Source: Campylobacter concisus (lineage in GTDB: Bacteria; Campylobacterota; Campylobacteria; Campylobacterales; Campylobacteraceae). From it: a stretch of 64,000 nucleotides of DNA. Positions 1 through 64,000 of the stretch are shown here, one piece after another (within the stretch, counting starts at the first letter, position 1; every line of letters starts with the position of its first letter). Under the pieces are notes generated by a model, which saw only the letters and a list, made by a program, of their open reading frames with translations, had not been told where the DNA came from and did not search any database. The stretch covers positions 186,001 to 250,000 of the forward strand of contig NZ_PPAW01000015.1 in the NCBI RefSeq assembly GCF_002913225.1. Reading direction: 5' to 3'. The translations under genes and the position numbers were made by a program.

Positions 1-708
1 TTTAACTACAACCCAAACTACCCACGCTATCTAAGCTTTGAAGCACACAAGCTAATAGGCGCGATCAAAAATTTAAGCAAATTTTACCTAAATAGCGTTA
101 GCAACTCAAAATTGCTCATATCCTTTACTCTAGTAAGCTATAGCCTAAGTTTGGTGCATTTTGACATACATATAAGATGCACTTCATGCCCGCAAAAGCC
201 AAATGAGAGGCTAGTAAAAGAAGCTGGCGAGCTACTAAAAGAGCTAAATGCCAAGATGAGTAAAGCAGAGGACGGCTTTAATATAAACATAAGCGTGCCA
301 CTGCCAAAAAGTGGGACATTTAAAAGGCAAAGCGTGGAGATAGCCAGCCTTCTAGGCAAAAATGCGATCATAGCTTGCGATGATGAAAATTTATTTTTAA
401 CGCTAAGTCATGAGCTAAGCTTTACTGGGCTAAAGCTCAGCAAACAAAAGAGCTTTGAGAGTTTAAATTTGCACATAAAAGATGCCATTTTTAAGCCAGA
501 CATCATCTTCGTGCAAAAGGAGTATCTAAGCGACAAAACAAGGCTTGACGAGATGCTAACTTATCAAAAGCTTAAGAATTTCTACATCGTCATCATCAGC
601 AAGGATGAAGCAAAAAGCATCAAAAGCGAGAAGATGACTACACTTAGACAGCCATTTACTAGCGATAGTTTGCACGAGACTTTGGGGATAGTGGCTAGGA
701 ATTTATAA
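1..708 (+). CDS. C-terminal part of a protein ending in a degenerate receiver-like domain (5' end outside window)
   Basis: The reading frame is open from base 1, so the start lies upstream of the window. The last ~110 residues have the layout of a response-regulator receiver: a strand ending in acidic residues (IIACDDENLF), a strand where the phospho-Asp would sit (FKPDIIFV), and a final RQPFTSDSL that resembles the KPF signature with the Lys replaced. The central part (CTSCPQKP, then ISVPLPKSG) could be the end of a degenerate histidine-kinase ATPase domain. I infer a hybrid sensor or a receiver used for protein contacts, possibly not phosphorylated. Its stop overlaps the end of convergent ruvX by a few bases. 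Confidence 0.55.
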   Translation, partial: FNYNPNYPRYLSFEAHKLIGAIKNLSKFYLNSVSNSKLLISFTLVSYSLSLVHFDIHIRCTSCPQKPNERLVKEAGELLKELNAKMSKAEDGFNINISVPLPKSGTFKRQSVEIASLLGKNAIIACDDENLFLTLSHELSFTGLKLSKQKSFESLNLHIKDAIFKPDIIFVQKEYLSDKTRLDEMLTYQKLKNFYIVIISKDEAKSIKSEKMTTLRQPFTSDSLHETLGIVARNL

Positions 709-1086
709 AATTTTTAGGTATCTCTTTAAGATAATGGTGGCTGAAACGCTATCAAGCCTGCCATCTCGCTTTGTATTTGTGTAAATTTCACTTGCCTCGC
801 TGCTACTAAAGGCCTCGTCTTGATAGACGATATTAGCCTGCACGTCAAGAAGCGAGACAAAGTGCTCTATGCGCCTTCTCATCTCATCCTCACTACTACC
901 ACCGATCGGAACGCCCACCACTAGCGTGTTTGGAGCGTATTCATTTACTTTTTGGCTCACATCTCTTGCGGCTTGGTTGCGGTTTTTTCTAAGAACTGGC
1001 TCAAGCGGTGTCACGACCTCGCCAAAACCAAAAGCAAGCCCTATGCGCTTTAGTCCAACATCGATCGCCATAAATTTCTCTCTCAT
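703..1086 (-). CDS. ruvX: RuvX/YqgF family putative Holliday junction resolvase
   Basis: 127 residues, a usual length for the YqgF/RuvX family. The RNase H-like fold starts with AIDVGLKRIGLAF (first catalytic Asp at about residue 9), has VVGVPIG in the middle and ends with a YQDEAFSS strand plus a late Asp. Family members act on branched DNA or on pre-16S rRNA 5' ends; which role applies here cannot be read from sequence. The start ATG overlaps the dprA stop by 4 nt, so the two genes are translationally coupled. Pairing with dprA fits a recombination or transformation context. Confidence 0.9.
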   Translation of the reverse strand: MREKFMAIDVGLKRIGLAFGFGEVVTPLEPVLRKNRNQAARDVSQKVNEYAPNTLVVGVPIGGSSEDEMRRRIEHFVSLLDVQANIVYQDEAFSSSEASEIYTNTKRDGRLDSVSATIILKRYLKIL

Positions 1087-1853
1087 AGCGCGCTTTTCAC
1101 TCTTAAATTTGAAATTTCAACCAGCCCATCAAGCTCGTACTCGTAGATGATCTCGCCAAATTTAGACAATGCTTCATCAAGGCTAACTCCGTTTTTGCAA
1201 AATTTCAAGATCTCATCGCTTGTTTTTTCTTGCTCTTTTACCTCACCAAAAAGCGAGGCAAATTTAACGTAATCATCGATAAGCTCGGCCTTTTTGCTAG
1301 CTAGCAAGGCATTTGTCCCATTGCTATCATTTATGCGCTGCGGCAGGACAAAGAGAGGGATTTTAAGCTCATTTGCCAGTCTTGCACTTTGCATAGAGCC
1401 GCTTCTTAGATCAGCCTGAGCGACAACCAGAGCTTGTGCAAGCCCCACAACTATGCGGTTTCGCTCTAAAAACCTATAAGCGATCGGTGGCTCGCCATCG
1501 TCATACTCGCTTAGAGCCAAGCCTTTTTCATAAATTTCTTTTATCGGCGCCCTATTTTGAGCTGGATAGATGATGTCAAGCCCATTTGCAAAAACGCCGA
1601 TGGTTCGTGGCATGGCGGCTTTATGAGCTGTGATATCCACACCGATAGCCCCACCACTCACCACGCAGACATTTGCACTTTTTAGCGCTGCACAAAGTGC
1701 TATGACACACTCTTTTGTATAGACACTTGCCTTTCTTGAGCCAACGACTGCGACTTTTGGCATACTAAGAAGCGAGGTGTCACCTATGAAATTTAGCTCT
1801 TTTGGGGGATTTTTTAGCCTATTTAGCGCCTCTGGGATGATTTCAAGCTTCAT
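1083..1853 (-). CDS. dprA: DNA-processing protein DprA
   Basis: 256 residues forming essentially only the DprA Rossmann fold. Visible motifs are VAVVGSRKAS, VVSGGAIGVD and a YPAQNR segment that matches the DprA ssDNA-binding core. DprA protects incoming single strands and loads RecA during natural transformation, which fits Campylobacter competence. The SAM-like N-terminal and winged-helix C-terminal extensions of longer DprAs are reduced or absent. Start ATG overlaps the stop of the upstream deacetylase-like gene by 4 nt. Confidence 0.93.
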   Translation of the reverse strand: MKLEIIPEALNRLKNPPKELNFIGDTSLLSMPKVAVVGSRKASVYTKECVIALCAALKSANVCVVSGGAIGVDITAHKAAMPRTIGVFANGLDIIYPAQNRAPIKEIYEKGLALSEYDDGEPPIAYRFLERNRIVVGLAQALVVAQADLRSGSMQSARLANELKIPLFVLPQRINDSNGTNALLASKKAELIDDYVKFASLFGEVKEQEKTSDEILKFCKNGVSLDEALSKFGEIIYEYELDGLVEISNLRVKSAL

Positions 1854-3298
1854 AAAATATCTTTTAGATAAACAACTTCTACATCTTTTAAGATGTTGTT
1901 TTTGCTAGCTTTTATCACTGCGATCGTATTTTTCTTTGGATGTCCGATGGCGATCGCGTAGCCCCTTTTTTTGGCTAAATTTACAGCGGCTACAAGCTCT
2001 CGCCTAACCGCACTAGCCGATGGATCATCATCTAAAAATATATCTCTTGAAATGTAAGGTTGATTATATTTTTTCGCAGCCCTTGCCACGGCTGTTTGAG
2101 CGATCGTCTTACTATCAACAAAGATAAAGCCCTGCTCTATCAGCGCTCTATATGCCTTATCCATCGCGTCATAATCACTTGTAAATCGTGATCCTGTGTG
2201 GTTGTTTGTATATTTTGCACGCGGAAAGTCTCTTCGTATCTTTTTTATCTTCTCAAGCATACTCTCAAAGCTCTCATTTACCGTGAGCGTGCCTATCTCT
2301 GGGCTATCAAAGTGCTTTGCCTGCATCGGCAGATGTATCATATAAAACTCAAACGACCTAGCGATCGAAGGTGTATCTGGGTGAGTTTTTGTAGCTGGAA
2401 AAATGGACGGCGTTATCTTTAGACCGATTGATTTTACCATGCTAGCGTGCTCAAAAGTCGCCACATCATCGATTATTAGCACCAGCTTCGCGCGCCCTTT
2501 TACGCTGCTATTTGGAGTAAATGGCACAACCGCAAAGTCATCTTTTTTAGCATTTTCTTTTTGCGGTTTTTCGCTGTAAATTTGCTTCTTGTCTTTTTTG
2601 CCAGGCTCAATCCCGCTTTTTTTAGCAGGTTCTGGTTTTAAAATTTCACTATGCTTTAAATTTTCTTTTATGCTTAAATTTGCTTCAGCGCTTTTGTTTT
2701 GCTCTGTTTTTGCATCTGCTTTTACTTCATTTTTGCCTGCGTAAAATGGCTCGATTATTTGCTCGACCTTTTGCTCAGGCTTTTCTTCACTCTTTGCTTC
2801 AGAGCTTGTATCTACGCTACTTTGCATATTTTTATATAAATTTGCAAGCAAATTTTTAGTATCATTTTGCTCTTTTTTTGGCTCTTCTTTTTTAGCTTCT
2901 ACTTTTACTTCAGGTTTTATCTCAGGAGTTATCTTTTTTTGCTCTTTTGGCTCAGTTTTTGGCTTTAGAGCAAGTTCGCTTTTGTGTTTAGGATCGGTAA
3001 AAATTTTACTTAAATTTTCATCTTCATCAAATTTTAGAGGGTATTTTCTCTTCTCATACTCTTGTTTTTTATCTTTGCTAGCAACTTTTTGCTCAGCTTT
3101 TTTTGAAATTTGCTTCTCGCTCTTTGGCTCATTTACCTTGCTTATCTGCTCAACATCTTTGTTTTTGATGCTAAGAGCTGCGATGAGTGCCACTATCAAA
3201 ATAGCAGCGATGACGCCGATACCAAGGAAAATTTTATTATGAGAGCGACCTGCACTCTTTTTTGCAGGACGCTTCTTTGTAGTCTTTTTTTCGCTCAA
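1850..3298 (-). CDS. Divergent polysaccharide deacetylase family protein (YibQ-like), membrane anchored
   Basis: 482 residues. A basic N-terminus is followed by one membrane segment (about residues 24-45, KIFLGIGVIAAILIVAL), then ~200 residues of Lys/Glu-rich low-complexity linker. A NodB-like barrel follows from about residue 270 (LVLIIDDVATFEH, FYMIHLPMQA, NNHTGSRFT, AIAIGHPKKNT). This is the divergent deacetylase family; it probably acts on an envelope glycan, substrate unknown. The predicted start is TTG, 3 nt after the ilvC stop, with no strong ribosome-binding site, so the start is uncertain. The linker is long and charged, as expected for spanning the periplasm. Confidence 0.8.
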   Translation of the reverse strand: MSEKKTTKKRPAKKSAGRSHNKIFLGIGVIAAILIVALIAALSIKNKDVEQISKVNEPKSEKQISKKAEQKVASKDKKQEYEKRKYPLKFDEDENLSKIFTDPKHKSELALKPKTEPKEQKKITPEIKPEVKVEAKKEEPKKEQNDTKNLLANLYKNMQSSVDTSSEAKSEEKPEQKVEQIIEPFYAGKNEVKADAKTEQNKSAEANLSIKENLKHSEILKPEPAKKSGIEPGKKDKKQIYSEKPQKENAKKDDFAVVPFTPNSSVKGRAKLVLIIDDVATFEHASMVKSIGLKITPSIFPATKTHPDTPSIARSFEFYMIHLPMQAKHFDSPEIGTLTVNESFESMLEKIKKIRRDFPRAKYTNNHTGSRFTSDYDAMDKAYRALIEQGFIFVDSKTIAQTAVARAAKKYNQPYISRDIFLDDDPSASAVRRELVAAVNLAKKRGYAIAIGHPKKNTIAVIKASKNNILKDVEVVYLKDIL

Positions 3299-3301
3299 GG
3301 C

Positions 3302-4354
<1,053 letters not shown>

Positions 4355-4431
4355 TTATACATTTTAGCAACAAAAACGTTGCTGAAAAAGAGCAAAAAAG
4401 TATCTTTAAGTTTTATGCTGCAGCTTTTTGC

Positions 4432-4437
4432 TATAAT
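4432..4437 (+). promoter_or_regulatory. -10 box for the HDOD-rnr-holA run
   Basis: A perfect TATAAT preceded by TTTTTGC lies 35 nt before the HDOD start codon. There is no recognisable -35 hexamer, which is normal for sigma70 promoters in Campylobacter. Confidence 0.55.
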
Positions 4438-4471
4438 GTGACAAAATTTTTAACCTAAAGAGTCACTTTAC

Positions 4472-5290
4472 ATGAATGAATCAATTTTTAAAAAAATCAA
4501 AGCGCTTCCGCCACTAGACGACACTGTCATACAGATCCAGCGCCTACATGCTGACGAAAATAGCTCGATAAATGACCTCACAAAAGTGGTCGAAAAAGAC
4601 CCTATGCTAACAGCAAATATTTTGCGTTCAGCAAATTCACCACTTTACGGATTTTCTCAAGAGATCACAACTATCGCAAGAGCCATTTCACTTTTTGGCA
4701 TGGCTACTATCCGCGGTTTTGCGCTATCAAGTGCCATTAAAAAGACCTTTTCTATAAATTTAGAGCCGTATGACATTACCGCACAAGATTTTTTAAATAT
4801 CTCAATCATGCAAAATGCTTTGATGTATCACTGGTACTCTAAGATAAAACCTAAAAATCTAGAAATTCTCTCTCCTGCTTCATTTATGCTGGAAGTTGGC
4901 AAGATAGTTTTAGCACATGAGCTCACAGAAAATAACCAAGTTGCCGAGTTTAAAACAAAGTTAAAACAAATTTCATCTACCTATGATCTTGCGCTTTTAG
5001 AGTCTGAAATTTTAGACATCACAAACGAAGAGGTTACAGCTAAAATTTTTGAGCAGTGGAATTTAGAGATCGAGCTTGGAAATTCTATCCTCTACTCAAA
5101 CACTCCAGAAGAAGCACCTGATCATATAAAAGAGTGCGCAAGAGCACTAAAAGTAGTAAAAACAGCGGTTAATATCTTTAACCAGCTTGATGATGTGAGC
5201 GTAAATAACGCAACACTTCTTATAAACGAATATGGCTTTGAGAGAGATACATTTTTAATGGCTGTTAGCAAAGTCAAAGACAATTTGTGA
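4472..5290 (+). CDS. HDOD domain-containing protein
   Basis: 272 residues. The N-terminal ~200 form an HDOD domain: LPPLDDTVIQIQRL at the start, then DPMLTANILRSANSPLYG and the helix ISLFGMATIRGFALSSAI. HDOD domains look like HD phosphohydrolases without the catalytic metal ligands and are usually signalling or regulatory. The protein is not fused to another recognisable domain. Its TGA stop overlaps the GTG start of rnr, so the two are coupled, which hints at a link with RNA metabolism, but I infer nothing further. Confidence 0.85.
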   Translation: MNESIFKKIKALPPLDDTVIQIQRLHADENSSINDLTKVVEKDPMLTANILRSANSPLYGFSQEITTIARAISLFGMATIRGFALSSAIKKTFSINLEPYDITAQDFLNISIMQNALMYHWYSKIKPKNLEILSPASFMLEVGKIVLAHELTENNQVAEFKTKLKQISSTYDLALLESEILDITNEEVTAKIFEQWNLEIELGNSILYSNTPEEAPDHIKECARALKVVKTAVNIFNQLDDVSVNNATLLINEYGFERDTFLMAVSKVKDNL

Positions 5291-7206
5291 AAGAATTTTT
5301 AACATCACTTCTCGTTGGCATCAAAGAAAAAGAGGTATCAAACGAAGATAAAGAGGTCTTGCGTAATCTCCTAAACCTTGGTGCCATAAGCTTACATAAA
5401 GATAAATTTTACCTAAACAACGGCTATGTCTGCGGTAAGCTAGACATCAGCCAAAATGCAACTGGCTTTATCATGCCATTTGACAAGCGCTTCAAGCAAG
5501 ATATCATCGTAGAAAATAAAAATTTAAACAACTCCCACCTTGGCGATATCGTGTTAGCAAAGCTTTTGCCACTTAAGAAAAAACGCCAAAGTGCTAAGAT
5601 AGTGATGAGCCTAAAGCTTGCAAATGAGACAAGCGTGGTCTATACAAAACGCTTTGGGGCGGCCATTTTAGGGGTAAATTTAAAAACAGGGCTAAGCACA
5701 ACCCTAAAAGCAACGCAAAAAAGCCTAAAGATGCTCCCGCTTGGGACGCTACTAAAGATAAACAACCTAAACAACGAAATAGTCGAGGTTTTAGGAAATT
5801 TAGAAGACCCGCTAAGCGATGAGAAAATTTCGCTTGCTATTTATAATAAAAATGATAAATTTAGCGAGGCTTGCGAGCTTGAAGCAAAGGCATTTGGTGA
5901 TGAAGTCGATGCTAGCATGTATCCAAACAGGGTTGATCTAAGAAATTTAGATTTTTGCACGATCGATCCAGTCGATGCTAAAGACTTTGACGATGCCATA
6001 TATTTTGATGAGAAAAAGCGTGAAATTTACGTAGCAATCGCCGATGTAAGCGAGTATGTGACCGCGTATAGCGCCATTGATAGCGAGGCTAAAAAAAGAG
6101 GCTTTTCTATCTACTTTCCGCACATCTCAGTGCCGATGTTGCCGCGAGCGCTTAGTGAAAATATCTGCTCGCTAAAGCCAGACGTGCCGCGCCTTGCATT
6201 TTGTTTTAAAATTTCACTCGATGCAAACAACGAGGTAAAAAAAGAGGAGCTTTTTGAGGCGATAATCCTTTCAAAAAGGCGCTTTAACTACGATGAGATC
6301 GATGAAATTTTAGAGGGCAAAAGAGAGTGTGAAATTTCATGGATCAAGCCACTTTTTAAACTCACCACAAAGCTTCGCAAAAAAAGGCTTTTGCACGCGT
6401 TTGACTTCAGGACAAAAGAGCTTAGAATGAGCCTTGATGAAGAGGGTCAAATTTCACAAACTAGGTTTGAAAGCGACTCTGATTCACATAGACTAGTCGA
6501 GGACTGCATGCTTTTAGCAAACAAAGCTGCTGCTAAGCTCATCACAAAGGGCGTTTTTAGAAACCACGCATCGCCTGATTTTAAAAAGATAGATACCTTG
6601 CTTGAAGACCTGCAGCTTTTGGGGCTTGACTTTACCTACGAGAGCGACCTTGCAAATTTGATAAGAAAGATCCAAGCAAAGGCCGATGAGCTGGGCAACC
6701 GCGAAGAGATAGATAAGCTCATCATCAAGTCTCAAAAAAAGGCTGAATACTCAAGTGAAAATTTAGGCCACTTTGGGCTTGGATTTGATAGATACACGCA
6801 CTTTACAAGCCCTATTAGACGCTATTCTGACCTTATTTTACACAGACTTTTAAAGGCTAAAATTTCAAAAGATGAGAAGCTTTACAACTTCTTGCTTTTA
6901 AACATCCAAAGCACATGTGCAACCTTAAGCGAGCTTGAAAGAGAGGCCGACAAGGTAGCCTACGACTTTATGGATAGGAAATTTGCACGCTGGGCAGCCG
7001 CAAACATCGGCAAAGAGGTGCGTTGCTACGTGAGCGAAAACCAAAATGTCTTGGTTGCCAAGCTTGATGATTATTTCGTTGGAGCTAGGATTTTCATCAC
7101 TGGATACAGCGCAAATTTACTTCAAAAGCTTGTCGTAAAGATCACAGAGGCCGACATCGCGAGTGCTAAAATTTTTGCAAAAGTGGTAAGAAAGATCGAT
7201 GTATAG
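5287..7206 (+). CDS. rnr: RNase R family 3'-5' exoribonuclease (RNB domain)
   Basis: 639 residues, short for RNase R (E. coli about 810) but usual for this phylum. An N-terminal winged/cold-shock-like part is followed by the RNB catalytic domain with the DPVDAKDFDDAIYF motif (clustered Asp ligands for Mg2+), then HFTSPIRRYSDLILHR. The C-terminal S1 domain is reduced or strongly diverged. It degrades structured RNA. The start is GTG overlapping the HDOD stop; the stop overlaps the holA ATG by 8 nt. Confidence 0.92.
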   Translation: MKEFLTSLLVGIKEKEVSNEDKEVLRNLLNLGAISLHKDKFYLNNGYVCGKLDISQNATGFIMPFDKRFKQDIIVENKNLNNSHLGDIVLAKLLPLKKKRQSAKIVMSLKLANETSVVYTKRFGAAILGVNLKTGLSTTLKATQKSLKMLPLGTLLKINNLNNEIVEVLGNLEDPLSDEKISLAIYNKNDKFSEACELEAKAFGDEVDASMYPNRVDLRNLDFCTIDPVDAKDFDDAIYFDEKKREIYVAIADVSEYVTAYSAIDSEAKKRGFSIYFPHISVPMLPRALSENICSLKPDVPRLAFCFKISLDANNEVKKEELFEAIILSKRRFNYDEIDEILEGKRECEISWIKPLFKLTTKLRKKRLLHAFDFRTKELRMSLDEEGQISQTRFESDSDSHRLVEDCMLLANKAAAKLITKGVFRNHASPDFKKIDTLLEDLQLLGLDFTYESDLANLIRKIQAKADELGNREEIDKLIIKSQKKAEYSSENLGHFGLGFDRYTHFTSPIRRYSDLILHRLLKAKISKDEKLYNFLLLNIQSTCATLSELEREADKVAYDFMDRKFARWAAANIGKEVRCYVSENQNVLVAKLDDYFVGARIFITGYSANLLQKLVVKITEADIASAKIFAKVVRKIDV

Positions 7207-8197
7207 AAAAGATTTGGAGCTAAATTTAGCAAACGCAAATTTAAGCAACTACTTCTTGCTTTTTGGCGCGGACGAGTTTCAGATTGAGCTTTTTGGCAAA
7301 GAAATTTTGAGCTTTTATGCAAGTGAAGATGCAAATTTATTAAGCCTTTATTTTGACGAATACAACTACGCGCAAGCAAGCTCTCACTTAAGTGAGCAGT
7401 CGCTTTTTGGCGGCAAAAATATCCTCTATGTAAAAAGCGACAAAAAGATCCCAGCAAAAGAGCTAAAAGAGCTCATCTCACTTTGTTCAAAGAGCCAGGA
7501 CAACTACTTTTTGTTTGAGCTTTATGAAGCTGATATGAAGCTAGTTTTTGATACGCAAAAGGCTTTTGGGGCAAATTTTGCTAGATTTTTCAAGCCTTCA
7601 AACCCAGATGAAGCGATAAATTTATTAGCCAAAAGCTCGGCTAAGATAGGCCTAAACATAACCAAAAACGCACTTTATGAGCTTTATTTTACACATAATG
7701 AAAATTTATACCTTGCAGCAAGCGAGCTGACAAAACTAAAGAGCCTAAACACCCACATCGAACAAGACGATGTAAAAAGGCTGGTCTTTGGACTTGGCGG
7801 GATAAATTTTGATGATTTTTTCAATAAATTTATGGCTCTAAAAGATATAAAAAACGACTTTTTTACCTACCTAGAAGATCCAAATTTTAATGAAATTTTA
7901 CTTCTAAACTCACTTTACAAAGCATTTTTTAGGCTATTTAAAATTTACTCTTACATAAAGATAAATGGCTGCTTAAATTTAGACGAAGCGATCGGTTATC
8001 AGCCGCCTGTAAATGTGGCAAATTTACTAAAAGCAAATAGCTTAAAGCTAAGTTTAAATGCCTATTTAGAGATATTTAAAACCCTAAATTTAGCCGAGCT
8101 AGAGCTAAAAACAAATACAAAAATGGATAAAGAAATTTTCGTCTTATCAACCATTTTAAATCTGCAGCACCTCATATCAACAGCAAATATTAAGTAA
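7199..8197 (+). CDS. holA: DNA polymerase III subunit delta
   Basis: 332 residues, the usual delta length. FLLFGADEFQIELF near the N-terminus is the typical opening of the delta AAA+-like fold, which lacks a functional Walker A. Delta opens the beta clamp within the clamp loader. It starts inside the last codons of rnr. The next gene, rpsF, has its own leader of about 77 nt. Confidence 0.85.
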   Translation: MYRKDLELNLANANLSNYFLLFGADEFQIELFGKEILSFYASEDANLLSLYFDEYNYAQASSHLSEQSLFGGKNILYVKSDKKIPAKELKELISLCSKSQDNYFLFELYEADMKLVFDTQKAFGANFARFFKPSNPDEAINLLAKSSAKIGLNITKNALYELYFTHNENLYLAASELTKLKSLNTHIEQDDVKRLVFGLGGINFDDFFNKFMALKDIKNDFFTYLEDPNFNEILLLNSLYKAFFRLFKIYSYIKINGCLNLDEAIGYQPPVNVANLLKANSLKLSLNAYLEIFKTLNLAELELKTNTKMDKEIFVLSTILNLQHLISTANIK

Positions 8198-8274
8198 ATT
8201 TAAGCTAAAATCCACCCTTGCTTAATGCAAAATCCTTGCTCACAAAGTGAGCTAAATATCCATAAGGAGAAAAA

Positions 8275-8694
8275 ATGAAACATTACGAGCTTTTATTCAT
8301 TCTTAAGCCGACATTGACGGAAGAGGAAGTTAAAGCTAAGGTTGATTTCGTAAAAGAAGTCATAACAAAAAACGGCGGCGAGATCGCTACTGTCGTTGAG
8401 ATGGGCACTAGAAAACTAGCTTATACCATCAAAAAATATGAGCGTGGAACATATTTTGTTATCTATTACAAAGCTCCACCAGCACTTCTTGCAGAGCTTA
8501 CAAGAAACGTAAGAATCACAGAAGATATCATAAGATTTTTAAGCGTTAAATATGAAAACAAACGCGAAATTGCAGCTTGGGAAAGACTTTGCAAAGGTAT
8601 CAAGCAAACTATAAAAAAAGAACCTCGCGAGCCAAGAGCGCCACGCGAGCCAAGAGCTGAAAAAGTAGACGAGCAAACATTTACAGAAGAATAA
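8275..8694 (+). CDS. rpsF: 30S ribosomal protein S6
   Basis: 139 residues. The body ([17 protein letters not shown], then [19 protein letters not shown]) is clear S6. The C-terminus is extended by repeats of the type [11 protein letters not shown], a charged tail seen in several Campylobacterota S6 proteins. The ribosome-binding site AAGGAG is well placed. It leads the conserved rpsF-ssb-rpsR trio, with ssb beginning 14 nt after it. Confidence 0.97.
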
Positions 8695-8707
8695 TCAAGG
8701 ATAAAAA

Positions 8708-9235
8708 ATGTTCAATAAAGTAGTATTAGTTGGAAATTTAACCAGAGATATAGAGCTTAGATATACTACTAGCGGCGTTGCCATAGGAAATTCTAGTATA
8801 GCTGTGACACGCAAAATCACCTCAAATGGGGAAAGAAGAGATGAGACTTGCTTTATTGATATATCATTTTTTGGCAAGAGTGCAGAGATAGCAAACCAAT
8901 ATCTCAACAAGGGATCGAAGCTGCTTATCGAAGGAAGACTCAAATTTGATCAGTGGACCGACAATAACGGACAAAATCGCTCAAAACACTCTATCGCCGT
9001 TGAGAGCATGGAAATGCTTGGCTCAAATAACCAAACGCAACAAGGCGGATACTCTATGAATAGCCAAAATAGCGGTGGCTACGGACAGCAAGGCGGATAT
9101 CAAAATAACCAATATAACCGCCAACAAGAAGCTAGACCGCAAGCTGCTCCGCAAAGAAAGCAAGAGAGTTATTCAGAAGTTCCTGATATAGACGTTGATG
9201 CTGATAGTTTCAACAATGAAGAAATACCGTTTTAA
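8708..9235 (+). CDS. ssb: Single-stranded DNA-binding protein
   Basis: 175 residues. An N-terminal OB fold (FNKVVLVGNLTRDIELRYT, then FIDISFFGKSAEIANQYL) is followed by a Gly/Gln/Asn-rich linker and an acidic tip ending NNEEIPF, the docking peptide for replication and repair partners. It coats ssDNA in replication, repair and transformation. It sits between the two ribosomal protein genes, with a good AAGGAT ribosome-binding site. Confidence 0.97.
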   Translation: MFNKVVLVGNLTRDIELRYTTSGVAIGNSSIAVTRKITSNGERRDETCFIDISFFGKSAEIANQYLNKGSKLLIEGRLKFDQWTDNNGQNRSKHSIAVESMEMLGSNNQTQQGGYSMNSQNSGGYGQQGGYQNNQYNRQQEARPQAAPQRKQESYSEVPDIDVDADSFNNEEIPF

Positions 9236-9251
9236 TTTTAAAGGATAAAAA

Positions 9252-9512
9252 ATGGCAGAAAAAAGAAAATATTCACGCAAATATTGCAAATTTACAGAAG
9301 CAAAGATTGATTTTATAGACTACAAAGACACTTCACTTTTAAAGTATTGCTTGTCAGAGAGATTTAAAATCATGCCAAGACGCTTAACTGGCACATCAAA
9401 AAGATATCAAGAGATGGTAGAAAAAGCGATCAAGAGAGCTCGCCACGCAGCTATCATACCTTACATAGTTGATCGCAAAGACGTAGCTTCAAATCCTTTT
9501 GAAGGTCTATAA
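9252..9512 (+). CDS. rpsR: 30S ribosomal protein S18
   Basis: 86 residues, usual S18 length. Clear family features are the [10 protein letters not shown]-terminus and [20 protein letters not shown] in the centre. It pairs with S6 on the 30S platform, which fits its place at the end of the rpsF-ssb-rpsR operon. A hairpin terminator follows at 9522-9545. Confidence 0.97.
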
Positions 9513-9521
9513 TCCATAAAT

Positions 9522-9545
9522 TTTTAGCCCTATCTTGGGCTAAAA
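9522..9545 (+). terminator. Terminator after rpsR
   Basis: A 9-bp perfect stem (TTTTAGCCC / GGGCTAAAA) with a 6-nt loop lies 10 nt after the rpsR stop and is followed by a short T-rich stretch. Confidence 0.75.
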
Positions 9546-9579
9546 TCTTTTAAATTTAACTCTTAATTTTTACTATTTC

Positions 9580-9890
9580 TAAGTTTTTATAAAATTTGCT
9601 CATCACAATCTTAAATTTATTAACATTTTAAAATCACCAAGCTAGCCAAATTTATTTAGATGTTGTCTGGTTTTTAAATTTACGTCTTAAATTTATCATG
9701 CTTTTATAAAAAACTTTTTATAAATTTACTAGCTGATTTTTAAATTTTATAAGCATTTCAAAACCATCAAACTAGCCAAATTTGCCTAGATGTTGTTTGG
9801 CTTTTAAATTTACATATTAAATTTCATCAAGTTTTTGAAAGCTTTTTCATAAATTTCACTCACTGAATTCTTAAATTTATGCGCCACTTT
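9580..9890. repeat. Degenerate tandem repeat (~130-bp period) between rpsR and hpf
   Basis: The 570-bp gap holds no credible gene. It contains about two and a half copies of a ~130-bp unit. The best-conserved part, CTAGCCAAATTT then AGATGTTGT and TTTAAATTTAC, starts near 9642 and again near 9772. A further partial copy begins around 9830 (AAGTTTTTGAAAGC, matching AAGTTTTTATAAAA at 9581). The units are rich in AAATTTA. Function unknown; it could be a decayed non-coding RNA or a simple duplication. Confidence 0.6.
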
Positions 9891-10063
9891 TAAACAACAA
9901 ATATTCCACAAAGGTTTTTAAATTTGGCTACGCAGTTTTATATTATTTGCAAGTTAAATTTAGAACTTGTCCATGAAATTTTCGCCGCACAACAAAAATG
10001 CTAGAGAATACAAAATAAAATTTAAAATTAAAAAATAGCAAGTTAAAAATGGATAATAAATTT

Positions 10064-10080
10064 AGGGGCAAAGCGCCCCT
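10064..10080 (-). terminator. Possible terminator after hpf
   Basis: A 6-bp GC-rich stem (AGGGGC / GCCCCT) lies just downstream of hpf on its strand. The following T-run is weak (AAATTTATT), so it is a moderate candidate. Confidence 0.45.
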
Positions 10081-10084
10081 AGTT

Positions 10085-10612
10085 TTAGTAAAGACCAAAA
10101 GTTCCGTCTGTTCTTTTGTAGATGACGCGCATTTTGGCATCGACATCGTTAAATACGTAAAATTGTTTATCGCTTGATTTTAGTTTATCAAGCGCTTCTT
10201 CTACCTCAAGAGGTTTGTAAATTTCAAGCTCCATAGGCACGATCTCTTCGACACCTTCGATCTTTTCTTCACCTATTCTAGAGCGAAATTCTTTATCATC
10301 AGCCTTACCTTTTACTGTAAATTTCTTATCGTGCTCTCTTCTTAAAACTTTTGAAGCCTTTTCGATAGCAAGATCTATCGCCGCATAGAGATCTTTATCT
10401 TTTTGGCGAACGACTATCGTGTCTTTGTGAGCCATATTTAGAGAAAATTCTGCATTAAAGCCCTTTTTACCTTGCTTTTCATCTGCTCCTACTACGCATC
10501 TTGCTGAGATGATGTCAAGGTTGTACTTGCCAAGGGTGTCAAAAGCGTCTTGGATATAGTTTTTGATGGGCTCTGTTAGCTCAAATTGTTTTCCTACAAT
10601 GCTTATGTTCAT
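10085..10612 (-). CDS. hpf: Ribosome hibernation-promoting factor, long form
   Basis: 175 residues, the long HPF form. The N-terminal RaiA/HPF domain (NISIVGKQFELTEPIKNYI, then VEKASKVLRREHDKK-like basic helix) is joined to the C-terminal dimerisation domain containing VVPMELEIYKPLEVEEAL-like and AKMRVIYKRTDGTFGLY segments. Long HPF alone makes 100S ribosome dimers in stationary phase. A TATAAT -10 box lies upstream at 10641-10646 and an AAGGAG-type ribosome-binding site precedes the ATG. Confidence 0.93.
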   Translation of the reverse strand: MNISIVGKQFELTEPIKNYIQDAFDTLGKYNLDIISARCVVGADEKQGKKGFNAEFSLNMAHKDTIVVRQKDKDLYAAIDLAIEKASKVLRREHDKKFTVKGKADDKEFRSRIGEEKIEGVEEIVPMELEIYKPLEVEEALDKLKSSDKQFYVFNDVDAKMRVIYKRTDGTFGLY

Positions 10613-10640
10613 CGCAATCTCCTTTATAGAAAGTAAGATG

Positions 10641-10646
10641 ATTATA
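10641..10646 (-). promoter_or_regulatory. -10 box for hpf
   Basis: TATAAT on the minus strand, 29 nt upstream of the hpf start codon, with no conserved -35. Confidence 0.5.
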
Positions 10647-10692
10647 ACACGGCGAAACTAAAAGCAAATTAAAGTAAAATCTTTATAAAATT

Positions 10693-11124
10693 TTAAAGTT
10701 TTTGAAGAGTTCGTTTGTGAAAATTTATAGGATTTGAGGCTTTTCCCGGTTTTGAGCTGACAAAGACATCGAGCATTATCGTGCCTTGATTTGCTCCTTT
10801 TACTATAACAGCATCTTTGTTTTTACAAGCATCTCCCATATCGCCAAAATATTTTACAAATACTTTAAAGGTAAAGAGGTCGCCAAATTCGCCAGTTATA
10901 GCTTGGTCATTATTTCCAATGCAAGTAGTACTAAAATCATTGCTTATAATGGCCAGTATGGCATACTCAGTCGCCGCACGAGCCACTAGCTCACTTTGTT
11001 CTCTTAGATAAATTTCGCTATTTTGCTTAACTGAAGTGCTAGCGATCGAAAGAGCTAGCATACAAATAGAGCTTGCGATCACTACAAAAAATATCGCCGC
11101 AATGAGTGTAAAACCTCGCCTCAT
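10693..11124 (-). CDS. MshP-like pseudopilin/minor pilin protein
   Basis: About 143 residues when started at the ATG that overlaps the upstream stop as TGATG; an upstream in-frame start would put 19 extra residues before the signal. The N-terminus MRRGFTLIAAIFFVVIAS is a prepilin-type leader with a long hydrophobic helix. The AAIFF helix start and the following LVARAATEYAI resemble MshP of the MSHA pilus rather than ordinary pseudopilins (no Glu at +5). It is the last of four coupled genes. It probably caps or primes a type IV pilus-like fibre, or takes part in secretion. Confidence 0.6.
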   Translation of the reverse strand: MRRGFTLIAAIFFVVIASSICMLALSIASTSVKQNSEIYLREQSELVARAATEYAILAIISNDFSTTCIGNNDQAITGEFGDLFTFKVFVKYFGDMGDACKNKDAVIVKGANQGTIMLDVFVSSKPGKASNPINFHKRTLQKL

Positions 11125-12044
11125 CAATAAACCGCCTTTGACTTGCAGATGGTTATCTCTGAGTTTTTTGCCCTCATGCAAAGTTTTAGCACGATGACAC
11201 CATTTTTTTCAATAAAGACAAATCTCGTAACATTTTTAGCAAGGGTTGCCTTTTCGCCGTTTTTATAGCCCTGACCCATCCATGGACGATAGTCGTAGTA
11301 TAAATTTAGATCAAAGACGCCATTTGCAGTATCTTTTAGATCAGCGCTTTGCTCTGGTACTATGGCGTTTGCAGTGTAGGCTAGATGATACTGCTCTGAA
11401 ATTTGCTTGTTAGCAAATCCTGAAATTTCTAGAGTATTGCCATCAGTGCTTTTTACGCCAACTTTTGCTATATCTAAATTTAGATTATCTTTATATCCAA
11501 AAGAGTTTTGCACATCATAATAAACATCAGAAAATATCGCTACAACGCCACCATCTTTATTTTCAAAATCCACACATCCACTCGCATCATCTTTGCAAGT
11601 TAGGTCTTTTATGGTTTCAATGACTTCGGTGGCGAAATTACTTCCAGGACTTATCAGACCAGTTGTTGGCGAGCTATTAGCAAGATCCACATAGCCACTA
11701 TATCTGCCTGCTTTATTACCAGAAGGCACGTCATTAAAAATTTCATACGCATAAGGGATAAATTCTAAAATTTCATAGCCACTATTTAAATTTACCCTGC
11801 TATCGTTTAGTGGCAAAAACCCTCCACTAGGTTTTCTAGCGATCACGCTTGGCTTTATGCGGTGCTCTAGCCTCTTTGAAATTTGCTCCAGTGCGATCTC
11901 TGTTTGCGTCTCGAGCTCATTTACCGTCCTTGTTTGAAAGTAGTTTGAGTAGATGTTCATCATTGCATTAAAGCTCATCATAGCGATGATGCCAAGGATG
12001 ACTATGACGATTATAAGCTCAAGGAGCGTAAAGGCTCTTTTCAT
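11124..12044 (-). CDS. Prepilin-type cleavage/methylation domain protein (minor pilin, MshO-like position)
   Basis: 306 residues from the ATG that overlaps the previous stop as TGATG; a GTG two codons upstream is possible. The N-terminus KRAFTLLELIIVIVILGII is a classic class III prepilin signal with Glu at +5 of the mature protein. A long globular C-terminal part follows. Size and place in the cluster match an MshO-like large minor pilin. Prepilin peptidase is not in this window. Confidence 0.75.
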   Translation of the reverse strand: MKRAFTLLELIIVIVILGIIAMMSFNAMMNIYSNYFQTRTVNELETQTEIALEQISKRLEHRIKPSVIARKPSGGFLPLNDSRVNLNSGYEILEFIPYAYEIFNDVPSGNKAGRYSGYVDLANSSPTTGLISPGSNFATEVIETIKDLTCKDDASGCVDFENKDGGVVAIFSDVYYDVQNSFGYKDNLNLDIAKVGVKSTDGNTLEISGFANKQISEQYHLAYTANAIVPEQSADLKDTANGVFDLNLYYDYRPWMGQGYKNGEKATLAKNVTRFVFIEKNGVIVLKLCMRAKNSEITICKSKAVY

Positions 12045-12682
12045 TTCCACACTTTCGTATTTAGCGAGCCACTCTCGCCTAGGTTAAAAGCGTAGGCTTT
12101 TAGCACTGATGTCGTCTCTTGTTTTGTGTCATTTTTATATGCAGTAGCAGTTACAATTATCTCTTTTACATCACTGCTTTTTAGTGGTAAATTTGGCTTA
12201 AAGTCTCCATTGCCATTTTTTATTGTAGCGTTATATTCTGAACCGACGATATAGTCTCTAGTTTGATTTGCCGTGTTTAAATTTTTATTTCTTTTGCTGT
12301 AATAATCTACCGACCTTATCGATGTATCAGGTGGCTCAAGGTCTGGTGAGTTTTCATAGGCAAAAACTCTGTGCCCATCGCCTGTTATTTTGTTTATCTT
12401 ATAAAATTCATTTCTTTGATCACCTGGCTTTAAGATGATAGGAAAGAAGTAAGCTGTCTCAGCACTAGCACTAACGTTTGAGGCTTTTATGATCCTATTA
12501 CTAAAAGGAGCTTTTAAGATAAGTCCTATATAGGTTTTAGCATTCATCAAGCTCTCTTGTGTAATAGCCTTTTGATTTAGCTCGGATGTCGTTTTTAAAA
12601 CCAGAGGTATTGAAATGCTAACGATCGCCACGACGATGATAGATAGGATAAGCTCTATAAGAGAAAAGCCTCTTTTTACCAA
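12041..12682 (-). CDS. Prepilin-type cleavage/methylation domain protein (minor pilin, MshD-like position)
   Basis: 213 residues. VKRGFSLIELILSIIVVAIV gives a clear type IV prepilin signal (cleavage after Gly, then Phe, Glu at +5). The C-terminal globular part shows nothing familiar. The start overlaps the 3' end of the 1454-residue gene by 7 nt, so translation is coupled. Member of the four-gene MSHA-like cluster. Confidence 0.75.
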   Translation of the reverse strand: MVKRGFSLIELILSIIVVAIVSISIPLVLKTTSELNQKAITQESLMNAKTYIGLILKAPFSNRIIKASNVSASAETAYFFPIILKPGDQRNEFYKINKITGDGHRVFAYENSPDLEPPDTSIRSVDYYSKRNKNLNTANQTRDYIVGSEYNATIKNGNGDFKPNLPLKSSDVKEIIVTATAYKNDTKQETTSVLKAYAFNLGESGSLNTKVWK

Positions 12683-15600
12683 GAAATTCTCCTATTTGTC
12701 TTATCGCTTAGATCGTTAAAGTTATTTTCACCACCTACAACATTTCCCACGTCGCCTTTATCTGAGCCACTTTTTAGTGTTTTACCTGCCCAGTCACCAT
12801 TTGGCACGAGAAATCTCACATTAAAGTCGCTTGTCACTGCATTTTTATCAAATTCATTATATATTTGCCACTCTCTTGCATGCATTTTAACCACATCAGT
12901 GACTGCTTTTGGATTGCTTATAAAGATAGTTTGAACTCCGTCTTGGACAGCACTTACATTATTTCTTAAAATGGTTTCACTAATTTTATTTGTAAAACTA
13001 AAATCTGAAAAAGCAAGCATACTTGCTCTATAGCGTGGATTAACAAACCAAAAAGGAGCCGATGGAAATTCTTGCCATGTCTCTCCAGTTGTTTGGTCTT
13101 TCATATATTCATTTTTGTCACACCCATTGCAATAAGCTCCATAGTAAATTTTCGCTATAAATCCTAGATACGAACCCTCATAATATGGAGCATAGACCCT
13201 GCCATAGTAAAGTTTAGCAGATGTTTTTTCGCTAGGGCTTGGTTTTGTATATGGCGCACTGCCTAATTTTCCATCGCTTATGCTTTTAAATCCAAAGTCA
13301 TCACTTGAGACTGTGAAAGGATTTTTCGCAAGATTTACCTTTCTAGCAAAGTTAAAATAAACCTCAGCAGTCGCTTTACCATCTTTAAACGCACTCTTAT
13401 CAACATAGAACATTCCTTTTGTCGCAGTTGGCCCAATGCTCTTTATTGTCCTTGAAAAAGGTACCTGAAAGAATAAAATTTCATCATTTGCTTTTTCAAG
13501 CGTGCCAGCATTTCCATCATTATCTGTGTAGTTTAATGGCACTTGATCAAGCCCTATATCAAAACTAGTGACATTAGCATAGCATCCGTCTTTATAAAAA
13601 GTTGCAGTGTCGCGGTTAAATAGCCTTGCTACAACGTCAAAAGTCACTTTCACCTTTTGATGATAACTACTATCGATATAGGTAACACTATCGCTTGGTA
13701 TTATTTTTAGATTACTTATCTCAAGATCTTCTGGCTTAAATTGAAATAAAATATTATTTCCTTGTCTTATCGCCATATCGCAACCAACCCTACCTTCGTT
13801 GTCTGGGTCTTTACTAGGGTCATTCTCGCTTGAGTCTCTCACGCAGTCATCTGCTCTTGGACTTACATGCTTATCGTTTCTAGTATAGCTTGTATCTTTT
13901 ATCTCAAAGTATGCATTACCTATATCAGAAAACGAAAATGGTTCTTCAGCCCCAGAAGAATTTAATCTAAAAATATTACCGATGGCTTTATTCTCTTTAT
14001 CAAAAACAACTTTTAGTCTATTGTCGCTCACTAACCCTGAAGCATCACAACCGACTAAATTCATAGGATGAAGACCGGCAACTTCATTTGAATTGCTTAT
14101 GCCATCTATCGTATTTATATACCCTTTTGCTATTACGTCATCACTTGTTAAAGCAGCGAGCTTGTAGTTTGTATATGATTTTCCACCTACAAGGTCGAGA
14201 TTTTTTCTTACAACAGCATTTAAATCTGTGTCATATACAGCAAAATAACTAGGTCTAACAGCAAAGTCATCTAAATTTTCGCACGCTACGATCTTGGTCT
14301 GTGTCGCAGGAGTGACTTGTGAGGCTCTGGTATGTGAAATTCTAAATTTAAGGCTCTTATATGCCTTATCTACCTTGATGCCCTCTAGTAAGACCTCGCT
14401 TTTTTCATTAAATTTTACATCATCTTTTTTATATAGATTTTTATCTTCGCCTACATATAAACTTGTATCATCATCACAAGATTTAACTAACTCTACCTTT
14501 ACATCTCCAACCAAAGAATTTGGCTCTTTTTTGCTACCGTCTTCTCCGTAGTTTGTTATATATACATTAAAAGGCTTTCCTATTATTTGAGTAAGAAGTC
14601 TATTTTTATTCTTTCCGCTTCCATCGTCTTGATTAGTGCTTGGCACAAAGTCATTAGGCTCATCGTCTTCCATTTTTATATTATAAGAGTAAGGATCGCA
14701 TTTTTTTATATACGTGTCATAAGGCTTTAATTGTATAGTGCTATTTTCGATTGTAGCTTTGTAGCTATTTTCTGCAAATTTAGAATCAAGTTTCGTATCA
14801 AAAACCATATAAGAAAAATTGCTAAAATTTGCATTTAGAGAGCCACCTTCGCCTGTAACTGCATTTGCACCATGTCCGACAAAAAATGTTAAAACATTAT
14901 TACTCGCCCTTTGTAAGCCAGTATTATCACTAATGATCCTCCCATAATATGGATCACTCTCAGAAAAAGAAGAATTTGCAGTAATCTTTATCGCTGCTGA
15001 TGAGTTTTCAACATATGTCTGACTTGGATCTATTTTTACTTTTAAAGCAATATTTTGAGCCAACTCATTTGTAGGATTAGTTAGCTTTAAGATAGTTCTT
15101 AAAGTAGTGCCTTTTGGCAAATTTGTGCTGATAGATGAGTTTTTTACCAGTGGTGTAAAGCTTGCTTCATTTGGCTTTTTATAGCTAATATCTTCCATAT
15201 AACATAAACTTGGTCTATACACGCGAGTAGAAAAAGCCACAAGAGCTAAATTTATAGGCTCACTATTTACTCCACCATAGTTATTTTCGGCAACTGTAAA
15301 TTTCATATTAACTTTTCTTAGTTCCGGATACATAAAATTTGATACATTAAAGACATCTAGGTCTAGCTGATTATTATAAATTCTCTCAGGGTTCATCAGT
15401 TTGTCAAATTTTGTAAAAGACGAGTTAAATTGATTATTTATCGGGCTTTTTACATTATATACCGTATCGCTATTGCCATTATTATCAAAAGGCAAATACG
15501 GTTTTTGTATCTGTATCTTTTCTCCATCTACTTCACGCTTAGAACCAAGGGCAAAAACTGTCAGTGATGCATCCATGTTTCCACTTCTTGGCATATAAAT

Positions 15601-17040
15601 ATTATCAAAACTTATATCATAACTATTAGTATGAACAGTAGGAGAGCTATTTTCTTTTATCGGTTCTGGTGCCAACATCTTAAGACCATCATATATAGTT
15701 ATCATCTTTGGTTCTATGTTATTTTCTATGGCAGTTTCATCATCAAAATCATATATGATAAGCAAAGTCCAACCAGCATATTGTGAAGGAGAGTATTGAT
15801 CCCAGTAGCCGTTGTCATTTTCCCCAAGAAAATATGAAAGCACACCCGTTCTACACCAAGACAAATCTCGAATCGCACCAAAACGGTTATATACATATGG
15901 ATCATTTATATCTATAAAATCACAAGTCCCATCAACAGAAGTAGCTCTTATATTTCCAGCTGCAAATGTCCTACTTGCATTTGATTCACCAAAACTCCCT
16001 TTTACCTCTTTCGTCACATCTGCACTCGCTGTATAAAGATAAGTTATACCAGCTTTAATCGGTGTCCATTGGTGACCAATATTAGGAACCCACGACGCAT
16101 CCATTAAAGCATCATACGACATTGACTTTGGACGATACTCACTAAAAGAACCAAACCATCTTACATCTTCTGGTTTGGCATCTATCGTTATCACTTGCGA
16201 ATTACCAGGGACTTTAAAATCTATCTGTGAGTATCCCTTTAAAAATTTCATAGCATTTGAATAAAAATTTATACCACTATCTGCTGTATCGTATGGAACA
16301 TTCCAGTTTTGTGTTATAGCTCCAGCCCAATAAAGCCTAGCATATACTATGTTTTTGCCTGTTAGGTGTTTTTGAATATGGCTAACTTTTTCACTAAAGT
16401 CAAAAGTGGATTGCTCTGAATTTTGACAATAAGAAGGATCATTTGGATAGTATTTAAAATAAGTTTGGCAAATTTTAGAGCTATTTGCAGGGAAATTTGC
16501 ATTATTTATGAAAGTTTTATTTACAAGACCAGATGCAGCTCCGCCACTAAAGCTGTATCCTTTATTATAAGGTGATTCATTTGGCAGCATAATAGTTGCA
16601 CCAATAACAGCCATATCTCCATTTACCCTAGTGATATTTTTGCCGTCTATCTTTCTTATAGTAATACCATCTTTGGCATTATTATCTAACGCTCCTACTA
16701 AAGGTTCCGCATCTATCAATGGCTTTCCTTGACTATTATAGCCTGTTACAAATGAATAAAGATAGTATCCATCATTTGCAGTGCCACCATTATTTGCATC
16801 CCCACCAGAGAAACTTGTCGTATACATACTCCATGTTCTATCAAGTTTTTTTATACAATGTGGGATATTTTTAGAATAGCCAAATTTATCTTCTTCGTCA
16901 TCTATCATACATTTATAGCTTATATTGCCAAGTGGGGAGAGGTTGCAACCGAAAGAAATTTTTTCACTTGGCGTACACTCTCTAACTGCAGAAAAACTAA
17001 ATGTAACAACAAAACAGAGTAGATATACTATCCTACGCAA
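12676..17040 (-). CDS. Large exported protein, MshQ/PilY-like position, with DUF11-like repeat
   Basis: 1454 residues. I place the start at a TTG (17038-17040) because AAGGAGG lies 7 nt before it and the product then opens with a clean signal peptide (RRIVYLLCFVVTFSFSA). An in-frame start 11 codons upstream lacks this. The N-terminal third has Gly/Asn-rich β segments and a strand pattern ending in WTLLIIYDFDDE and MITIYDGL, as in β-sandwich surface proteins. A DUF11-like segment (TTLRTILKLTNPTNELAQN) sits near residue 640. It heads three pseudopilin genes, as MshQ does near MshO/MshP in Vibrio. I infer a pilus-tip or surface-exposed adhesive protein. Confidence 0.6.
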   Translation of the reverse strand: MRRIVYLLCFVVTFSFSAVRECTPSEKISFGCNLSPLGNISYKCMIDDEEDKFGYSKNIPHCIKKLDRTWSMYTTSFSGGDANNGGTANDGYYLYSFVTGYNSQGKPLIDAEPLVGALDNNAKDGITIRKIDGKNITRVNGDMAVIGATIMLPNESPYNKGYSFSGGAASGLVNKTFINNANFPANSSKICQTYFKYYPNDPSYCQNSEQSTFDFSEKVSHIQKHLTGKNIVYARLYWAGAITQNWNVPYDTADSGINFYSNAMKFLKGYSQIDFKVPGNSQVITIDAKPEDVRWFGSFSEYRPKSMSYDALMDASWVPNIGHQWTPIKAGITYLYTASADVTKEVKGSFGESNASRTFAAGNIRATSVDGTCDFIDINDPYVYNRFGAIRDLSWCRTGVLSYFLGENDNGYWDQYSPSQYAGWTLLIIYDFDDETAIENNIEPKMITIYDGLKMLAPEPIKENSSPTVHTNSYDISFDNIYMPRSGNMDASLTVFALGSKREVDGEKIQIQKPYLPFDNNGNSDTVYNVKSPINNQFNSSFTKFDKLMNPERIYNNQLDLDVFNVSNFMYPELRKVNMKFTVAENNYGGVNSEPINLALVAFSTRVYRPSLCYMEDISYKKPNEASFTPLVKNSSISTNLPKGTTLRTILKLTNPTNELAQNIALKVKIDPSQTYVENSSAAIKITANSSFSESDPYYGRIISDNTGLQRASNNVLTFFVGHGANAVTGEGGSLNANFSNFSYMVFDTKLDSKFAENSYKATIENSTIQLKPYDTYIKKCDPYSYNIKMEDDEPNDFVPSTNQDDGSGKNKNRLLTQIIGKPFNVYITNYGEDGSKKEPNSLVGDVKVELVKSCDDDTSLYVGEDKNLYKKDDVKFNEKSEVLLEGIKVDKAYKSLKFRISHTRASQVTPATQTKIVACENLDDFAVRPSYFAVYDTDLNAVVRKNLDLVGGKSYTNYKLAALTSDDVIAKGYINTIDGISNSNEVAGLHPMNLVGCDASGLVSDNRLKVVFDKENKAIGNIFRLNSSGAEEPFSFSDIGNAYFEIKDTSYTRNDKHVSPRADDCVRDSSENDPSKDPDNEGRVGCDMAIRQGNNILFQFKPEDLEISNLKIIPSDSVTYIDSSYHQKVKVTFDVVARLFNRDTATFYKDGCYANVTSFDIGLDQVPLNYTDNDGNAGTLEKANDEILFFQVPFSRTIKSIGPTATKGMFYVDKSAFKDGKATAEVYFNFARKVNLAKNPFTVSSDDFGFKSISDGKLGSAPYTKPSPSEKTSAKLYYGRVYAPYYEGSYLGFIAKIYYGAYCNGCDKNEYMKDQTTGETWQEFPSAPFWFVNPRYRASMLAFSDFSFTNKISETILRNNVSAVQDGVQTIFISNPKAVTDVVKMHAREWQIYNEFDKNAVTSDFNVRFLVPNGDWAGKTLKSGSDKGDVGNVVGGENNFNDLSDKTNRRISW

Positions 17041-17066
17041 GAAAATGCCCTCCTTATAACAATAAC

Positions 17067-17083
17067 AAATCAATCATTGATTT
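17067..17083. promoter_or_regulatory. 17-bp palindrome between fliW and the pilin-cluster gene
   Basis: Two perfect 8-bp arms (AAATCAAT / ATTGATTT) around one C, in the 53-bp gap. It could be an operator or a weak AT-rich hairpin for fliW; the sequence cannot decide. Confidence 0.35.
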
Positions 17084-17093
17084 TATAGATGTT

Positions 17094-17480
17094 TTACTGC
17101 TTTTGTATGAAATTTTCTATCATTTCAGCTTGTCCGTATTGTGGATATTTTGTAACGTCAAGCACTACTTGAGATAAAGTCATATTGTCCATATTACAAA
17201 CGATAGGAGCTACGAAATTCACGGTTGATTTTTCAAGCGGAAGCGCAACTACGATGATGTTGTAAATTCTAAGTTGCGAACTCTCTTTAATGTCCATAAG
17301 CTCTTCGTAGTAGCTTGGGATGTCAAATTCATAACTTCTTAACGCGAAAGGATTTATCATTGTAAAAGACGTTTCGTCATCTTTGCTTGCTAGCTTAACA
17401 AAAAATTTATCGAGCTCAATAAGTTCCATCGTCTTGATATGCTCGAAGCCTAAAATAGGGCTTTTAACACTAAAAATCAT
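17094..17480 (-). CDS. fliW: Flagellar assembly factor FliW
   Basis: 128 residues, usual FliW length. Matches include [18 protein letters not shown] at the start and [20 protein letters not shown] towards the end. FliW binds CsrA and flagellin, releasing flagellin translation from CsrA repression as flagellin is exported. It is upstream of, and 53 nt from, the pilin-like cluster. Promoter candidates lie in the AT-rich gap shared with bamD. Confidence 0.92.
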
Positions 17481-17592
17481 ACTAACTCCTGTTTTGTAAA
17501 ATTGCCTTATTTTAGCATAGTTTTAAAAAATTTATACAAAAATAATGCCAAAAAATGTAAAATAAGCGAATTTAAAATTTTTAAGGAAAAGC

Positions 17593-18240
17593 ATGAAAAA
17601 ATTTTCTAAATTTCTAGCAGTCGTAGCTCTTTTAGGGCTTTTTAGTGGTTGTGCTGAAAAATACACCGAACTTTACAATCTAACTCCAGACGAGTGGTAC
17701 GCTCAGGTCATCGCTGATATCAAAGATGGCGACTTGGAGTCAGCTGATAAACACTACGTTTCAATGGCTAGCGAGCACGTTGCAAGCCCACTTTTGGAGC
17801 AAATTTTACTCATCCTTGCCCAAGCTCACGCAAATGACGAAGAGTATCTCATGGCAAATCACTATCTTGATGAGTACATCAAAAGATACGGCGACAACGG
17901 CCCAAAAACAGAATTTGCCCAGTACCTAAAGATAAAAGCAAATTTTGACTCATTTACCCAGCCAAACCGCAACCAAAAGCTAATGGAGGATAGCGTAACT
18001 GAGATCGAGAAATTTCTTTATATGTATCCAAATACCGAGTATAAGCCGCTTATCGAGACCATGCTCATCAAATTTAAGCTAGCTCTTTACTTCTTAGATA
18101 TGCAAATAGCAGATCTTTACAAGAGAACTGGCCGTGACGTTTCGGCTAAAATTTACGAGCAAAAGCTAGAAGAGTCGCCATTTAGAAGCTCTGATCTTAT
18201 CAAACCTGACGTGGCATGGTATAGAAAACTGTTTGAATAG
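17593..18240 (+). CDS. bamD: Outer membrane assembly lipoprotein BamD
   Basis: 215 residues. A lipoprotein signal peptide ends in the lipobox LFSGC (Cys20). TPR-like helices follow ([21 protein letters not shown]-type start, then [11 protein letters not shown]), as in BamD/ComL. It is an essential partner of BamA in outer-membrane protein insertion. lon starts 8 nt after its stop. AAGGAAAAGC upstream of the ATG is a fair ribosome-binding site. Confidence 0.9.
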
Positions 18241-18248
18241 GAGAAATT

Positions 18249-20666
18249 TTGCAAATAAACGAAAACAAAGGCTTCCCAACTGAGATCCCTATCATAGTTG
18301 AGGATGAGCTATTTTTATATCCATTTATGATAACACCGCTTTTTTTAAGCGACGAAGAAAATTTAAAAGCGCTTGAACTTGCCATACAAGGTGAAACGCC
18401 GATCCTTGTCGTGCCTACAAAGCCCCAGCAAGACGGCGCTAGAGACTTTGACGGCATCTATGACGCAGGCGTTATCGGCACGATAATGCGCCGTGTGCCA
18501 CTGCCTGACGGACGCGTAAAAGTGCTATTTCAGGGCATCGACAAAGGTAAAATTTTAAAACAATCAGGCATAAACCCACTCCGTGGCATCGTCGATATGC
18601 TCCACGTCAAGCGCCCATCACAGGTCAAAACTGACGCTCTCATCGTAGTTTTAAGAGAAAAAGTAAGAGAGCTTTCGCAGTTTAGCCACTTTTTCCCGCC
18701 TGATCTTTTAAAGACGATCGAAGAGAGTGCTGAGGCGATCAGGGTTTGCGACCTAGTCTCAAGCGCGCTTCGCCTAAAAAAACAGATCGCTTATAGCTTT
18801 TTTGTCGAAGAAAATTTAGAACAGCGCCTACTAAAACTCATCGACTACGTCATCGAAGAGATCGAGGCAAACAAGCTTCAAAAAGAGATCAAAAATAAGG
18901 TTCATTCAAAGATCGACAAGACGAACAAAGAGTACTTTTTAAAAGAGCAACTAAAGCAAATTCAAGCTGAGCTCGGAGCGGACACGAGCCGTGAAGAGGA
19001 GCTTGAGGAGTATAATAAAAAGCTTGATGCGAAGAAGAAATTTATGGCTGAGGATGCCTATAAAGAGATCAAAAAACAAATAGATAAGCTCTCTCGCATG
19101 CACCCAGACTCAGCTGACGCAAACACCTTGCAAAGCTACCTTGATTGGGTGCTTGAAATTCCATTTGAAAACATAGCTAAGAAAAAGTCCTCTATCACTG
19201 AAGTGAGCAAGCATCTAAATGCCGATCATTATAGCTTAGAGAAGCCAAAAGAGCGCATAGAGGAGTATTTTGCCTTGCGTGAGCTTTTGGAGCTTAGGGG
19301 TGTTGGCGAAAAGGTAAATAACGGCGCCATTTTATGCTTTGCAGGCCCTCCAGGCGTGGGTAAAACAAGCCTTGCAAACTCGATCGCAAAGGCGTTAAAG
19401 CGCGAGCTAGTCAGGATCGCTCTTGGCGGACTTGAGGACGTAAACGAGCTAAGAGGTCACCGCCGCACCTATATAGGCGCTATGCCAGGCCGCATCGTGC
19501 AAGGGCTCATAGAAGCCAAGCAGATGAATCCAGTGGTTGTACTAGATGAGATCGACAAGGTTGGCAGAAGCTACAGAGGCGACCCGACTGCTGTTTTACT
19601 TGAGATTTTGGACCCAGAGCAAAATAATAAATTTAGAGACTACTACCTAAATTTCAACATCGATCTTAGCAAGATCATCTTCATCGCCACAGCAAATGAC
19701 GTGAGCATGATACCAGCCGCACTTCGCGACAGGATGGAGTTTATCGAGCTTAGCTCATACACCCCACAAGAGAAATTTGAGATCGCTAAAAAATATCTCT
19801 TGCCTCAAGAGCTTAAAAAGCACGGCCTAAAACCAAGCGACGTTAGTATCAGCAAAGAGGCACTTGAGCTAATAATTAGCGACTACACAAGAGAGAGTGG
19901 CGTGCGAAATTTACGCCGCAGGATCGCTGACATACTAAGAAAAGTCGCCAAAAATATCCTCACCAAAAAGAACGAAGGCAAGATCAGCGTCACGGCTAAA
20001 AATTTAAAAGAGTTTTTAGAAAAAAAGGTCTATGAGATCGAGCCAGCGGATAAAAAAGATCAGATCGGCTTGGTAAATGGCCTCGCGTGGACTAGTGTCG
20101 GTGGCGACGTGCTAAGGATCGAGGCTATCAGGATCCAAGGCAAAGGCAATATGCAGATCACCGGTCAGCTAGGTGACGTGATGAAAGAGAGCGCTCAGAT
20201 CGCATTTAGCGTGGTAAAAGTGCTGATAGATAACAAAAAGCTAAAAGTGCCGATGGCTATCGTGCCAAAATTTGATGATGACAAGCACAAGCTAGAAGCC
20301 AGCGACGTTTATAGACGCTACGACCTTCACTTGCATGTGCCAGAAGGTGCTGTGCCAAAAGATGGCCCAAGCGCTGGCATCACGATGGCAACTGCGATCG
20401 CATCGATACTAACTGACACAAAGGTCAAACACGACATCGCAATGACTGGCGAGATCACGCTAACTGGCAGAGTTTTACCTATCGGCGGACTAAAAGAAAA
20501 GCTTATAGCCGCTCACAAAGCTGGCATCAAAACAGCTCTAATACCTCGTAAAAACTATGACCGCGACCTTGTCGATATCCCAGCCGAGGTAAAAGCTGAT
20601 ATGAATATCATCGCCGTTGATACGATCGATGATGTACTAAAAAACGCTCTTGTAGCCAAAAAATAA
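18249..20666 (+). CDS. lon: ATP-dependent protease Lon
   Basis: 805 residues, usual for Lon. The N-terminal substrate domain opens with [17 protein letters not shown]. The AAA+ module has Walker [10 protein letters not shown] at about residue 366. The C-terminal serine/lysine protease carries KDGPSAG (Ser about 708) and [14 protein letters not shown] (Lys about 751). It degrades misfolded and regulatory proteins. The start is TTG with GGAGAAAT upstream, 8 nt after bamD, so the two are co-transcribed. A perfect hairpin follows at 20673-20706. Confidence 0.97.
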
Positions 20667-20672
20667 TCCCTA

Positions 20673-20706
20673 CTCTAGCCCCATTTTGTCTCACTTGGGG
20701 CTAGAG
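20673..20706 (+). terminator. Hairpin after lon
   Basis: A perfect 10-bp stem (CTCTAGCCCC / GGGGCTAGAG) with a 14-nt loop. No strong T-run follows on the plus strand, so it may be a partial terminator or an RNA-stabilising hairpin. Confidence 0.6.
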
Positions 20707-20812
20707 AAATTTATAAATTTTGACAATCCTAAAACCCAAATAAAAAGTCATATAGCGCATAGATGTAGTTAATAATTTAAATAACATAACACATGCGACA
20801 CACTAAAAAACA

Positions 20813-21770
20813 AATTTTAAAATTTATGAGCGAGCGTATCACGACTCTAAATTTATAAAATTAGTAAATTACTAAGGCGAGCAAGTAAAGTTTAAAATTT
20901 GTAAAATTGCTTTGCTAAATCAAGTGAGTGTCAAGTAAATTTTAAAATTTCATTAGCGAGCAATTTCGGCTCTAAAATTTGAGCTAAGCGGCAAGCGAAG
21001 CCAAATTTTAGTATGTAATTCTTGCGAGTGAGTGGAATTTTAAAATTTATGAAATAGTAAATTTATTTTTAAAATCTGTAATTTAAATTTTAAAATTTAT
21101 GAGCGAGCATATCACGCTTCTAAATTTAGTGGCGAATATTTATGAGCCCTAAATTTAGTAAGCTGCTAGGGCGAGTGAGTAAGATTTTAAAATTTGTTTT
21201 GCGATATAAATTTATTAAAAAAGGAGACAAGGGGACTTGAGTTACGAGGCCGTCCCCTTATCCCCCTTTTTAATCCTCCAATCCCCTCGCGCGTTAGAAG
21301 TGCATGCTTCAGTGCTTTGCACTGCATGCGTTTTTGTGTTAGACGAGTATATGTCAAATTTTAAAATTTCATGAACGAGTAATTTTAGTAGCCAACTCTT
21401 GCGAGTGAATGGAATTTTAAAATTTATAAGAAGGCTTTATTGAATTTGTAAATTTATTTTATTCAAAGGGAGACAGTGGAACTTAAATTTTGCTTCGTAT
21501 GCTCGCAACGACGTAGCAGACACGAAAGTCTGTCACTTATCCATCTTTCTTAAATTCCTCGTCTGATTACAGTTATAATACGAAGTTTAAAGTAAAAGTC
21601 TTCGAACATCAGAGGCGCTGCACTAGTGTTTTGCACGGCATGCGTATTGTTTTAAGAAATTTTAAAATTTCATAAACGAGTAGGCTCTGATTTTAGTGGT
21701 GAATGACTATATGCCCTAAATTTAGTAAGTTGCTAAGGCTAGTGAGTAAGATTTTAAAATTTGTAAGCTT
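20813..21770. repeat. Array of diverged intergenic repeats between lon and mrdA
   Basis: This 1.28-kb stretch has no credible gene. It holds about five copies (near 20813, 20937, 21085, 21355, 21657) of a roughly 75-110-bp unit, often bounded by the perfect palindrome AAATTTTAAAATTT. One type reads TTTATGAGCGAGC then ATCACG; the other TTTCAT(G/A)AACGAGTA or similar. Many units end in GAGTGAGTAAGATTTTAAAATTTG or a close variant. The spread suggests a repeat family typical of the genome rather than a broken gene. Confidence 0.65.
21222..21675. repeat. Longer two-copy repeat with hairpins inside the array
   Basis: Blocks starting near 21222 and 21468 share the order GGAGACA, CTTATCC, TTTGCAC-GCATGCG and TTTTAAAATTTCAT-AACGAGTA. 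Copy one has an 8-bp stem AAGGGGAC / GTCCCCTT (21229-21259) and a nested hairpin around CAGTGC-TTT-GCACTG (21302-21330). Copy two has diverged at both places. Confidence 0.5.
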
Positions 21771-21947
21771 TATATTTTTTGTTAAAAAAGTATAAAAAAT
21801 TGAATTACATTCTGCTTGTGGCTCGCAAAGCAAAATCCAAAAAAGAATATACTCAGAAACTTACTCGCAAATTTAGAGTTTATTTGGCTCTAAAATTTTA
21901 CATATATTCTTAAAAATTTTAGAGCTCACCTCTACTTGCTAAAATTT

Positions 21948-23768
21948 CTATTTTTTATCTTTCTCAGTCTGGACTTTATCTAGCTTTATATATCCCATTT
22001 CAACTAGCTTGTTATAAATTTGAGAGATTTTTGGTCCAGCAGCGCTACCACCGTGGCCGCCGTGTTCGACAACCATTGTGATGACGTATTGTGGATCCTC
22101 ATAAGGCGCATAGGTTGTCATCCACGCGTGAGATCTTTGCAGATACACCATATCCTCCTCTTTCATACGTTTCTTTTCAGTTTGCGAGATGCCAACGACC
22201 TGGGCTGTTCCAGTCTTTGCAGCGACCTTTACAAGACTTCCCACAAAGTGCCTATTTGCCGTGCCTCTTGGGTGATTTGCTACCTCATACATCGCATGCC
22301 TAATGGCAGGTAGCTGCGATTTCTCAAACGGCGTAAAAGCATCATCTGTTGGCGTAAAATCAACATCCTTGCCATCTATGCTCTTTAAAAAATGCGGCGT
22401 CACATTTAGCCCAGTTGCAAGGCCTGCTGTGTATTTAGCTACCTGCATAGGCGTAACTAGAAAATTTCCCTGTCCTATAGAGGTGATGAGCGTCTCGCCT
22501 TGAAACCACGCCTTGCCATACTTCCTCATCTTCCACTCTCTACTTGGCAGTGTTCCCACAAATTCATTTGGCAAATCAACCTCCGTTTTCCTACCAAAGC
22601 CCATGCGCTCAAGTATCGGCACAATGGCGTCTATACCGATCTTTTGGCTACCCTTGTAAAAATAGTCATCGCAGCTCTCTCTAATGGCCGTATTCATATT
22701 GACCGTGCCGTGACCATGCGAGTTCCAGCAGCGAAATTTACGCCCTCCAAGCTCATACGAGCCACTACAAAAAAAGCTATCATATTTGCTCATGCCATTA
22801 TCCAAAAAGGCAAGCGCCATACCCATTTTTACGACAGATCCTGGCGGGTAAAGGCCATTTATCAGCTTATTTGTAAATGGGTGATCGACGTTTTTTACAA
22901 GCTCCTCCCACTCAGCCTGGCTGATACCAAGCACAAATGGGTTTAGATCATACTCTGGAAAGCTTCCAGCAGCGATGATAGCGCCATCTTTTAGGCTCAT
23001 AACTATGACGCTTCCTGCTTCTTTGCCAAAGACATCAGCGACAAACTGCTGCAGTTCAAGATCGACGGCAAGCTTTATGTTTTGGCTTTGTGGCGCTTGA
23101 TAGCTCACCTGCTCGATCTCCTCATTTAGTGCATTTACCTTGATCTTTTTAAAACCTTGAATCCCTTGTAAGATCGGGTTATAAAAGCGCTCTACGCCGC
23201 TTCTACCGATATAGTTTGTTAGCTTTGTTAAAGGGTCATTTTCCATATCTTTTTGGTTTGCTCTGCCGACATAGCCGATGATGTGAGAAGCCAGGTCATT
23301 ATATGGATAGTGGCGCTTCGAAGCTGGTCTTATCTCTAAATTTTCACGCAGAGAAAGAGGCGCAAAAAATGGCAAAAATTTATCATAATCAACAAATTCG
23401 ACCACGTTTATGAAGTCTTGGTTATAGGCTGAGTCGTTTTTTATATATTCATTTTTAAGCTTTGTGACGTTTAGATCACCAAATAGCGATCCGATGTAGG
23501 CTAACTCATCGTCTAAAATTTTCACCTTTTTGTTTGCGCTAAGGTGCGGCTTTACATAGATAGAAAAACCTAAGCGATTGACCGCCATAGGCTTGTCGTG
23601 CGCATCAAAGATGATGCCCCTAACTGGCGGGATGTAGATAGTTTTTATCGCATTTTGCTCGGCGATCTCGTTGTAGTAGGTGTTTGAATTTACACTTAGG
23701 TGGTAAATCCGCCCCAAAAGCATGATCCAAAAAAGAGCGATCACGCCAAAAACTATACGCATCCTCAT
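21948..23768 (-). CDS. mrdA: Penicillin-binding protein 2 (elongasome transpeptidase)
   Basis: 606 residues. One N-terminal membrane helix (VFGVIALFWIMLLGRIY), a PBP dimerisation domain (YIPPVRGIIFDAHDKPMAV), then the transpeptidase domain with the SxxK serine in LYPPGSVVKMG and KTGTAQVVG near the C-terminus. It cross-links peptidoglycan in the rod-elongation complex. Last gene of the long minus-strand run; its start overlaps the preceding membrane-protein gene by 4 nt. Confidence 0.95.
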   Translation of the reverse strand: MRMRIVFGVIALFWIMLLGRIYHLSVNSNTYYNEIAEQNAIKTIYIPPVRGIIFDAHDKPMAVNRLGFSIYVKPHLSANKKVKILDDELAYIGSLFGDLNVTKLKNEYIKNDSAYNQDFINVVEFVDYDKFLPFFAPLSLRENLEIRPASKRHYPYNDLASHIIGYVGRANQKDMENDPLTKLTNYIGRSGVERFYNPILQGIQGFKKIKVNALNEEIEQVSYQAPQSQNIKLAVDLELQQFVADVFGKEAGSVIVMSLKDGAIIAAGSFPEYDLNPFVLGISQAEWEELVKNVDHPFTNKLINGLYPPGSVVKMGMALAFLDNGMSKYDSFFCSGSYELGGRKFRCWNSHGHGTVNMNTAIRESCDDYFYKGSQKIGIDAIVPILERMGFGRKTEVDLPNEFVGTLPSREWKMRKYGKAWFQGETLITSIGQGNFLVTPMQVAKYTAGLATGLNVTPHFLKSIDGKDVDFTPTDDAFTPFEKSQLPAIRHAMYEVANHPRGTANRHFVGSLVKVAAKTGTAQVVGISQTEKKRMKEEDMVYLQRSHAWMTTYAPYEDPQYVITMVVEHGGHGGSAAGPKISQIYNKLVEMGYIKLDKVQTEKDKK

Positions 23769-24256
23769 AGCACTTTGTCCCTAAAAAGCACGATAGCAAG
23801 CACACTTTCAAGCGCTATGAAAAAGAGATACTCTGCGCTAAAAGTCAAATTTGGCTCGTTTAAGACGTAGGCAAAAAGATTATTTACAAGAAAAGTTAGC
23901 ACATAGCCAGAGGCGACAAAGATTATGAGCAGGCAGTTTCGCCACTTCATCGTCGTATAGAGCCAGTCTAGCACGAAGTTGTAAAATAGCAAAAATGCAA
24001 TGATCGTTGAAAAGAGATAAAAGCCGTGAATTTGCTCGGCAAAGACCAAGAAAATGAGCGAAAAATACCACGAAAGCTTAAACTCATCATACTGCTTTTG
24101 TTTTCTTGAATACTCCAAAATCATATATGTAAAAAAAATGCCAATAAGTGGCGGCAAGAAGCCAAACTGCGTAGTTGCGATCTCGTAAGAGAGCAAAAAA
24201 ATGGCCCACCAAAAGCCTTTAAAAATTTTAATGTCTAAGCTGCTTATGGTTTGCAT
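23765..24256 (-). CDS. Membrane protein in MreD-like position
   Basis: 163 residues from the ATG just after the ysxC stop (GGTAGGTAAAATG); a TTG four codons upstream is possible but has no ribosome-binding site. Five or six hydrophobic helices are visible (e.g. FWWAIFLLSYEIA, LIFLVFAEQIHGFYLFSTII). I do not recognise the family by sequence. Size, topology and tight coupling to mrdA match MreD, the rod-complex membrane subunit, which diverges fast. Functional call by context only. Confidence 0.6.
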   Translation of the reverse strand: MQTISSLDIKIFKGFWWAIFLLSYEIATTQFGFLPPLIGIFFTYMILEYSRKQKQYDEFKLSWYFSLIFLVFAEQIHGFYLFSTIIAFLLFYNFVLDWLYTTMKWRNCLLIIFVASGYVLTFLVNNLFAYVLNEPNLTFSAEYLFFIALESVLAIVLFRDKVL

Positions 24257-24257
24257 T

Positions 24258-24869
24258 TTACCTACCAAGAGCGTGGTTTATGATAGCTTCCCGTGCCTTG
24301 TCGATGCCGCTTTTGCTGAGTGTCGAGACCAAAATGCCGCTTGGGTCAAATTTCATTATCGCACTCTTTTGGCTTTGATTTAGCTTGTCGCTTTTTGTGT
24401 ATAAATTTAAGATTTTTTGATCAGCTCTTAAAAAGCTTTTTAAGTAAGTATCCACGTTTACGTCGATGTCTAGGTCAAAGTGCCTAGCGTCGATTAGATG
24501 TATAAAAAGTCTGATGTCGCTTCTAAATTTCAAAAACTCATCTAAATTTTTACGCCACTCATCGTGTTTTGACTTTGCCACTTTTGCGTAGCCAAAGCCT
24601 GGTAGATCGACTAAGATGAGCTTAAATTTCTCTTTTTCGCCCTCTTCTTTTTCCTCACAAAACTCAGCCTCAAAGAAATTTATAAGCTGCGTTTTACCAG
24701 GAGTGGACGAGCTTTTGGCTAAATTTTTTTGATTTACAAGTGCGTTTATGAGGCTACTTTTACCCACATTTGACCTGCCCAAAAAGACCACCTCGCTTGT
24801 CACAAAGCTTGGAGCCTCTTTTATGCTTGGGCTTGAAGTGATAAATTTAGCGCCAAGAGCTCTTATCAC
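24258..24869 (-). CDS. ysxC: Ribosome biogenesis GTP-binding protein YsxC/EngB
   Basis: 203 residues. G1 is FLGRSNVGKSSLIN, G3 is LVDLPGFGYAKV, G4 is YTKSDKL, all as in the TrmE-Era-EngA-YsxC group. It assists assembly of the large ribosomal subunit and is often essential. Its start overlaps lptA by 4 nt within the envelope gene run. Confidence 0.95.
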   Translation of the reverse strand: MIRALGAKFITSSPSIKEAPSFVTSEVVFLGRSNVGKSSLINALVNQKNLAKSSSTPGKTQLINFFEAEFCEEKEEGEKEKFKLILVDLPGFGYAKVAKSKHDEWRKNLDEFLKFRSDIRLFIHLIDARHFDLDIDVNVDTYLKSFLRADQKILNLYTKSDKLNQSQKSAIMKFDPSGILVSTLSKSGIDKAREAIINHALGR

Positions 24870-25342
24870 TTACTTTTATCCTCGATCTGAAAGATAAATT
24901 TAACCGGCTTTTTCTCGTCACTATTTACACTATATGTGCCATCTTTTTGATTGACTACAATCTTGTCGCCATAGACATTTTTGTCAGTCTCTACCTCGTG
25001 CAAATAGCCGTTGCCAGTTACTGTGTATGTTTGCTTTGCAGGCTCGTATGTGAGTGTGTCGCCCTTGCCGTCATAGTGCTTATCTTTCATAAAAATTTTA
25101 GCTCTAGCGTTGCCTGTTGCTACGTATTTTACTGGCTGGCGCTTTTTATCAAAATGCACAACGACTTTGTTTGCTTTTAGCTCGTCGTATGAGCCTTTTT
25201 TGATATTTACATTGCCTACAAATTCGCTGATCTGCTTATTTTCATCTGCGAAAAAATCATTTGAAGTGATCTCAACTTGCTCTGCATTTAAAAATGTAAA
25301 GCCCAAAATCATCGCTAAAATCGCTGCTTTTCTTCTACCCAT
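24866..25342 (-). CDS. lptA: Lipopolysaccharide transport periplasmic protein LptA
   Basis: 158 residues. A signal peptide (AAILAMILGFTFLNA) is followed by an OstA-type β-jellyroll with VEITSNDFFADENKQI, FVGNVNIKKG and a repeated strand pattern (YVATGNARAKI, YTVTGNGYLHE). LptA forms the bridge carrying LPS/LOS across the periplasm. It overlaps the end of lptC by 28 nt, which supports partnership. Confidence 0.9.
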   Translation of the reverse strand: MGRRKAAILAMILGFTFLNAEQVEITSNDFFADENKQISEFVGNVNIKKGSYDELKANKVVVHFDKKRQPVKYVATGNARAKIFMKDKHYDGKGDTLTYEPAKQTYTVTGNGYLHEVETDKNVYGDKIVVNQKDGTYSVNSDEKKPVKFIFQIEDKSK

Positions 25343-25842
25343 GCCCTTAACCCTTTTATCTGCGTTTGTTTTTTACCAAGATCATAGCTGCCACTATCAC
25401 CCAGTGCTTTGTCGCCATTTCTAGTGATGGTGAAATTTGCCTCTGATCTTACTATTTTTGTCTTTGTGTTATATATAACTTCATCGCTTTTAAATTTCAA
25501 ACTATCGTTGTTTTCATAGTTCGCATTTTTTTGAAAGATTATCTCATCATTTTGCGAGATAGCCTTGTCTGAGCTTAGAAAATGTCTTAAATTTCCCCTT
25601 AAAATTCTCGCTTTAAAGTCTAAAAATTCATCCCTGTCACTATATCTGTTTAGCTCGTCACTTTCATAAACTCCGCTTATCTTAGTTGAGTTTATCTCGT
25701 AATCAACCACGTCATTTACCTGCATATTTGATATCTTGGTATCAACCTTTAGAACATTTGCTAGATATGGGTCTTGAGCCGCTAAAAATATCATCACAGC
25801 ACTAAAAATAGCCACGACGAAGTAGAAAATTTTTACAACCAA
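25315..25842 (-). CDS. lptC: LPS export ABC transporter periplasmic protein LptC
   Basis: 175 residues. An N-terminal membrane anchor (IFYFVVAIFSAVMIFL) is followed by a periplasmic LptC-like β domain (ISGVYESDELNRYSDRDEF, SDEVIYNTKTKIVRSEANF). LptC receives LPS from LptBFG and passes it to LptA. The predicted start is TTG overlapping kdsC by 10 nt; no better start exists in frame. Weak sequence conservation is normal for LptC, so the call leans on context. Confidence 0.82.
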   Translation of the reverse strand: MVVKIFYFVVAIFSAVMIFLAAQDPYLANVLKVDTKISNMQVNDVVDYEINSTKISGVYESDELNRYSDRDEFLDFKARILRGNLRHFLSSDKAISQNDEIIFQKNANYENNDSLKFKSDEVIYNTKTKIVRSEANFTITRNGDKALGDSGSYDLGKKQTQIKGLRAWVEEKQRF

Positions 25843-26321
25843 CGCTTAGACCACTCGTCGTATAAATTTTCTGATTTTATGATCATCTCGATCATCTCTC
25901 TAACAGCGCCATTGCCGCCTTTGTGCTTTAGCTTTGTCTTTACATCAAGCTCTTTAATGGCATCTTTTGGCTTAAAGCTCCAAGCAACTGCGTCTAAAAT
26001 TTTATAGTCGTTATAGTCATCGCCAATGGCCGCTGCATTTTTAAAGCTAAGCCCTTCAAATTTTAGTATCTCGCTTGCTACCTCAAATTTATCTCCAACG
26101 CCTTGATAGACGTGATTTATCTTTAGATCCTCAGCTCTTCGCTCAACGATAGCTGACTTTCTGCCAGTGATGATAGCCACTTTCTTACCAAGCTTTAGCC
26201 AGCTCTCTATCGCGTAGCCATCTTTTACATCAAAAAATTTAAGCTCTTCGCCGTTTGCATTGTAGATGATCTTGCCATCAGTGAGGCACCCATCAACGTC
26301 TAAAAATATAATTTCTATCAT
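25833..26321 (-). CDS. kdsC: 3-deoxy-D-manno-octulosonate 8-phosphate phosphatase (HAD family)
   Basis: 162 residues, KdsC size, without a cap domain. HAD motif I FLDVDGCLTDG (Asp7, Asp9), motif II AIITGRKS, motif IV AAIGDDYNDYKIL. It removes phosphate from KDO-8-P for LOS core synthesis. Placed between hisB and lptC with overlapping starts, so LOS sugar supply is coupled to LOS export genes. Confidence 0.93.
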   Translation of the reverse strand: MIEIIFLDVDGCLTDGKIIYNANGEELKFFDVKDGYAIESWLKLGKKVAIITGRKSAIVERRAEDLKINHVYQGVGDKFEVASEILKFEGLSFKNAAAIGDDYNDYKILDAVAWSFKPKDAIKELDVKTKLKHKGGNGAVREMIEMIIKSENLYDEWSKRWL

Positions 26322-26905
26322 AAAACGCCCTTAGTGCTTGGAGTGCCGATCCTTGCATTTTTAGCAAGCGCTCTGCGGAGTGCTACGGCAAATGATTTAA
26401 ACGTTGCTTCAATGATATGATGAGTATTTTTGCCGCGAATTTGATTTAAATGAAGAGTGATAGCTGAATTTATCGCAACTGCTCTAAAAAACTCCTCTAC
26501 AAGCTCAGTGTCAAACTCGCCAACCTTGGCATTTTCATTAAAATTTTCATATACGAGGTAGGCTCTGTTGCTAAGATCTAGTGCGCAAAAAACAGCCGCC
26601 TCATCCATAACAACGCTCGCCTCGCCAAACCTCTCAACACCGCTTAATGGATACAAAGCTTCTTTTAAAAGCTGTCCCAAAACTATGCCAACATCCTCTA
26701 CACTGTGGTGAAAATCCACATGTGTGTCACCCTTACATGAAATTTCAAGATCAAGCAAGGAGTGCTTGGTAAAAGCTTCAAGCATATGATCAAAAAAGCC
26801 TATGCCTGTGTTAATCTTTGCAACTCCAGAGCCGTAAATTTTAAGTTTCATCGAGATTTGCGTCTCTTTTGTGTTTCTAGTTAGTTCTAAAATTTCCTCT
26901 CTCAC
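26318..26905 (-). CDS. hisB: Imidazoleglycerol-phosphate dehydratase
   Basis: 195 residues, the monofunctional length (no HisB-N phosphatase). Motifs are GIGFFDHMLEAFTKHS, DTHVDFHHSVEDVGI and KNTHHIIEATFKSFA, holding the His/Glu manganese ligands. It catalyses the sixth step of histidine synthesis. The start is GTG, 3 nt after rlpA. The histidinol-phosphatase step is not encoded next to it. Confidence 0.96.
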   Translation of the reverse strand: MREEILELTRNTKETQISMKLKIYGSGVAKINTGIGFFDHMLEAFTKHSLLDLEISCKGDTHVDFHHSVEDVGIVLGQLLKEALYPLSGVERFGEASVVMDEAAVFCALDLSNRAYLVYENFNENAKVGEFDTELVEEFFRAVAINSAITLHLNQIRGKNTHHIIEATFKSFAVALRRALAKNARIGTPSTKGVL

Positions 26906-26908
26906 GCC

Positions 26909-27784
26909 CTAACCTCTTACTATAAATGCGCCTTGGAATTTACCGCTTCTTGCGTAATCCCTAGCCTCGTCCTCGCTTCTAAAGCCATTTAAAAATACTC
27001 TATAAATAGTTGAGCCATCTATCGTAAATGTCTTAACGACTGATCTATAGCCATCTATGCTTTGATGCTCTCTTTGATATCTGTTTGCGCCTTCAAGGTT
27101 TTTAAATGAGCCAATTTGCACCATAAAATCTCCACCCACAACGCGTTGCTCTGATGAGATCACGATGCCACCAACCGGAGCTGTTGGAGAGACTGGATTT
27201 GGCACTTTTATGCCAGTGCTTGTTGGTTTTGTTGGTTGCGCGCTAGCAGTTGTAACAGCGTTAATGTCTTCATTAAAGCCGATAACCTCCATACTAACTG
27301 GAGCTGTGCCAGTGCCGATGACATCAAGCTTCATCGCGGCTGCTTTTGAAAGATCAAGCACCCTGTCAGCTACAAAAGGTCCTCTGTCATTTACACGCAC
27401 GATAACACTTTTTTGATTTCTTAAATTTGTTACTTTAAGTATTGTATTCATCGGCAAAGTCTTATGCGCCGCAGTCATATTATACATATTATAAACTTCG
27501 CCATTTGAGGTCGTTTTGCCATGAAAATTTGGGCCATACCAGCTTGCCGTTCCGCTAGCTTTGTCGCCGACACTTACGACTGTTGGGTAGTAGGTTTTGC
27601 CGTTTATCGTGTATGGTCTCATTGTTGCTTTTTGAACTGAGGCGGAGTTGTTGCCTCTTACATTAGTTGGGCCACTTGGAGTAAATGGAGCCCCACTCCA
27701 AGAACAGCCAGTGATTAGAAGTGTAAAACTTAGTCCTAAGTAGAAATTTAGGCTCTTACGGTATGACAATATTTGCTCCGACAT
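26909..27784 (-). CDS. rlpA: RlpA family septal ring lytic transglycosylase, SPOR-domain lipoprotein
   Basis: 291 residues. The signal ends in a lipobox LLITGC (Cys27). The double-psi β-barrel has GTASWYGPNFHGKTTSNGE and RVNDRGPFVADRVLDLSKAA. A C-terminal SPOR domain (GDFMVQIGSFKN and VFLNGFRSEDEA) binds denuded septal glycan. It cleaves naked glycan strands during daughter-cell separation. It overlaps the mltD-like gene by 29 nt. Confidence 0.92.
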   Translation of the reverse strand: MSEQILSYRKSLNFYLGLSFTLLITGCSWSGAPFTPSGPTNVRGNNSASVQKATMRPYTINGKTYYPTVVSVGDKASGTASWYGPNFHGKTTSNGEVYNMYNMTAAHKTLPMNTILKVTNLRNQKSVIVRVNDRGPFVADRVLDLSKAAAMKLDVIGTGTAPVSMEVIGFNEDINAVTTASAQPTKPTSTGIKVPNPVSPTAPVGGIVISSEQRVVGGDFMVQIGSFKNLEGANRYQREHQSIDGYRSVVKTFTIDGSTIYRVFLNGFRSEDEARDYARSGKFQGAFIVRG

Positions 27785-28967
27785 TTAAATTTGAACTAGC
27801 CAAAGAATTTGCATCTTTTATATCTTTTTCGCTTACATTAAATTTCTTTGATAAAGATGCGATCGTATCGCCTGTTTGAACTACGTAGTTGTGAGATTTG
27901 TTTTGAGTAGAAAAAGGGATGATTAGTTTTTGATTATAGCTTACTGCATTTGTGCTAAGCTCGTTGTAGTCTTTGATCGCTCTGTGGCTAACGCCTGTTT
28001 TTTTAGAGATAGAGAGCAAGGTCTCGCCTTTTTTTACTGTGTATGTGTAGAAGTTATTTTTGCCATTAAATGGTTTGAAATTATCTGAGAAAAGTTGCTT
28101 TTTATTTTCAGGGATATAAACGTAATAATCTTTTAAAGTTGGAGGAGTAAATACAAATTTTAAATGTGGGTTATTGCTTTTCATCTTTTTTGTACTAAGA
28201 CCGATGCTGTCGCCTATCTGAGCTAAATTTGTACCGCCTGGTACTTTTACTTTCGTAAGTCTTAATCCACCATTTATGTTTAGTAAAGACGACTCCTTAG
28301 ATATCAAAAAGTCCGCATCTTTTGCAATATATGCCGCTCTTAAAATTTTAATGATGAAATTTCTAGTCTCAGCTGGGAGATATTTTTTCTCAGCATCAAG
28401 AAGTGTTACAAGATCGTCTGTACCAGCTTTTTGTATAGCTTTTTTTAACGCACCATCGCCGCAGTTATATGCCATTGCTGCCAAGTACCACTTGCCAAAT
28501 TGATTTTTAAGCGATCTTAGATAGTTTGTAGCTGCGACAGTTGATTCGACTGGATCTTTTCTCTCATCGGTGTATTGTCCTACTTTTAGGCCGTGAATTT
28601 TTGCTGTTTGCTCCATAAATTGCCACATACCAGTAGCTTTAGCATTTGAGACAGTATGATTTGAAAAGCCTGACTCTATCATCGCTAGGTAGAAAAATGA
28701 CTCAGGTACGCCTGATTTTTTGATCTGCTCTTTAATCATTGGTATATACATATAGCCATTTTTCAAGGCATCTGTAAATGTTCTTACCTGTGAGTTTTGT
28801 ATGCCTTGTCTCATCTTTGCATAGTGAGAAGTTTTCATAAAGCTAGCATCGATGTCTAGCTCTTTTAAAATTTTAACCTGAGTGTCGTAAGAGCTCTTCT
28901 CAGGGGCGTTTGCTAGTAGCAAGGTGCTACATGCAAATAATAAAAATATCTTAAGCATTGCTTTCAT
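27756..28967 (-). CDS. mltD: Membrane-bound lytic transglycosylase with two LysM domains (MltD-like)
   Basis: About 403 residues from the ATG preceded by AAAGGATAGAA; an upstream TTG seven codons earlier is less likely. Signal peptide MLKIFLLFACSTLLLANA, then an SLT domain (ESGFSNHTVSNAKATGMWQ with the catalytic Glu), then two LysM repeats (YTVKKGETLLSISKKTGVS and YVVQTGDTIASLSKKFNVS). It cuts peptidoglycan and is followed directly by rlpA, giving a pair of glycan-cutting enzymes. Confidence 0.92.
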   Translation of the reverse strand: MKAMLKIFLLFACSTLLLANAPEKSSYDTQVKILKELDIDASFMKTSHYAKMRQGIQNSQVRTFTDALKNGYMYIPMIKEQIKKSGVPESFFYLAMIESGFSNHTVSNAKATGMWQFMEQTAKIHGLKVGQYTDERKDPVESTVAATNYLRSLKNQFGKWYLAAMAYNCGDGALKKAIQKAGTDDLVTLLDAEKKYLPAETRNFIIKILRAAYIAKDADFLISKESSLLNINGGLRLTKVKVPGGTNLAQIGDSIGLSTKKMKSNNPHLKFVFTPPTLKDYYVYIPENKKQLFSDNFKPFNGKNNFYTYTVKKGETLLSISKKTGVSHRAIKDYNELSTNAVSYNQKLIIPFSTQNKSHNYVVQTGDTIASLSKKFNVSEKDIKDANSLASSNLNVGANIVIP

Positions 28968-29032
28968 TTCTATCCTTTTTCGTGTCAAAGCTTAATGATG
29001 CTAGCATCTTAAGCAAGCACAATGCCCAAAAT

Positions 29033-29818
29033 TTAGGCAAAGCACTTAAATAACCTTTTGGCATTATCTGAAGTCGTTTTGCAAACTACTTCAAATTCAA
29101 GGTTTAAAATTTCAGCTATCTTTTTAGCAACAAATGTCGTAAACGCCGGCTCATTTCTCTTGCCACGATTTGGTTCTGGCGTAAGATATGGAGCGTCAGT
29201 CTCTATCAATACCCTATCAAAAGGAATTTTTGGCAGAATTTCAACTAAATTCTTAGCGTTTTTAAATGTCAAAACGCCACCTATGCCAAAGTAAAAATTC
29301 CCAAATTTACAAAGCTCCAAAAGAAGTGGCGAAGCATTATAACAATGCAAAACCGCTCCAGCTTCAAGCTTTGGCGCATACTCTTTTAAAATGTTAAAAG
29401 AGTCCTCATTAGCCTCTCTGATGTGGAGGATAACGGGTTTGTTTAACTCAACAGCCAAATCAAGTTGAGCTAAAAAAACACGTTTTTGATCTTGCTTTTC
29501 TCTTATCTTCTCTTCTTCATCTTTTGGCAAGCGGTAGTAGTCAAGCCCACATTCACCGATAGCCACGCACTTTTTATCTTTGGCAAATTCTCTTAAAGTT
29601 TCAATATCAAAATTCTCTTTATCGTATGGATGAACCCCAACGGCAAAGAAAATGTCATTTTTTTCGTGCGCTATTTTAGCCGCTTTTGGTAAATCATTAA
29701 TATCAGCTCCAGGGATAATAAAGCCTTTTAGCCCTAAATTTCTAGCTTCAGATAAAATTTGCTCTAGGTCAAAATCATAAACTTTACTATCCAAATGGCA
29801 ATGCGTATCTATAATCAT
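29033..29818 (-). CDS. tatD: TatD family hydrolase/DNase
   Basis: 261 residues. The metal site is visible as DTHCHLDS near the N-terminus, GECGLDYYR in the centre, HIREANEDSF and a final LIETDAPYLTP. TatD proteins are TIM-barrel metal-dependent hydrolases with DNase activity. The start overlaps the diguanylate cyclase gene by 4 nt. A gap of only 65 nt separates it from the mltD-like start. Confidence 0.93.
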   Translation of the reverse strand: MIIDTHCHLDSKVYDFDLEQILSEARNLGLKGFIIPGADINDLPKAAKIAHEKNDIFFAVGVHPYDKENFDIETLREFAKDKKCVAIGECGLDYYRLPKDEEEKIREKQDQKRVFLAQLDLAVELNKPVILHIREANEDSFNILKEYAPKLEAGAVLHCYNASPLLLELCKFGNFYFGIGGVLTFKNAKNLVEILPKIPFDRVLIETDAPYLTPEPNRGKRNEPAFTTFVAKKIAEILNLEFEVVCKTTSDNAKRLFKCFA

Positions 29819-31071
29819 AAAGCTATTTCTACCCTATTTCTACCATTTTCTTTAGCGACATAAAGCGCTGAGTCACAAGCTTCGAGCATATCATCTATCT
29901 CGCAGTGACCTTTTCCAAAAGATATGCCGATAGAAACAGTGACTCTTACGATTTTATCTTTTATCACTACCTCATTTTCAGCCACTTTTGCTCTTAAATT
30001 TACAAAGAATTTAATCGCCTCCTCTTTTGCTATCTTTTTAAGAACGACGCAAAACTCCTCGCCGCCAAACCTAGCGACCACATCGCTTCCTTTTGTGTTG
30101 TCAGTTAGTATTTTTGCGAGTGATTTTAGTATCTTGTCGCCACCATCATGCCCGTATGTATCGTTTATCTTTTTAAAATGATCTATATCAAGCATAGCAA
30201 ACGCATAAGGCTCATCAAGCTCTTCAGCTGTTTGAACGTATTCTTCTATATCTTGGTAGAAATATCTTCTATTATAAGCGCCAGTTAAAAAGTCGCGGTT
30301 AGCAAAATTTGCTATCTTATTTATATTCTCCATCGCCTCAATGGTGTTATTTATACGACAAATAAGCTCTTCTTTAGAAAATGGCTTTGCTATAAAGTCA
30401 CTAGCTCCATTTTTTAAAAATATCGCAGCATCTGTTTTTTCGCTAGGCGAAGTCATCACGATCACGCCAAGGTGGTTTTTATCTTTCTCTTTTCTAACCT
30501 CTTTTAAGACTTCTAAACCATCTTTAACAGGCATTCTATAGTCAGTTATAATTAAATTTATATCAGGATTATCAGCAAAATAGCTCATCGCCTCTTCGCC
30601 GTGGGCTGCTGCTAGGACCTTAAACTGAAGGCTAGTTAAGATTTTTTTTATCATATTTCTAAAAGGCAGTGAGTCCTCAACGACAAGGACTTTGTATTGT
30701 CTATTTTTACTTAGTCTATTTATCATTTGAAAGATGTAGTTGATATCATCCATGTTGCCTTTATAGACGTAATCAACTATATCTTTGTTTATAAAAAATT
30801 CTTTCGTCTTATCATCGATGCTGCCAGTTAAAACGATAGCACAGAGCCCTTGAGCAAGGACATAATCAACGATCTCGCCATTTGGTGCGTCAGGTAAATT
30901 TAGATCCAAGATAGTCATAAAATAATCTTTGCCGTGCTCGCTAATAAGCATCTGGGCTTCGGCAAAATCATACGCAACGTCGATCGCCATATCCTCAATG
31001 CTCTTTTCCATCTGCATGACGATTAGCTTAGCAAGTGCCTTATTATCATCAACTACTAGAATTCTTTCCAT
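29815..31071 (-). CDS. Response regulator diguanylate cyclase: REC-REC-GGDEF
   Basis: 418 residues with PleD-like layout. REC1 covers about 1-120 (phospho-Asp56 in LDLNLPD). REC2 covers about 126-245 (VVEDSLPFRNM, Asp177 in ITDYRMP, KPFSKEEL). A GGDEF domain covers about 255-418 with the active motif GGEEF at 336-340. The RxxD inhibitory site is altered to KGSD just before it, so product inhibition may be weak. It would make c-di-GMP in response to phosphorylation. First gene of the long minus-strand run; its partner kinase is not next to it. Confidence 0.92.
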   Translation of the reverse strand: MERILVVDDNKALAKLIVMQMEKSIEDMAIDVAYDFAEAQMLISEHGKDYFMTILDLNLPDAPNGEIVDYVLAQGLCAIVLTGSIDDKTKEFFINKDIVDYVYKGNMDDINYIFQMINRLSKNRQYKVLVVEDSLPFRNMIKKILTSLQFKVLAAAHGEEAMSYFADNPDINLIITDYRMPVKDGLEVLKEVRKEKDKNHLGVIVMTSPSEKTDAAIFLKNGASDFIAKPFSKEELICRINNTIEAMENINKIANFANRDFLTGAYNRRYFYQDIEEYVQTAEELDEPYAFAMLDIDHFKKINDTYGHDGGDKILKSLAKILTDNTKGSDVVARFGGEEFCVVLKKIAKEEAIKFFVNLRAKVAENEVVIKDKIVRVTVSIGISFGKGHCEIDDMLEACDSALYVAKENGRNRVEIAL

Positions 31072-31159
31072 ATTATTCCTGCGATTTTTTATTAAACTAG
31101 CTCGGATTTTAACAAATAAACCTAATCACAAAGCTTAAATTTAAAACTTAAATTTCAAG

Positions 31160-32680
31160 CTATTTTAAAAGTCCTTTTGCAAAATTTATCGCCTCTTCGC
31201 TGATATGCTCGCCGCTTATCATACGTGCAAGCTCATTTACACGCTCCTCTTTGTCAAGCTCTCTTACGACTGAGCTCTCGCCGTGACGCTCTACTAAAAA
31301 GTGCGAATTTGCCTTTGAGCTAAGCTGTGGCTGGTGCGAAATGGCAAAAATTTGATAAAAATTTGCTAGCTTAAGCAAGACATTTGCGATGCTCATCGCC
31401 TCTTTTCCGCTTAAATTTGCATCTATTTCATCTAAAATTATGACATCTCCGCCTGTTTTTGTGATCTCACTAGAAGCAGCTATAAAAGCCAGCCTTAAGC
31501 GGTTTAGCTCGCCTGAGCTTAAATTTTTAAGCGAGGTCTCATTTAAATTTAAACAAATTTCATCAGCGCCTAAAATATCAAGCTTTTTGCCCTCGATCCT
31601 TAGCGTGATATCTGGCATATAAAGCTCTTTTAGGTATAAATTTATCATCGCCTCAAGCTCTTTTAAATTTACGCCTCGTGCTTTGCTTAATGTGCTGGAT
31701 AGCTCATTTGCCTTTTTGCTTAAAATTTCAAATTTCTTCTCAAGCTCGCTCTTTTCAAAGCTTAAATTTTCATATCTAGCAAGCTCTTTTTCCTTTTTAT
31801 CAAGCGCCTCTAGCGCCTCCTCCTCGCTGCCATAGCGCCTAATGATGGCATTAAGAGCTTCTATCCTATCAAGCACGCTCTCCACGTCTATATCATCAAG
31901 CTCCTCCATATTTAGGCTATCACGTGCAACTCTTAGCTCGTTCATCGCATCTTCAAAAAAGCCGTTATCAAGGTCGCTGATACTTAGCGCCTCATTTACG
32001 CTGTGCTCTAGCTCAAATATCCGCTCAGCTCTAGCCCACGCCTCATTTATCTTATCCTTTTTACTAAGCCTTTTTTTAGTCTCCATAAGCTCTTCAAACT
32101 CGCCTTTTTTAGGCCCGACACTTCTTATCTTCTCGATCTCAAAGCTAGCAAGCTCCTTTAGCTCCTCGACCTTTTTCTCTTCATCTTTTATAGTGGCTAG
32201 CTCTTTTGAAATTTTAGAAAATTCTAAAAACGTCTCTTCAAATTCCTGCTTTATCTCTTTAAATTTCTCATTTTTTGAAATTTCAAGCCTGTCAAGCAAA
32301 TTTAGAAATTTCTCATTTTCAAATTCATTTGCCTCTTTTGCCGAGAGATATTTGATGTGCTCGCGCGCCACTTGGGCTAAATTTTTCTTTGAGATGGCTT
32401 GCTGGTTTATAAAATATCTCGTGCTCTTATCTTTTAAAAGCTTGAAAATATTGACCTCTTCGTTTTCTATGCCAAACTCATCAAGCTCAAATTTATGCTC
32501 CACGTCAGCTTCTATCAGCCTTGCCTCGCTATCTTTTAGCCCAAAAACGGCCATTATGGCACTCATCAGCACCGACTTACCAGCGCCGCTAACTCCCGTA
32601 AATACGCTAAGACCCTCTTTGAAATTTAGCTCGACATTTTTAAAATTTAGATAATCCTTAATCAAAATTCGATCAATCAT
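31160..32680 (-). CDS. recN: DNA repair protein RecN
   Basis: 506 residues, a little shorter than E. coli RecN (553). Walker A is [16 protein letters not shown] at about residue 30. Long coiled-coil arms cover about 150-330, and the ABC signature [13 protein letters not shown] and Walker [18 protein letters not shown] lie in the C-terminal lobe. An SMC-like protein for double-strand break repair. It overlaps nadK by 8 nt, a pairing common in many bacteria. Confidence 0.95.
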
Positions 32681-33548
32681 TATAACCCCAGTGAAGTTTC
32701 TCTTTTAAAATTTGAAAATAATCCCTGCCAATATGGCGTATCAGCCTCGCTTTTTTCTCGCTCAGGCTCATGCTAACAGCTGAAATTTTACTCATATCAA
32801 AGCGGTCTTGGCCGTCTATTACTAAAATGGCGTCGCTTTTTGTTCTAAATTTAACCGTGTGATTTTTGGTAAGCACAACTGGACGCTGCGTGAGCGAGTG
32901 CGAACAGATGGGAGTTACTGTAAAAACTTCGCTCAATGGATATATGATAGGGCCATGTGCGCTCATGTTATAAGCAGTAGTGCCAGCAGGAGTTGCCACT
33001 ATGACACCGTCACCAAAATATGAGTTAAAATACTTTTCATTTAAAAGTGCCTCGATATGCGTCATCGAACCGCCATTTTTACTAACTATGACCGCGTCGT
33101 TAAATGCTATCTTTTTCTCAGTTTTGCCATCATTTTTATGAAGCGTAACATCAAGCATAAAAGGCGTTTCTACCTCAAATTTATCATCAAAAAAGTCTTT
33201 AAAAAACTTCTCACTCTCATTTATCGTGATATCTGTCAAAAAGCCGAGCCTGCCAGCGTGTATGCCTAGGATTAGTGGCGAGATGTGAGCTAGCTTTCTG
33301 CAAGTTGAGATGATCGTGCCATCACCGCCAAGCGTGATAAGGAATTCGCACTCTTTGGCTAGTTTTATCAGCTCAAAGCCACTTTTTTCTACCTGCTTTG
33401 CACAGCTTTTTTCAAGCAAAATTTCTGCGTTATACTTTTTTAAAATTTTTTCTAGCTTTGCTAAATCCTGCTTAAATAATGGGTAATCTTTCGCGACAAG
33501 TCCCACTTTTTTGGCGTTTGTGGTATTAAATTTTTGTTCATTTTTCAT
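32673..33548 (-). CDS. nadK: NAD kinase
   Basis: About 291 residues from the ATG at 33548; the open frame continues 27 codons upstream but that part is low complexity. [13 protein letters not shown] gives the GGDGT motif, followed by [10 protein letters not shown] and [12 protein letters not shown]. It makes NADP+ from NAD+. Ribosome-binding site is weak. The divergent aspS starts 92 nt away, so the gap holds both promoters. Confidence 0.94.
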
Positions 33549-33604
33549 AGAAATGATTGTAACATATTTTATTTTAACAAAGCTTTTCAAAAGAAAAAAG
33601 CGAT

Positions 33605-33610
33605 TATAAT
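33605..33610 (+). promoter_or_regulatory. -10 box for aspS
   Basis: TATAAT, 30 nt before the aspS ATG, in the short nadK-aspS gap. No -35 hexamer is visible. Confidence 0.55.
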
Positions 33611-33640
33611 TGCCTAAAAAACATTGCAAAGGAGCATTTT

Positions 33641-35398
33641 ATGCGAAGTCATTATTGCACCGATCTTAGCAAAGCTGATATCGGCAAAGAAGTAATACTT
33701 TGTGGCTGGGCAAACACATATAGAGACCACGGTGGCGTTGTTTTCATCGACTTAAGAGACGTTAGCGGGCTTATACAATTAGTTTGTGACCCTGCTGACA
33801 GCAAAGAAGCACACGACGTGGCTGCAAAAGTAAGAGATGAATATGTCTTAAAAGCAAAAGGAAAAGTAAGAGCTAGAGGCGAAGGACTAACCAATCCAAA
33901 GCTAAAAACTGGTGAGATAGAGGTGATAGTAAGCGAGCTAATCATCGAAAATCCAAGCGAGCCACTACCATTTATGATAGGCGATGAGAGCGTAAATGAG
34001 GATATCAGGCTAAAATACCGCTTTTTAGACCTAAGAAGCGAGCGCTTGCAAAATATCTTTAAAATGCGTTCTCGCGCGGCGATCGCAGCTAGAAACAGTC
34101 TAGATAAAATGGGCTTTATCGAGTTTGAAACTCCAGTTTTAACACGTGCAACTCCAGAAGGTGCGAGAGACTACCTAGTGCCAAGCCGTGTATATCCGGG
34201 CCAGTTTTACGCGCTTCCACAAAGCCCGCAGCTATTTAAACAACTTTTAATGTGTTCTGGCTTTGATAAGTATTTTCAGATAGCAAAATGCTTCCGTGAC
34301 GAGGACTTAAGGGCTGATCGCCAACCAGAATTTACTCAAATAGATATCGAAATGAGCTTTGTCGAGCAAGAAGATATCATAAATATGGCAGAGACTATGC
34401 TAAAAGATATCTTTAAAGCCTGCGGACACGATATCAAAACGCCATTTAGACGTATGAGCTACAAAGAGGCCACTGAGACTTACGGCTCAGACAAGCCTGA
34501 TCTTAGATATGATCTAAAAATGATCGATGTGATCGATATTTTTGAGCGCTCAAGCAATGAAATTTTTAGCTCTATCGCAAAAGATAAGAAGAAAAACCGC
34601 ATAAAAGCGCTAAAAGTGCCAAATGGCGACAATATCTTTAGTAAGCGCGAGATGAATAGATTTGAGGAATTTGTACGTAAATTTGGCGCACAAGGCCTTG
34701 GATACTTCCAGATGAAAGAAGATGGCTTAAAAGGCCCGCTTTGCAAATTTTTCGAGCAAAGCGATCTTGACGAGATCGTCTCAAGATGTGAGCTAAAAGT
34801 TGGCGATGTCGTATTCTTTGGCGCTGGTAAGAAGAAGATCGTACTTGATTATATGGGACGATTTAGAATTTTCCTAGCTGAGCAAATGGGCATCATCGAT
34901 CAAGACAGACTTGAGTTTTTATGGGTGCTTGACTTCCCAATGTTTGAGCAAAATGACGATGGCAGCTACTCTGCGATGCACCACCCATTTACAATGCCAA
35001 AAAATATAGATGAGCCTGATCTTGAAGATATCCTCTCTATCGCTCACGACGTCGTCCTAAACGGCTTTGAGCTTGGCGGCGGAAGCATAAGAATTCACAA
35101 AAACGACATCCAACAAAAAGTATTTAAACTTCTTGGCATAGATGAAGCCGAGCAGCGTGAGAAATTTGGCTTCTTGCTTGATGCTTTGACATTTGGCGCG
35201 CCTCCACATGGTGGTATCGCGATCGGCTTTGACAGACTAAATATGCTTGTAAATAAAGCAAGCTCGATCCGTGATGTCATAGCCTTCCCTAAAACACAGC
35301 GCGCTCAGTGCCCACTCACAAAGGCACCAAGCTACGCCAGCAACGAACAGCTTAGGGAGCTAGGACTAAGGATAAGAGAAAAAGAGCAAAAGGCTTAA
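33641..35398 (+). CDS. aspS: Aspartyl-tRNA synthetase
   Basis: 585 residues, bacterial class II AspRS length. An N-terminal OB anticodon-binding fold ([19 protein letters not shown]) is followed by the class II core: motif 2 around [18 protein letters not shown] and motif 3 in [12 protein letters not shown], with the bacterial insertion between. It charges tRNA-Asp; as many Campylobacterota lack AsnRS, it may be the non-discriminating type, which cannot be decided here. A long inverted repeat follows its stop. Confidence 0.97.
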
Positions 35399-35416
35399 AA
35401 TTTGCCTTTAAAAAGA

Positions 35417-35461
35417 GATGGAATTTTGTCTTTAAATATTTTTCTTAGAAAAAATTCCATC
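35417..35461 (+). terminator. Inverted repeat after aspS
   Basis: An 11-bp stem (GATGGAATTTT / AAAATTCCATC) with a 23-nt loop, 18 nt after the stop codon. A plausible terminator, though the loop is large and no clear T-run follows. Confidence 0.5.
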
Positions 35462-35652
35462 CTAAATTTAAATTTATAAAAAGATGCCTCCAACTTGGCG
35501 GCTAATTAAATCAAAACTTGCCTAAGTAGTTTGAGATGATTTTTGTGGTTGCGACGTAAAATTTTGTGCAGATAGAACACTTAGTTCATCAAGCTAAATT
35601 TTACTAGCTCCGCAAAAAGCGCTCAAAAGACAAAGGCAATAAAAGGGACAAA

Positions 35653-36222
35653 ATGAAAAATTTATTTTTAATCATCGGCGCTCCAGGCAGCGGCAAAACA
35701 ACAGACGCATCGATCATCGCACAGCATGATGAGAAATTTGCACACTTTTCAACTGGCGATCTTTTAAGAGCTGAAGTCGCAAGTGGTAGCGAGCTTGGCA
35801 AACTGATAGACGGCTTTATCTCAAAAGGAAATTTGGTCCCACTTGACGTCGTCGTAAATGCGATCGTATCAGCCATCAAAAGCTCAAATAAATCAAATAT
35901 CATAATCGACGGCTACCCAAGAAGCGTTGAGCAAATGACTGAGCTTGACAAAGTCTTAAGCGAGCAAGATGAAATTTCTCTAAAAGGCGTCATCGAAGTG
36001 GATGTTAGCGAAGATGTGGCAAGAGCTAGAGTGCTTGGCCGTGCAAGAGGCGCTGACGATAACAACGAAGTCTTTAACAACCGCATGAAAGTCTATATTG
36101 ATCCGATCAAACCTATACGCAAGTTTTACAGCGAAAAAGAGCTACTTCACGTAGTAAATGGCGAACGCGGCATCGACGAGATCGTAGCTGACATCAAAAA
36201 TTTACTAGCTAAACTTATATAA
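35653..36222 (+). CDS. adk: Adenylate kinase
   Basis: 189 residues, the short form without the zinc/LID insertion. P-loop [19 protein letters not shown]-binding [12 protein letters not shown] and [14 protein letters not shown]. It keeps AMP, ADP and ATP in balance. A hairpin terminator follows at 36230. The 250 bp upstream hold no gene. Confidence 0.96.
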
Positions 36223-36229
36223 CTCACAG

Positions 36230-36256
36230 ACCTTGCATCAAAAGGTGCAAGGTTTT
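36230..36256 (+). terminator. Terminator after adk
   Basis: An 8-bp stem ACCTTGCA / TGCAAGGT with an 8-nt loop, ending in a short TTTT, 8 nt after the stop. Confidence 0.75.
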
Positions 36257-36328
36257 AAAACTTACCATTTATTAACACCAAAAATGTAATATCCTTTAAA
36301 TTTAACAACCAACCAAAAAAGGATAAAA

Positions 36329-36663
36329 ATGAAAAAATCATTATCGCTTCACTAGCTGCTAGTATCGCAATGGCTGGAGGCTTCGCATCAAAACACTCAA
36401 GCGAGACGATAAGTGTAAAAGAGGCTTTAAAACTAAATGACGACGCCAAAGTCGTGCTTGAGGGCAAGATAAAGTCGCACATCAAATCAGACAAATATGA
36501 ATTTGTTGATAAAAATGGCGACGTTATCGTAGTTGAGATCGACAACAAAAAATGGGGCAATATAACAGCCAACGAAGATACGCTTTTAAGAATAAGAGGC
36601 GAGGTGGATAAAGACTTCACAAAAACGAAGATCGACGTAGGTAGCGTAGAGGTTATAAAGTAG
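36329..36663 (+). pseudogene. YgiW/YdeI-type bacterial OB-fold (BOF) periplasmic protein, broken by a 1-nt frameshift
   Basis: An AAAGGATAAAA ribosome-binding site and ATG at 36329 lead into six As and then a quick stop (MKKSLSLH). Adding one A would give KKIIIASLAASIAMAGGFA, a perfect signal peptide joined to the intact frame. The rest is a BOF domain (VVLEGKIKSHIKSDKYEFV, VVVEIDNKKWG, LLRIRGEVDKD) found in small stress-tolerance proteins. So the gene is complete except for one missing A in the signal-peptide run (36332-36337). It could be true inactivation, a slippage switch, or a sequence error. Confidence 0.8.
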
Positions 36664-36732
36664 TTAAATTTACGCGTATTTAATGCAAAAAATACTAAAA
36701 TCACGAAAATTTCTAATAAAAAGGACGAATAT

Positions 36733-37251
36733 ATGGACGTTTCAAAGATCAAAGCTGGCTCAAACCCAGACAAAATCAATGCCGTAATCGAAATACCTTA
36801 TGGCTCAAATATCAAATACGAGATCGACAAAGATAGCGGTGCGGTCGTGGTTGATCGTGTGCTTTACTCAGCGATGTTCTACCCAGCAAACTATGGCTTT
36901 GTTCCAAACACACTAGCAGCTGACGGCGATCCAGCTGATATTTTGGTGCTAAACGAGTATCCACTCCAAGCTGGTAGCGTCATCCCTTGCCGTTTGATAG
37001 GCGTTTTGGTGATGGAGGATGAAGCAGGCATGGATGAGAAGCTTTTAGCTGTGCCAGTTACAAAGATCGATCCAAGATATGAAGCGATAAAAAGCTACGA
37101 AGACTTGCCAACTGCAACACTAAATAAGATCAAAAATTTCTTTGAAACTTATAAAATTCTCGAGCCAAACAAATGGGTTAAGGTGAAAGAATTTAAAGAT
37201 GCAAACGCTGCAAAAGAGATTTTAGACGCTGCAATAAAAAATTATAAATAA
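36733..37251 (+). CDS. ppa: Inorganic pyrophosphatase (family I)
   Basis: 172 residues, bacterial soluble PPase size. Clear signatures are IEIPYGSNIKYEIDKD, YPANYGFVP and the metal site DGDPADILVL. It hydrolyses pyrophosphate from biosynthesis. A good hairpin terminator follows 6 nt after its stop. Confidence 0.97.
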   Translation: MDVSKIKAGSNPDKINAVIEIPYGSNIKYEIDKDSGAVVVDRVLYSAMFYPANYGFVPNTLAADGDPADILVLNEYPLQAGSVIPCRLIGVLVMEDEAGMDEKLLAVPVTKIDPRYEAIKSYEDLPTATLNKIKNFFETYKILEPNKWVKVKEFKDANAAKEILDAAIKNYK

Positions 37252-37256
37252 TTTAT

Positions 37257-37277
37257 AAGCCCTATTTTAGGGCTTTT
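37257..37277 (+). terminator. Terminator after ppa
   Basis: An 8-bp stem AAGCCCTA / TAGGGCTT with a TTT loop, then a T-rich tail (TTCTCTTTT). Confidence 0.85.
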
Positions 37278-37349
37278 CTCTTTTAAATTTGCTCATTTTA
37301 TGCACCACATAAAAAAGGCTATTTTTATATTTAGATAAGCTTTTTCTTG

Positions 37350-37355
37350 TATAAT
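37350..37355 (+). promoter_or_regulatory. -10 box for tRNA-Met
   Basis: TATAAT located 20 nt before the first base of the tRNA, with a T-rich stretch (TTTTTCTTG) just upstream as in many Campylobacter promoters. Confidence 0.6.
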
Positions 37356-37374
37356 ACGATTTTCTTTCAACTGT

Positions 37375-37451
37375 GGGTTCATAGCTCAGTTGGTTAGAGC
37401 ATCCGGCTCATAACCGGATGGTCCCAGGTTCGAGTCCTGGTGAACCCACCA
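37375..37451 (+). tRNA. tRNA-Met (anticodon CAT)
   Basis: A full cloverleaf: acceptor GGGTTCA / TGAACCC, D arm GCTC-GAGC, anticodon stem TCCGG / CCGGA with loop CTCATAA, T arm CCAGG-TTCGAGT-CCTGG, discriminator A and an encoded CCA. Anticodon CAT means elongator Met or, if the C is lysidinylated, Ile2; I favour Met. It marks the border between the core genes and the accessory region downstream. Confidence 0.93.
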
Positions 37452-37568
37452 CCTATTTCACCAACATCATAAGATCAAGATTTCACCATTTTTTCTTTAA
37501 ATTTTAAAATATTTTTCAAAATTTAAAAATGTAAAAATTTTAAATATTCCAAAATATAAGCCAAATTT

Positions 37569-38231
37569 TTAAGCTCTCTCTAAAATTTCCTTTCGCTTTT
37601 GCCAGTCAGGCATATAAAGCGCTAGATAGTCATAAAATTTCTTTGAGTGATCAGGATAGAGAAGATGCACTAGCTCGTGAAATACAACATACTCGATACA
37701 CGCTCTTGGCTTTTTGATAAGCTCTATGTTTAAATTTATATATGATTTATAAGGATTGCAACTCCCCCCCCCACCTCGTCTTCATCTACCTTATTTTTAC
37801 GCTTTTAATGTCTTGTTTTACTATCTTGTTAAACTCTTGCAAGATATTAAAAAAACAGAGCATCGCCTTTTCGTGATACCACTCATAGATCAATTTTTCT
37901 TTTCGCTCTAAGTCGTTTTTATCTTTTACAAATAGCTCAAGATAACCTCTTTGTAGCTTTACGCACTCATATTTTGACTGCACCACTTTTAGCCTATAAC
38001 TTCGCCCAAGATATCTAAAATCCTTGCCGCTTACGTATTCTTTTTGTGGCGTCTTAAACGAGGCAAAAAAAGCACGCTTTTGCGCTATCCATTTGGCTCT
38101 TTTTTTATAATAAATTTTATATGCTCATCGCTTGCCGTTTTTGGCGCGGTTAGGATAGCTTCGCCATTTGGTCTAACTTTTAAGGTAATGTTTTTCACCT
38201 CTTTTTTGATGATTTTCACCTCATTTGACAT
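37569..38231 (-). pseudogene. YgjP-like (DUF45/M48-type) zinc metallopeptidase gene, decayed, with a G9 tract
   Basis: Joining frames gives a full YgjP-type protein: MSNEVKIIKKEVKNITLKV at the start, the family RWGSC motif, and FHELVHLLYPDHS (HExxH) with MPDWQKRK near the end. Three lesions are visible on the coding strand: a run of seven As (complement of 38100-38106) that needs eight, an in-frame TAG shortly before the RWGSC codons, and a run of nine Gs (complement of 37764-37772) that needs 5, 8 or 11. Genes of this family often follow hsdR. The G-run is of the kind that switches phase in Campylobacter, but the other lesions suggest the gene is dead. Confidence 0.75.
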
Positions 38232-41200
38232 AGAAGCTTATCCCTATTCCACGGATAGTTTGGTAAATTTTCTCCTTCTTGTCGATTAATACGCCGTATT
38301 CATCCTCTACCTCCCAAAGAGCGTCCTCCATAGCGCTTGTTATCTCGTTTTCTACATCTTTATTTTTGTGCCATTCTGGTTTTTTGGAGGCTTTTTCATA
38401 AATTTCATAAAAATTTAGGCTCAAATTTTTAGCTACCTCCTCTATATCCGCAAGCCCCACATCGCCTAAAATATCAAGCAAATTATCATAAATAGCAAAT
38501 AAAATTTTCTTACCATTAAATTCTTTTGGATACCTGTCTTCGCTCGGCTTTAAAGCGCCCGTTATTAGGTCTTTTAGCAGTTTTGCTTTGGCAAGCTTTT
38601 CTTCCTCGCCTAGCCTTTTTGCCTTGTATTCGTCGATGATGTCTTGTATCTGCTGCGCTATTGATTTATAAAACGCTGGGTTTGAGTCCATTTTCTCTTT
38701 TACTACCGCGCTTACGGCACTGATGATCGTATCAGCCTTTGCGTTTTTGCCCTCAACTCTTTGCACCTCATCGTCAAATTCTGTCTCAAAGATATTTACA
38801 AGCCTCGTAAGCTCATTGACCCCTTGTGCATTTACGTAAATATCGAGCAGCTTTTGCATCTGCGCTTCGTATTTGCCAAAGTCGCAAGCCTCGTGATACC
38901 TTAGTTGCACCGCTTTTCTTAGCTCGTTATAAAATTTAACCCTTTGTTTATAAGCTTTGATCTCCTCTTCGTTTAATATGTCATAAATTTTCTCGCTAGA
39001 AAGCGATAGTTTAAACGCCCTAGCAAACTGTGATAGCCACTCTTTAAAGTCGTCTCTTTTTTGCGCGTCTTCTAAAACCGCCACGTAGCTTTCCAGATCA
39101 TCTTTAAATTTCACACCGCTAAAAAGATCGTCTAAATGAGTATAGTAGGTCTTTGCCTTTACGATCTCACTTCTTACGTCTATTACGACTCCAGTTATAT
39201 CTTCTGGGTCAAAACCGCTTAGCGAAGCATAGCTAGTAAGCGCCTGATCAAGCTCGCCAAGAAGCCCTCTATAATCAATAATGTAGCCATAATCTTTTCC
39301 GTCATAAAGCCTATTTACTTTAGCTATGGCTTGGAGTAAATTATGCTCTTTTAGCTGTTTATCTATATAAAGTGTGCTTGCTCTTGGCGCGTCAAATCCC
39401 GTTAAAAGCTTATCCACGACGATAAGCAAATCTATCTCGTCGCCATAAACAAATTCATCCTTCACATGCTTTAGATAAGCTTCCTCGCTACCGTAGCCCC
39501 TTATAGTATCTTGCCACTCCTTTGCGACATACTCTTTATGCCCACCATCTAGCTCCTCATGCTCGTTGCTTGATATCACATAGGCACTTTTTATCTCTCC
39601 AAATTCCTCAAATATCTTATGATATTTTATGGCGTCGTATTTTCTTTGCGTTGCTAACATCGCCTTAAAACCGCCATTTGTCATCTTTAGCGTCTTTTTA
39701 AAATGCTCATTTATATCCACAGCTATTAGCTCTAGCCTTTGTTCGCTTGATGCCACACGCTCAAACCTCGCCCATTTTTGCTGCAAGTCCCTCTTAGCCT
39801 CATCGCCAAGCTCTCTTGATATGAGATCAAATTTCCTAGTTAGCCCCTCAGGGTCTAGCACCTCTTGACCCACATATCGCCCTTCATAAAGTAGCGGCAG
39901 CACAGCTCCGTCTTTTACCGCATCATCTATCGTATATCTATGAATTTCTCCGCCAAATTTAGCAAAGCTATTTTTCTCACGCTTTAAAAGCGGCGTACCC
40001 GTAAATCCTATATAACAAGCAAGAGGCAACGCCTTTTTCATAGCCTTATGCAGATCGCCGCCTTGCGTGCGGTGGCTCTCATCCACTAGCACAAATATAT
40101 CACCGTCCCTTATCACTACCTTTTGATTTTTCACTTTTTCAAATTTATGCACGAGCGTAGTTATCACGCTGACGCCGCTTTGTAGCTTTTCTATTAGATC
40201 GCTTCCGCTACTTGCTCGTCCTGCTTTTACATCCGTGTTTTCAAAGGTTTCGTGTATCTGCCCATCTAGATCTATCCTATCAGTTACTAAGATAATCTTT
40301 GAGCTTATATAAATTTGCTTTAAAAGCTTCGTTAGCATCACCATCGTGAGCGACTTACCGCTTCCTTGCGTATGCCAGATGAGTCCGCCTGCTCTTGCTC
40401 CGTCTTTTTTCGCCGATACCCTCTTTAGCGTCTCTTCGATAGCGAAGAACTGCTGATAGCGGCAAACCTTTTTCATTTTCTTATCAAACACTATATAGTG
40501 CCTAACTAGCCTTAGCAGCCTATCTTTAGATAGTAGCGCAAAGAGCGTCATATCAAGCGTGCTCACCTCTCTACCATTTATCAAGCTCTTTAAGCTCTCT
40601 TTTGCTTTAGCTTCGTCCTGCTCTTTCCACACGCTATAAAATTTAAACGGCGTTCCAGTAGTGCCATATCTTGCCCCACTTCCGTTTGCCGCGATAGTTA
40701 GCTGGACGTATTTAAAAAGGTGCGCTATCTCATCTTTGCCCTGTTCTTTTTCGAGCTGTTTTATGCCGTTTTCAAAGCTCACGCTTGATTTTTTAAGTTC
40801 TATCACGACTATAGGTATGCCGTTTATAAAAAGCACGAGATCAGGCCTTCTGTGCTTTTGCACTTCGCCTTGATTTGCCCTGCTTACTTCAAATTCTTCC
40901 GTTACGTAAAAGTCGTTGTTTTGTAAATTTTCAAAGTCTATAAATTTAAAAGAGAAACTCCTTCTCGTTCCGTCCTCTAAATTTTCCTCGATACTAGTGC
41001 CAAGCAACAGCAAATTTGTGATCTTTTCATTTGCGACCATTAGCCCTTCGTTTAGTGAAACCCCCGCCAGCTCATCGACTGCTTTTAATATACTGCTTTG
41101 GCTAAATTTATATCGTTTGCCCTTATACTCGTAGCCGTTTATCTCGCCAAGCTTTTTGATCAAAATTTCCCTAAACAAAACCTCGCTAGACTTGCCGCCG

Positions 41201-41304
41201 CGAAGCTTTAAATTTTCTTCTCTGCTTATAAATTTATAGCCTAAATTTCGTAGTAAATTTATGCTGTTTTGCTGGATTTTGTATTCTGAAGTATCGGGGG
41301 TCAT
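38221..41304 (-). CDS. hsdR: Type I restriction enzyme, R subunit
   Basis: 1027 residues. The N-terminal PD-(D/E)XK nuclease shows HRRPDLVLF (Asp155) and VIELKK (Glu169, Lys171). The SF2 motor has Walker A GSGKS (314-318) and VDESH (407-411), with helicase motifs through about residue 700 (LLTGFDAPRASTLYID). The C-terminal part is helical and binds HsdM. It translocates and cuts unmodified DNA. It is coupled to the 309-aa gene upstream (4-nt overlap) and overlaps the YgjP-like pseudogene by 11 nt. The subunit looks intact, so it depends on a working S subunit. Confidence 0.97.
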   Translation of the reverse strand: MTPDTSEYKIQQNSINLLRNLGYKFISREENLKLRGGKSSEVLFREILIKKLGEINGYEYKGKRYKFSQSSILKAVDELAGVSLNEGLMVANEKITNLLLLGTSIEENLEDGTRRSFSFKFIDFENLQNNDFYVTEEFEVSRANQGEVQKHRRPDLVLFINGIPIVVIELKKSSVSFENGIKQLEKEQGKDEIAHLFKYVQLTIAANGSGARYGTTGTPFKFYSVWKEQDEAKAKESLKSLINGREVSTLDMTLFALLSKDRLLRLVRHYIVFDKKMKKVCRYQQFFAIEETLKRVSAKKDGARAGGLIWHTQGSGKSLTMVMLTKLLKQIYISSKIILVTDRIDLDGQIHETFENTDVKAGRASSGSDLIEKLQSGVSVITTLVHKFEKVKNQKVVIRDGDIFVLVDESHRTQGGDLHKAMKKALPLACYIGFTGTPLLKREKNSFAKFGGEIHRYTIDDAVKDGAVLPLLYEGRYVGQEVLDPEGLTRKFDLISRELGDEAKRDLQQKWARFERVASSEQRLELIAVDINEHFKKTLKMTNGGFKAMLATQRKYDAIKYHKIFEEFGEIKSAYVISSNEHEELDGGHKEYVAKEWQDTIRGYGSEEAYLKHVKDEFVYGDEIDLLIVVDKLLTGFDAPRASTLYIDKQLKEHNLLQAIAKVNRLYDGKDYGYIIDYRGLLGELDQALTSYASLSGFDPEDITGVVIDVRSEIVKAKTYYTHLDDLFSGVKFKDDLESYVAVLEDAQKRDDFKEWLSQFARAFKLSLSSEKIYDILNEEEIKAYKQRVKFYNELRKAVQLRYHEACDFGKYEAQMQKLLDIYVNAQGVNELTRLVNIFETEFDDEVQRVEGKNAKADTIISAVSAVVKEKMDSNPAFYKSIAQQIQDIIDEYKAKRLGEEEKLAKAKLLKDLITGALKPSEDRYPKEFNGKKILFAIYDNLLDILGDVGLADIEEVAKNLSLNFYEIYEKASKKPEWHKNKDVENEITSAMEDALWEVEDEYGVLIDKKEKIYQTIRGIGISFYVK

Positions 41305-42230
41305 TTTGTCTCCTCATCCTCAAGATCAGAAAATAGGTTTTTGCCTTTAAAACTATCTTTGAATTTATTCTTTTGTTTTTTTATTCCCTTATTAGTAGCT
41401 ACCCAGTTATTTAAAATATCTCGTTTTGTTTCATAAACTTTAGCGACCCTATAAGATCTATTTTTGCACTCATTTCCAAATTCATCGTATGTTTTTGTTA
41501 TACATAATTGACAATTGATAAATGACCCATTGCCAAAATCATACCTTCCGCCTATAATATCGTTTTTAAATTTGCTATCTCCCATACTAAAATCTATACT
41601 TTCATTTCTATAAATTCCACGCCATTTATGCCTACCTTCTTTTAAAACAGGCGATATTAATTCTATGTTTGCATCATCATCTATTTCCTCTTCTTTATCG
41701 TCAACCAATATAAAATCTCTAAATTCATCCCTTTGAACTACATATTCGTTATTTACTTCATTTCCAAATCCAACTGCTCGTATTTTTTCGTATTTTTCTA
41801 TTTTTGCATAGTAATTTGAAATCGGTCTTGCCAGTTTTTGCTCCAATTGATTGTCATCTATTCCCGCAGACTCTTTTTTAAGCTTTAAAATTTCTAATTC
41901 TAATTTTTCATTTTCAAGCTTATTCTTTTTATATGCGCCAGTTAAGAGATATTCTAAAAATCTTTTAATGGCATATCCGGCCGACGATACTATAATTGTT
42001 GATGAAACAGAATGTGCCTCTATTATGTCCAAAATTTCAATAAACCCACCCTCTTTTGCAGCTCGGCTTTCTAATTCAATTTTTAAGTTCAATGAAGAGC
42101 TAATTGTATTAACAATGCTTAGAAAATCTTTTTCCATGGCGTTTCTTACAAAAGTATTCATAGAATGTGAATTATCACCCAAATAGTAATGAATTATAAA
42201 TTGACTTTCAAATTTTTCTTGCCCTTTCAC
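41301..42230 (-). CDS. Unknown protein embedded between hsdS and hsdR (R-linked ORF)
   Basis: 309 residues, not recognised. It has a hydrophobic stretch at about 75-95 (STIIVSSAGYAIKRFLEYLL), then a Lys/Glu-rich coiled coil (NKLENEKLELEILKLKKE), then a probably folded C-terminal part with KWRGIYRNESIDFSMGDSKF and Cys residues, and a basic tail. Both its ends overlap hsdS and hsdR by 4 nt, so it is a designed member of the operon. Campylobacter type I loci are known to carry such intervening R-linked ORFs. Its role (accessory defence, anti-restriction control) is unknown. Confidence 0.7.
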   Translation of the reverse strand: MKGQEKFESQFIIHYYLGDNSHSMNTFVRNAMEKDFLSIVNTISSSLNLKIELESRAAKEGGFIEILDIIEAHSVSSTIIVSSAGYAIKRFLEYLLTGAYKKNKLENEKLELEILKLKKESAGIDDNQLEQKLARPISNYYAKIEKYEKIRAVGFGNEVNNEYVVQRDEFRDFILVDDKEEEIDDDANIELISPVLKEGRHKWRGIYRNESIDFSMGDSKFKNDIIGGRYDFGNGSFINCQLCITKTYDEFGNECKNRSYRVAKVYETKRDILNNWVATNKGIKKQKNKFKDSFKGKNLFSDLEDEETK

Positions 42231-43434
42231 GTCCTCACCTTTCCGCTTAGTAGCTTTTGCATCAAGCCTTGTTTTTGTTTTTTCAAATTTTCAAGCTTTA
42301 AATTTAGTAAATTTATCTCATCATCACTAGCCGTTAAAACCTCTGCGATTTTTTGTTGTTCTTTTAAATTTGGGAGTTTTATTTTAAAGTTTTTTACTAT
42401 CTCGGCATTTAAATTTCCTTGTGCTCCAGTTTCTACAAAAGAGCAAACATTTTTTTGAAAATCATCAAGAAAATAATATAAATACTCCAAAGCAACCTTA
42501 GATAAATTTGGAACGATACACATCATTGCTTGACTTGTAGCAACCTCTATTTTATTAATAGAAACAAAACCAAATGAAGCATACATTGAATAAATTAAAC
42601 TATTTTTAGGAACAAGCCAAGCCGAAGAATTTTCTAAACCTTCTTCTGTGATTTTTGTCTGCGTGTCATAAATATACTTACCCGCAAGCGTCATATCGTT
42701 TATTTTTACAAAAGGAATATTGCCATTATAAAATTTTTTATTAGTTGACTTTGGTGTTCCACCGGAACGCATTTTAATGCAAATGTCTTTAAGTTTTGTT
42801 TCTCGCCACTCGTCTTTGAACTCAGGAAAGCGAACTTTTGCTATGAGTAAATTTTGCATAAGGGCTTTTTTAAACTGCTTTTTGTTTTCTATCAAATTTA
42901 TAGTTAAATTTATAGCCTCATCCCAAGTAGATAAAATTTCCGCTATCTTTTTTGCTCGTCTAATGGCGGAAGTAAAATTTTCAAAGAAAAAAAAGCATTA
43001 TCTGTTATATTTATCCTATCGTGCCTAGCACCGTAGTTTGCTACACTTTTGATTTTATTTTGCCATATAATCGTTTTAAAAAAGTATGCTAAGAATTTTG
43101 CTAATGTCTCATCTTGCACACTAAAAACCGTATACAATGGATACACTATGCCTTTAGACAACATATTTCTATTTATCGGTCCAGTAGGTGCATTCTGAGA
43201 TATTCTTGGATTGTAAACAAAATCTCCAATATCAACTACATAATAATCTTGTATATTTTCTTTATTTGCTATATCTTTGTCAAAATATTCATTTTGTGCA
43301 ATCAATCCATCAATGGCAGAATTTGACAAAACTAACTTAATCAAACTATTTCTATTTTTAAGAATAGATTTTTCAGCTATTTCCCCAAGCTTCATAACCT
43401 TCCATCCACTAGGCAAATTTTTGAATTCGCTCAT
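42227..43434 (-). pseudogene. hsdS: Type I restriction specificity subunit HsdS, split by a 1-nt frameshift
   Basis: The first part (163 codons, 43434-42943) has a target-recognition domain and ends at LLPPLDEQKR. The second part continues in another frame as IAEILSTWDEAINLTINLI and then a second recognition domain starting DEWRETKLKDI and ending QKLLSGKVRT. One extra A in the six-A run (complement of 42948-42953) would restore a 402-residue two-domain HsdS. As read, the enzyme would lose its second half-site unless the fragments pair or slippage occurs. The start overlaps hsdM by 4 nt. It may be a phase-variable switch. Confidence 0.85.
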
Positions 43435-44921
43435 AGCCCAAGCTCCGCAAGATACTCGCTCATCTTGCTTTGAACGCTTTTTAGCTCGGCTTCTAGGCGT
43501 GAAATCTCAGCCTTTGTAGCCTCGATATCCACAGCCTCTTCTTCTTCAAAAGTATCGACGTAGCGAGGGATGTTTAGGTTGTAATCATTCTCTTTTATCT
43601 CGCTAAGGCTTGCTAGATGGGAGTATTTTTCTATCTCACTTCTATTTTTATAGGTAGTGACTATCTTTTTTATATTTTGCTCGGTTAGCGAGTTTTGGTT
43701 TTTGCCTTTTTCAAATTCTTTGCTAGCGTTGATAAATAGCACGTCTTCGTTTACGCGGTTTTTCTTAAAAACGAGTATGCAAGCAGGGATGCTCGTGCCG
43801 TAAAATAAATTTTCCGGTAGTCCGATAACAGCATCAAGCAAATTTTCCTCGATCAGCTTTTGGCGTATCTTGCCCTCGCTAGATCCACGAAATAGCACGC
43901 CATGCGGAAGCACGACGCCCATTTTACCGTTACTACCTAGGCTTTTTATCATATGCACGACAAATGCGTAGTCGCCCTTGCTCTTTGGCGGCAAAGCGTA
44001 GCTAGTAAATCTCATAAAAGGATCGTTTAAGGCAAAATCAGCGCCCCATTTATCTAGGCTAAAAGGGGGATTTGCCACGACTATATCAAATGTTTTGATA
44101 AGGTTATCTTGTAGATGGAGCGGGTTTCTGATCGTATCGCCCCACTCGATGACGGCGTCGTTTATCTCGTGCAAGAACATATTCATCTTGCAAAGTGCGT
44201 GAGTTTGTCCGTTTTTCTCCTGTCCGTAAAGGCGGAAATTTTTGCTGCCGATCTCTTTTGAAGCCTTGATAAGAAGCGAGCCAGAGCCACAAGTAGGATC
44301 ATAGATCATATCACCTTCTTTTGGCTCAACCAGCTTTGCAAGAAGCGTCGAAACCTCGCTTGGCGTATAAAACTCTCCGCCTTTTTTGCCAGCGTCACTT
44401 GCAAAATGAGCTATAAGATACTCGTATGCGTCGCCGATTATGTCGTTACCCTCAAGCATAGACGGGCGAAGGTCTAGTCTAGCGTCGCTAAAATCCTCTA
44501 GTAAATTTTGTAAGATAGCGTTTCTCTCTTTTGTGTCGCCAAGCTTGTTTTTGTTATTAAAGTCGATGCTTCTAAAGATGCCTTCAAGCTTATCTTTGTT
44601 GTCTTCTTCGATCTTTTCTAGCGCTTTGTTCATTATCTCGCCTAAATTTGCAGCCTCTTTGTGCGCTAAAAGATACTCAAAGGTGCAACTCTCATCAAGC
44701 TTAAATTTCTCTTTCTTTAGCTTTGCTTCGATCCTCTCGCGCTTCTCGCCGTACTCGGCTCTTAGTTGCTCAAGCTTTTCTTTGTAAAAATCAGATAGAT
44801 ACTTAACAAAAAGCATCGTTAAAACATAGTCTTTATAGTCGCTTCCATCCATCGTGCCGCGAAATGTGTCGCAAGCCTTCCAAACTACGTTGTTTATGGT
44901 ATCTTGTGTGGTCTTTTGCAT
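43431..44921 (-). CDS. hsdM: Type I restriction-modification DNA methyltransferase, M subunit
   Basis: 496 residues. The N-terminal helical domain is followed by the N6-adenine methyltransferase core with SAM motif DPTCGSGSLL (208-217) and catalytic NPPF (284-287). It methylates the sequence chosen by HsdS and forms the M2S core. A coiled-coil at the C-terminus (KAEISRLEAELKSVQSKMSE) should contact S. It starts 1 nt after the single-domain HsdS gene and is coupled to full hsdS. Confidence 0.97.
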   Translation of the reverse strand: MQKTTQDTINNVVWKACDTFRGTMDGSDYKDYVLTMLFVKYLSDFYKEKLEQLRAEYGEKRERIEAKLKKEKFKLDESCTFEYLLAHKEAANLGEIMNKALEKIEEDNKDKLEGIFRSIDFNNKNKLGDTKERNAILQNLLEDFSDARLDLRPSMLEGNDIIGDAYEYLIAHFASDAGKKGGEFYTPSEVSTLLAKLVEPKEGDMIYDPTCGSGSLLIKASKEIGSKNFRLYGQEKNGQTHALCKMNMFLHEINDAVIEWGDTIRNPLHLQDNLIKTFDIVVANPPFSLDKWGADFALNDPFMRFTSYALPPKSKGDYAFVVHMIKSLGSNGKMGVVLPHGVLFRGSSEGKIRQKLIEENLLDAVIGLPENLFYGTSIPACILVFKKNRVNEDVLFINASKEFEKGKNQNSLTEQNIKKIVTTYKNRSEIEKYSHLASLSEIKENDYNLNIPRYVDTFEEEEAVDIEATKAEISRLEAELKSVQSKMSEYLAELGL

Positions 44922-44922
44922 C

Positions 44923-45510
44923 TTAGTTCTCCTCTTTTTTTATCAAATTTTCAAATATGCTTTTGTGGTATTTTTGCTTTACAGCTATCAAATTTTGTAA
45001 AATTTCGCTCTCTTGGCGGGCTAAATTTAGGTATTTTACTATCTTGTTTTGAGTTTGCAAATTTATGGCTGGTATTTTTATATTATTTAAGCTTGCAACG
45101 CCTATCATCGCTATAGCAGTGCCTGAAACATCTGGCGCAAGGGCTCTTTTAACGGCGCTGCTATTTAGATAATGCGCCACAAAATGCGGATCAAATTTAT
45201 CGCTACTAACCCTTATACGCACCATCAAAGACGTGTAGACGAGGTCGCTATACTCTTTGTCTATATAAACGGCGAAATTCGGCTCTCTAAGTCGCAGCAA
45301 GATATCGCCCTGACTTACTTTATACTCCTCGTTTATCTGCTCGCTAGATATAAATTCGTCCACAAAAGCGTCATCGTAATACGCATCTTCTGTAAACGAC
45401 TTTAGCGATACGATTTTATACGAGTGCTCGGACGGACTATGTGCCTCAGCCTTTTTCCTACTTAACACTAAGCCGGTTTTTATCTCGGCTATTTTGTTTA
45501 AATTTATCAT
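44923..45510 (-). CDS. Single-domain (half) HsdS-like specificity protein
   Basis: 195 residues: one target-recognition domain (KIAEIKTGLVLSRKKAE start, GDILLRLREPNFAVYID, DPHFVAHYLNSSAVKRALA) and one C-terminal helical conserved region (QTQNKIVKYLNLARQESEI). Full HsdS has two of each. It is the first gene of the operon, just before hsdM. Half-S proteins can act as dimers reading a palindromic site, so the locus may have two specificities: this intact one and the broken hsdS. Its promoter and operators are right upstream. Confidence 0.8.
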   Translation of the reverse strand: MINLNKIAEIKTGLVLSRKKAEAHSPSEHSYKIVSLKSFTEDAYYDDAFVDEFISSEQINEEYKVSQGDILLRLREPNFAVYIDKEYSDLVYTSLMVRIRVSSDKFDPHFVAHYLNSSAVKRALAPDVSGTAIAMIGVASLNNIKIPAINLQTQNKIVKYLNLARQESEILQNLIAVKQKYHKSIFENLIKKEEN

Positions 45511-45526
45511 TTTAGAGCCTTTTTAT

Positions 45527-45547
45527 GTATTATTTTCCAAATAATAC
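45527..45547. promoter_or_regulatory. 21-bp palindrome (operator) at the type I operon start site
   Basis: Perfect 9-bp arms GTATTATTT / AAATAATAC around a 3-nt centre. It lies directly downstream of the -10 box, covering about +1 to +21 and ending 17 nt before the first start codon, a classic repressor position. Confidence 0.7.
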
Positions 45548-45554
45548 TAGGCGA

Positions 45555-45583
45555 AGTATATCAGGTAAGATGGAAAATGTCAA
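45555..45583 (-). promoter_or_regulatory. Strong sigma70 promoter of the type I operon
   Basis: On the minus strand TTGACA (45578-45583) is followed after exactly 17 nt by TATACT (45555-45560). A full -35 box is unusual in Campylobacter, where promoters rely on the -10 region. Palindromes lie on both sides. Confidence 0.75.
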
Positions 45584-45592
45584 TAGATTTTT

Positions 45593-45613
45593 ATACTATT
45601 TCATAAATAATAC
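45593..45613. promoter_or_regulatory. Second, imperfect copy of the 21-bp palindrome
   Basis: GTATTATTT on the minus strand, 3-nt spacer, then an arm matching 7 of 9 positions. Its centre is 66 bp from the first copy, on the other side of the promoter, so the pair could allow cooperative binding or looping. Confidence 0.55.
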
Positions 45614-45983
45614 AAAAAAATTACTACTTTTTGCAAAATAAATATCCAAAGAGATCACATAGTGTTTTTTTAAAATCCTAATTTTAGTAATTCTCATATG
45701 CTCTTAAAAAGTTTGGAGAAAGCATTTTAAATCTACTTTTATTTTTTAATCCTCAAAACTTCTCTACCATAGCCAAATACTTTACAAGCTTAACTTTAAT
45801 CTTTGATATATTACTTTTTATAAGATAAATTCACTATCTGATACCACCTCGTTAACTTAAATAGACACTTTTTAATCGCTAGTGGAATTTGAAGTCGTCG
45901 CAACACCAATTGCATTCTTATTTAAATTGAAGTGAATTAAATAAGTTAGTTCAATGTCCAATTCGTAAATTTATATGGCATCG
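45614..45983. other. AT-rich gap between the type I operon and the Kiwa-like pair
   Basis: No open frame of note and no recognisable RNA or mobile element. Several short inverted AT-rich stretches only. The region probably contains the 3' end signal of the Kiwa-like operon. Confidence 0.4.
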
Positions 45984-46979
45984 CTATTCTTGGATACTAT
46001 CTGCACTATTATTTTCCAAATTATCTTTTGCAACACTTTCATAGTGAAATTGCGTAAGTTCAGATGTTAAGAAATTATCCATTAATAAACTTATAAAACA
46101 GTCTTTTGATGCTTTTGTATCTAAAATAATTTTAGTGCCCTCAGTATTAAATTTTATTTTTCCAGCTATCGATGTATACGTTCTGCAGAAATTTATGATG
46201 TTTTGATTTGGGATATTAGCTTTGATTACTGGAGAGTTTTTAGCTATTTTTATAAATTTTCTAGCATACCTTAAATTTTCAATCAACTCTATTAAAACCT
46301 CTATATTATCAACAATTGACATTGCTTTGATGGCATTAAGGCCAATAGTGGCTTCTTTTTTTATAATTTTATCAAAACCGAAATTTTTTTCTATCACATT
46401 TACATCCATTACAATTAAATTATTTGATATTTTTATAAGTTGAAATTGCGAAGTTATTCTGAGTAAATCTTCATCTATTTTCCTTAGCCGAGTTGGGTGT
46501 TCTCCAAATTCTTTTCCTAAAAAAACATATTTTGGAGAACTTTTAAATACATTTATAGGAGTCATGGTCTTGTATAAAATAGTCTGTTTTTCATTGTTAC
46601 CTATCTCAACTAGTAAAGCCTTAATTGATGACATTCGCAACTCCTCAATATTCATAAGTTCGACATCATCACTATTTAAAATTGTATCAATATGCAATAA
46701 ATCTTCAGGAATCTCATCTATGTCATACAAATAAATTGCATTTGTTCTCTCATCGCAAGTGGATAAATTTAATAAAAACAACTCATCTTGTTTCATAATT
46801 AAATTTTCTATACTATTCAAAAACATATTTTTTAAAGACCCAGAAGCTTCATCTTCTATATTGATTTTGAATAGATTGTTATTGTTTGTAGTGTTTAAAA
46901 GAGCATATATAGATATCCCAATACCTTTTTGATTATCATAAAAATATTGAAGCTCTTCTCTTAGGTCTTGAATGTTCAT
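45984..46979 (-). CDS. kwaB: KwaB-like anti-phage protein (DUF4868)
   Basis: 331 residues. The middle holds the DUF4868-like stretch LRKIDEDLLRITSQFQLIKI, then NLIVMDVNVIEKNFGFDKII, which is the family's 'second strand then phenylalanine-rich helix' pattern. KwaB binds DNA and, together with membrane protein KwaA, forms the Kiwa system that reacts to phage attack at the membrane. Length (about 315 in E. coli) fits. The start overlaps the KwaA-like stop by 4 nt. Identification is from memory of the family and gene pairing. Confidence 0.68.
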   Translation of the reverse strand: MNIQDLREELQYFYDNQKGIGISIYALLNTTNNNNLFKINIEDEASGSLKNMFLNSIENLIMKQDELFLLNLSTCDERTNAIYLYDIDEIPEDLLHIDTILNSDDVELMNIEELRMSSIKALLVEIGNNEKQTILYKTMTPINVFKSSPKYVFLGKEFGEHPTRLRKIDEDLLRITSQFQLIKISNNLIVMDVNVIEKNFGFDKIIKKEATIGLNAIKAMSIVDNIEVLIELIENLRYARKFIKIAKNSPVIKANIPNQNIINFCRTYTSIAGKIKFNTEGTKIILDTKASKDCFISLLMDNFLTSELTQFHYESVAKDNLENNSADSIQE

Positions 46980-47560
46980 AAACTATTTCCTTTTACATAG
47001 TAAATTCTATTATCTAGTTTTATATATGAAACTTTCTGTCCAGGAGTTAGTTTTTCCCTACTAATCAAAATAATACCGATTCTATCTCCATTTTTAAAAT
47101 TTCCATCTGCTTTATAAATTTGAAAACCAAGAAGTGCAAGAGATGGATTTGCATAGAAAAGATCCGTTTTTATATAAATAGCACCAATTGCTATAAGCAA
47201 TAAAAATAAGATAACTATTTGCCTTGTTTTATTAAAATCGAAGCTTATCAAAGGCACAACATATGTTGTCAAAAAAGTTAAATGTTCATAGTTTATGCTT
47301 TCTATTTTTCTGATCTCAAAAGGAATTTGTGTTGCTCCCTTTAAACTATCTTGAAAATTTTTATATGAACAATAACTATAAATCAACATACAAAAGCAAA
47401 TAATGCTTAAAAAATTTATCTTTATAAAAACAAACCAACTATCTAAGTTTTTAAAATCAAAATTGTCGCATGGAATACTAGCCGTTGCCACTATCATAAA
47501 AACAAATAGCAGCGATAAAGATATAATGTATAAATTGATTTTTTTAATATTATTTACCAT
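46976..47560 (-). CDS. kwaA: KwaA-like membrane protein
   Basis: 194 residues with about four hydrophobic helices: IISLSLLFVFMIVATASIP, INFLSIICFCMLIYSY, LTFLTTYVVPLISF and QIVILFLLLIAIGAIYI. A cytosolic or periplasmic tail follows with NPSLALLGFQIYKADG and a ~40-residue β part. Size, topology and coupling to a DUF4868 protein match KwaA, the membrane sensor of Kiwa. First gene of the pair, with AGGTAAGAATAAA before the ATG. Confidence 0.66.
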   Translation of the reverse strand: MVNNIKKINLYIISLSLLFVFMIVATASIPCDNFDFKNLDSWFVFIKINFLSIICFCMLIYSYCSYKNFQDSLKGATQIPFEIRKIESINYEHLTFLTTYVVPLISFDFNKTRQIVILFLLLIAIGAIYIKTDLFYANPSLALLGFQIYKADGNFKNGDRIGIILISREKLTPGQKVSYIKLDNRIYYVKGNSL

Positions 47561-48366
47561 TTTATTCTTACCTGATTACCAATTAATTTTGGCAAAGTCC
47601 ATATCGTAAAATTTTAGAGTTTAAATTTGCTCTTAATTGCTTTGGATTTTATCAAATATTAGTTAAATTTCATCATCAATTTTATATGTTTCTTAGTATC
47701 TCATTGTTAGTAATACTTATTGAAAGCACATTTACAACTACTATATAGCGCTGGTTGACATTTGATGTAAAAATTTTAATTTTTACTTATCTTTTGTTGA
47801 AAATTTTTGATTTTTAAAGCATAAAATCTATTTATATTATCTTTTGATGGCATTTTTTTGATAAACCAATCCATTTTAAAAACCTGCAATTTATCTCAGC
47901 AGTTTTTCTCCTGCTCATCTTTTGGATTGTCGACTAAATGTTTTTTTTAAAACAAACCCTAATAGTTAGGTGAGTGTTTTATCTGATAAGTCAGACAAAA
48001 CATCTCGTTAGGAATAATCCCTAAAATCCTATATTTATTATTAAGTCAACAACAATATCTCTTAGTAATAAAATTTTTTATAATGCTTTTTAAAAATTTT
48101 TTATATTTATAGCAATTGCAAATTTGCATATCTAAGTTATTTTGTATCAAATAGGACATTTTTATTTTCGTTTTTTTACTATGAATTCTAAATAAAAAAG
48201 ATAGGTATTGCGTGATATCGTATAAACTTTTTGCCAAACAAGGTAATTTTGCCGTAAATCCATCAAATACAGCCATGCTGCTTGGAAACGGCGTATTGAT
48301 GGCATTTAAGCTAAAATATAGAATATTACTTGAAAAATATACAAGATACATTAAAAAGGGGTATAA
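47561..48366. other. Gene-poor AT-rich stretch with a doubtful short frame
   Basis: Nothing convincing here. A plus frame at 48212-48412 (67 codons, opening GTG, with MLLGNGVLMAFKLKYR) and a minus frame over 48046-48351 compete; neither has a strong ribosome-binding site, and neither looks like a known protein. The plus frame runs into the start of the WG-repeat pseudogene, so it may be part of its lost upstream region. Confidence 0.35.
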
Positions 48367-49397
48367 ATTAGCAAAAGTGACAACGAAGATACTTTTAATA
48401 ACAGCAAGATAGAACTTTTTGATCCGATAACCAAAACAGTAAAAGAGGTTATTTCTGGTAAATTTTTAGAAAAAAATTTAGTTGCGGTAAAAAATCCAGA
48501 GAACGAAAATTTGTTTGGTGTTAGTGATTTAGAAGGAAATATAAAAGTACCATCAAAATATTTAGATGTTAGTATGATTTGCGACACAATTGTAAAACTT
48601 CGTAACGAAAAATGTCAAAATGAAGACTTTGATCTAGCTAATAATAAACCCATTTTTACTGACTACTTTTATATCAACAAAATAATGGTGCAAACTGATA
48701 TAGAACAAGATATTTATAATGGAGAGATATTTTATTATGAAAAAATAACAAAATAGGCTTGATAGACCACCAAGAAAATATCAAATTAGAGGCGAACTAT
48801 TTTTCTTTTAACTATCTGGCTTTTGGACTTTTTGCTTTTAGCCGATCCGAAAAAAGTCCATATGATTTTTACCAGCCTAAATTTGGACTTTGTGATACAG
48901 AAGGTAATGTGCTTTTAGAAGAAGAATATGACGAAATTTCTATATCTTTTTATGATGGTGATATCGCCACGATAAAAGCTGCTAGTACAGAGCTGATAAA
49001 CGGTGAAGAATTTGATAAAAAAGCATTTGTACTAAAAGATCATACCGTGATACACAAGGATGATATTGATGAAATTTGGATGGTTGATAGAGATAAATTT
49101 ATCATTCAAAAAGAAGGCAAATATACACTAAAAAGCGGCTGGAGCGATGATACTGAAATTTTTATCGAAGCAAGCGATAATCTCTATGTTTGCAATGGGA
49201 TTTTTAGCCACTCCTTGGCCAATGGTAAATATAGGCTTTATAGAAACGATTTTATCACAACAATCGAATGTGATGAATATAAATTTATCTATGATGAAAA
49301 GATTGTAATAAAAAAGAATAACTATCTTGGTTTGGTGGATAAAAACTTTAATATTATTAAAAATAATTTTTACAATGCAAAAGATATTGTTTTTTAA
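48367..49397 (+). pseudogene. WG-repeat protein gene, 5'-truncated and frameshifted
   Basis: Two adjacent frames form one WG-repeat protein. The first covers IELFDPITKTVKEVIS, then FGVSDLEGNIKVPSKYLDV and stops at KITK. The second, from 48759, opens right at the next repeat (LIDHQENIKLEANYF) and continues with FGLCDTEGNVLLEEEYDEI. One more A in the short A-run before the stop (near 48752) would give KITKIGLIDHQEN, a perfect repeat junction. No usable start is found at the 5' end, where a stop precedes ISKSDNED. WG-repeat proteins are often found in accessory or defence loci; role unknown. Confidence 0.65.
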
Positions 49398-49414
49398 ATA
49401 ATGACGGTTTTTGG

Positions 49415-49420
49415 TATAAT
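49415..49420 (+). promoter_or_regulatory. -10 box for the DUF1643 gene
   Basis: TATAAT, 30 nt before the start codon; the ribosome-binding site GAAAGGAC follows. Confidence 0.55.
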
Positions 49421-49450
49421 TGAAAAATATTTTTTTGAAAGGACAACACA

Positions 49451-49912
49451 ATGGAATGTTCAGCGGTTTTCTCACAAGATAGGAAATATAGATATATTTT
49501 AACAAGAGTTTGGGATAAAAATAAACCAATGCTTGTTTTTGTAGGATTAAATCCATCCATTGCAGATGAAACCAAAGATGATTCCACTATAAAAAAATGT
49601 ATAAAATTTGCGCAATACTGGGGTTACGGAGGTTTTTATATGCTTAATTTATTTGCAATAGTTTCAACAGATCCATCTGCTATATTCTCTGTAAAAGATC
49701 CAATAGGTAAAGAAAACGACAAAATGCTTGCAGATTATTCAAGCAAAGTAGATAAAGTAGTATGCGCTTGGGGAAATAATGGATCGTATCAAGGCAGGAG
49801 CAAAGAGGTACTAGATGCCCTAAAAAATAAATTTTACATAAAACTAAATGCCAGCGGAGAACCTGCTCATCCATTATTTTTAAAAGTTGACTTAAAACCT
49901 CAAAAATTTTAA
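49451..49912 (+). CDS. DUF1643 domain-containing protein
   Basis: 153 residues, usual DUF1643 length. Family landmarks are YRYILTRVWDKNKPMLVFVG, LNPSIADETKDDSTIKKC, a GYGGFYMLNLFAI segment and the final CAWGNNG with LNASGEPAHPLFLK. The biochemical role is unknown; the family is common on phages and accessory islands. It has its own -10 box and does not share the palindromes seen in the next genes. A two-way hairpin follows it. Confidence 0.88.
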   Translation: MECSAVFSQDRKYRYILTRVWDKNKPMLVFVGLNPSIADETKDDSTIKKCIKFAQYWGYGGFYMLNLFAIVSTDPSAIFSVKDPIGKENDKMLADYSSKVDKVVCAWGNNGSYQGRSKEVLDALKNKFYIKLNASGEPAHPLFLKVDLKPQKF

Positions 49913-49924
49913 ACCACTCTGTAT

Positions 49925-49955
49925 GGGTTAGGAGATAAAGCTTCTCCTAAAACCC
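49925..49955. terminator. Bidirectional terminator between DUF1643 and AAA+ genes
   Basis: Inverted repeat GGGTTAGGAGA / TCTCCTAAAACCC (one bulge) lying between the two convergent genes and covering the AAA+ stop codon. Confidence 0.6.
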
Positions 49956-51965
49956 TATCTTCGCACTCTTTTCTTCATTTTTTAGTGCGACTTCAAGCTC
50001 AAGCCTTCGGTAAAAGTCGTCGCCATTTTTTATAGGCCTAAATTTAGCTTGTCTTCTCACGCTGGCAAAGTCTCCAGGCGCTAGCAAGCCTAGGTTTGAG
50101 ACCTTTTTGCTTGCGTTTTCGTCAAATTTGACTTTTAACAGCGCGCACTCTTTTTTAAATAAATTTTGCGCTTGCTCTGGCAGCAAGTATCCAAACTCAA
50201 GCTTTAGATCAAATCTTCTAAGACAGGCTTTATCAAGATTATCTATCAAATTTGTCGTGGCGATAAATATGCCATCAAAGCTCTCCATCTGCACTAGCAT
50301 CTCATTTACTTGAGTTACCTCCCAGCTTCTTGCAGCCATGCTTCTATCTTGCAAAAAACTATCAACTTCGTCAAAGACTAGCACAGCATGTTGATCTTTG
50401 GCTTCTTTGAAGGCTAGTGCTATATTTTTCTCAGTTTCTCCCAGATACATAGATAAAAGATCGCTTCCTTTTTTGATGATGATAGGCTTTTTTAGGCTTT
50501 TAGCGATAAATTTAGCGTAAGCGCTTTTGCCAGTTCCAGGCACACCGTAAAGGCATATCCTTGCGTTTTTGCTTTCTTTTATGCCTTGAATTAGCTCGGT
50601 TAGGTCGCAGTCTGAGTTTACAAAATTTGGATCATAGCTACTTGGCAGATCAACGCTTGGCTTCTCGTCTTTTTCTATCTCATCGTATCCTTGTGCTTTT
50701 AAAGTGTTGCTTATCACTCGCTCAAAGGCTTTGTTTTTATCTTTTGTGTTTAAATTTGAAACGACTAAGCTAGCGTTACTAACGACTGCTGGGGCTACAA
50801 ATTGATTTTTAGCTAGCTTTTTTACGAGTTTACTATCTATCAAATTTTCACTATATTTTTTTATGATCTTTGCTCTTACATCTTCAGTTGGTATGCCTAT
50901 CTCTATGGCTAGGTTAAACCTTCTAACTACGGCTTCATCCATATCAAGGATATTATTTGTTATCCAGATAGTTGGCACTTCGTTAGTCTCAAGAGATCTA
51001 TTTATAAAGGCTTTGCCATACTGCCTTTTCTCGTCATTATTTGTGTTAAATATATCTTCTGCTTCGTCATACATGAGCAAATTTGATCCAGTAGACAATA
51101 CGTTTTGTGCAAGGCAATATGACCTTAGCCTTCGATCCTCAGTCGCATATCCGTATTCGTCATCATAAGCTACTTCATAAAGCTTTAAATTTAGCTCACT
51201 GGCTATCACTTTACTAAGCTCAGTTTTACCAGTTCCTGCTGAGCCGTATAGAAGCACATTTACTCCTTTTTGCTTTTTGCGAATAGCATTTTTTAGAAAC
51301 GAGAGTAAAATTTTCACATCTTCTTTTATATGAGGATAGTTTTTTGTAGTTAAATTTGTCTTGCTACATGGCTTTATCGCACTTTCAAATATCTCGTCCA
51401 TGCTTTCACATTTAACAAACAAATCACACATAAAGTTATTATTTATGACATCGATTTTATATTTTAGGTTATGCACATTATTTTCTAGTTTTACAATCGA
51501 AGTCTTGGCAAAGATTCCATCTTTTCTAAAGGCTTTTTGAACATCGCTGAAACGTAAATTTAGTATCTTTGAGATGGCTTTTGTGGCTTGTATGTTGTTT
51601 AGATCTCCTAGTAAACTGCAAGCATTAGATATCACTTCGTAGTTGTACATGATCGCAACAAATCTCAAAATATCTCTCTCGGTACTATTTATACCTAAAT
51701 TTTCTTGAAGTAAATTTAGATTGTGTTCAAGATCTTTTAGTCCGCATGAAATTTGACTTTTTTCAATAATTTCAAATCTGTTTTTAAGATTTTGAATCTC
51801 TTCTTCTTTGGGCTCTTTTGACTCGATACCCAAAAAATCTAAAACATCGTCACATCCGCTTCTTAGTAACTCTTTTTCTCCTCCAAGATTAAAAATAGTA
51901 CGAAGTGTCCAAAGTGTCGTAAGCTCATATATCTCGCTATCTACGTAAAAAATCTCTTTTTCCAC
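49947..51965 (-). CDS. Tandem AAA+ ATPase
   Basis: 672 residues. A helical N-terminal domain (about 1-210) is followed by two AAA+ modules: Walker A GSAGTGKT (241-248) with Walker B LLMYDEAED (296-304), and Walker A GVPGTGKS (474-481) with Walker B VLVFDEVDS (528-536). Each ends with an RRF box (VVRRFNLAIEI; CLRRFDLKLEF). This is the Cdc48/FtsH-like core without a protease, so it probably remodels or unfolds a partner. The start is GTG with AAGGA upstream. The promoter carries the regional palindrome at 52014-52027. I recognise no named family. Confidence 0.8.
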   Translation of the reverse strand: MEKEIFYVDSEIYELTTLWTLRTIFNLGGEKELLRSGCDDVLDFLGIESKEPKEEEIQNLKNRFEIIEKSQISCGLKDLEHNLNLLQENLGINSTERDILRFVAIMYNYEVISNACSLLGDLNNIQATKAISKILNLRFSDVQKAFRKDGIFAKTSIVKLENNVHNLKYKIDVINNNFMCDLFVKCESMDEIFESAIKPCSKTNLTTKNYPHIKEDVKILLSFLKNAIRKKQKGVNVLLYGSAGTGKTELSKVIASELNLKLYEVAYDDEYGYATEDRRLRSYCLAQNVLSTGSNLLMYDEAEDIFNTNNDEKRQYGKAFINRSLETNEVPTIWITNNILDMDEAVVRRFNLAIEIGIPTEDVRAKIIKKYSENLIDSKLVKKLAKNQFVAPAVVSNASLVVSNLNTKDKNKAFERVISNTLKAQGYDEIEKDEKPSVDLPSSYDPNFVNSDCDLTELIQGIKESKNARICLYGVPGTGKSAYAKFIAKSLKKPIIIKKGSDLLSMYLGETEKNIALAFKEAKDQHAVLVFDEVDSFLQDRSMAARSWEVTQVNEMLVQMESFDGIFIATTNLIDNLDKACLRRFDLKLEFGYLLPEQAQNLFKKECALLKVKFDENASKKVSNLGLLAPGDFASVRRQAKFRPIKNGDDFYRRLELEVALKNEEKSAKIGF

Positions 51966-52013
51966 GACAAATTCCTTTTGCTTTTGTTTGAAGCTATTTT
52001 ACTCGGCATAAAA

Positions 52014-52027
52014 GACATTTTTATGTC
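52014..52027. promoter_or_regulatory. GACA-N6-TGTC palindrome in the AAA+ gene promoter
   Basis: GACATTTTTATGTC; on the minus strand TGTC is followed by 12 nt and then TAAAAT, the likely -10 of the AAA+ gene. Copy 1 of the regional operator. Confidence 0.7.
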
Positions 52028-52096
52028 CATAATTATAAAAATTTGAGAAATTTTTGTGAGAAAAAATTTAAAAAGAGCGCCTTAACGCTCTTTAAC

Positions 52097-53377
52097 TCAC
52101 TCCTGTGTATCGCTGCTATATGGTAGCTCAAGGGCTTTTATATTTGCTACCGCATTTCCAGCGATGCCCTTTATAGAGCCGTACATACTTATGGTGTTAT
52201 CTAGTACCTTTTCGATTTGTTTCTCTCTTTGCTTCCATATCTTTTGAATCGCGCGCTTTTCGCTATCTAGGTCACTTTGCATGGTTGAAAATGCCTCAAC
52301 TATCGCTTCTATTTGCATTTTAAACTCATTGCTGGTTAAAAAGTGGTAGAGCAAGCTCATCTTGTCACTTTTGTTCTCTTGCGCGATCAAGACGTGGTGT
52401 ATCCTTATGAGTTGTTCTCTTAAAACAGCGCTTAAGCCTTTAAATTCCTCAAACGTACAGATCCAAACATCTTCATATAGCCCCATCCTTTGCATATCAC
52501 TTGGCATAGCATCAGTAACTATGACACCGATATCAGCACCTTTTTCTCTCATGTCAGCCTTAAATTTCTCTATCCAAGACTTTTGAAATTCTTTCGTTCT
52601 CTTGCTCTCATAATATATCGTTCCGCAGTTTTGAGACTCTCTTGTATGCACGATCTGCACGCAGTCAGCACCTCTTGCACCTTTTTTGATCTCATCAATA
52701 GTATCAAATGGAAATTTCTCCCTCAGCCACTCTTCTATCGCGAGCTCCTGCACCTCACCTTGAAGCTGCATGCTGCCTTGCTCGGCCTTTCTTTGGGCTA
52801 TTTGAAGTTGCTCTTGAAGCTGTTTTAGCTGTTCCTCTTTTTGTCTAAATTTAAGCTCATTTTGCTCATCTGCAGCCTTTTGTATCTTCTCTTTTTCTTC
52901 TTTTAGCTTTTCATTTAATGCCAGCTCGGCCTTTGCAGTTATGGCAGACTCCATCTCCTCTTTTTCCCTTTGAAGCTGCAAAATTTGAGCCTTTGTAATA
53001 TTTAGCTCTTTTACTTGATTTGACTTCTCTTCAAGCTGTTTTTGCAAGAGCGCCACCGACTCATTTTGCTCGTCAAGTATCTCTTTTCGCAGCTCCTCTT
53101 GAAGTCTTGCTCTTTCCATTTTTAGCTGTATTTGCGTAGCTTTTTTGATTTCTTCCTCAAATTTCTCTTTTTGATCTTGCAGTTGCTGCTCTTTTGCTCT
53201 TAAACTCTCAAAATAAGCCTCCTGTTCCTTTCTTTTAGCCTCAAGTTCAGCTTCAAGCTGCTTCTTTTGGGCTAGGTATTCACCTTTATATTTTCCCTCT
53301 AGCTGATGATATAAGGCGTCATTTATATCTATTTCACACCCACAGTTTGGGCACTTTATCGTTGTTTGATTTGTCAT
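52097..53377 (-). CDS. DUF2130 domain-containing protein with N-terminal zinc ribbon
   Basis: 426 residues. A zinc-ribbon start (CPNCGCEID, residues 9-17) is followed by a very long Glu/Lys/Gln coiled coil (about 35-205), then a C-terminal DUF2130 domain (FDTIDEIKKGARGADCVQIV, CGTIYYESKRTKEF, VIVTDAMPSD) which has a nuclease-like strand pattern (E-S-K). Function unknown; a link to DNA processing is possible. Third gene of the operon starting at 54914, 43 nt after its neighbour. Confidence 0.85.
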   Translation of the reverse strand: MTNQTTIKCPNCGCEIDINDALYHQLEGKYKGEYLAQKKQLEAELEAKRKEQEAYFESLRAKEQQLQDQKEKFEEEIKKATQIQLKMERARLQEELRKEILDEQNESVALLQKQLEEKSNQVKELNITKAQILQLQREKEEMESAITAKAELALNEKLKEEKEKIQKAADEQNELKFRQKEEQLKQLQEQLQIAQRKAEQGSMQLQGEVQELAIEEWLREKFPFDTIDEIKKGARGADCVQIVHTRESQNCGTIYYESKRTKEFQKSWIEKFKADMREKGADIGVIVTDAMPSDMQRMGLYEDVWICTFEEFKGLSAVLREQLIRIHHVLIAQENKSDKMSLLYHFLTSNEFKMQIEAIVEAFSTMQSDLDSEKRAIQKIWKQREKQIEKVLDNTISMYGSIKGIAGNAVANIKALELPYSSDTQE

Positions 53378-53420
53378 TTTTCACCTCCATTTTTTATCTT
53401 TATCTTATGCTATTTTTTCT

Positions 53421-54317
53421 TTAAATTTCATAGTATTCATCCCAGCAAAGTGTCATATCAACAGAGCCTATACGAAGTATATCTTTGATCTTATTGATAT
53501 GTGTGTTATTGTTAAAAGCTGCAAATAGATAGCAAAAATATGCCTTCTTATCAAAATAGACAGAGCTACCAAAATATTCATTGCAGTTTTGCGTCCAGCG
53601 GCTCTTTTGCTTGCTCATTTCGCCAGGAACGATAGGCTCATTGATGATGGCTAAGAAATTGTCGTCATTTTCATCATAATCTGGATCATCTTCGCGCAAG
53701 CGAAAGACCAAACGAAATTCCATAGCATAATCCTCGATAAATCCACCCTCAAACCTTGCTTTTAGCCTGTTTTCAAGCATTTTTGCATCTCTTATTAGGA
53801 TATCTTGGTAGCTAGCTAGCGCTTTATTTATCTTCTCTATCTGCTCCCACTGATCTTTGTTGGCATCAGAGATATACTCTTCTCTCTCGCTACACTCTAG
53901 CTTTTTTAGGCAAAGGTCTATAGGCGTATAGTCGTAGTATGAGCGAAGCTTGCCCTCCATCCTGTCGATAGTTAAAATTTCATCCCAGCTAAGATCCGTA
54001 TGGTCATATAGGCAGTGGTAAAACCAGCAGTGCCACTCGCCAGACATCTCATGCGTGGGCCAGTTTCTAAATTCGTTTTGATTTTCCGTATAAAAGTAGT
54101 CATCTATGTGATTCATGAACTGCCCATATCGCATAAGAAGTTCATCCTTTGAGTAAAAATAGAGCAATAGCTCACAAAAATGATCACATGCCTCTTTTAC
54201 ATCTTTTACCGACATATTTATCTGCTTTGCACGTGGCACGACACGGCGCTCAAGGTCATAGAGCCTTTCGTTTATGCTATTTAGCTTTCGCCTTTGCTCC
54301 TTTGTAAATTGTCCCAT
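53421..54317 (-). CDS. Unknown protein, second gene of the DUF2130 operon
   Basis: 298 residues, not recognised. A basic N-terminus (FTKEQRRKLNSINERLYDLE) predicts a coiled helix; later segments are acidic (RLREDDPDYDENDDNF) and rich in Trp, Tyr and Cys (EWHCWFYHCLYDHTD). No signal peptide or membrane helix. It sits 9 nt after the 195-aa gene and 43 nt before the DUF2130 gene, so it should be co-made with both. Confidence 0.7.
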   Translation of the reverse strand: MGQFTKEQRRKLNSINERLYDLERRVVPRAKQINMSVKDVKEACDHFCELLLYFYSKDELLMRYGQFMNHIDDYFYTENQNEFRNWPTHEMSGEWHCWFYHCLYDHTDLSWDEILTIDRMEGKLRSYYDYTPIDLCLKKLECSEREEYISDANKDQWEQIEKINKALASYQDILIRDAKMLENRLKARFEGGFIEDYAMEFRLVFRLREDDPDYDENDDNFLAIINEPIVPGEMSKQKSRWTQNCNEYFGSSVYFDKKAYFCYLFAAFNNNTHINKIKDILRIGSVDMTLCWDEYYEI

Positions 54318-54326
54318 TTTTGTCCT

Positions 54327-54914
54327 TTAAAATTTAATCACCGCCACCTGTTCGGCGATCTCTTTATCTGTAAAATTTCCGTTTGTATCAAGTGAATAAT
54401 TTTTGCCTAGAAAATAGAGCTTAAAGCCAGTTATGGCACCAAAAATAGGCAGAGTTTTCGTTTTTTGATAGTAGCTTTTAGTGATCTTTGAGATAGCTTT
54501 TAGCTGCTCATCTAATGCTTTAAAACAAAGCTCATCTAAAAATGGTGTTAGGCTGATATATCTTAAGTGCTGCGCCATAGCAAGGGCAAATATAGGCTCA
54601 CTCTTGCGCTTAAAATCCGTATCTATATAGATATATGAGCCTCTAAATTTTACTCGCTCGTTGTAGAGTTTTTGCACCTCGCCAAGCTCTGCGTCTATGT
54701 TAAGAGCAAAGTGCTTGCTAAGGGCTAGGATGAGCGTTTCTGAGCTGTGCGCCCAGTCAAAGTGCCCCTTTGTGATAAACTCATCAAGGCTCTTTGCCGC
54801 CTCTAAATTTGCAAGTGCTCTTGTGAAATTTTGCTCTCTAACATAGCCAAGTGCTTTTGAGAGCGCCTTTTTGTCGCTGTTTTGTGTGAGAATTTTAAGT
54901 TGCTCGTAGATCAT
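54327..54914 (-). CDS. Unknown protein, first gene of the DUF2130 operon
   Basis: 195 residues, not recognised; mostly helical with hydrophobic repeats (ALSKALGYVREQNFTRALAN resembles TPR-like helices). No signal peptide. The promoter shows the regional palindrome at 54985-54997, with TGTC, 12 nt, and a perfect TATAAT (54967-54972) on this strand. Confidence 0.7.
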   Translation of the reverse strand: MIYEQLKILTQNSDKKALSKALGYVREQNFTRALANLEAAKSLDEFITKGHFDWAHSSETLILALSKHFALNIDAELGEVQKLYNERVKFRGSYIYIDTDFKRKSEPIFALAMAQHLRYISLTPFLDELCFKALDEQLKAISKITKSYYQKTKTLPIFGAITGFKLYFLGKNYSLDTNGNFTDKEIAEQVAVIKF

Positions 54915-54984
54915 TGATTATCCTTTTTTGATTTTTATCGCCGATACATTTTTTGTGATTTGTGAAATTATAGCAACTCAAATG

Positions 54985-54997
54985 GACAAAAAATGTC
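54985..54997. promoter_or_regulatory. GACA-N5-TGTC palindrome between the DUF2130 operon and the deiminase-like gene
   Basis: GACAAAAAATGTC serves both directions: to the left TGTC-N12-TATAAT (exact), to the right TGTC-N14-TAAAAT. Copy 2 of the regional operator. Confidence 0.75.
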
Positions 54998-55048
54998 TAG
55001 AAATTTACTAGTAAAATTTCACAAAAACTATAAAATTTAGGAGCAAAT

Positions 55049-55846
55049 ATGCAGCCAACTATCCTACTTTCCACACTTTTGGCAAAACATCACGCCAAAA
55101 CAGCCAAAAGCTTGTGCCAGATATTTGACAGATACGGGGTCAAATACGAGTTTTTAGAGACTAAAGACATCTGGATGAGGGACTTTATGCCGATTTTGCT
55201 TGATGATGGGCGCCTTATCTCTTACGACTACGATCCAGACTACCTAAAAGATGAAAAATATAGTCACCTAAGAACAAATATCCAGCCATTAAAAGAGCAT
55301 ATAAATTTAGCCCTAGACGGCGGAAATTTCGTAAGGTTTGGAGGCAAAGCCATCATGACTGATAAAATTTTTAGAGAAAATCCACTGAAGATAAAAACCG
55401 AGATAGCTGAAATTATAAAGCAAAAATGCGCGCTAAATGAGCTCATCATCATACCAAAGCAGCCTTACGATATGCTAGGCCACAGTGACGCCATGGTGAG
55501 GTGGATAGATGAAAATAGCGTGTTAGTAAATGACTTTTCAAATGAGAGTAAAAGCTTTAATGATAGGCTTATAAAAGCCCTTAAAAAGAGTGGTTTGGAT
55601 GTGAAATTTATGAAGTATAAAGATGGATTTTTCACTAAAAAGAGAGACTGGGGCGCTTACTTAAATTTTATTAAAATTAAGGATATTTTAATAGTTCCAA
55701 TATATGGCATAGATGATGACGATGTTGCGCTGCAGCAGATCAAGAAATTTTATAGTGACTATAAAGTAGAGACGATAAATTTAAGCGAGATAATAGAGCT
55801 TGGCGGTGCTCTACACTGCATAACGGCGGAGAAATTTGGGCGGTAG
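55049..55846 (+). CDS. Agmatine deiminase/peptidyl-arginine deiminase-like protein
   Basis: 265 residues, much shorter than agmatine deiminases (about 350-370). The guanidine-group modifying fold shows WMRDF (Asp45), DGGN (90-93), GHSD (His145, Asp147) and a C-terminal GGALHC with the catalytic Cys257. So all residues of the catalytic set are present, but the N-terminal part is trimmed. Substrate unknown: agmatine, peptidyl arginine or a free guanidino compound. AGGAGC precedes the ATG. It ends in a two-way hairpin shared with the HNH gene. Confidence 0.85.
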   Translation: MQPTILLSTLLAKHHAKTAKSLCQIFDRYGVKYEFLETKDIWMRDFMPILLDDGRLISYDYDPDYLKDEKYSHLRTNIQPLKEHINLALDGGNFVRFGGKAIMTDKIFRENPLKIKTEIAEIIKQKCALNELIIIPKQPYDMLGHSDAMVRWIDENSVLVNDFSNESKSFNDRLIKALKKSGLDVKFMKYKDGFFTKKRDWGAYLNFIKIKDILIVPIYGIDDDDVALQQIKKFYSDYKVETINLSEIIELGGALHCITAEKFGR

Positions 55847-55856
55847 AGTTACCGCC
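55839..55856. terminator. Bidirectional terminator
   Basis: Perfect 7-bp stem GGCGGTA / TACCGCC with a 4-nt loop, at the end of the deiminase-like gene, pointing also at the convergent HNH gene. Confidence 0.7.
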
Positions 55857-55860
55857 TTAA

Positions 55861-56625
55861 TTATTTCTCTATATCTGGCTCCATGCTTGTATCAAATTTA
55901 GTGTTCCAAATTTCTGGGTCTGGCACGTCTTTTATTTCTTCTTCGCTATACCCAATAGCCTTCAGTCTTTCATTCCAAGTCTTTCTAATACCTTCAGCAA
56001 TAGGCTTAAATTCTTCTGGTGAAAATTCATCGGTTTTTGCATTATTACACCAGTAGCAAGCCATGCAACAATTCTTTTTGCTATACTCCAAATTTGGTAG
56101 CATTCTATCTATCTCTAGCGTATATCCGCGGGTATCGCTTCTTTTATTATTTAGCTTGCCTTTTTTGCCAAGCTCCTCGATCTGAGCTAGGCTTATACCG
56201 CAATATGAGCAAGTTGTTTTGTCAAGCATCTTATTAAAATCTGTTTCAGAAAACTTTTCTTTAAAATCATTTTCATATTCTTTTTCCAGTGCATCTAAAA
56301 TTTCTGTAAATTCTTTAGATTTTTGAACAAAATATTGTCTTTGTTCTATAATCATAATGTTTAACTCTTTGCCCTTGTGCTTTATTTTACTTTTATCACT
56401 ATTTATCTCAAGTTGATAGTATTTACTACTATATAAATTTGCTACTTCATTAGTAACCTTAAAATTTTTAAAATCCTTTTTTATAGTTTCAATATTACTC
56501 ATAATGTAGTAATCATTGCATCCATTTTCATCCAAGTTGTCCCAAGAAAAAGCCTTGTCAAACAAAAATAGCTGAACTTTTGTTTTAAAACTATCCTCCA
56601 TTTTAGTTTTATATTTCTTTGTCAT
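55861..56625 (-). CDS. HNH-like zinc-binding nuclease-family protein
   Basis: 254 residues. N-terminal half unknown; a Lys/Glu-rich helix (SKEFTEILDALEKEYENDF) leads into an HNH-like zinc fold with CSYC (139-142), YTLEIDRM (168-175), Asn185 and CYWCNNAK (190-197). The usual catalytic His of the E-I-D-H motif is Arg here, so nuclease activity is questionable and a structural or degenerate role is possible. The promoter has the regional palindrome at 56671-56684 with TAAAAT 13 nt away. Confidence 0.7.
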   Translation of the reverse strand: MTKKYKTKMEDSFKTKVQLFLFDKAFSWDNLDENGCNDYYIMSNIETIKKDFKNFKVTNEVANLYSSKYYQLEINSDKSKIKHKGKELNIMIIEQRQYFVQKSKEFTEILDALEKEYENDFKEKFSETDFNKMLDKTTCSYCGISLAQIEELGKKGKLNNKRSDTRGYTLEIDRMLPNLEYSKKNCCMACYWCNNAKTDEFSPEEFKPIAEGIRKTWNERLKAIGYSEEEIKDVPDPEIWNTKFDTSMEPDIEK

Positions 56626-56670
56626 CTTCTCTCCTTCATAAAATTTTCACTATTTTACCAAAAGAGAGCG

Positions 56671-56684
56671 GACACAAAAATGTC
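56671..56684. promoter_or_regulatory. GACA-N6-TGTC palindrome between the HNH and SIR2 genes
   Basis: GACACAAAAATGTC. Rightward TGTC-N12-TATACT (exact) drives the SIR2-WYL-Fic-phosphoesterase operon; leftward TGTC-N13-TAAAAT drives the HNH gene. Copy 3. Confidence 0.78.
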
Positions 56685-56729
56685 TGATCAACTCATTATA
56701 CTTACCAAAATTTCTTAAAAAGGATAAAA

Positions 56730-57548
56730 ATGCAAGAGAAGATAGACAGGATCAAAAAGATCATCGCGGAGGCCGATGCGGTCATCATCACAGCAGGTGC
56801 TGGAATGGGTGTTGATAGTGGGTTGCCTGATTTTAGGGGAGATCTAGGGTTTTGGAGAGCCTATCCACTTTTAAGGGAGAAAAATTTAAGCTTTGAAGAT
56901 ATGGCAAATCCGCAGTGGTTTTTAGATGATCCAAAGCTAGCATGGGCATTTTACGGGCACAGGCTAAATTTATACAAAAAGACAGAACCTCATGAGGGTT
57001 TTAGGCTACTTTTAGATCTTGTAAAAAGCAAAAACGACAACTACTTCGTCTATACTTCAAATGTCGATGGTCACTTTCAAAAAGCCGGCTTTAGCGAAGA
57101 TAAAATTTATGAGTGCCATGGCTCTATCCACTACTCTCAGTGCATCCACAAGCGTGATGGCGCTATATGGCAGACTTGTAGCGATATAAAAGTAGATGAA
57201 GAGAAATTTATAGCTTTAGATATGCCAGTTTGCCCAGAGTGTGGCTGTGTGAGCCGCCCAAATATCGTGATGTTTTACGACTGGATGGTAAATACAAGGC
57301 GAATAAACGAGCAGTATAGAAGATATGAAGCGTGGCTGGAGCAAAACAAAGATAGCCGCTTTGTGATCATAGAGCTGGGCGCTGGGCTTGCGGTGCCAAC
57401 AATTAGAAATTTTGGTGAGAAATTCGTTAAACGCTCCAAAAAAGCAACTCTTATCCGCATAAACCCACGAGATAACTACATCTCGCAGTATATCGGCATA
57501 AGTCTAAAATGTGGCGCGCTAGATGGTCTTAGGCAGATATTATGCTAA
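56730..57548 (+). CDS. SIR2-family NAD-dependent protein deacylase-like
   Basis: 272 residues. NAD site GAGMGVDSGLPDFRG (23-37), TSNVDG (109-114), catalytic His130 in CHGSI, and zinc Cys at 138, 150, 168 and 171. These suggest an active deacylase or NAD-consuming enzyme. Some SIR2 domains deplete NAD in phage defence, but this one lacks a sensor fusion, so deacylation is equally likely. First gene of the four-gene operon; the next gene overlaps in part. A 25-codon remnant of a second copy lies at 62641-62715. Confidence 0.88.
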   Translation: MQEKIDRIKKIIAEADAVIITAGAGMGVDSGLPDFRGDLGFWRAYPLLREKNLSFEDMANPQWFLDDPKLAWAFYGHRLNLYKKTEPHEGFRLLLDLVKSKNDNYFVYTSNVDGHFQKAGFSEDKIYECHGSIHYSQCIHKRDGAIWQTCSDIKVDEEKFIALDMPVCPECGCVSRPNIVMFYDWMVNTRRINEQYRRYEAWLEQNKDSRFVIIELGAGLAVPTIRNFGEKFVKRSKKATLIRINPRDNYISQYIGISLKCGALDGLRQILC

Positions 57549-57576
57549 AAAAGACATCCTCTAGTCCTAATTTGGA

Positions 57577-57582
57577 TATAAT
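57577..57582 (+). promoter_or_regulatory. Possible -10 box inside the SIR2 gene 3' end, for WYL
   Basis: TATAAT lies 20 nt before the likely WYL ATG. The regional palindrome is absent here. A separate weak promoter would allow a basal supply of regulator. Confidence 0.35.
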
Positions 57583-57601
57583 CCCCAAACTAGGAGAGCA
57601 A

Positions 57602-58519
57602 ATGAAACCCATCATAACCAAACAAGAAAACAGCAAATTTGAACGTATAAATTTTATAGCCCTAAAGCTAAGAGAGAGACCGCACACGATAAAAGAGCTA
57701 ACAGCCATGCTTGGAGTGACCTCAAAGACCATCCAGCGCGACCTTTACGACACGCTAAGAGAGTATGGCGCCGTCAAAAAGGGACACTACTGGAGCCTAA
57801 ACGACGAGGACGCGAGCGACGGACTAAACGGCGATGATAGAGTGGTGCTAAATATCCTTGATAACGTGGCAAAAAACATGGGATCAAATTTTTACAGCAA
57901 GGCTCACGTGCTTCTAGAGCAAATTTCTCAGCAGCTAAACCACCCGATACTGACAAACATAAACAACGAAAAGCTAAGCGAGGAGGATCTTGTAAATTTT
58001 CAAGCGCTTGAGGATGCTATAAGAGAAAAAGCGGAGATAACATGCACGTATAATGGCTTTGAGTTTCTTGTAAAGCCTCTAAAACTGGCACTTTTTGAGG
58101 GATTTTGGTATCTGCTCTTGCTTGATAGCAAAAAGGGCAATAAATTTAAGAAATTTCACCTAAAGAGCATAAAAGATATAAAGCGTAGTGGGGATAAATT
58201 TGAGCTAAGTAGCGAGCTAGATGAGCGTGTAAAGGCGATGAATTCAGCATGGGCAAATTTAGAAGCCCCAAAAACAGCAAGGCTACTGCTAGCGCCAGAA
58301 GTAGCAAAATACTTCGAGCGAAAGCCACACGCAAAGCAGCGCATAACTGGCCAAGATAGCGACGGCTCAGTCGAGATAGAGATAGAATTTACGCACATAA
58401 TGGAGATAAAACCGCTCATATACTACTACCTGCCATTTATCAAAGTGCTTGAGCCAAAGGAGCTGGCTGACGAGGTCAAAAAAGATGTCAGCGAGTATCT
58501 AAAAGAGATAAATTTCTAA
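57602..58519 (+). CDS. WYL-domain transcriptional regulator
   Basis: About 305 residues from the ATG with AGGAGAGCAA directly upstream; an earlier ATG 20 codons upstream overlaps the SIR2 stop. N-terminal helix-turn-helix (about 10-60, HTIKELTAMLGVTSKTIQRD), then a WYL domain (about 130-215, LKLALFEGFWYLLLLD), then a C-terminal part with HAKQRITGQDSDGSVEIEIE as in the WCX region. WYL regulators sense ligands, often nucleic acid, and commonly control defence or DNA-damage genes. It is the best candidate to bind the six local palindromes. Confidence 0.9.
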   Translation: MKPIITKQENSKFERINFIALKLRERPHTIKELTAMLGVTSKTIQRDLYDTLREYGAVKKGHYWSLNDEDASDGLNGDDRVVLNILDNVAKNMGSNFYSKAHVLLEQISQQLNHPILTNINNEKLSEEDLVNFQALEDAIREKAEITCTYNGFEFLVKPLKLALFEGFWYLLLLDSKKGNKFKKFHLKSIKDIKRSGDKFELSSELDERVKAMNSAWANLEAPKTARLLLAPEVAKYFERKPHAKQRITGQDSDGSVEIEIEFTHIMEIKPLIYYYLPFIKVLEPKELADEVKKDVSEYLKEINF

Positions 58520-58522
58520 GCC

Positions 58523-59059
58523 ATGGGCAGCAATGATAAAGAGACACTAGAGCTTATTAGATACTACAAAAAGAGCTGGTTGCTACTGCAAAAATTTGAT
58601 GATGGCTCACTTGGTCTTTACAAAAGCGATGTGGGCGAAAATTTTACTCTTGGATATGACGAGGTGCTAACAGCAGTGGATGAGCTAAAAAGAGAGCTTA
58701 TAAAAAGGGGCGAGGCGTCAAATATCTTTGGCGTTCAAAAGGCAGATGAATTTGAAGGGATAATAAAAAATATCTATCAGACATTTGGCGGATGTGATCT
58801 TTTAACAAGCCCGCAAGAAAAAGCGGCAAATTTGATCTACTACATCATCAAAGACCACCTCTTTAGCGACGGCAACAAACGCATCGGATCATTTATATTT
58901 ATCTTGTTTTTATCAAAGTGCAGGCTTCTTTATAAAAGTAGTGGCGAGCTAAGGATAAACGACAACGCCCTTGTTGCACTTGCACTGTTCATTGCTCAAA
59001 GCGAGCCAAAGCAAAAAGATATGATGGTAAATTTGATCACAAATTTACTTGTGGATTAA
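58523..59059 (+). CDS. Fic domain protein
   Basis: 178 residues. The Fic motif HLFSDGNKRIG (His112, DGNKR 116-120) is complete, so AMP transfer to a protein hydroxyl (or a related transfer) is plausible. N-terminal ~95 residues are a possible target or regulatory part (FTLGYDEVLTAVDELKRELI). No clear (S/T)xxxE(G/N) inhibitory helix is visible in it. It lies 3 nt after WYL in the operon, suggesting co-control rather than a classical toxin-antitoxin pair. Confidence 0.82.
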   Translation: MGSNDKETLELIRYYKKSWLLLQKFDDGSLGLYKSDVGENFTLGYDEVLTAVDELKRELIKRGEASNIFGVQKADEFEGIIKNIYQTFGGCDLLTSPQEKAANLIYYIIKDHLFSDGNKRIGSFIFILFLSKCRLLYKSSGELRINDNALVALALFIAQSEPKQKDMMVNLITNLLVD

Positions 59060-59075
59060 AGGCTGATAGATACAA

Positions 59076-59651
59076 ATGAGTGGCTTAAAACTTTTTCACG
59101 CTAGCGATCTGCACTTTGGTTCTGGCTATTTTGACTATATTTTAGCCCTTCAAGACAAATTTGACATTTTTTGTTTTAGCGGTGATTTTCTATGCAAAGA
59201 GAGCGCACAAGAAAAAGAGCAAACTACTTTATGGCTAAAAAGCTTTAAAAAGCCGGTATTTGTGTGTTCTGGCAACCACGATATGCCGCCTTCTTGGCTA
59301 AAGTCTATAAGTGGCATATACTCTGATGGCGCTATAAAGACTATAAACGGCGTTAAATTTGGCTGCGTGCCTTACTTGTGTGATGATCTGCTTGAATTTG
59401 CAGAGTGCGATATCTTGCTGACCCACGTCCCACCAGCAAAGACAAGCACGAGCATCAGTAAAAATGACAAGGATCACGGAGATATGGAGCTTGCAAGGCT
59501 TATTAAAAATAATCTTTTAAATGTAAAGATCATCCTTTGTGGGCATATACATGAGCCAAAATCTCGCACGGACGTTTTAAACGGAGTTAAAATTTATAAC
59601 TCTGCAAGTAGCGGTGCAAAAGAGCCATTTTATCAAGAGATAGAGATATAG
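59076..59651 (+). CDS. Metallophosphoesterase family protein
   Basis: 191 residues. All five family blocks are visible: ASDLHFG (Asp11, His13), FSGDF (35-38), SGNHD (65-69), LLTHVPP (His117) and CGHIHE (155-160). Short, without extra domain, so a phosphodiesterase of small substrates or nucleic acid; related folds act in nucleotide and RNA repair. Last gene of the SIR2-WYL-Fic operon; its end overlaps the convergent 110-aa gene by 19 nt. Confidence 0.88.
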   Translation: MSGLKLFHASDLHFGSGYFDYILALQDKFDIFCFSGDFLCKESAQEKEQTTLWLKSFKKPVFVCSGNHDMPPSWLKSISGIYSDGAIKTINGVKFGCVPYLCDDLLEFAECDILLTHVPPAKTSTSISKNDKDHGDMELARLIKNNLLNVKIILCGHIHEPKSRTDVLNGVKIYNSASSGAKEPFYQEIEI

Positions 59652-59965
59652 TTTTCTATCATTTTAGCCACCTCTTGATGCTCGTATGGCGTCATTTCTA
59701 TATCTAAAATTTGAAAACATATCTCTTTTATAAATTCGCTCTCACAGCCAAAGTCGTTTTTTAGATTTTGCAGTATAAATTTAGCCTCAGTAACAACATC
59801 ATACGCATTATTTAATGCCTTAACGGCTTGCCTGTAAAAATCTTTTGACATTTTCGTATTGCTATATTTAGTAAAATTTGCATTATTTACGTAGTCATAG
59901 CTTGACTTAGCCTGCGCCAAAAAAGAAAACTCATCATACTCTTGCCAAATTTCTTGCTCGTTCAT
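59633..59965 (-). CDS. Small unknown protein (110 aa)
   Basis: 110 residues, acidic, mostly helical with aromatic residues (EIWQEYDEFSFLAQAKSSY, FYRQAVKALNNAYDVVTEA). Not recognised. Its size and helical layout resemble HEPN-like proteins but the RxxxxH motif is not present, so this is not a claim. The promoter carries the palindrome at 60002-60014 with TGTC-N12-TATAAT. Confidence 0.6.
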   Translation of the reverse strand: MNEQEIWQEYDEFSFLAQAKSSYDYVNNANFTKYSNTKMSKDFYRQAVKALNNAYDVVTEAKFILQNLKNDFGCESEFIKEICFQILDIEMTPYEHQEVAKMIENYISIS

Positions 59966-60001
59966 TTTTGCTCCTATGTTTTTATTATAAATAAAAATTT
60001 G

Positions 60002-60014
60002 GACAAAATTTGTC
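60002..60014. promoter_or_regulatory. GACA-N5-TGTC palindrome, leftward promoter
   Basis: GACAAAATTTGTC; on the minus strand TGTC-N12-TATAAT exactly, for the 110-aa gene. Copy 4. Confidence 0.75.
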
Positions 60015-60034
60015 TATAAAATATCCAAAAAACA

Positions 60035-60048
60035 GACATTTTTCTGTC
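60035..60048. promoter_or_regulatory. GACA-N6-TGTC palindrome, rightward promoter
   Basis: GACATTTTTCTGTC; TGTC is followed by 12 nt and TAATAT, then the AGGAGG ribosome-binding site of the 218-aa gene. Copy 5, next to copy 4 with 20 bp between them. Confidence 0.75.
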
Positions 60049-60092
60049 TTTAACTCTCGCTAATATCCTCTTAAATTTTTAGGAGGTAAAAA

Positions 60093-60749
60093 ATGGTTTG
60101 CACCAAAGAAGAAAAAGAGCTTTTGGTAGCTTTTGATCAAAAGCTACTTGAGATACAGCGCGAGATGACAGCAGAGTATCTGCGCATTAAGGAGCTTTTT
60201 AAGACATATCTTGACCATGATAAAGATATGATAGACATTGTCTGCGAGGTTGTTTTTTATATGAAAGACTACGAGGAGGAAATTCTCTCTGTTGAGTTAC
60301 AGGACTTTTACTTTGAAGATGATGATCTTAGTGGTATAGAGCTATGCTACGACGGGCGACCACATGGCTTTGACTGCTCGATCATACTCACTAAGATGTC
60401 TAGCGCCTCAATAACTATAGAAGAAATTTTATCTATTGATGATATATGTTGGCATTTTGAGCCAAGGCTATACTACAAAAAGGAAAAAATAGGTGCCTCG
60501 CTCAACGAGAAACTCATTTGGATGCCTATTGTAAGCTCTGATGACTACAACATATATCTGCCAAAGGGTGTTAGAGAGGCAAACACCTTTAAAGACTTTG
60601 ATAATATGTATATTCGTAACAGTTTTTTGACCTCTTGGTTTGATTTTGAATATAAAATTTTGCCAAAAAGTTATAAAAATTTTATCACCCGTTTTAGACA
60701 AATACCCACTCAAAAATTTTATAAACATCTTTTAGCTTATCAAATGTGA
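60093..60749 (+). CDS. Unknown protein (218 aa)
   Basis: 218 residues, not recognised. N-terminal helix (KEEKELLVAFDQKLLEIQRE), acidic and aromatic middle (LQDFYFEDDDLSGIELCYD), basic C-terminus (YKILPKSYKNFITRFRQIP). No membrane helices. AGGAGG stands at the optimum distance from its ATG, suggesting high expression when induced. The promoter carries palindrome copy 5. Confidence 0.65.
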   Translation: MVCTKEEKELLVAFDQKLLEIQREMTAEYLRIKELFKTYLDHDKDMIDIVCEVVFYMKDYEEEILSVELQDFYFEDDDLSGIELCYDGRPHGFDCSIILTKMSSASITIEEILSIDDICWHFEPRLYYKKEKIGASLNEKLIWMPIVSSDDYNIYLPKGVREANTFKDFDNMYIRNSFLTSWFDFEYKILPKSYKNFITRFRQIPTQKFYKHLLAYQM

Positions 60750-60759
60750 GATATGTAAA

Positions 60760-60791
60760 ATATTTAAGCCCAGAAATCAGGGCTTAAATAT
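60760..60791. terminator. Bidirectional terminator
   Basis: Perfect 12-bp stem ATATTTAAGCCC / GGGCTTAAATAT with an 8-nt loop between the 218-aa gene and the convergent DUF262 gene. Confidence 0.75.
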
Positions 60792-60815
60792 ATTTATACA
60801 ACTACAAAGTGTATC

Positions 60816-62564
60816 CTATAGTAACTCTCGTAATTTGCTTATCATTAGCTTTTCACGCTTTTCATAAAAATCATCAAAATTATCTAAAGATAAATCAACA
60901 TCAGGTATTAAATGATCCTTTAAAAATTTACTCTTGTCTTTATTTCTGCATTCGCTTTCAACCCACTCTTCAAGACTCTTATCATTTTTAGCCATGTTTT
61001 CGTTTGCATCTAGTAACTGTAAATTAGGGAGAGCGTCGTACATGGAAAAATCGTAGTATTCTTTTTTATTTTTCTCCATCAATTTTTTATACTCTTTGTA
61101 CTTACTTTCTGGATGCAAATGGTCCTTGTGAAAGTTATTCTTTGTGTCTAAATTTGGATATAAGATAGATAAGACGGCAAAGGCTTCTGGACTATTTTTT
61201 CTATACAGCATCAAATCTTGCAAAAAGTCATCATCGATAGTATTGTTATATTTATAAGACTTTTCAATACCCTCTAACGGAAATTCATCAATGTTGTCGT
61301 CAAAAAATACTTTACCGTCAAAATCCTTTTTAAATACTTTTCTCGTTGCGGTTAAAACGCTATCTGCGCTTCCTCCAAACGGCTTAAATAGCGTAGCCCT
61401 TAGTAAGTATTTTTTTATAACTTCTCTAGTTTGTTTTTGCCCAGTACCGTGAACTATGGAGCTAGCCAAATTTTTATGATATACATAATAAAGTACCGGT
61501 AAAATTGCATTATTTGAACTCATTGTTTGCGCATTAAACCCAAAATTTTCGAGCAAATCAAAAATGCTATGAAAGGCCATTTTTATGTTATCCCATTGCT
61601 GTTCGATATTTTCTATAAATCCGTTATTAAAACTACCTATGTCAAATTTTATATTTTCGTGATATAAATACAAAAATGCTTTTAGTACTAAATCTTTCGA
61701 GATATTAAAGCCTTTAGAGTCATTTATAAAATCGACAAGTTCATTGATCTCTTTTCTTGCATCTTTTTGTTTCCAGTTTGCAATAGCATAGCTAAATAAG
61801 ATATCAGAATAGCTAAGGTGTGTCCCGCCCGAGTTAATACGAATAAATATATTCACTGCTTTTTCTGGATTTTGGTCGTCTTCTTGGTAGAAGCTGATAA
61901 TATCTTCTGAGAATATTCTTTTTTCGAAAAGCGCCAAATTTTTAGTTTCTTTATTAGACAGTTCAAATTTTCCTTGTATTTCCACAGCCTTCACTTCATC
62001 ATCACTATGAGGATATATATCCTTACATCTAAACCATTTTTGTCCAAATTTATCCGTATAAATCTTTTTACTACCGGTTTCAGCTTTTTCCAACCATAAA
62101 AATTCGTATTCTACGTTATCATTTTTAGGCTCTTGACTTGCGGTTAGGTTAAAATAAAGCTCACAAATTTTAAATTTATCGTCCGTATTTTCCCATTTTT
62201 TATACGGTCTATGAGTATGGTATTCGCCGCAAAGCGCTAAATATAGAGAAGTTAATCTTTGTTGCCCGTCTAGTATGGCCGAAAATTCGCCAATACTCTT
62301 GGTGGGCTTGTATTCGTTATGGGTATGATACCATTCTCGAAAGTATCTCAAAAAACTGTAAAACTTCCATTGCTCTGCACTTTCGCTTCTAACTTTCCAA
62401 AAAAGCATAGAGCTAATAGGGTAGCCTCGCATAATAGAATCAAATAGTCTCTCTACTTGCTCTCCAGACCAAACATACTCCCTTTGAAATGCGGGAATAA
62501 GATATTTGTCCGCCCCTATTTCTCGTATTGCCTCTGCTATTTTTATTTGCTGAAACCCAGCCAT
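60816..62564 (-). CDS. DUF262/DUF1524 protein (GmrSD-type, type IV restriction-like)
   Basis: 582 residues. N-terminal DUF262 (IPAFQREYVW near 24-33, LDGQQRLTS at 98-106, INSGGTHLSYSD) is an NTP-using ParB-like fold; the C-terminal DUF1524 HNH nuclease has HKDHLHP (479-485). In GmrSD and relatives this fusion cuts modified phage DNA. Here both are in one protein. AAGGGG before the ATG. Its promoter lacks the regional palindrome, so it may be a later insertion into the regulated cluster. Confidence 0.87.
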   Translation of the reverse strand: MAGFQQIKIAEAIREIGADKYLIPAFQREYVWSGEQVERLFDSIMRGYPISSMLFWKVRSESAEQWKFYSFLRYFREWYHTHNEYKPTKSIGEFSAILDGQQRLTSLYLALCGEYHTHRPYKKWENTDDKFKICELYFNLTASQEPKNDNVEYEFLWLEKAETGSKKIYTDKFGQKWFRCKDIYPHSDDEVKAVEIQGKFELSNKETKNLALFEKRIFSEDIISFYQEDDQNPEKAVNIFIRINSGGTHLSYSDILFSYAIANWKQKDARKEINELVDFINDSKGFNISKDLVLKAFLYLYHENIKFDIGSFNNGFIENIEQQWDNIKMAFHSIFDLLENFGFNAQTMSSNNAILPVLYYVYHKNLASSIVHGTGQKQTREVIKKYLLRATLFKPFGGSADSVLTATRKVFKKDFDGKVFFDDNIDEFPLEGIEKSYKYNNTIDDDFLQDLMLYRKNSPEAFAVLSILYPNLDTKNNFHKDHLHPESKYKEYKKLMEKNKKEYYDFSMYDALPNLQLLDANENMAKNDKSLEEWVESECRNKDKSKFLKDHLIPDVDLSLDNFDDFYEKREKLMISKLRELL

Positions 62565-62640
62565 ATTCTACCCCTTGTAAAATTTTATATTATCATTATA
62601 ACTAAATTTATATTTTTATAAGAATTAATATCCAAATAAT

Positions 62641-62715
62641 GCCAGCACCTGCTGTGATAACTATGGCGTCTGCGTTTTTAATGATCTCTTTTGCTTGAAG
62701 TATTGTGTCGTGCAT
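62641..62715 (-). pseudogene. 5' remnant of a second SIR2 gene
   Basis: From the ATG at 62715, 25 codons read MHDTILQAKEIIK then NADAIVITAGAG, matching the start of the SIR2 protein at 56730 (IKKIIAEADAVIITAGAG). Similarity ends right after the GAG of the NAD loop and a stop follows after ten unrelated codons. It begins 3 nt after the end of the nuclease frame, so a former nuclease-SIR2 operon was cut, presumably when the DUF262 gene arrived. Confidence 0.7.
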
Positions 62716-62718
62716 GAC

Positions 62719-63926
62719 TTATACCTCGATTAATTTAGCGATTTCATCAGCTAATGGCTCTAGCTCATCTTTCATTTTTATTAGTTCATCCACTAGTTCG
62801 GCTTCGCTATATTTATAAAAAATTATCTCTCTCAAAAACTGATCTTTTTTTAGCCACTTCCATCTAGCAAATCTTGTACCTATATTCCATTCTCTAGAAA
62901 TTTTAACTTGTATGCTATCAACGTATGCCTTATTTATTCTATCTGTATCATAAGCGAGTCCGATATATGGATATAAAAAATTTTTACTATCAAACTCTAA
63001 AACAAATGCCAATAAATAGCCATTATCCCAACTTCTTTTAAAAATATATATAGGTGTAAAATATCTACTAGCATCAGCTTCTTCTATTTCTACGCACCAT
63101 TCTTGTGATAATCTTTTTCGAGTTCAATTTTTACATTTGACATAAATTCATTAAGTCTATTTGCATTGGCCATATCAAAGTATTTACTTCTTATTTCATC
63201 GACTAAGTCATAGTTTTTAAGTATTATTTCGATTATTTTTCTTTCATCCATCTGCACTCCTTTATATTTTCCATAAATTTTTTCAATTACGTTTTTGTAT
63301 TGCGATATCACGGCGGCTAAATTTGCCAAATTTCCAGCCTCATCAAGACATAAGCCAAGCCACGCCATTATCTCTTTGTCGTATGAAATCGCCTTAAAGT
63401 TAGCCACTTCATCAACGTTTTTTTCTAAAAATTTGCCGTCTTCGATTTTTAGCCCACTCAAACTATAGCCGCTAGGCTCTCGCCCCTGTGGCGATAAAAA
63501 TAGTACGTAAATTTCAGCTTCGCTGTCGTTTTCTTTTTGGATGGTTTCTATATACCTTTTTATTTGGGCTTCTTGATCGCCGGCATTTATTTTATTTTCT
63601 AAAATAATATGCTTCGCGCCGTCAGTTATATAGATATCTATGTTTTTGTATTCTTTATAGGCTTTTGCGCTTTGCGGGTCTAGTCCAAAATTTTCTAGCC
63701 CGCATGCTTTTATAAAAAGCTCTAAGAATAACTCTTTTTGATAATGTGACGAATTTGGATCAAGTAGTGAATAGATAAAGCGTGAGTGTAATCGCACCTC
63801 ATCATTTATATCAAGAAGTACTAAAAATAAGTTATAGTCGTTATTGCCGCGTAGTTTTTTGATCTCTAGCTTGTCATTTAGGATTTTGATTTGCTTTAGC
63901 ATAGATTCAAATTTTTCTATATCCAT
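62719..63926 (-). pseudogene. PD-(D/E)XK nuclease family gene with a 1-nt frameshift
   Basis: The first frame (63926-63090) has the nuclease core: KNIDIYITDGAKHIILENKI (Asp, Glu-x-Lys). It ends at ELEKDYHKNGA. In the next frame the protein carries on as ELEKRLSQEWCVEIEEA through YIFKRSWDNGYLLAFVLEFD and stops at KLIEV (62719). One more A in the A5 run (complement of 63114-63118) would join them into a ~402-residue protein, the normal length for this family. The nuclease core precedes the break, so a shortened product could still be made. Palindrome copy 6 lies in its promoter. Confidence 0.75.
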
Positions 63927-63969
63927 ACTTTTCTCCTTTAATTTTTAAAGCATTATAGCCGGCAAAGCA

Positions 63970-63982
63970 GACACTTTTTGTC
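63970..63982. promoter_or_regulatory. GACA-N5-TGTC palindrome in the nuclease gene promoter
   Basis: GACACTTTTTGTC; on the minus strand TGTC-N12-TATAAT exactly. Copy 6; a divergent partner gene, if any, is outside the window. Confidence 0.75.
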
Positions 63983-64000
63983 TATTTTGCTACTTCACGC

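Follow-up and report, generated by a model that had tools for sequence, protein, structure and literature searches.

Upstream of a type I restriction operon in Campylobacter concisus, a promoter is placed between two copies of a palindromic site. This locus raises the question of whether the two sites are operators and, if so, which protein reads them. The operon is located within a 64-kb stretch of DNA, referred to below as the window. The promoter elements and the operon genes are the following:

45593..45613, minus strand: candidate upstream operator GTATTATTTATGAAATAGTAT (minus-strand reading), an imperfect dyad; from the sequence and relatives
45578..45583, minus strand: -35 hexamer TTGACA; from the sequence, with the spacer length kept in relatives
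45555..45560, minus strand: -10 hexamer TATACT, extended (TGN); from the sequence and relatives
45527..45547, minus strand: candidate downstream operator GTATTATTTGGAAAATAATAC, a perfect 9-N3-9 dyad at about +1 to +21; from the sequence and relatives
44923..45510, minus strand: half-S, a 195-aa HsdS-like protein with a single target-recognition domain (TRD), first operon gene and proposed autoregulator; Pfam Methylase_S and structure model
43431..44921, minus strand: HsdM, methyltransferase subunit; N6_Mtase, HsdM_N and TIGR00497
42943..43434, minus strand: HsdS, first part; Methylase_S
42227..42895, minus strand: HsdS, second part; Methylase_S
41301..42230, minus strand: cargo gene, PADLOC candidate defence protein PDC-S42; E 1.3e-82
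38221..41304, minus strand: HsdR, restriction subunit; HSDR_N and SWI2_SNF2

The promoter and its two palindromes

Read on the minus strand, GTATTATTTATGAAATAGTAT is followed by 9 bp, TTGACA, 17 bp, TATACT, 7 bp, and GTATTATTTGGAAAATAATAC (45527-45613). Then come a Shine-Dalgarno-like AAGG and the ATG of the half-S gene. The 17-bp spacer separates the -35 hexamer (45583-45578) from the extended -10 element, (TGA)TATACT (45560-45555). Judging from this promoter spacing, transcription would start near 45548. The palindrome at 45527-45547 consists of GTATTATTT-TCC-AAATAATAC with perfect arms, and the copy at 45593-45613 reads ATACTATTT-CAT-AAATAATAC, with two mismatches to the pattern. The two copies are 66 bp apart, start to start. 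Thus, all elements described in the initial annotation are present, and its coordinates for the promoter and both palindromes are correct. The near-consensus -35 that it stressed is unremarkable by itself: TTGACA occurs 36 times in the window, and related promoters accept TTGTTA or TTGCTA. NikR-like and Fur-like boxes were set aside as candidates because their spacing and sequence appear to differ from those of the sites.

The window contains one perfect 9-N3-9 dyad, versus 0.62 expected from window shuffles. Promoter-like sites scoring at least 11/12 number five, versus 1.95 ± 1.47 expected. In this AT-rich window, the palindrome alone or the promoter alone is therefore unremarkable and within chance. 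The pair is rarer under shuffling than either element singly: of 100 shuffles, 2 yielded as many as two palindrome matches with at most three mismatches anywhere in the window. With a half-site scoring matrix, for which Campylobacter sites served as the training set, the two-operator score of the window promoter was 40.3. Nowhere else in the 64 kb did the score exceed 17.8, and 188 regions upstream of other genes in the fetched loci reached at most 17.7.

Directly upstream, the same strand carries the Kiwa genes kwaB (45984-46979) and kwaA (46976-47560), which places the promoter inside a defence island. Farther away, positions 49947-51965 encode a protein of 672 aa that contains two regions of the AAA ATPase type and matches the PADLOC IetA models. 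Within the operon, the frame of hsdS is broken at a short A-tract near 42950, which results in two ORFs. In the relatives L105 and L107, hsdS is full length and about 89% identical to the first part in the window. Possible causes of the break are a sequencing error, phase variation, and a loss of recent date.

Paired sites in related operons

The close set comprised 20 distinct loci from the genera Campylobacter, Arcobacter, Sulfurimonas, and Sulfurospirillum, whose leading gene product shares at least 55% identity with the window half-S. In all 20, the -35/N17/-10 promoter has a copy of GTATTATT-N5-AATAATAC on either side, and for each of these loci none of 200 shuffles matched the pair. Besides the window, nine genomes of the same genus, including C. 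concisus UNSWCS, encode a half-S of 76-92% identity; all of them have the pair, with one copy at -99 to -116 relative to the ATG and the other at -35 to -39. The pair was also present in all loci of Arcobacter, Sulfurimonas, Sulfurospirillum, and unclassified Campylobacterota that a search of named genomes added, where the identity of half-S is 56-66%. The same paired sites thus recur at other Campylobacter type I loci, the place where the initial annotation had proposed to look for them.

In 20/20 close loci, the promoter spacer measures 17 bp and a gap of 7-11 bp separates the upstream site from the -35; the downstream site starts 7, 9, 12, or 18 bp past the -10. Both sites keep the left-arm bases GTATTA at 100%. 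Drift is seen in the right arm, most strongly at the upstream site, and the two sites are accordingly oriented as direct repeats. The close loci score 34-42 with the half-site matrix versus about 8 ± 4.4 for shuffles. The distance between the operators ranges across relatives from 64 to 73 bp, with 77 bp as a further value. Helical-phase looping was considered, since the 66 and 77 bp found in Campylobacter hinted at one added turn, but the 64-73 bp in other genera do not support it.

The order of genes in the relatives is half-S, HsdM, variable genes including a full HsdS, HsdR, and, usually, a YgjP-like metallopeptidase. Half-S immediately precedes HsdM in every half-S operon examined within the HsdM clade (at least 65% identity); in the more distant L115 operon, an extra gene is inserted between them. 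Counterparts of the PDC-S42 cargo gene were found in only two other fetched operons. Elsewhere, the hsdM-hsdR interval is filled by other genes, such as those for RhuM-like, Bro-N, and HAD-like proteins. Since the flanking genes differ between loci, the operators move together with the operon.

Conservation across species establishes that the sites are real. Chance formation of AT-rich palindromes near a promoter, for which the expectation of 0.62 perfect dyads per shuffled window might speak, is refuted by their retention in 20/20 loci across several families, with 0/200 shuffles each; its probability is negligible. It is also very improbable that the downstream palindrome acts as a 5' mRNA hairpin, controlling stability or translation, with the upstream copy being incidental. 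The transcript would indeed open with a hairpin whose stem is 9 bp long (-5.3 kcal/mol, z about -2.4), but this hairpin is weak, its inner pairs are broken in downstream copies of the Arcobacter type, and the upstream copy is equally conserved although it lies outside the transcript.

A survey of 150 related genomes revealed side-by-side near-exact pairs (at most one mismatch) only at half-S operons. The other sites with at most one mismatch were isolated singles, occurring at approximately the frequency of a reversed control pattern. This confinement of the pairs makes a host regulon unlikely and supports the sites as putative operators of the type I operon. A transcription factor of the host, encoded elsewhere, could still be the binder: the 21-bp site with its N3 centre resembles the site of a classical dimeric repressor, and half-S has no classical DNA-binding regulator domain. 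No second genomic target above the control level was found in the 150 genomes, however, and in several families the sites occur solely where this operon does and drift together with half-S. We consider such a host factor quite unlikely. The initial annotation had left the choice between an operon protein and a host factor; the confinement of the pairs to these operons favours the former and disfavours the latter.

More diverged loci were examined for the fate of the sites. Half-S proteins of 37-40% identity are accompanied by drifted paired sites (L124, L125, and L150, the last found only once the motif had been framed). The drifted pair is GTATTATTTTATAAATAAAAC and GTATTATTTTGCTGTAAAAC in L125, and TGTACTATTATTATAATAATACA and TGTATTATTTCTATAATAAAACA in the related L150. 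Shuffles support the drifted pairs of L123, L124, L125, and L128. A sequence-free paired-dyad test supports those of L124, L125, and L150; for the majority of the distant loci, this test had too little power and gave no significant result. At 43-48% identity, other repeats were read by eye and are suggestive, as are the drifted sites assigned by eye in L046, L122, L126-L128, and L021 (a CTTAGNTAAG-like pair). In L021, a distant half-S operon, a differing pair, GTCCCTTAGTTAAG and CTTAGCTAAGGGAC, surrounds the TTGACA; it possibly represents a new operator specificity. No pair was found in the distant half-S loci L020, L129, L133, and L134. Across these loci, the putative operator sequence drifts with the divergence of half-S.

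The operator pair was absent from nine type I loci in which HsdM is not immediately preceded by half-S (best score 11.4 versus 34-42 in the close set). One locus, L114 of genome G136, carries before hsdM an ORF of 109 aa (14840-15169, minus strand), which combines a stretch resembling the HsdM N-terminus with the terminal helix of half-S and has no recognition domain. Operators were looked for at this locus and none were found. As a single case, this is suggestive only.

Half-S as the candidate operator-binding protein

The initial annotation was correct in calling for a regulator at this promoter, but saw no controller gene nearby. A candidate is present directly downstream, namely the half-S gene with its conserved TRD. 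Half-S matches Methylase_S at 30.6 bits (cut-off 22). Its structure model (pLDDT 86.3) comprises one recognition domain and one 44-residue helix (151-194). The nearest solved folds are Esub1 (Z 18.7), PacII S (16.2), BsaXI S (14.9), and MjaXI S (1yf2; 14.3); this likeness to HsdS is a match of predicted fold and not proof of function. No helix-turn-helix was detected in half-S; Pfam gives Methylase_S only, and the NCBIfam matches are specificity-subunit models. At the same time, half-S differs from a canonical type I specificity subunit in having one TRD, not two, and in that this TRD is not hypervariable.

Ten operons of the C. concisus group were compared. Mean identity reaches 95.6% for HsdM and 95.0% for HsdR; half-S follows with 85.3%, and the full HsdS with 48.7%. 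In the latter, the helices are conserved, and only a third to half of the columns in the recognition domains are in majority agreement. Half-S is conserved along its entire length, which, in comparison with the hypervariable full HsdS, suggests that it reads one fixed DNA target.

The window has no YgjP-like gene after hsdR and most operons lack PDC-S42, so the products common to these operons are half-S, HsdM, HsdS, and HsdR. For the same reasons, the metallopeptidase and the PDC-S42 protein were rejected as binders. The full HsdS was rejected since its recognition domains are hypervariable and the operator is constant. HsdM and HsdR of type I enzymes do not select sequence by themselves (PMC3874165). 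A fixed operator needs a fixed reader, and half-S is the sole operon protein with a fixed recognition domain; it is therefore the putative reader. Since half-S and HsdM diverge together, comparison does not fully separate the two.

Half-S could instead be an alternative specificity subunit, which together with HsdM methylates a symmetric target that includes the operators, so that methylation sets promoter activity. Its HsdS fold and its constant position next to HsdM agree with this, and half-S homodimers are known to yield palindromic methylation targets (PMC3874165). The adenine at position 6 and the symmetric T at position 16 are also strongly conserved, with 9 bp between them, which is a spacing of the EcoAI kind. 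This explanation is nevertheless unlikely: the surroundings of one promoter are essentially the only place in the genome where the sites occur, whereas methylation targets are scattered, and specificity subunits normally diversify while half-S does not. The half-sites of type I systems are usually 3-5 bp long. The conserved half-site of the operators is about 8 bp, which exceeds the usual methylation target and also counts against half-S as the binder.

On balance, we favour, with moderate confidence, the reading that half-S is the repressor of its own operon and binds the two operators, probably in the form of a homodimer. The protein corresponds to one TRD of HsdS plus a single dimerisation helix. 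Half-size S proteins form homodimers that recognise interrupted palindromes (PMC3874165), and the symmetry of the operators is consistent with a half-S dimer reading an inverted repeat. Most likely, two inverted domains of a homodimer would read this repeat, either alone or with HsdM. A dimer at the downstream operator would cover the transcription start, or the -10 in some relatives, and block RNA polymerase. In L123-L125, L127, and L150 the downstream site, read by eye, overlaps the -10, which fits repression. A dimer at the upstream operator, about 9 bp above the -35, may reinforce repression or modulate polymerase. The operon, from half-S through HsdM and HsdS to HsdR, would thereby be under negative autoregulation, with the restriction system kept low and self-limiting. 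What the comparisons show directly is a conserved operator pair, tightly linked to half-S, a conserved recognition domain in half-S, and the lack of such pairs elsewhere in the 150 genomes. Binding by half-S, its dimerisation and repression, and any role that it may have during establishment in a new cell, such as the delayed expression suggested by the initial annotation, are inferred.

The S and M subunits of EcoKI are reported not to bind DNA alone (PMC3874165), so half-S may need HsdM. If binding occurred only with HsdM, operator occupancy would, speculatively, report the completed methyltransferase and provide direct feedback on the enzyme level. In a wider sense, the evidence tips slightly towards a stand-alone half-S family, widespread in Campylobacterota, in which a restriction TRD would have become the autorepressor, acting in a sequence-specific manner, of type I operons whose operators co-evolve with the TRD. 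If true, a specificity module would have been reused as a transcription factor, derived from the kind of gene that sets the targets of the enzyme. This would explain the extra half-size S gene ahead of hsdM in these operons. From the natural TRD/operator pairs, it would also be possible to decipher how type I recognition domains read DNA, without recourse to methylation data.

Comparison with known regulators of restriction operons

The restraint of type I systems is generally attributed to post-translational control, for example ClpXP degradation of HsdR. To our knowledge, few transcriptional controllers of type I systems have been described. No report of an autoregulator of the half-S or HsdS type was found in a search of the open-access literature.

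Dimers of single-domain S proteins that recognise interrupted palindromes, as proposed here, are known from the homodimeric half-S forms EcoR124I delta-50 and EcoDXXI delta-C and delta-N (PMC3874165). These are truncation products that provide methylation and restriction specificity, and not natural operator-linked genes. Esub1 (PDB 8vsq and 8vsr; co-crystal with Prx) is the nearest solved fold over nearly the whole half-S model and is also half-size, but shares only 15% identity with half-S; no paper on Esub1 was found in the open-access literature.

Autogenous control of restriction operons from paired promoter sites is characteristic of the C proteins of type II systems, and a C-like protein is located upstream of the type I hsd locus of Mycoplasma gallisepticum (PMC12707154). 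C proteins are helix-turn-helix proteins, whereas half-S has no match to such a domain. Their sites are arranged side by side, while those proposed for half-S flank the promoter.

RptR (RMS-proximal transcriptional regulator) was described from an EPEC island with a type I RM system and DarTG2, and demonstrates that a type I operon can be repressed by the product of its own first gene (PMC12255303). Like the half-S gene, rptR is the first gene of the operon. RptR represses its own promoter via repeated palindromic sites near the -10, as proposed for half-S, and its type I operon is functional only with two or more such sites, which is comparable to the paired operators described here. The RptR island ends with a predicted metallopeptidase, as half-S operons usually do with the YgjP-like protein. 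RptR, however, is a 9-kDa helical homodimer acting on the 6-bp palindrome TAGCTA, and repeats of this palindrome are absent from the promoter region 45511-45620. Half-S has a 195-aa HsdS-type target-recognition fold, unrelated to that of RptR, and its proposed sites are 21-bp dyads. The first gene of the window operon, encoding a 195-aa Methylase_S protein, thus falls outside the RptR family, which is defined by a first gene for a helical protein of about 9 kDa. RptR and the C proteins are functional analogues, built on other folds, of the proposed half-S regulator.

What the first reader, a model, noticed from the sequence alone, without database searches (positions are those of the whole stretch)
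56730..59651. SIR2-WYL-Fic-metallophosphoesterase operon
Four tightly packed genes combine an NAD-using enzyme, a ligand-sensing regulator, a protein-modifying Fic enzyme and a phosphoesterase. I know of no named system with this composition. With the regulon around it (AAA+, DUF2130, HNH, deiminase-like), it looks like a stress or defence response in which NAD, nucleotide transfer and phosphodiester chemistry are switched on together. As Campylobacterota generally lack LexA, a WYL-run damage response is a tempting model.
Basis: inference. Interest (0 to 1): 0.75.

Follow-up and report, generated by a model that had tools for sequence, protein, structure and literature searches.

The report
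One switch runs a defence island
A single regulator gene in a Campylobacter, sitting between an NAD-using enzyme gene and a protein-modifying enzyme gene, appears to control at least six promoters of a swappable anti-virus gene island through one DNA mark at a fixed distance from the promoter, probably as an on-switch, in a group of bacteria that lacks the usual DNA-damage switch LexA.

Summary
The four genes are real, but the operon is not the unit. A de novo scan shows a shared operator, GACA-N5/6-TGTC, with its inner half-site exactly 12 nt before a TANNNT -10 box. It stands at six promoters in 49.9-64.0 kb: AAA+, hyp195-hyp298-DUF2130, SIR2-WYL-Fic-MPE, hyp110, hyp218 and PDDEXK_4. Six of the eight such sites in the genome lie in 12 kb around its only clear WYL regulator. 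The rule predicted 15 sites in three Arcobacter plasmids found by WYL similarity alone. Targets vary between species: AAA+, DUF2779, SIR2, hyp195, PDDEXK_4, PAD, HNH, SLOG, cREC. This is a WYL-controlled, modular defence/stress island. The geometry equals that of the mycobacterial damage activator PafBC (tTGTCRgtg-N8-TAnnnT) and resembles DriD, the best fold match, so an activator is more likely than a BrxR-type repressor. However, the arginine pair PafBC needs for ssDNA is missing in all family members, so the signal is unknown. A genome-wide SOS substitute is not supported. The exact four-gene order is limited to the C. concisus group; SIR2-WYL reaches one more species.

The parts
56671..56684 (+). 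operator GACACAAAAATGTC of the SIR2-WYL-Fic-MPE operon; -10 TATACT at 56697-56702, 12 nt downstream
   Evidence: kept in G027, G024, G035, G020
52014..52027 (-). operator GACATAAAAATGTC of the AAA+ gene; -10 TAAAAT 12 nt downstream (51996-52001)
54985..54997 (-). operator GACATTTTTTGTC (5-nt spacer) of hyp195-hyp298-DUF2130; -10 TATAAT 12 nt downstream
60002..60014 (-). operator GACAAATTTTGTC of hyp110; -10 TATAAT 12 nt downstream
60035..60048 (+). operator GACATTTTTCTGTC of hyp218; -10 TAATAT 12 nt downstream
63970..63982 (-). operator GACAAAAAGTGTC of the PDDEXK_4 gene; -10 TATAAT 12 nt downstream
57553..57566 (+). operator-like GACATCCTCTAGTC (one mismatch) with TATAAT 10 nt downstream, probable own promoter of the WYL gene; conserved in five Campylobacter relatives besides the window
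56730..57548 (+). SIR2-family NAD-dependent enzyme with catalytic His (HG, residue 130) and zinc-type cysteines; nearer to deacylases/SirTM than to NADase effectors
57542..58519 (+). WYL regulator: wHTH-helical-WYL-WCX; likely start 57602
58523..59059 (+). Fic/Doc-like protein, equal to the C-terminal half of RhuM-Fic (PDC-S23); motif HLFSDGNKR
59076..59651 (+). calcineurin-like metallophosphoesterase with intact motifs
49947..51965 (-). tandem AAA+ ATPase (second domain like IetA); full-length orthologs in 7 of 8 Campylobacter genomes with the WYL ortholog and 0 of 29 without
52097..53377 (-). DUF2130 protein in the hyp195-led operon
53421..54317 (-). hyp298, no family match
54327..54914 (-). 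hyp195, conserved target family in several Campylobacterota families; confident fold with no PDB match
55049..55846 (+). PAD_porph (agmatine-deiminase-like); own operator in G003 (L044 15468), none at strict spacing here
55861..56625 (-). HNH-type protein, divergent from SIR2; the G003 homologue has its own operator (L044 13575)
59633..59965 (-). hyp110, operator-led
60093..60749 (+). hyp218, operator-led
62719..63926 (-). PDDEXK_4 nuclease (PDC-S26 defence candidate), split in two frames here (63090-63926 and 62719-63012)
60816..62564 (-). GmrSD/HEC-05 defence candidate within the island, no operator of its own found

Best explanation
The WYL protein is the single switch of a mosaic defence/stress island. 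As a dimer it binds GACA-N5/6-TGTC, which occupies the place of the -35 box (about -38 to -25, inner TGTC at -28 to -25), always 12 nt from the -10. When its WYL-WCX part binds a signal produced by infection or nucleic-acid damage, it helps RNA polymerase use these -35-less promoters and turns on several short operons at once: SIR2 and other NAD/ADP-ribose enzymes, a Doc-like Fic, a phosphoesterase, AAA+ ATPase, PD-(D/E)XK and GmrSD nucleases. Regulator and operator stay constant while the effectors are exchanged. Shown by computation: genes, operators, fixed spacing, linkage and reuse across Campylobacterota. Inferred: binding by this WYL protein, activation rather than repression, and anti-phage purpose. 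Unknown: the ligand.
For: Of all 256 four-base half-sites, GACA gives 6 sites in window 48-64 kb against at most 1 for any other; spacers 5 and 6 only; offset 12 stands out (37 against 11 or fewer). 9 of 13 independent promoters, chosen without regard to spacing, have TANNNT at offset 12 (p=3.5e-11 per offset). Arcobacter plasmids, found by WYL similarity alone: 14 palindromes where shuffles give 0.33; 14 oriented N6 full sites where 0.03 are expected. G000 has 8 full sites, 6 of them in 12 kb at the only clear WYL gene. AAA+ ortholog in 7 of 8 WYL-positive and 0 of 29 WYL-negative Campylobacter. Geometry equals PafBC tTGTCRgtg-8nt-TAnnnT (PMC5656591); DriD sites lie at a constant distance from -10 and overlap -35 (PMC12340889); SiwR binds at -26 (PMC10693628). 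Best fold match DriD (1e-13), then PafBC (5e-11), then CapW and BrxR (2e-8 and weaker); the sequence profile ranks the same way. Targets match defence candidates PDC-S26, HEC-05 and PDC-S23.
Against: No binding or expression data. The repressor BrxR also sits near -35 (-51 to -27; PMC9122589). The arginine pair essential for ssDNA in PafBC (and its counterpart in SiwR) is absent in all 35 homologs examined. WYL genes' own promoters often depart from the 12-nt rule. Several WYL-positive genomes of other families show few or no strict sites. Most WYL-positive Campylobacter are one species complex, so counts there are not independent.
Confidence: 0.62

Rival explanations
1. BrxR/CapW-type repressor: the same operators block the promoters until a phage-derived ligand releases the WYL protein.
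For: WYL regulators next to defence islands that have been tested as BrxR/CapW repress (PMC9122601); the BrxR site overlaps -35; several of these promoters have G at -14 and good -10 boxes and could work alone.
Against: A repressor does not need one exact distance to the -10; here one distance holds in many unrelated promoters and gene families. Fold and profile are closer to DriD and PafBC.
Confidence: 0.25
2. The WYL protein senses ADP-ribose derivatives or RNA ends with cyclic phosphates, and the island is an NAD/ADP-ribose or RNA-repair response, as proposed for other WYL-linked operons.
For: Targets and neighbours across species include SIR2, Macro, ADP-ribosylglycohydrolase, SLOG, cREC, 5'-nucleotidase and phosphoesterase genes, and one related plasmid locus has RtcB; Iyer et al. 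2022 predict WYL sensors of ADPr and sirtuin-phosphoesterase RNA repair (PMC9503650); the ssDNA arginines are missing.
Against: Many targets are DNA nucleases or restriction-like proteins; no RNA ligase in the window region read; their ADPr-countering class was defined by absence of a sirtuin.
Confidence: 0.25
3. Genome-wide DNA-damage response that replaces LexA in Campylobacterota.
For: Promoter geometry of PafBC and DriD; Campylobacter and Helicobacter have no LexA ortholog (PMC2390758).
Against: Only two of eight genomic sites lie outside the island, and one of those is conserved in genomes without this WYL gene; 29 of 37 Campylobacter genomes lack the ortholog; ssDNA residues missing.
Confidence: 0.06
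4. SIR2-WYL-Fic-MPE is one dedicated four-part system.
For: Tight packing under one operator.
Against: Exact order only in the C. concisus group; Fic lost in G035; SIR2-WYL alone in G003; RhuM-Fic with SIR2 in G053.
Confidence: 0.07

Closest known systems
PafBC (mycobacterial ssDNA-activated WYL activator)
   Same: TGTC half-site, 12 nt to TANNNT, -26 position; WYL-WCX fold
   Different: PafBC is a heterodimer with a single half-site and a genome-wide DNA-repair regulon; its essential arginine pair is missing here; here a palindrome and a local defence-type regulon
DriD (Caulobacter) and SiwR (Mycobacterium)
   Same: single-gene WYL activators, palindromic site at -35/-26; DriD sites at a constant distance from -10; DriD is the best fold match
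   Different: different target genes; arginine pair known from SiwR and PafBC absent here
BrxR / CapW
   Same: wHTH-WYL-C-terminal domain regulator inside defence islands
   Different: characterised as repressors; weaker sequence and fold match; usually one upstream promoter, here several operons
WYL/Nudix-regulated ARG systems (Iyer et al. 2022)
   Same: WYL regulator with ADP-ribose enzymes, phosphatases, nucleases and variable modules
   Different: those lack sirtuins; no operator was given in the section read
RhuM-Fic PDC-S23 candidate
   Same: Fic domain homologous over its full length
   Different: the RhuM half is missing in the window; a fused form with SIR2 occurs in G053 (L050)

Membership tests
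PafBC | TGTC -26 motif 12 nt before TANNNT | tested here: met
PafBC | two paralogous subunits encoded together | tested here: not met
   one clear WYL gene in the genome; the only other match is 20 bits in a 749-aa frame
PafBC | arginine pair of the WYL domain (RLxR) needed for ssDNA | tested here: not met
   HLKS, LLRQ, YLKN and the like in 35 homologs
PafBC | regulates DNA-repair genes across the genome | tested here: not met
   six of eight sites in the island
DriD/SiwR-type WYL activator | palindrome overlapping -35/-26, for DriD at a constant distance from -10 | tested here: met
DriD/SiwR-type WYL activator | activates transcription when bound to ssDNA | not testable with these tools
   needs in vitro transcription
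BrxR family | wHTH-WYL-C-terminal dimerisation domain | tested here: met
BrxR family | closest relatives are BrxR/CapW | tested here: not met
   DriD and PafBC rank above BrxR and CapW by profile and fold
BrxR family | represses its promoter | not testable with these tools
   no expression data
SIR2 NADase defence effectors (ThsA-like) | effector-type SIR2 without zinc-type cysteines | tested here: not met
   best matches are deacylases and SirTM; Cys 138, 150, 168, 171 and catalytic His present
AMPylating Fic | HxFxxGNGR motif | tested here: not met
   HLFSDGNKR, Doc-like
IetAS | IetA-like AAA+ with an adjacent subtilisin-like protease | tested here: inconclusive
   AAA+ matches IetA over one domain; no family search named a protease in the neighbouring proteins tested
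ARG-centred WYL systems | ADP-ribosylglycohydrolase without a coupled sirtuin | tested here: not met
   no ARG among the window proteins tested and SIR2 present; ARG occurs in relative L048

The most novel reading that the evidence does not exclude
Campylobacterota carry a class of WYL switch proteins that reuse the PafBC-type TGTC-N12-TANNNT promoter geometry but sense a signal other than ssDNA, and that serve as a plug-in control standard: any defence gene that acquires the 30-bp operator promoter joins the inducible arsenal. This would be a LexA-independent inducible immune response in a group without SOS.
Probability: 0.35. Interest if true: 0.82.

Novelty: new variant of a known kind. Interest (0 to 1): 0.66.

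Why it matters
How bacteria coordinate whole defence islands is poorly known, and most WYL regulators have been tied to one promoter. Here one regulator, one operator and one exact promoter geometry link at least six promoters and predict unseen sites in other genera, so the regulon of any Campylobacterota genome with such a WYL gene can now be read from sequence. It gives a concrete, testable candidate for inducible immunity in bacteria that lack LexA, and points to several unnamed target families (hyp195, DUF2779, the tandem AAA+, hyp298) as likely defence genes. It also suggests that the promoter geometry of WYL activators is conserved across phyla even where the ligand pocket has changed.

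Tried and rejected
One genome-contig scan with the WYL protein found only one near-identical strain. PDB search with the single WYL sequence found nothing; the family profile did. hyp195: confident model but no fold match; no match in plasmids or phages. DUF2779 with WYL: no paper in the open library. Literature searches for WYL in Campylobacter gave nothing relevant. Considered and dropped: a genome-wide SOS substitute; a special autorepression geometry of WYL genes (offset 0 in two Arcobacter promoters is confounded by TA following TGTC; the likelier -10 is about 29 nt away). The raw palindrome with one mismatch is not enriched in the window as a whole (14 against 11 expected); only with the -10 spacing, or by exact match in the island, does it stand out. 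In Betaproteobacteria the related WYL-AAA-SIR2 locus has one palindrome before AAA but no clear -10 at 12 nt, so the spacing rule is claimed for Campylobacterota only.

Full report
What is there. The window is G000:C15:186001-250000; the closest named match is Campylobacter concisus UNSWCS, whose WYL protein is 96% identical. They lie in a variable region that begins after a tRNA-Met at 37375-37451 with type I restriction genes and ends beyond the window.

The operator. Comparing the intergenic stretches showed GACA-N6-TGTC at 52014, 56671 and 60035. Laying the promoters side by side showed that each palindrome ends exactly 12 nt before a -10 box. A form with a 5-nt spacer and the same distance to the -10 adds three more promoters, at 54985, 60002 and 63970. 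So six promoters between 49.9 and 64.0 kb share one architecture: AAA+; hyp195-hyp298-DUF2130; SIR2-WYL-Fic-MPE; hyp110; hyp218; PDDEXK_4.

Is it more than chance? In a scan of all 256 four-base half-sites with the same geometry, GACA gives 6 sites in window 48-64 kb and no other half-site more than 1; in the WYL loci GACA gives 37 sites, the next being A/T runs; offset 12 and spacers 5 and 6 stand out sharply. For 13 independent promoters picked by palindrome alone, 9 have TANNNT at offset 12 (p = 3.5e-11 per offset). In the whole genome there are 8 full sites; six lie within 12 kb around the only clear WYL gene. Over 60 genomes the 5-nt form gives 94 matches against 12 for the reversed control, 16 of the 94 being one conserved site unrelated to this gene; the 6-nt form gives 48 against 24 (sums made by hand from the tables).

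Out-of-sample test. Arcobacter and Aliarcobacter plasmids were fetched because their WYL protein is about 51% identical. Three of them (L175, L176, L177) hold 14 six-spaced palindromes where shuffles give 0.33, and 14 oriented six-spaced full sites where 0.03 are expected; with one five-spaced site that makes 15, nearly all 41-52 nt before annotated genes: an AAA-VWA operon, the hyp110 gene ahead of PDDEXK and DUF2779, cREC, SLOG, a tandem-AAA relative, hyp204 ahead of a Sir2, and a WYL gene itself. In other Campylobacterales families the site stands before AAA+ (G051, G053), DUF2779 (G003, G037, G058) and hyp195 (G026, G058).

Modularity. The exact four-gene order is found in G027, G024 and G020 only; G035 lacks Fic; G003 has SIR2-WYL followed by hyp195-hyp298; G026 has DUF2779-PDDEXK-WYL-hyp195; G053 has RhuM-Fic with SIR2. 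G051 has AAA, an FtsZ-like protein, two GmrSD proteins, DUF2779 and a Macro domain before WYL; G058 has hyp195, ADP-ribosylglycohydrolase, PAD and WYL. In 37 Campylobacter genomes the AAA+ ortholog occurs in 7 of 8 with the WYL ortholog (60% identity or more) and in 0 of 29 without; SIR2 in 6 of 8 and 0 of 29, apart from broken fragments. Most of these positives are one species complex, so they are not independent. Related associations exist beyond the phylum: WYL-AAA-SIR2 in Sphaerotilus and AAA-DUF2779-WYL with a metallophosphoesterase in Diaphorobacter.

How it works. The model of the WYL protein has wHTH, helical, WYL and WCX parts (mean pLDDT 75). The nearest solved structures are DriD and PafBC, ahead of CapW and BrxR, by profile and by fold. 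PafBC promoters read tTGTCRgtg-8nt-TAnnnT (PMC5656591), which is TGTC-N12-TANNNT, the same half-site and distance as here. DriD sites overlap the -35 element and lie at one distance from the -10 (PMC12340889); SiwR binds at -26 (PMC10693628). With the -10 at -12 to -7, the present operator covers about -38 to -25. An exact distance kept in unrelated promoters fits contact with RNA polymerase, so I favour an activator. The repressor BrxR also sits near -35, so this is not proof.

Signal. PafBC needs two arginines (RLxR) to bind ssDNA (PMC11804915); the DriD sequence shows the same motif in the alignment. None of 35 Campylobacterota homologs has them. The ligand is therefore open. The recurring SIR2, Macro, ADP-ribosylglycohydrolase, SLOG, cREC and phosphoesterase genes keep an ADP-ribose or RNA-end signal possible (PMC9503650).

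Enzymes. The SIR2 protein is of the deacylase/SirTM kind with zinc-type cysteines, not the NADase type of known effectors. Fic carries HLFSDGNKR and matches the C-terminal half of RhuM-Fic; by analogy with Doc it may phosphorylate rather than AMPylate (inference from family knowledge). GmrSD matches HEC-05 (1e-260) and PDDEXK_4 matches PDC-S26 (2e-61), both listed defence candidates.

Own promoter of WYL. Between the SIR2 stop and the likely WYL start (57602) lies GACATCCTCTAGTC, one mismatch from the operator, 10 nt before TATAAT; the arrangement is kept in G027, G024, G035, G020 and G003. The regulator thus probably has a basal promoter of its own.

Verdict. A real, modular WYL regulon with a defined operator; a new variant of a known kind. 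Activator, moderately likely; anti-phage role, likely from content but untested; damage sensing, open.

Noticed in passing
window 37375-37451 and 38221-45510: tRNA-Met followed by type I restriction genes: the variable region probably starts at this tRNA, a common integration site.
   Followed up: partly
window about 62630-62715, minus strand: Start of a second SIR2 gene (MHDTILQAKEIIKNADAVIITAGAG...) directly upstream of GmrSD: a remnant; G024 has a whole second SIR2 copy.
   Followed up: partly
window 62719-63926: The PDDEXK_4 gene is split into two frames here, whole (402 aa) in L042.
   Followed up: no
G006:C11:23557, G021:C1:1681435, G003:C1:1671176, G024:C21:31909, G004:C1:1537447: Another clade of WYL genes in Campylobacter has its own operator variant GACAYAACCTGTC at the same 12-nt spacing, next to the WYL gene.
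   Followed up: partly
L165 7441-8214 and L194 4799-5890: FtsZ/tubulin-like gene next to the AAA+ gene in G051 and an ftsZ-annotated gene next to a SIR2 in Thiodictyon: possible further partner.
   Followed up: no
L190, L192: Betaproteobacterial plasmids carry WYL-AAA-SIR2-phosphatase beside BREX genes, and AAA-DUF2779-WYL with a metallophosphoesterase.
   Followed up: partly
L175 1618 and L176 8529: Two Arcobacter WYL genes have the palindrome about 29 nt from a TGTAAAAT/TTGTAAAAT box, unlike their targets.
   Followed up: no
L040 1317-2795: DUF2779 protein looks like a Cas4-like Fe-S nuclease (C..C cluster) with a DEDD-type exonuclease motif (HLDFETF); recurrent operator target.
   Followed up: no
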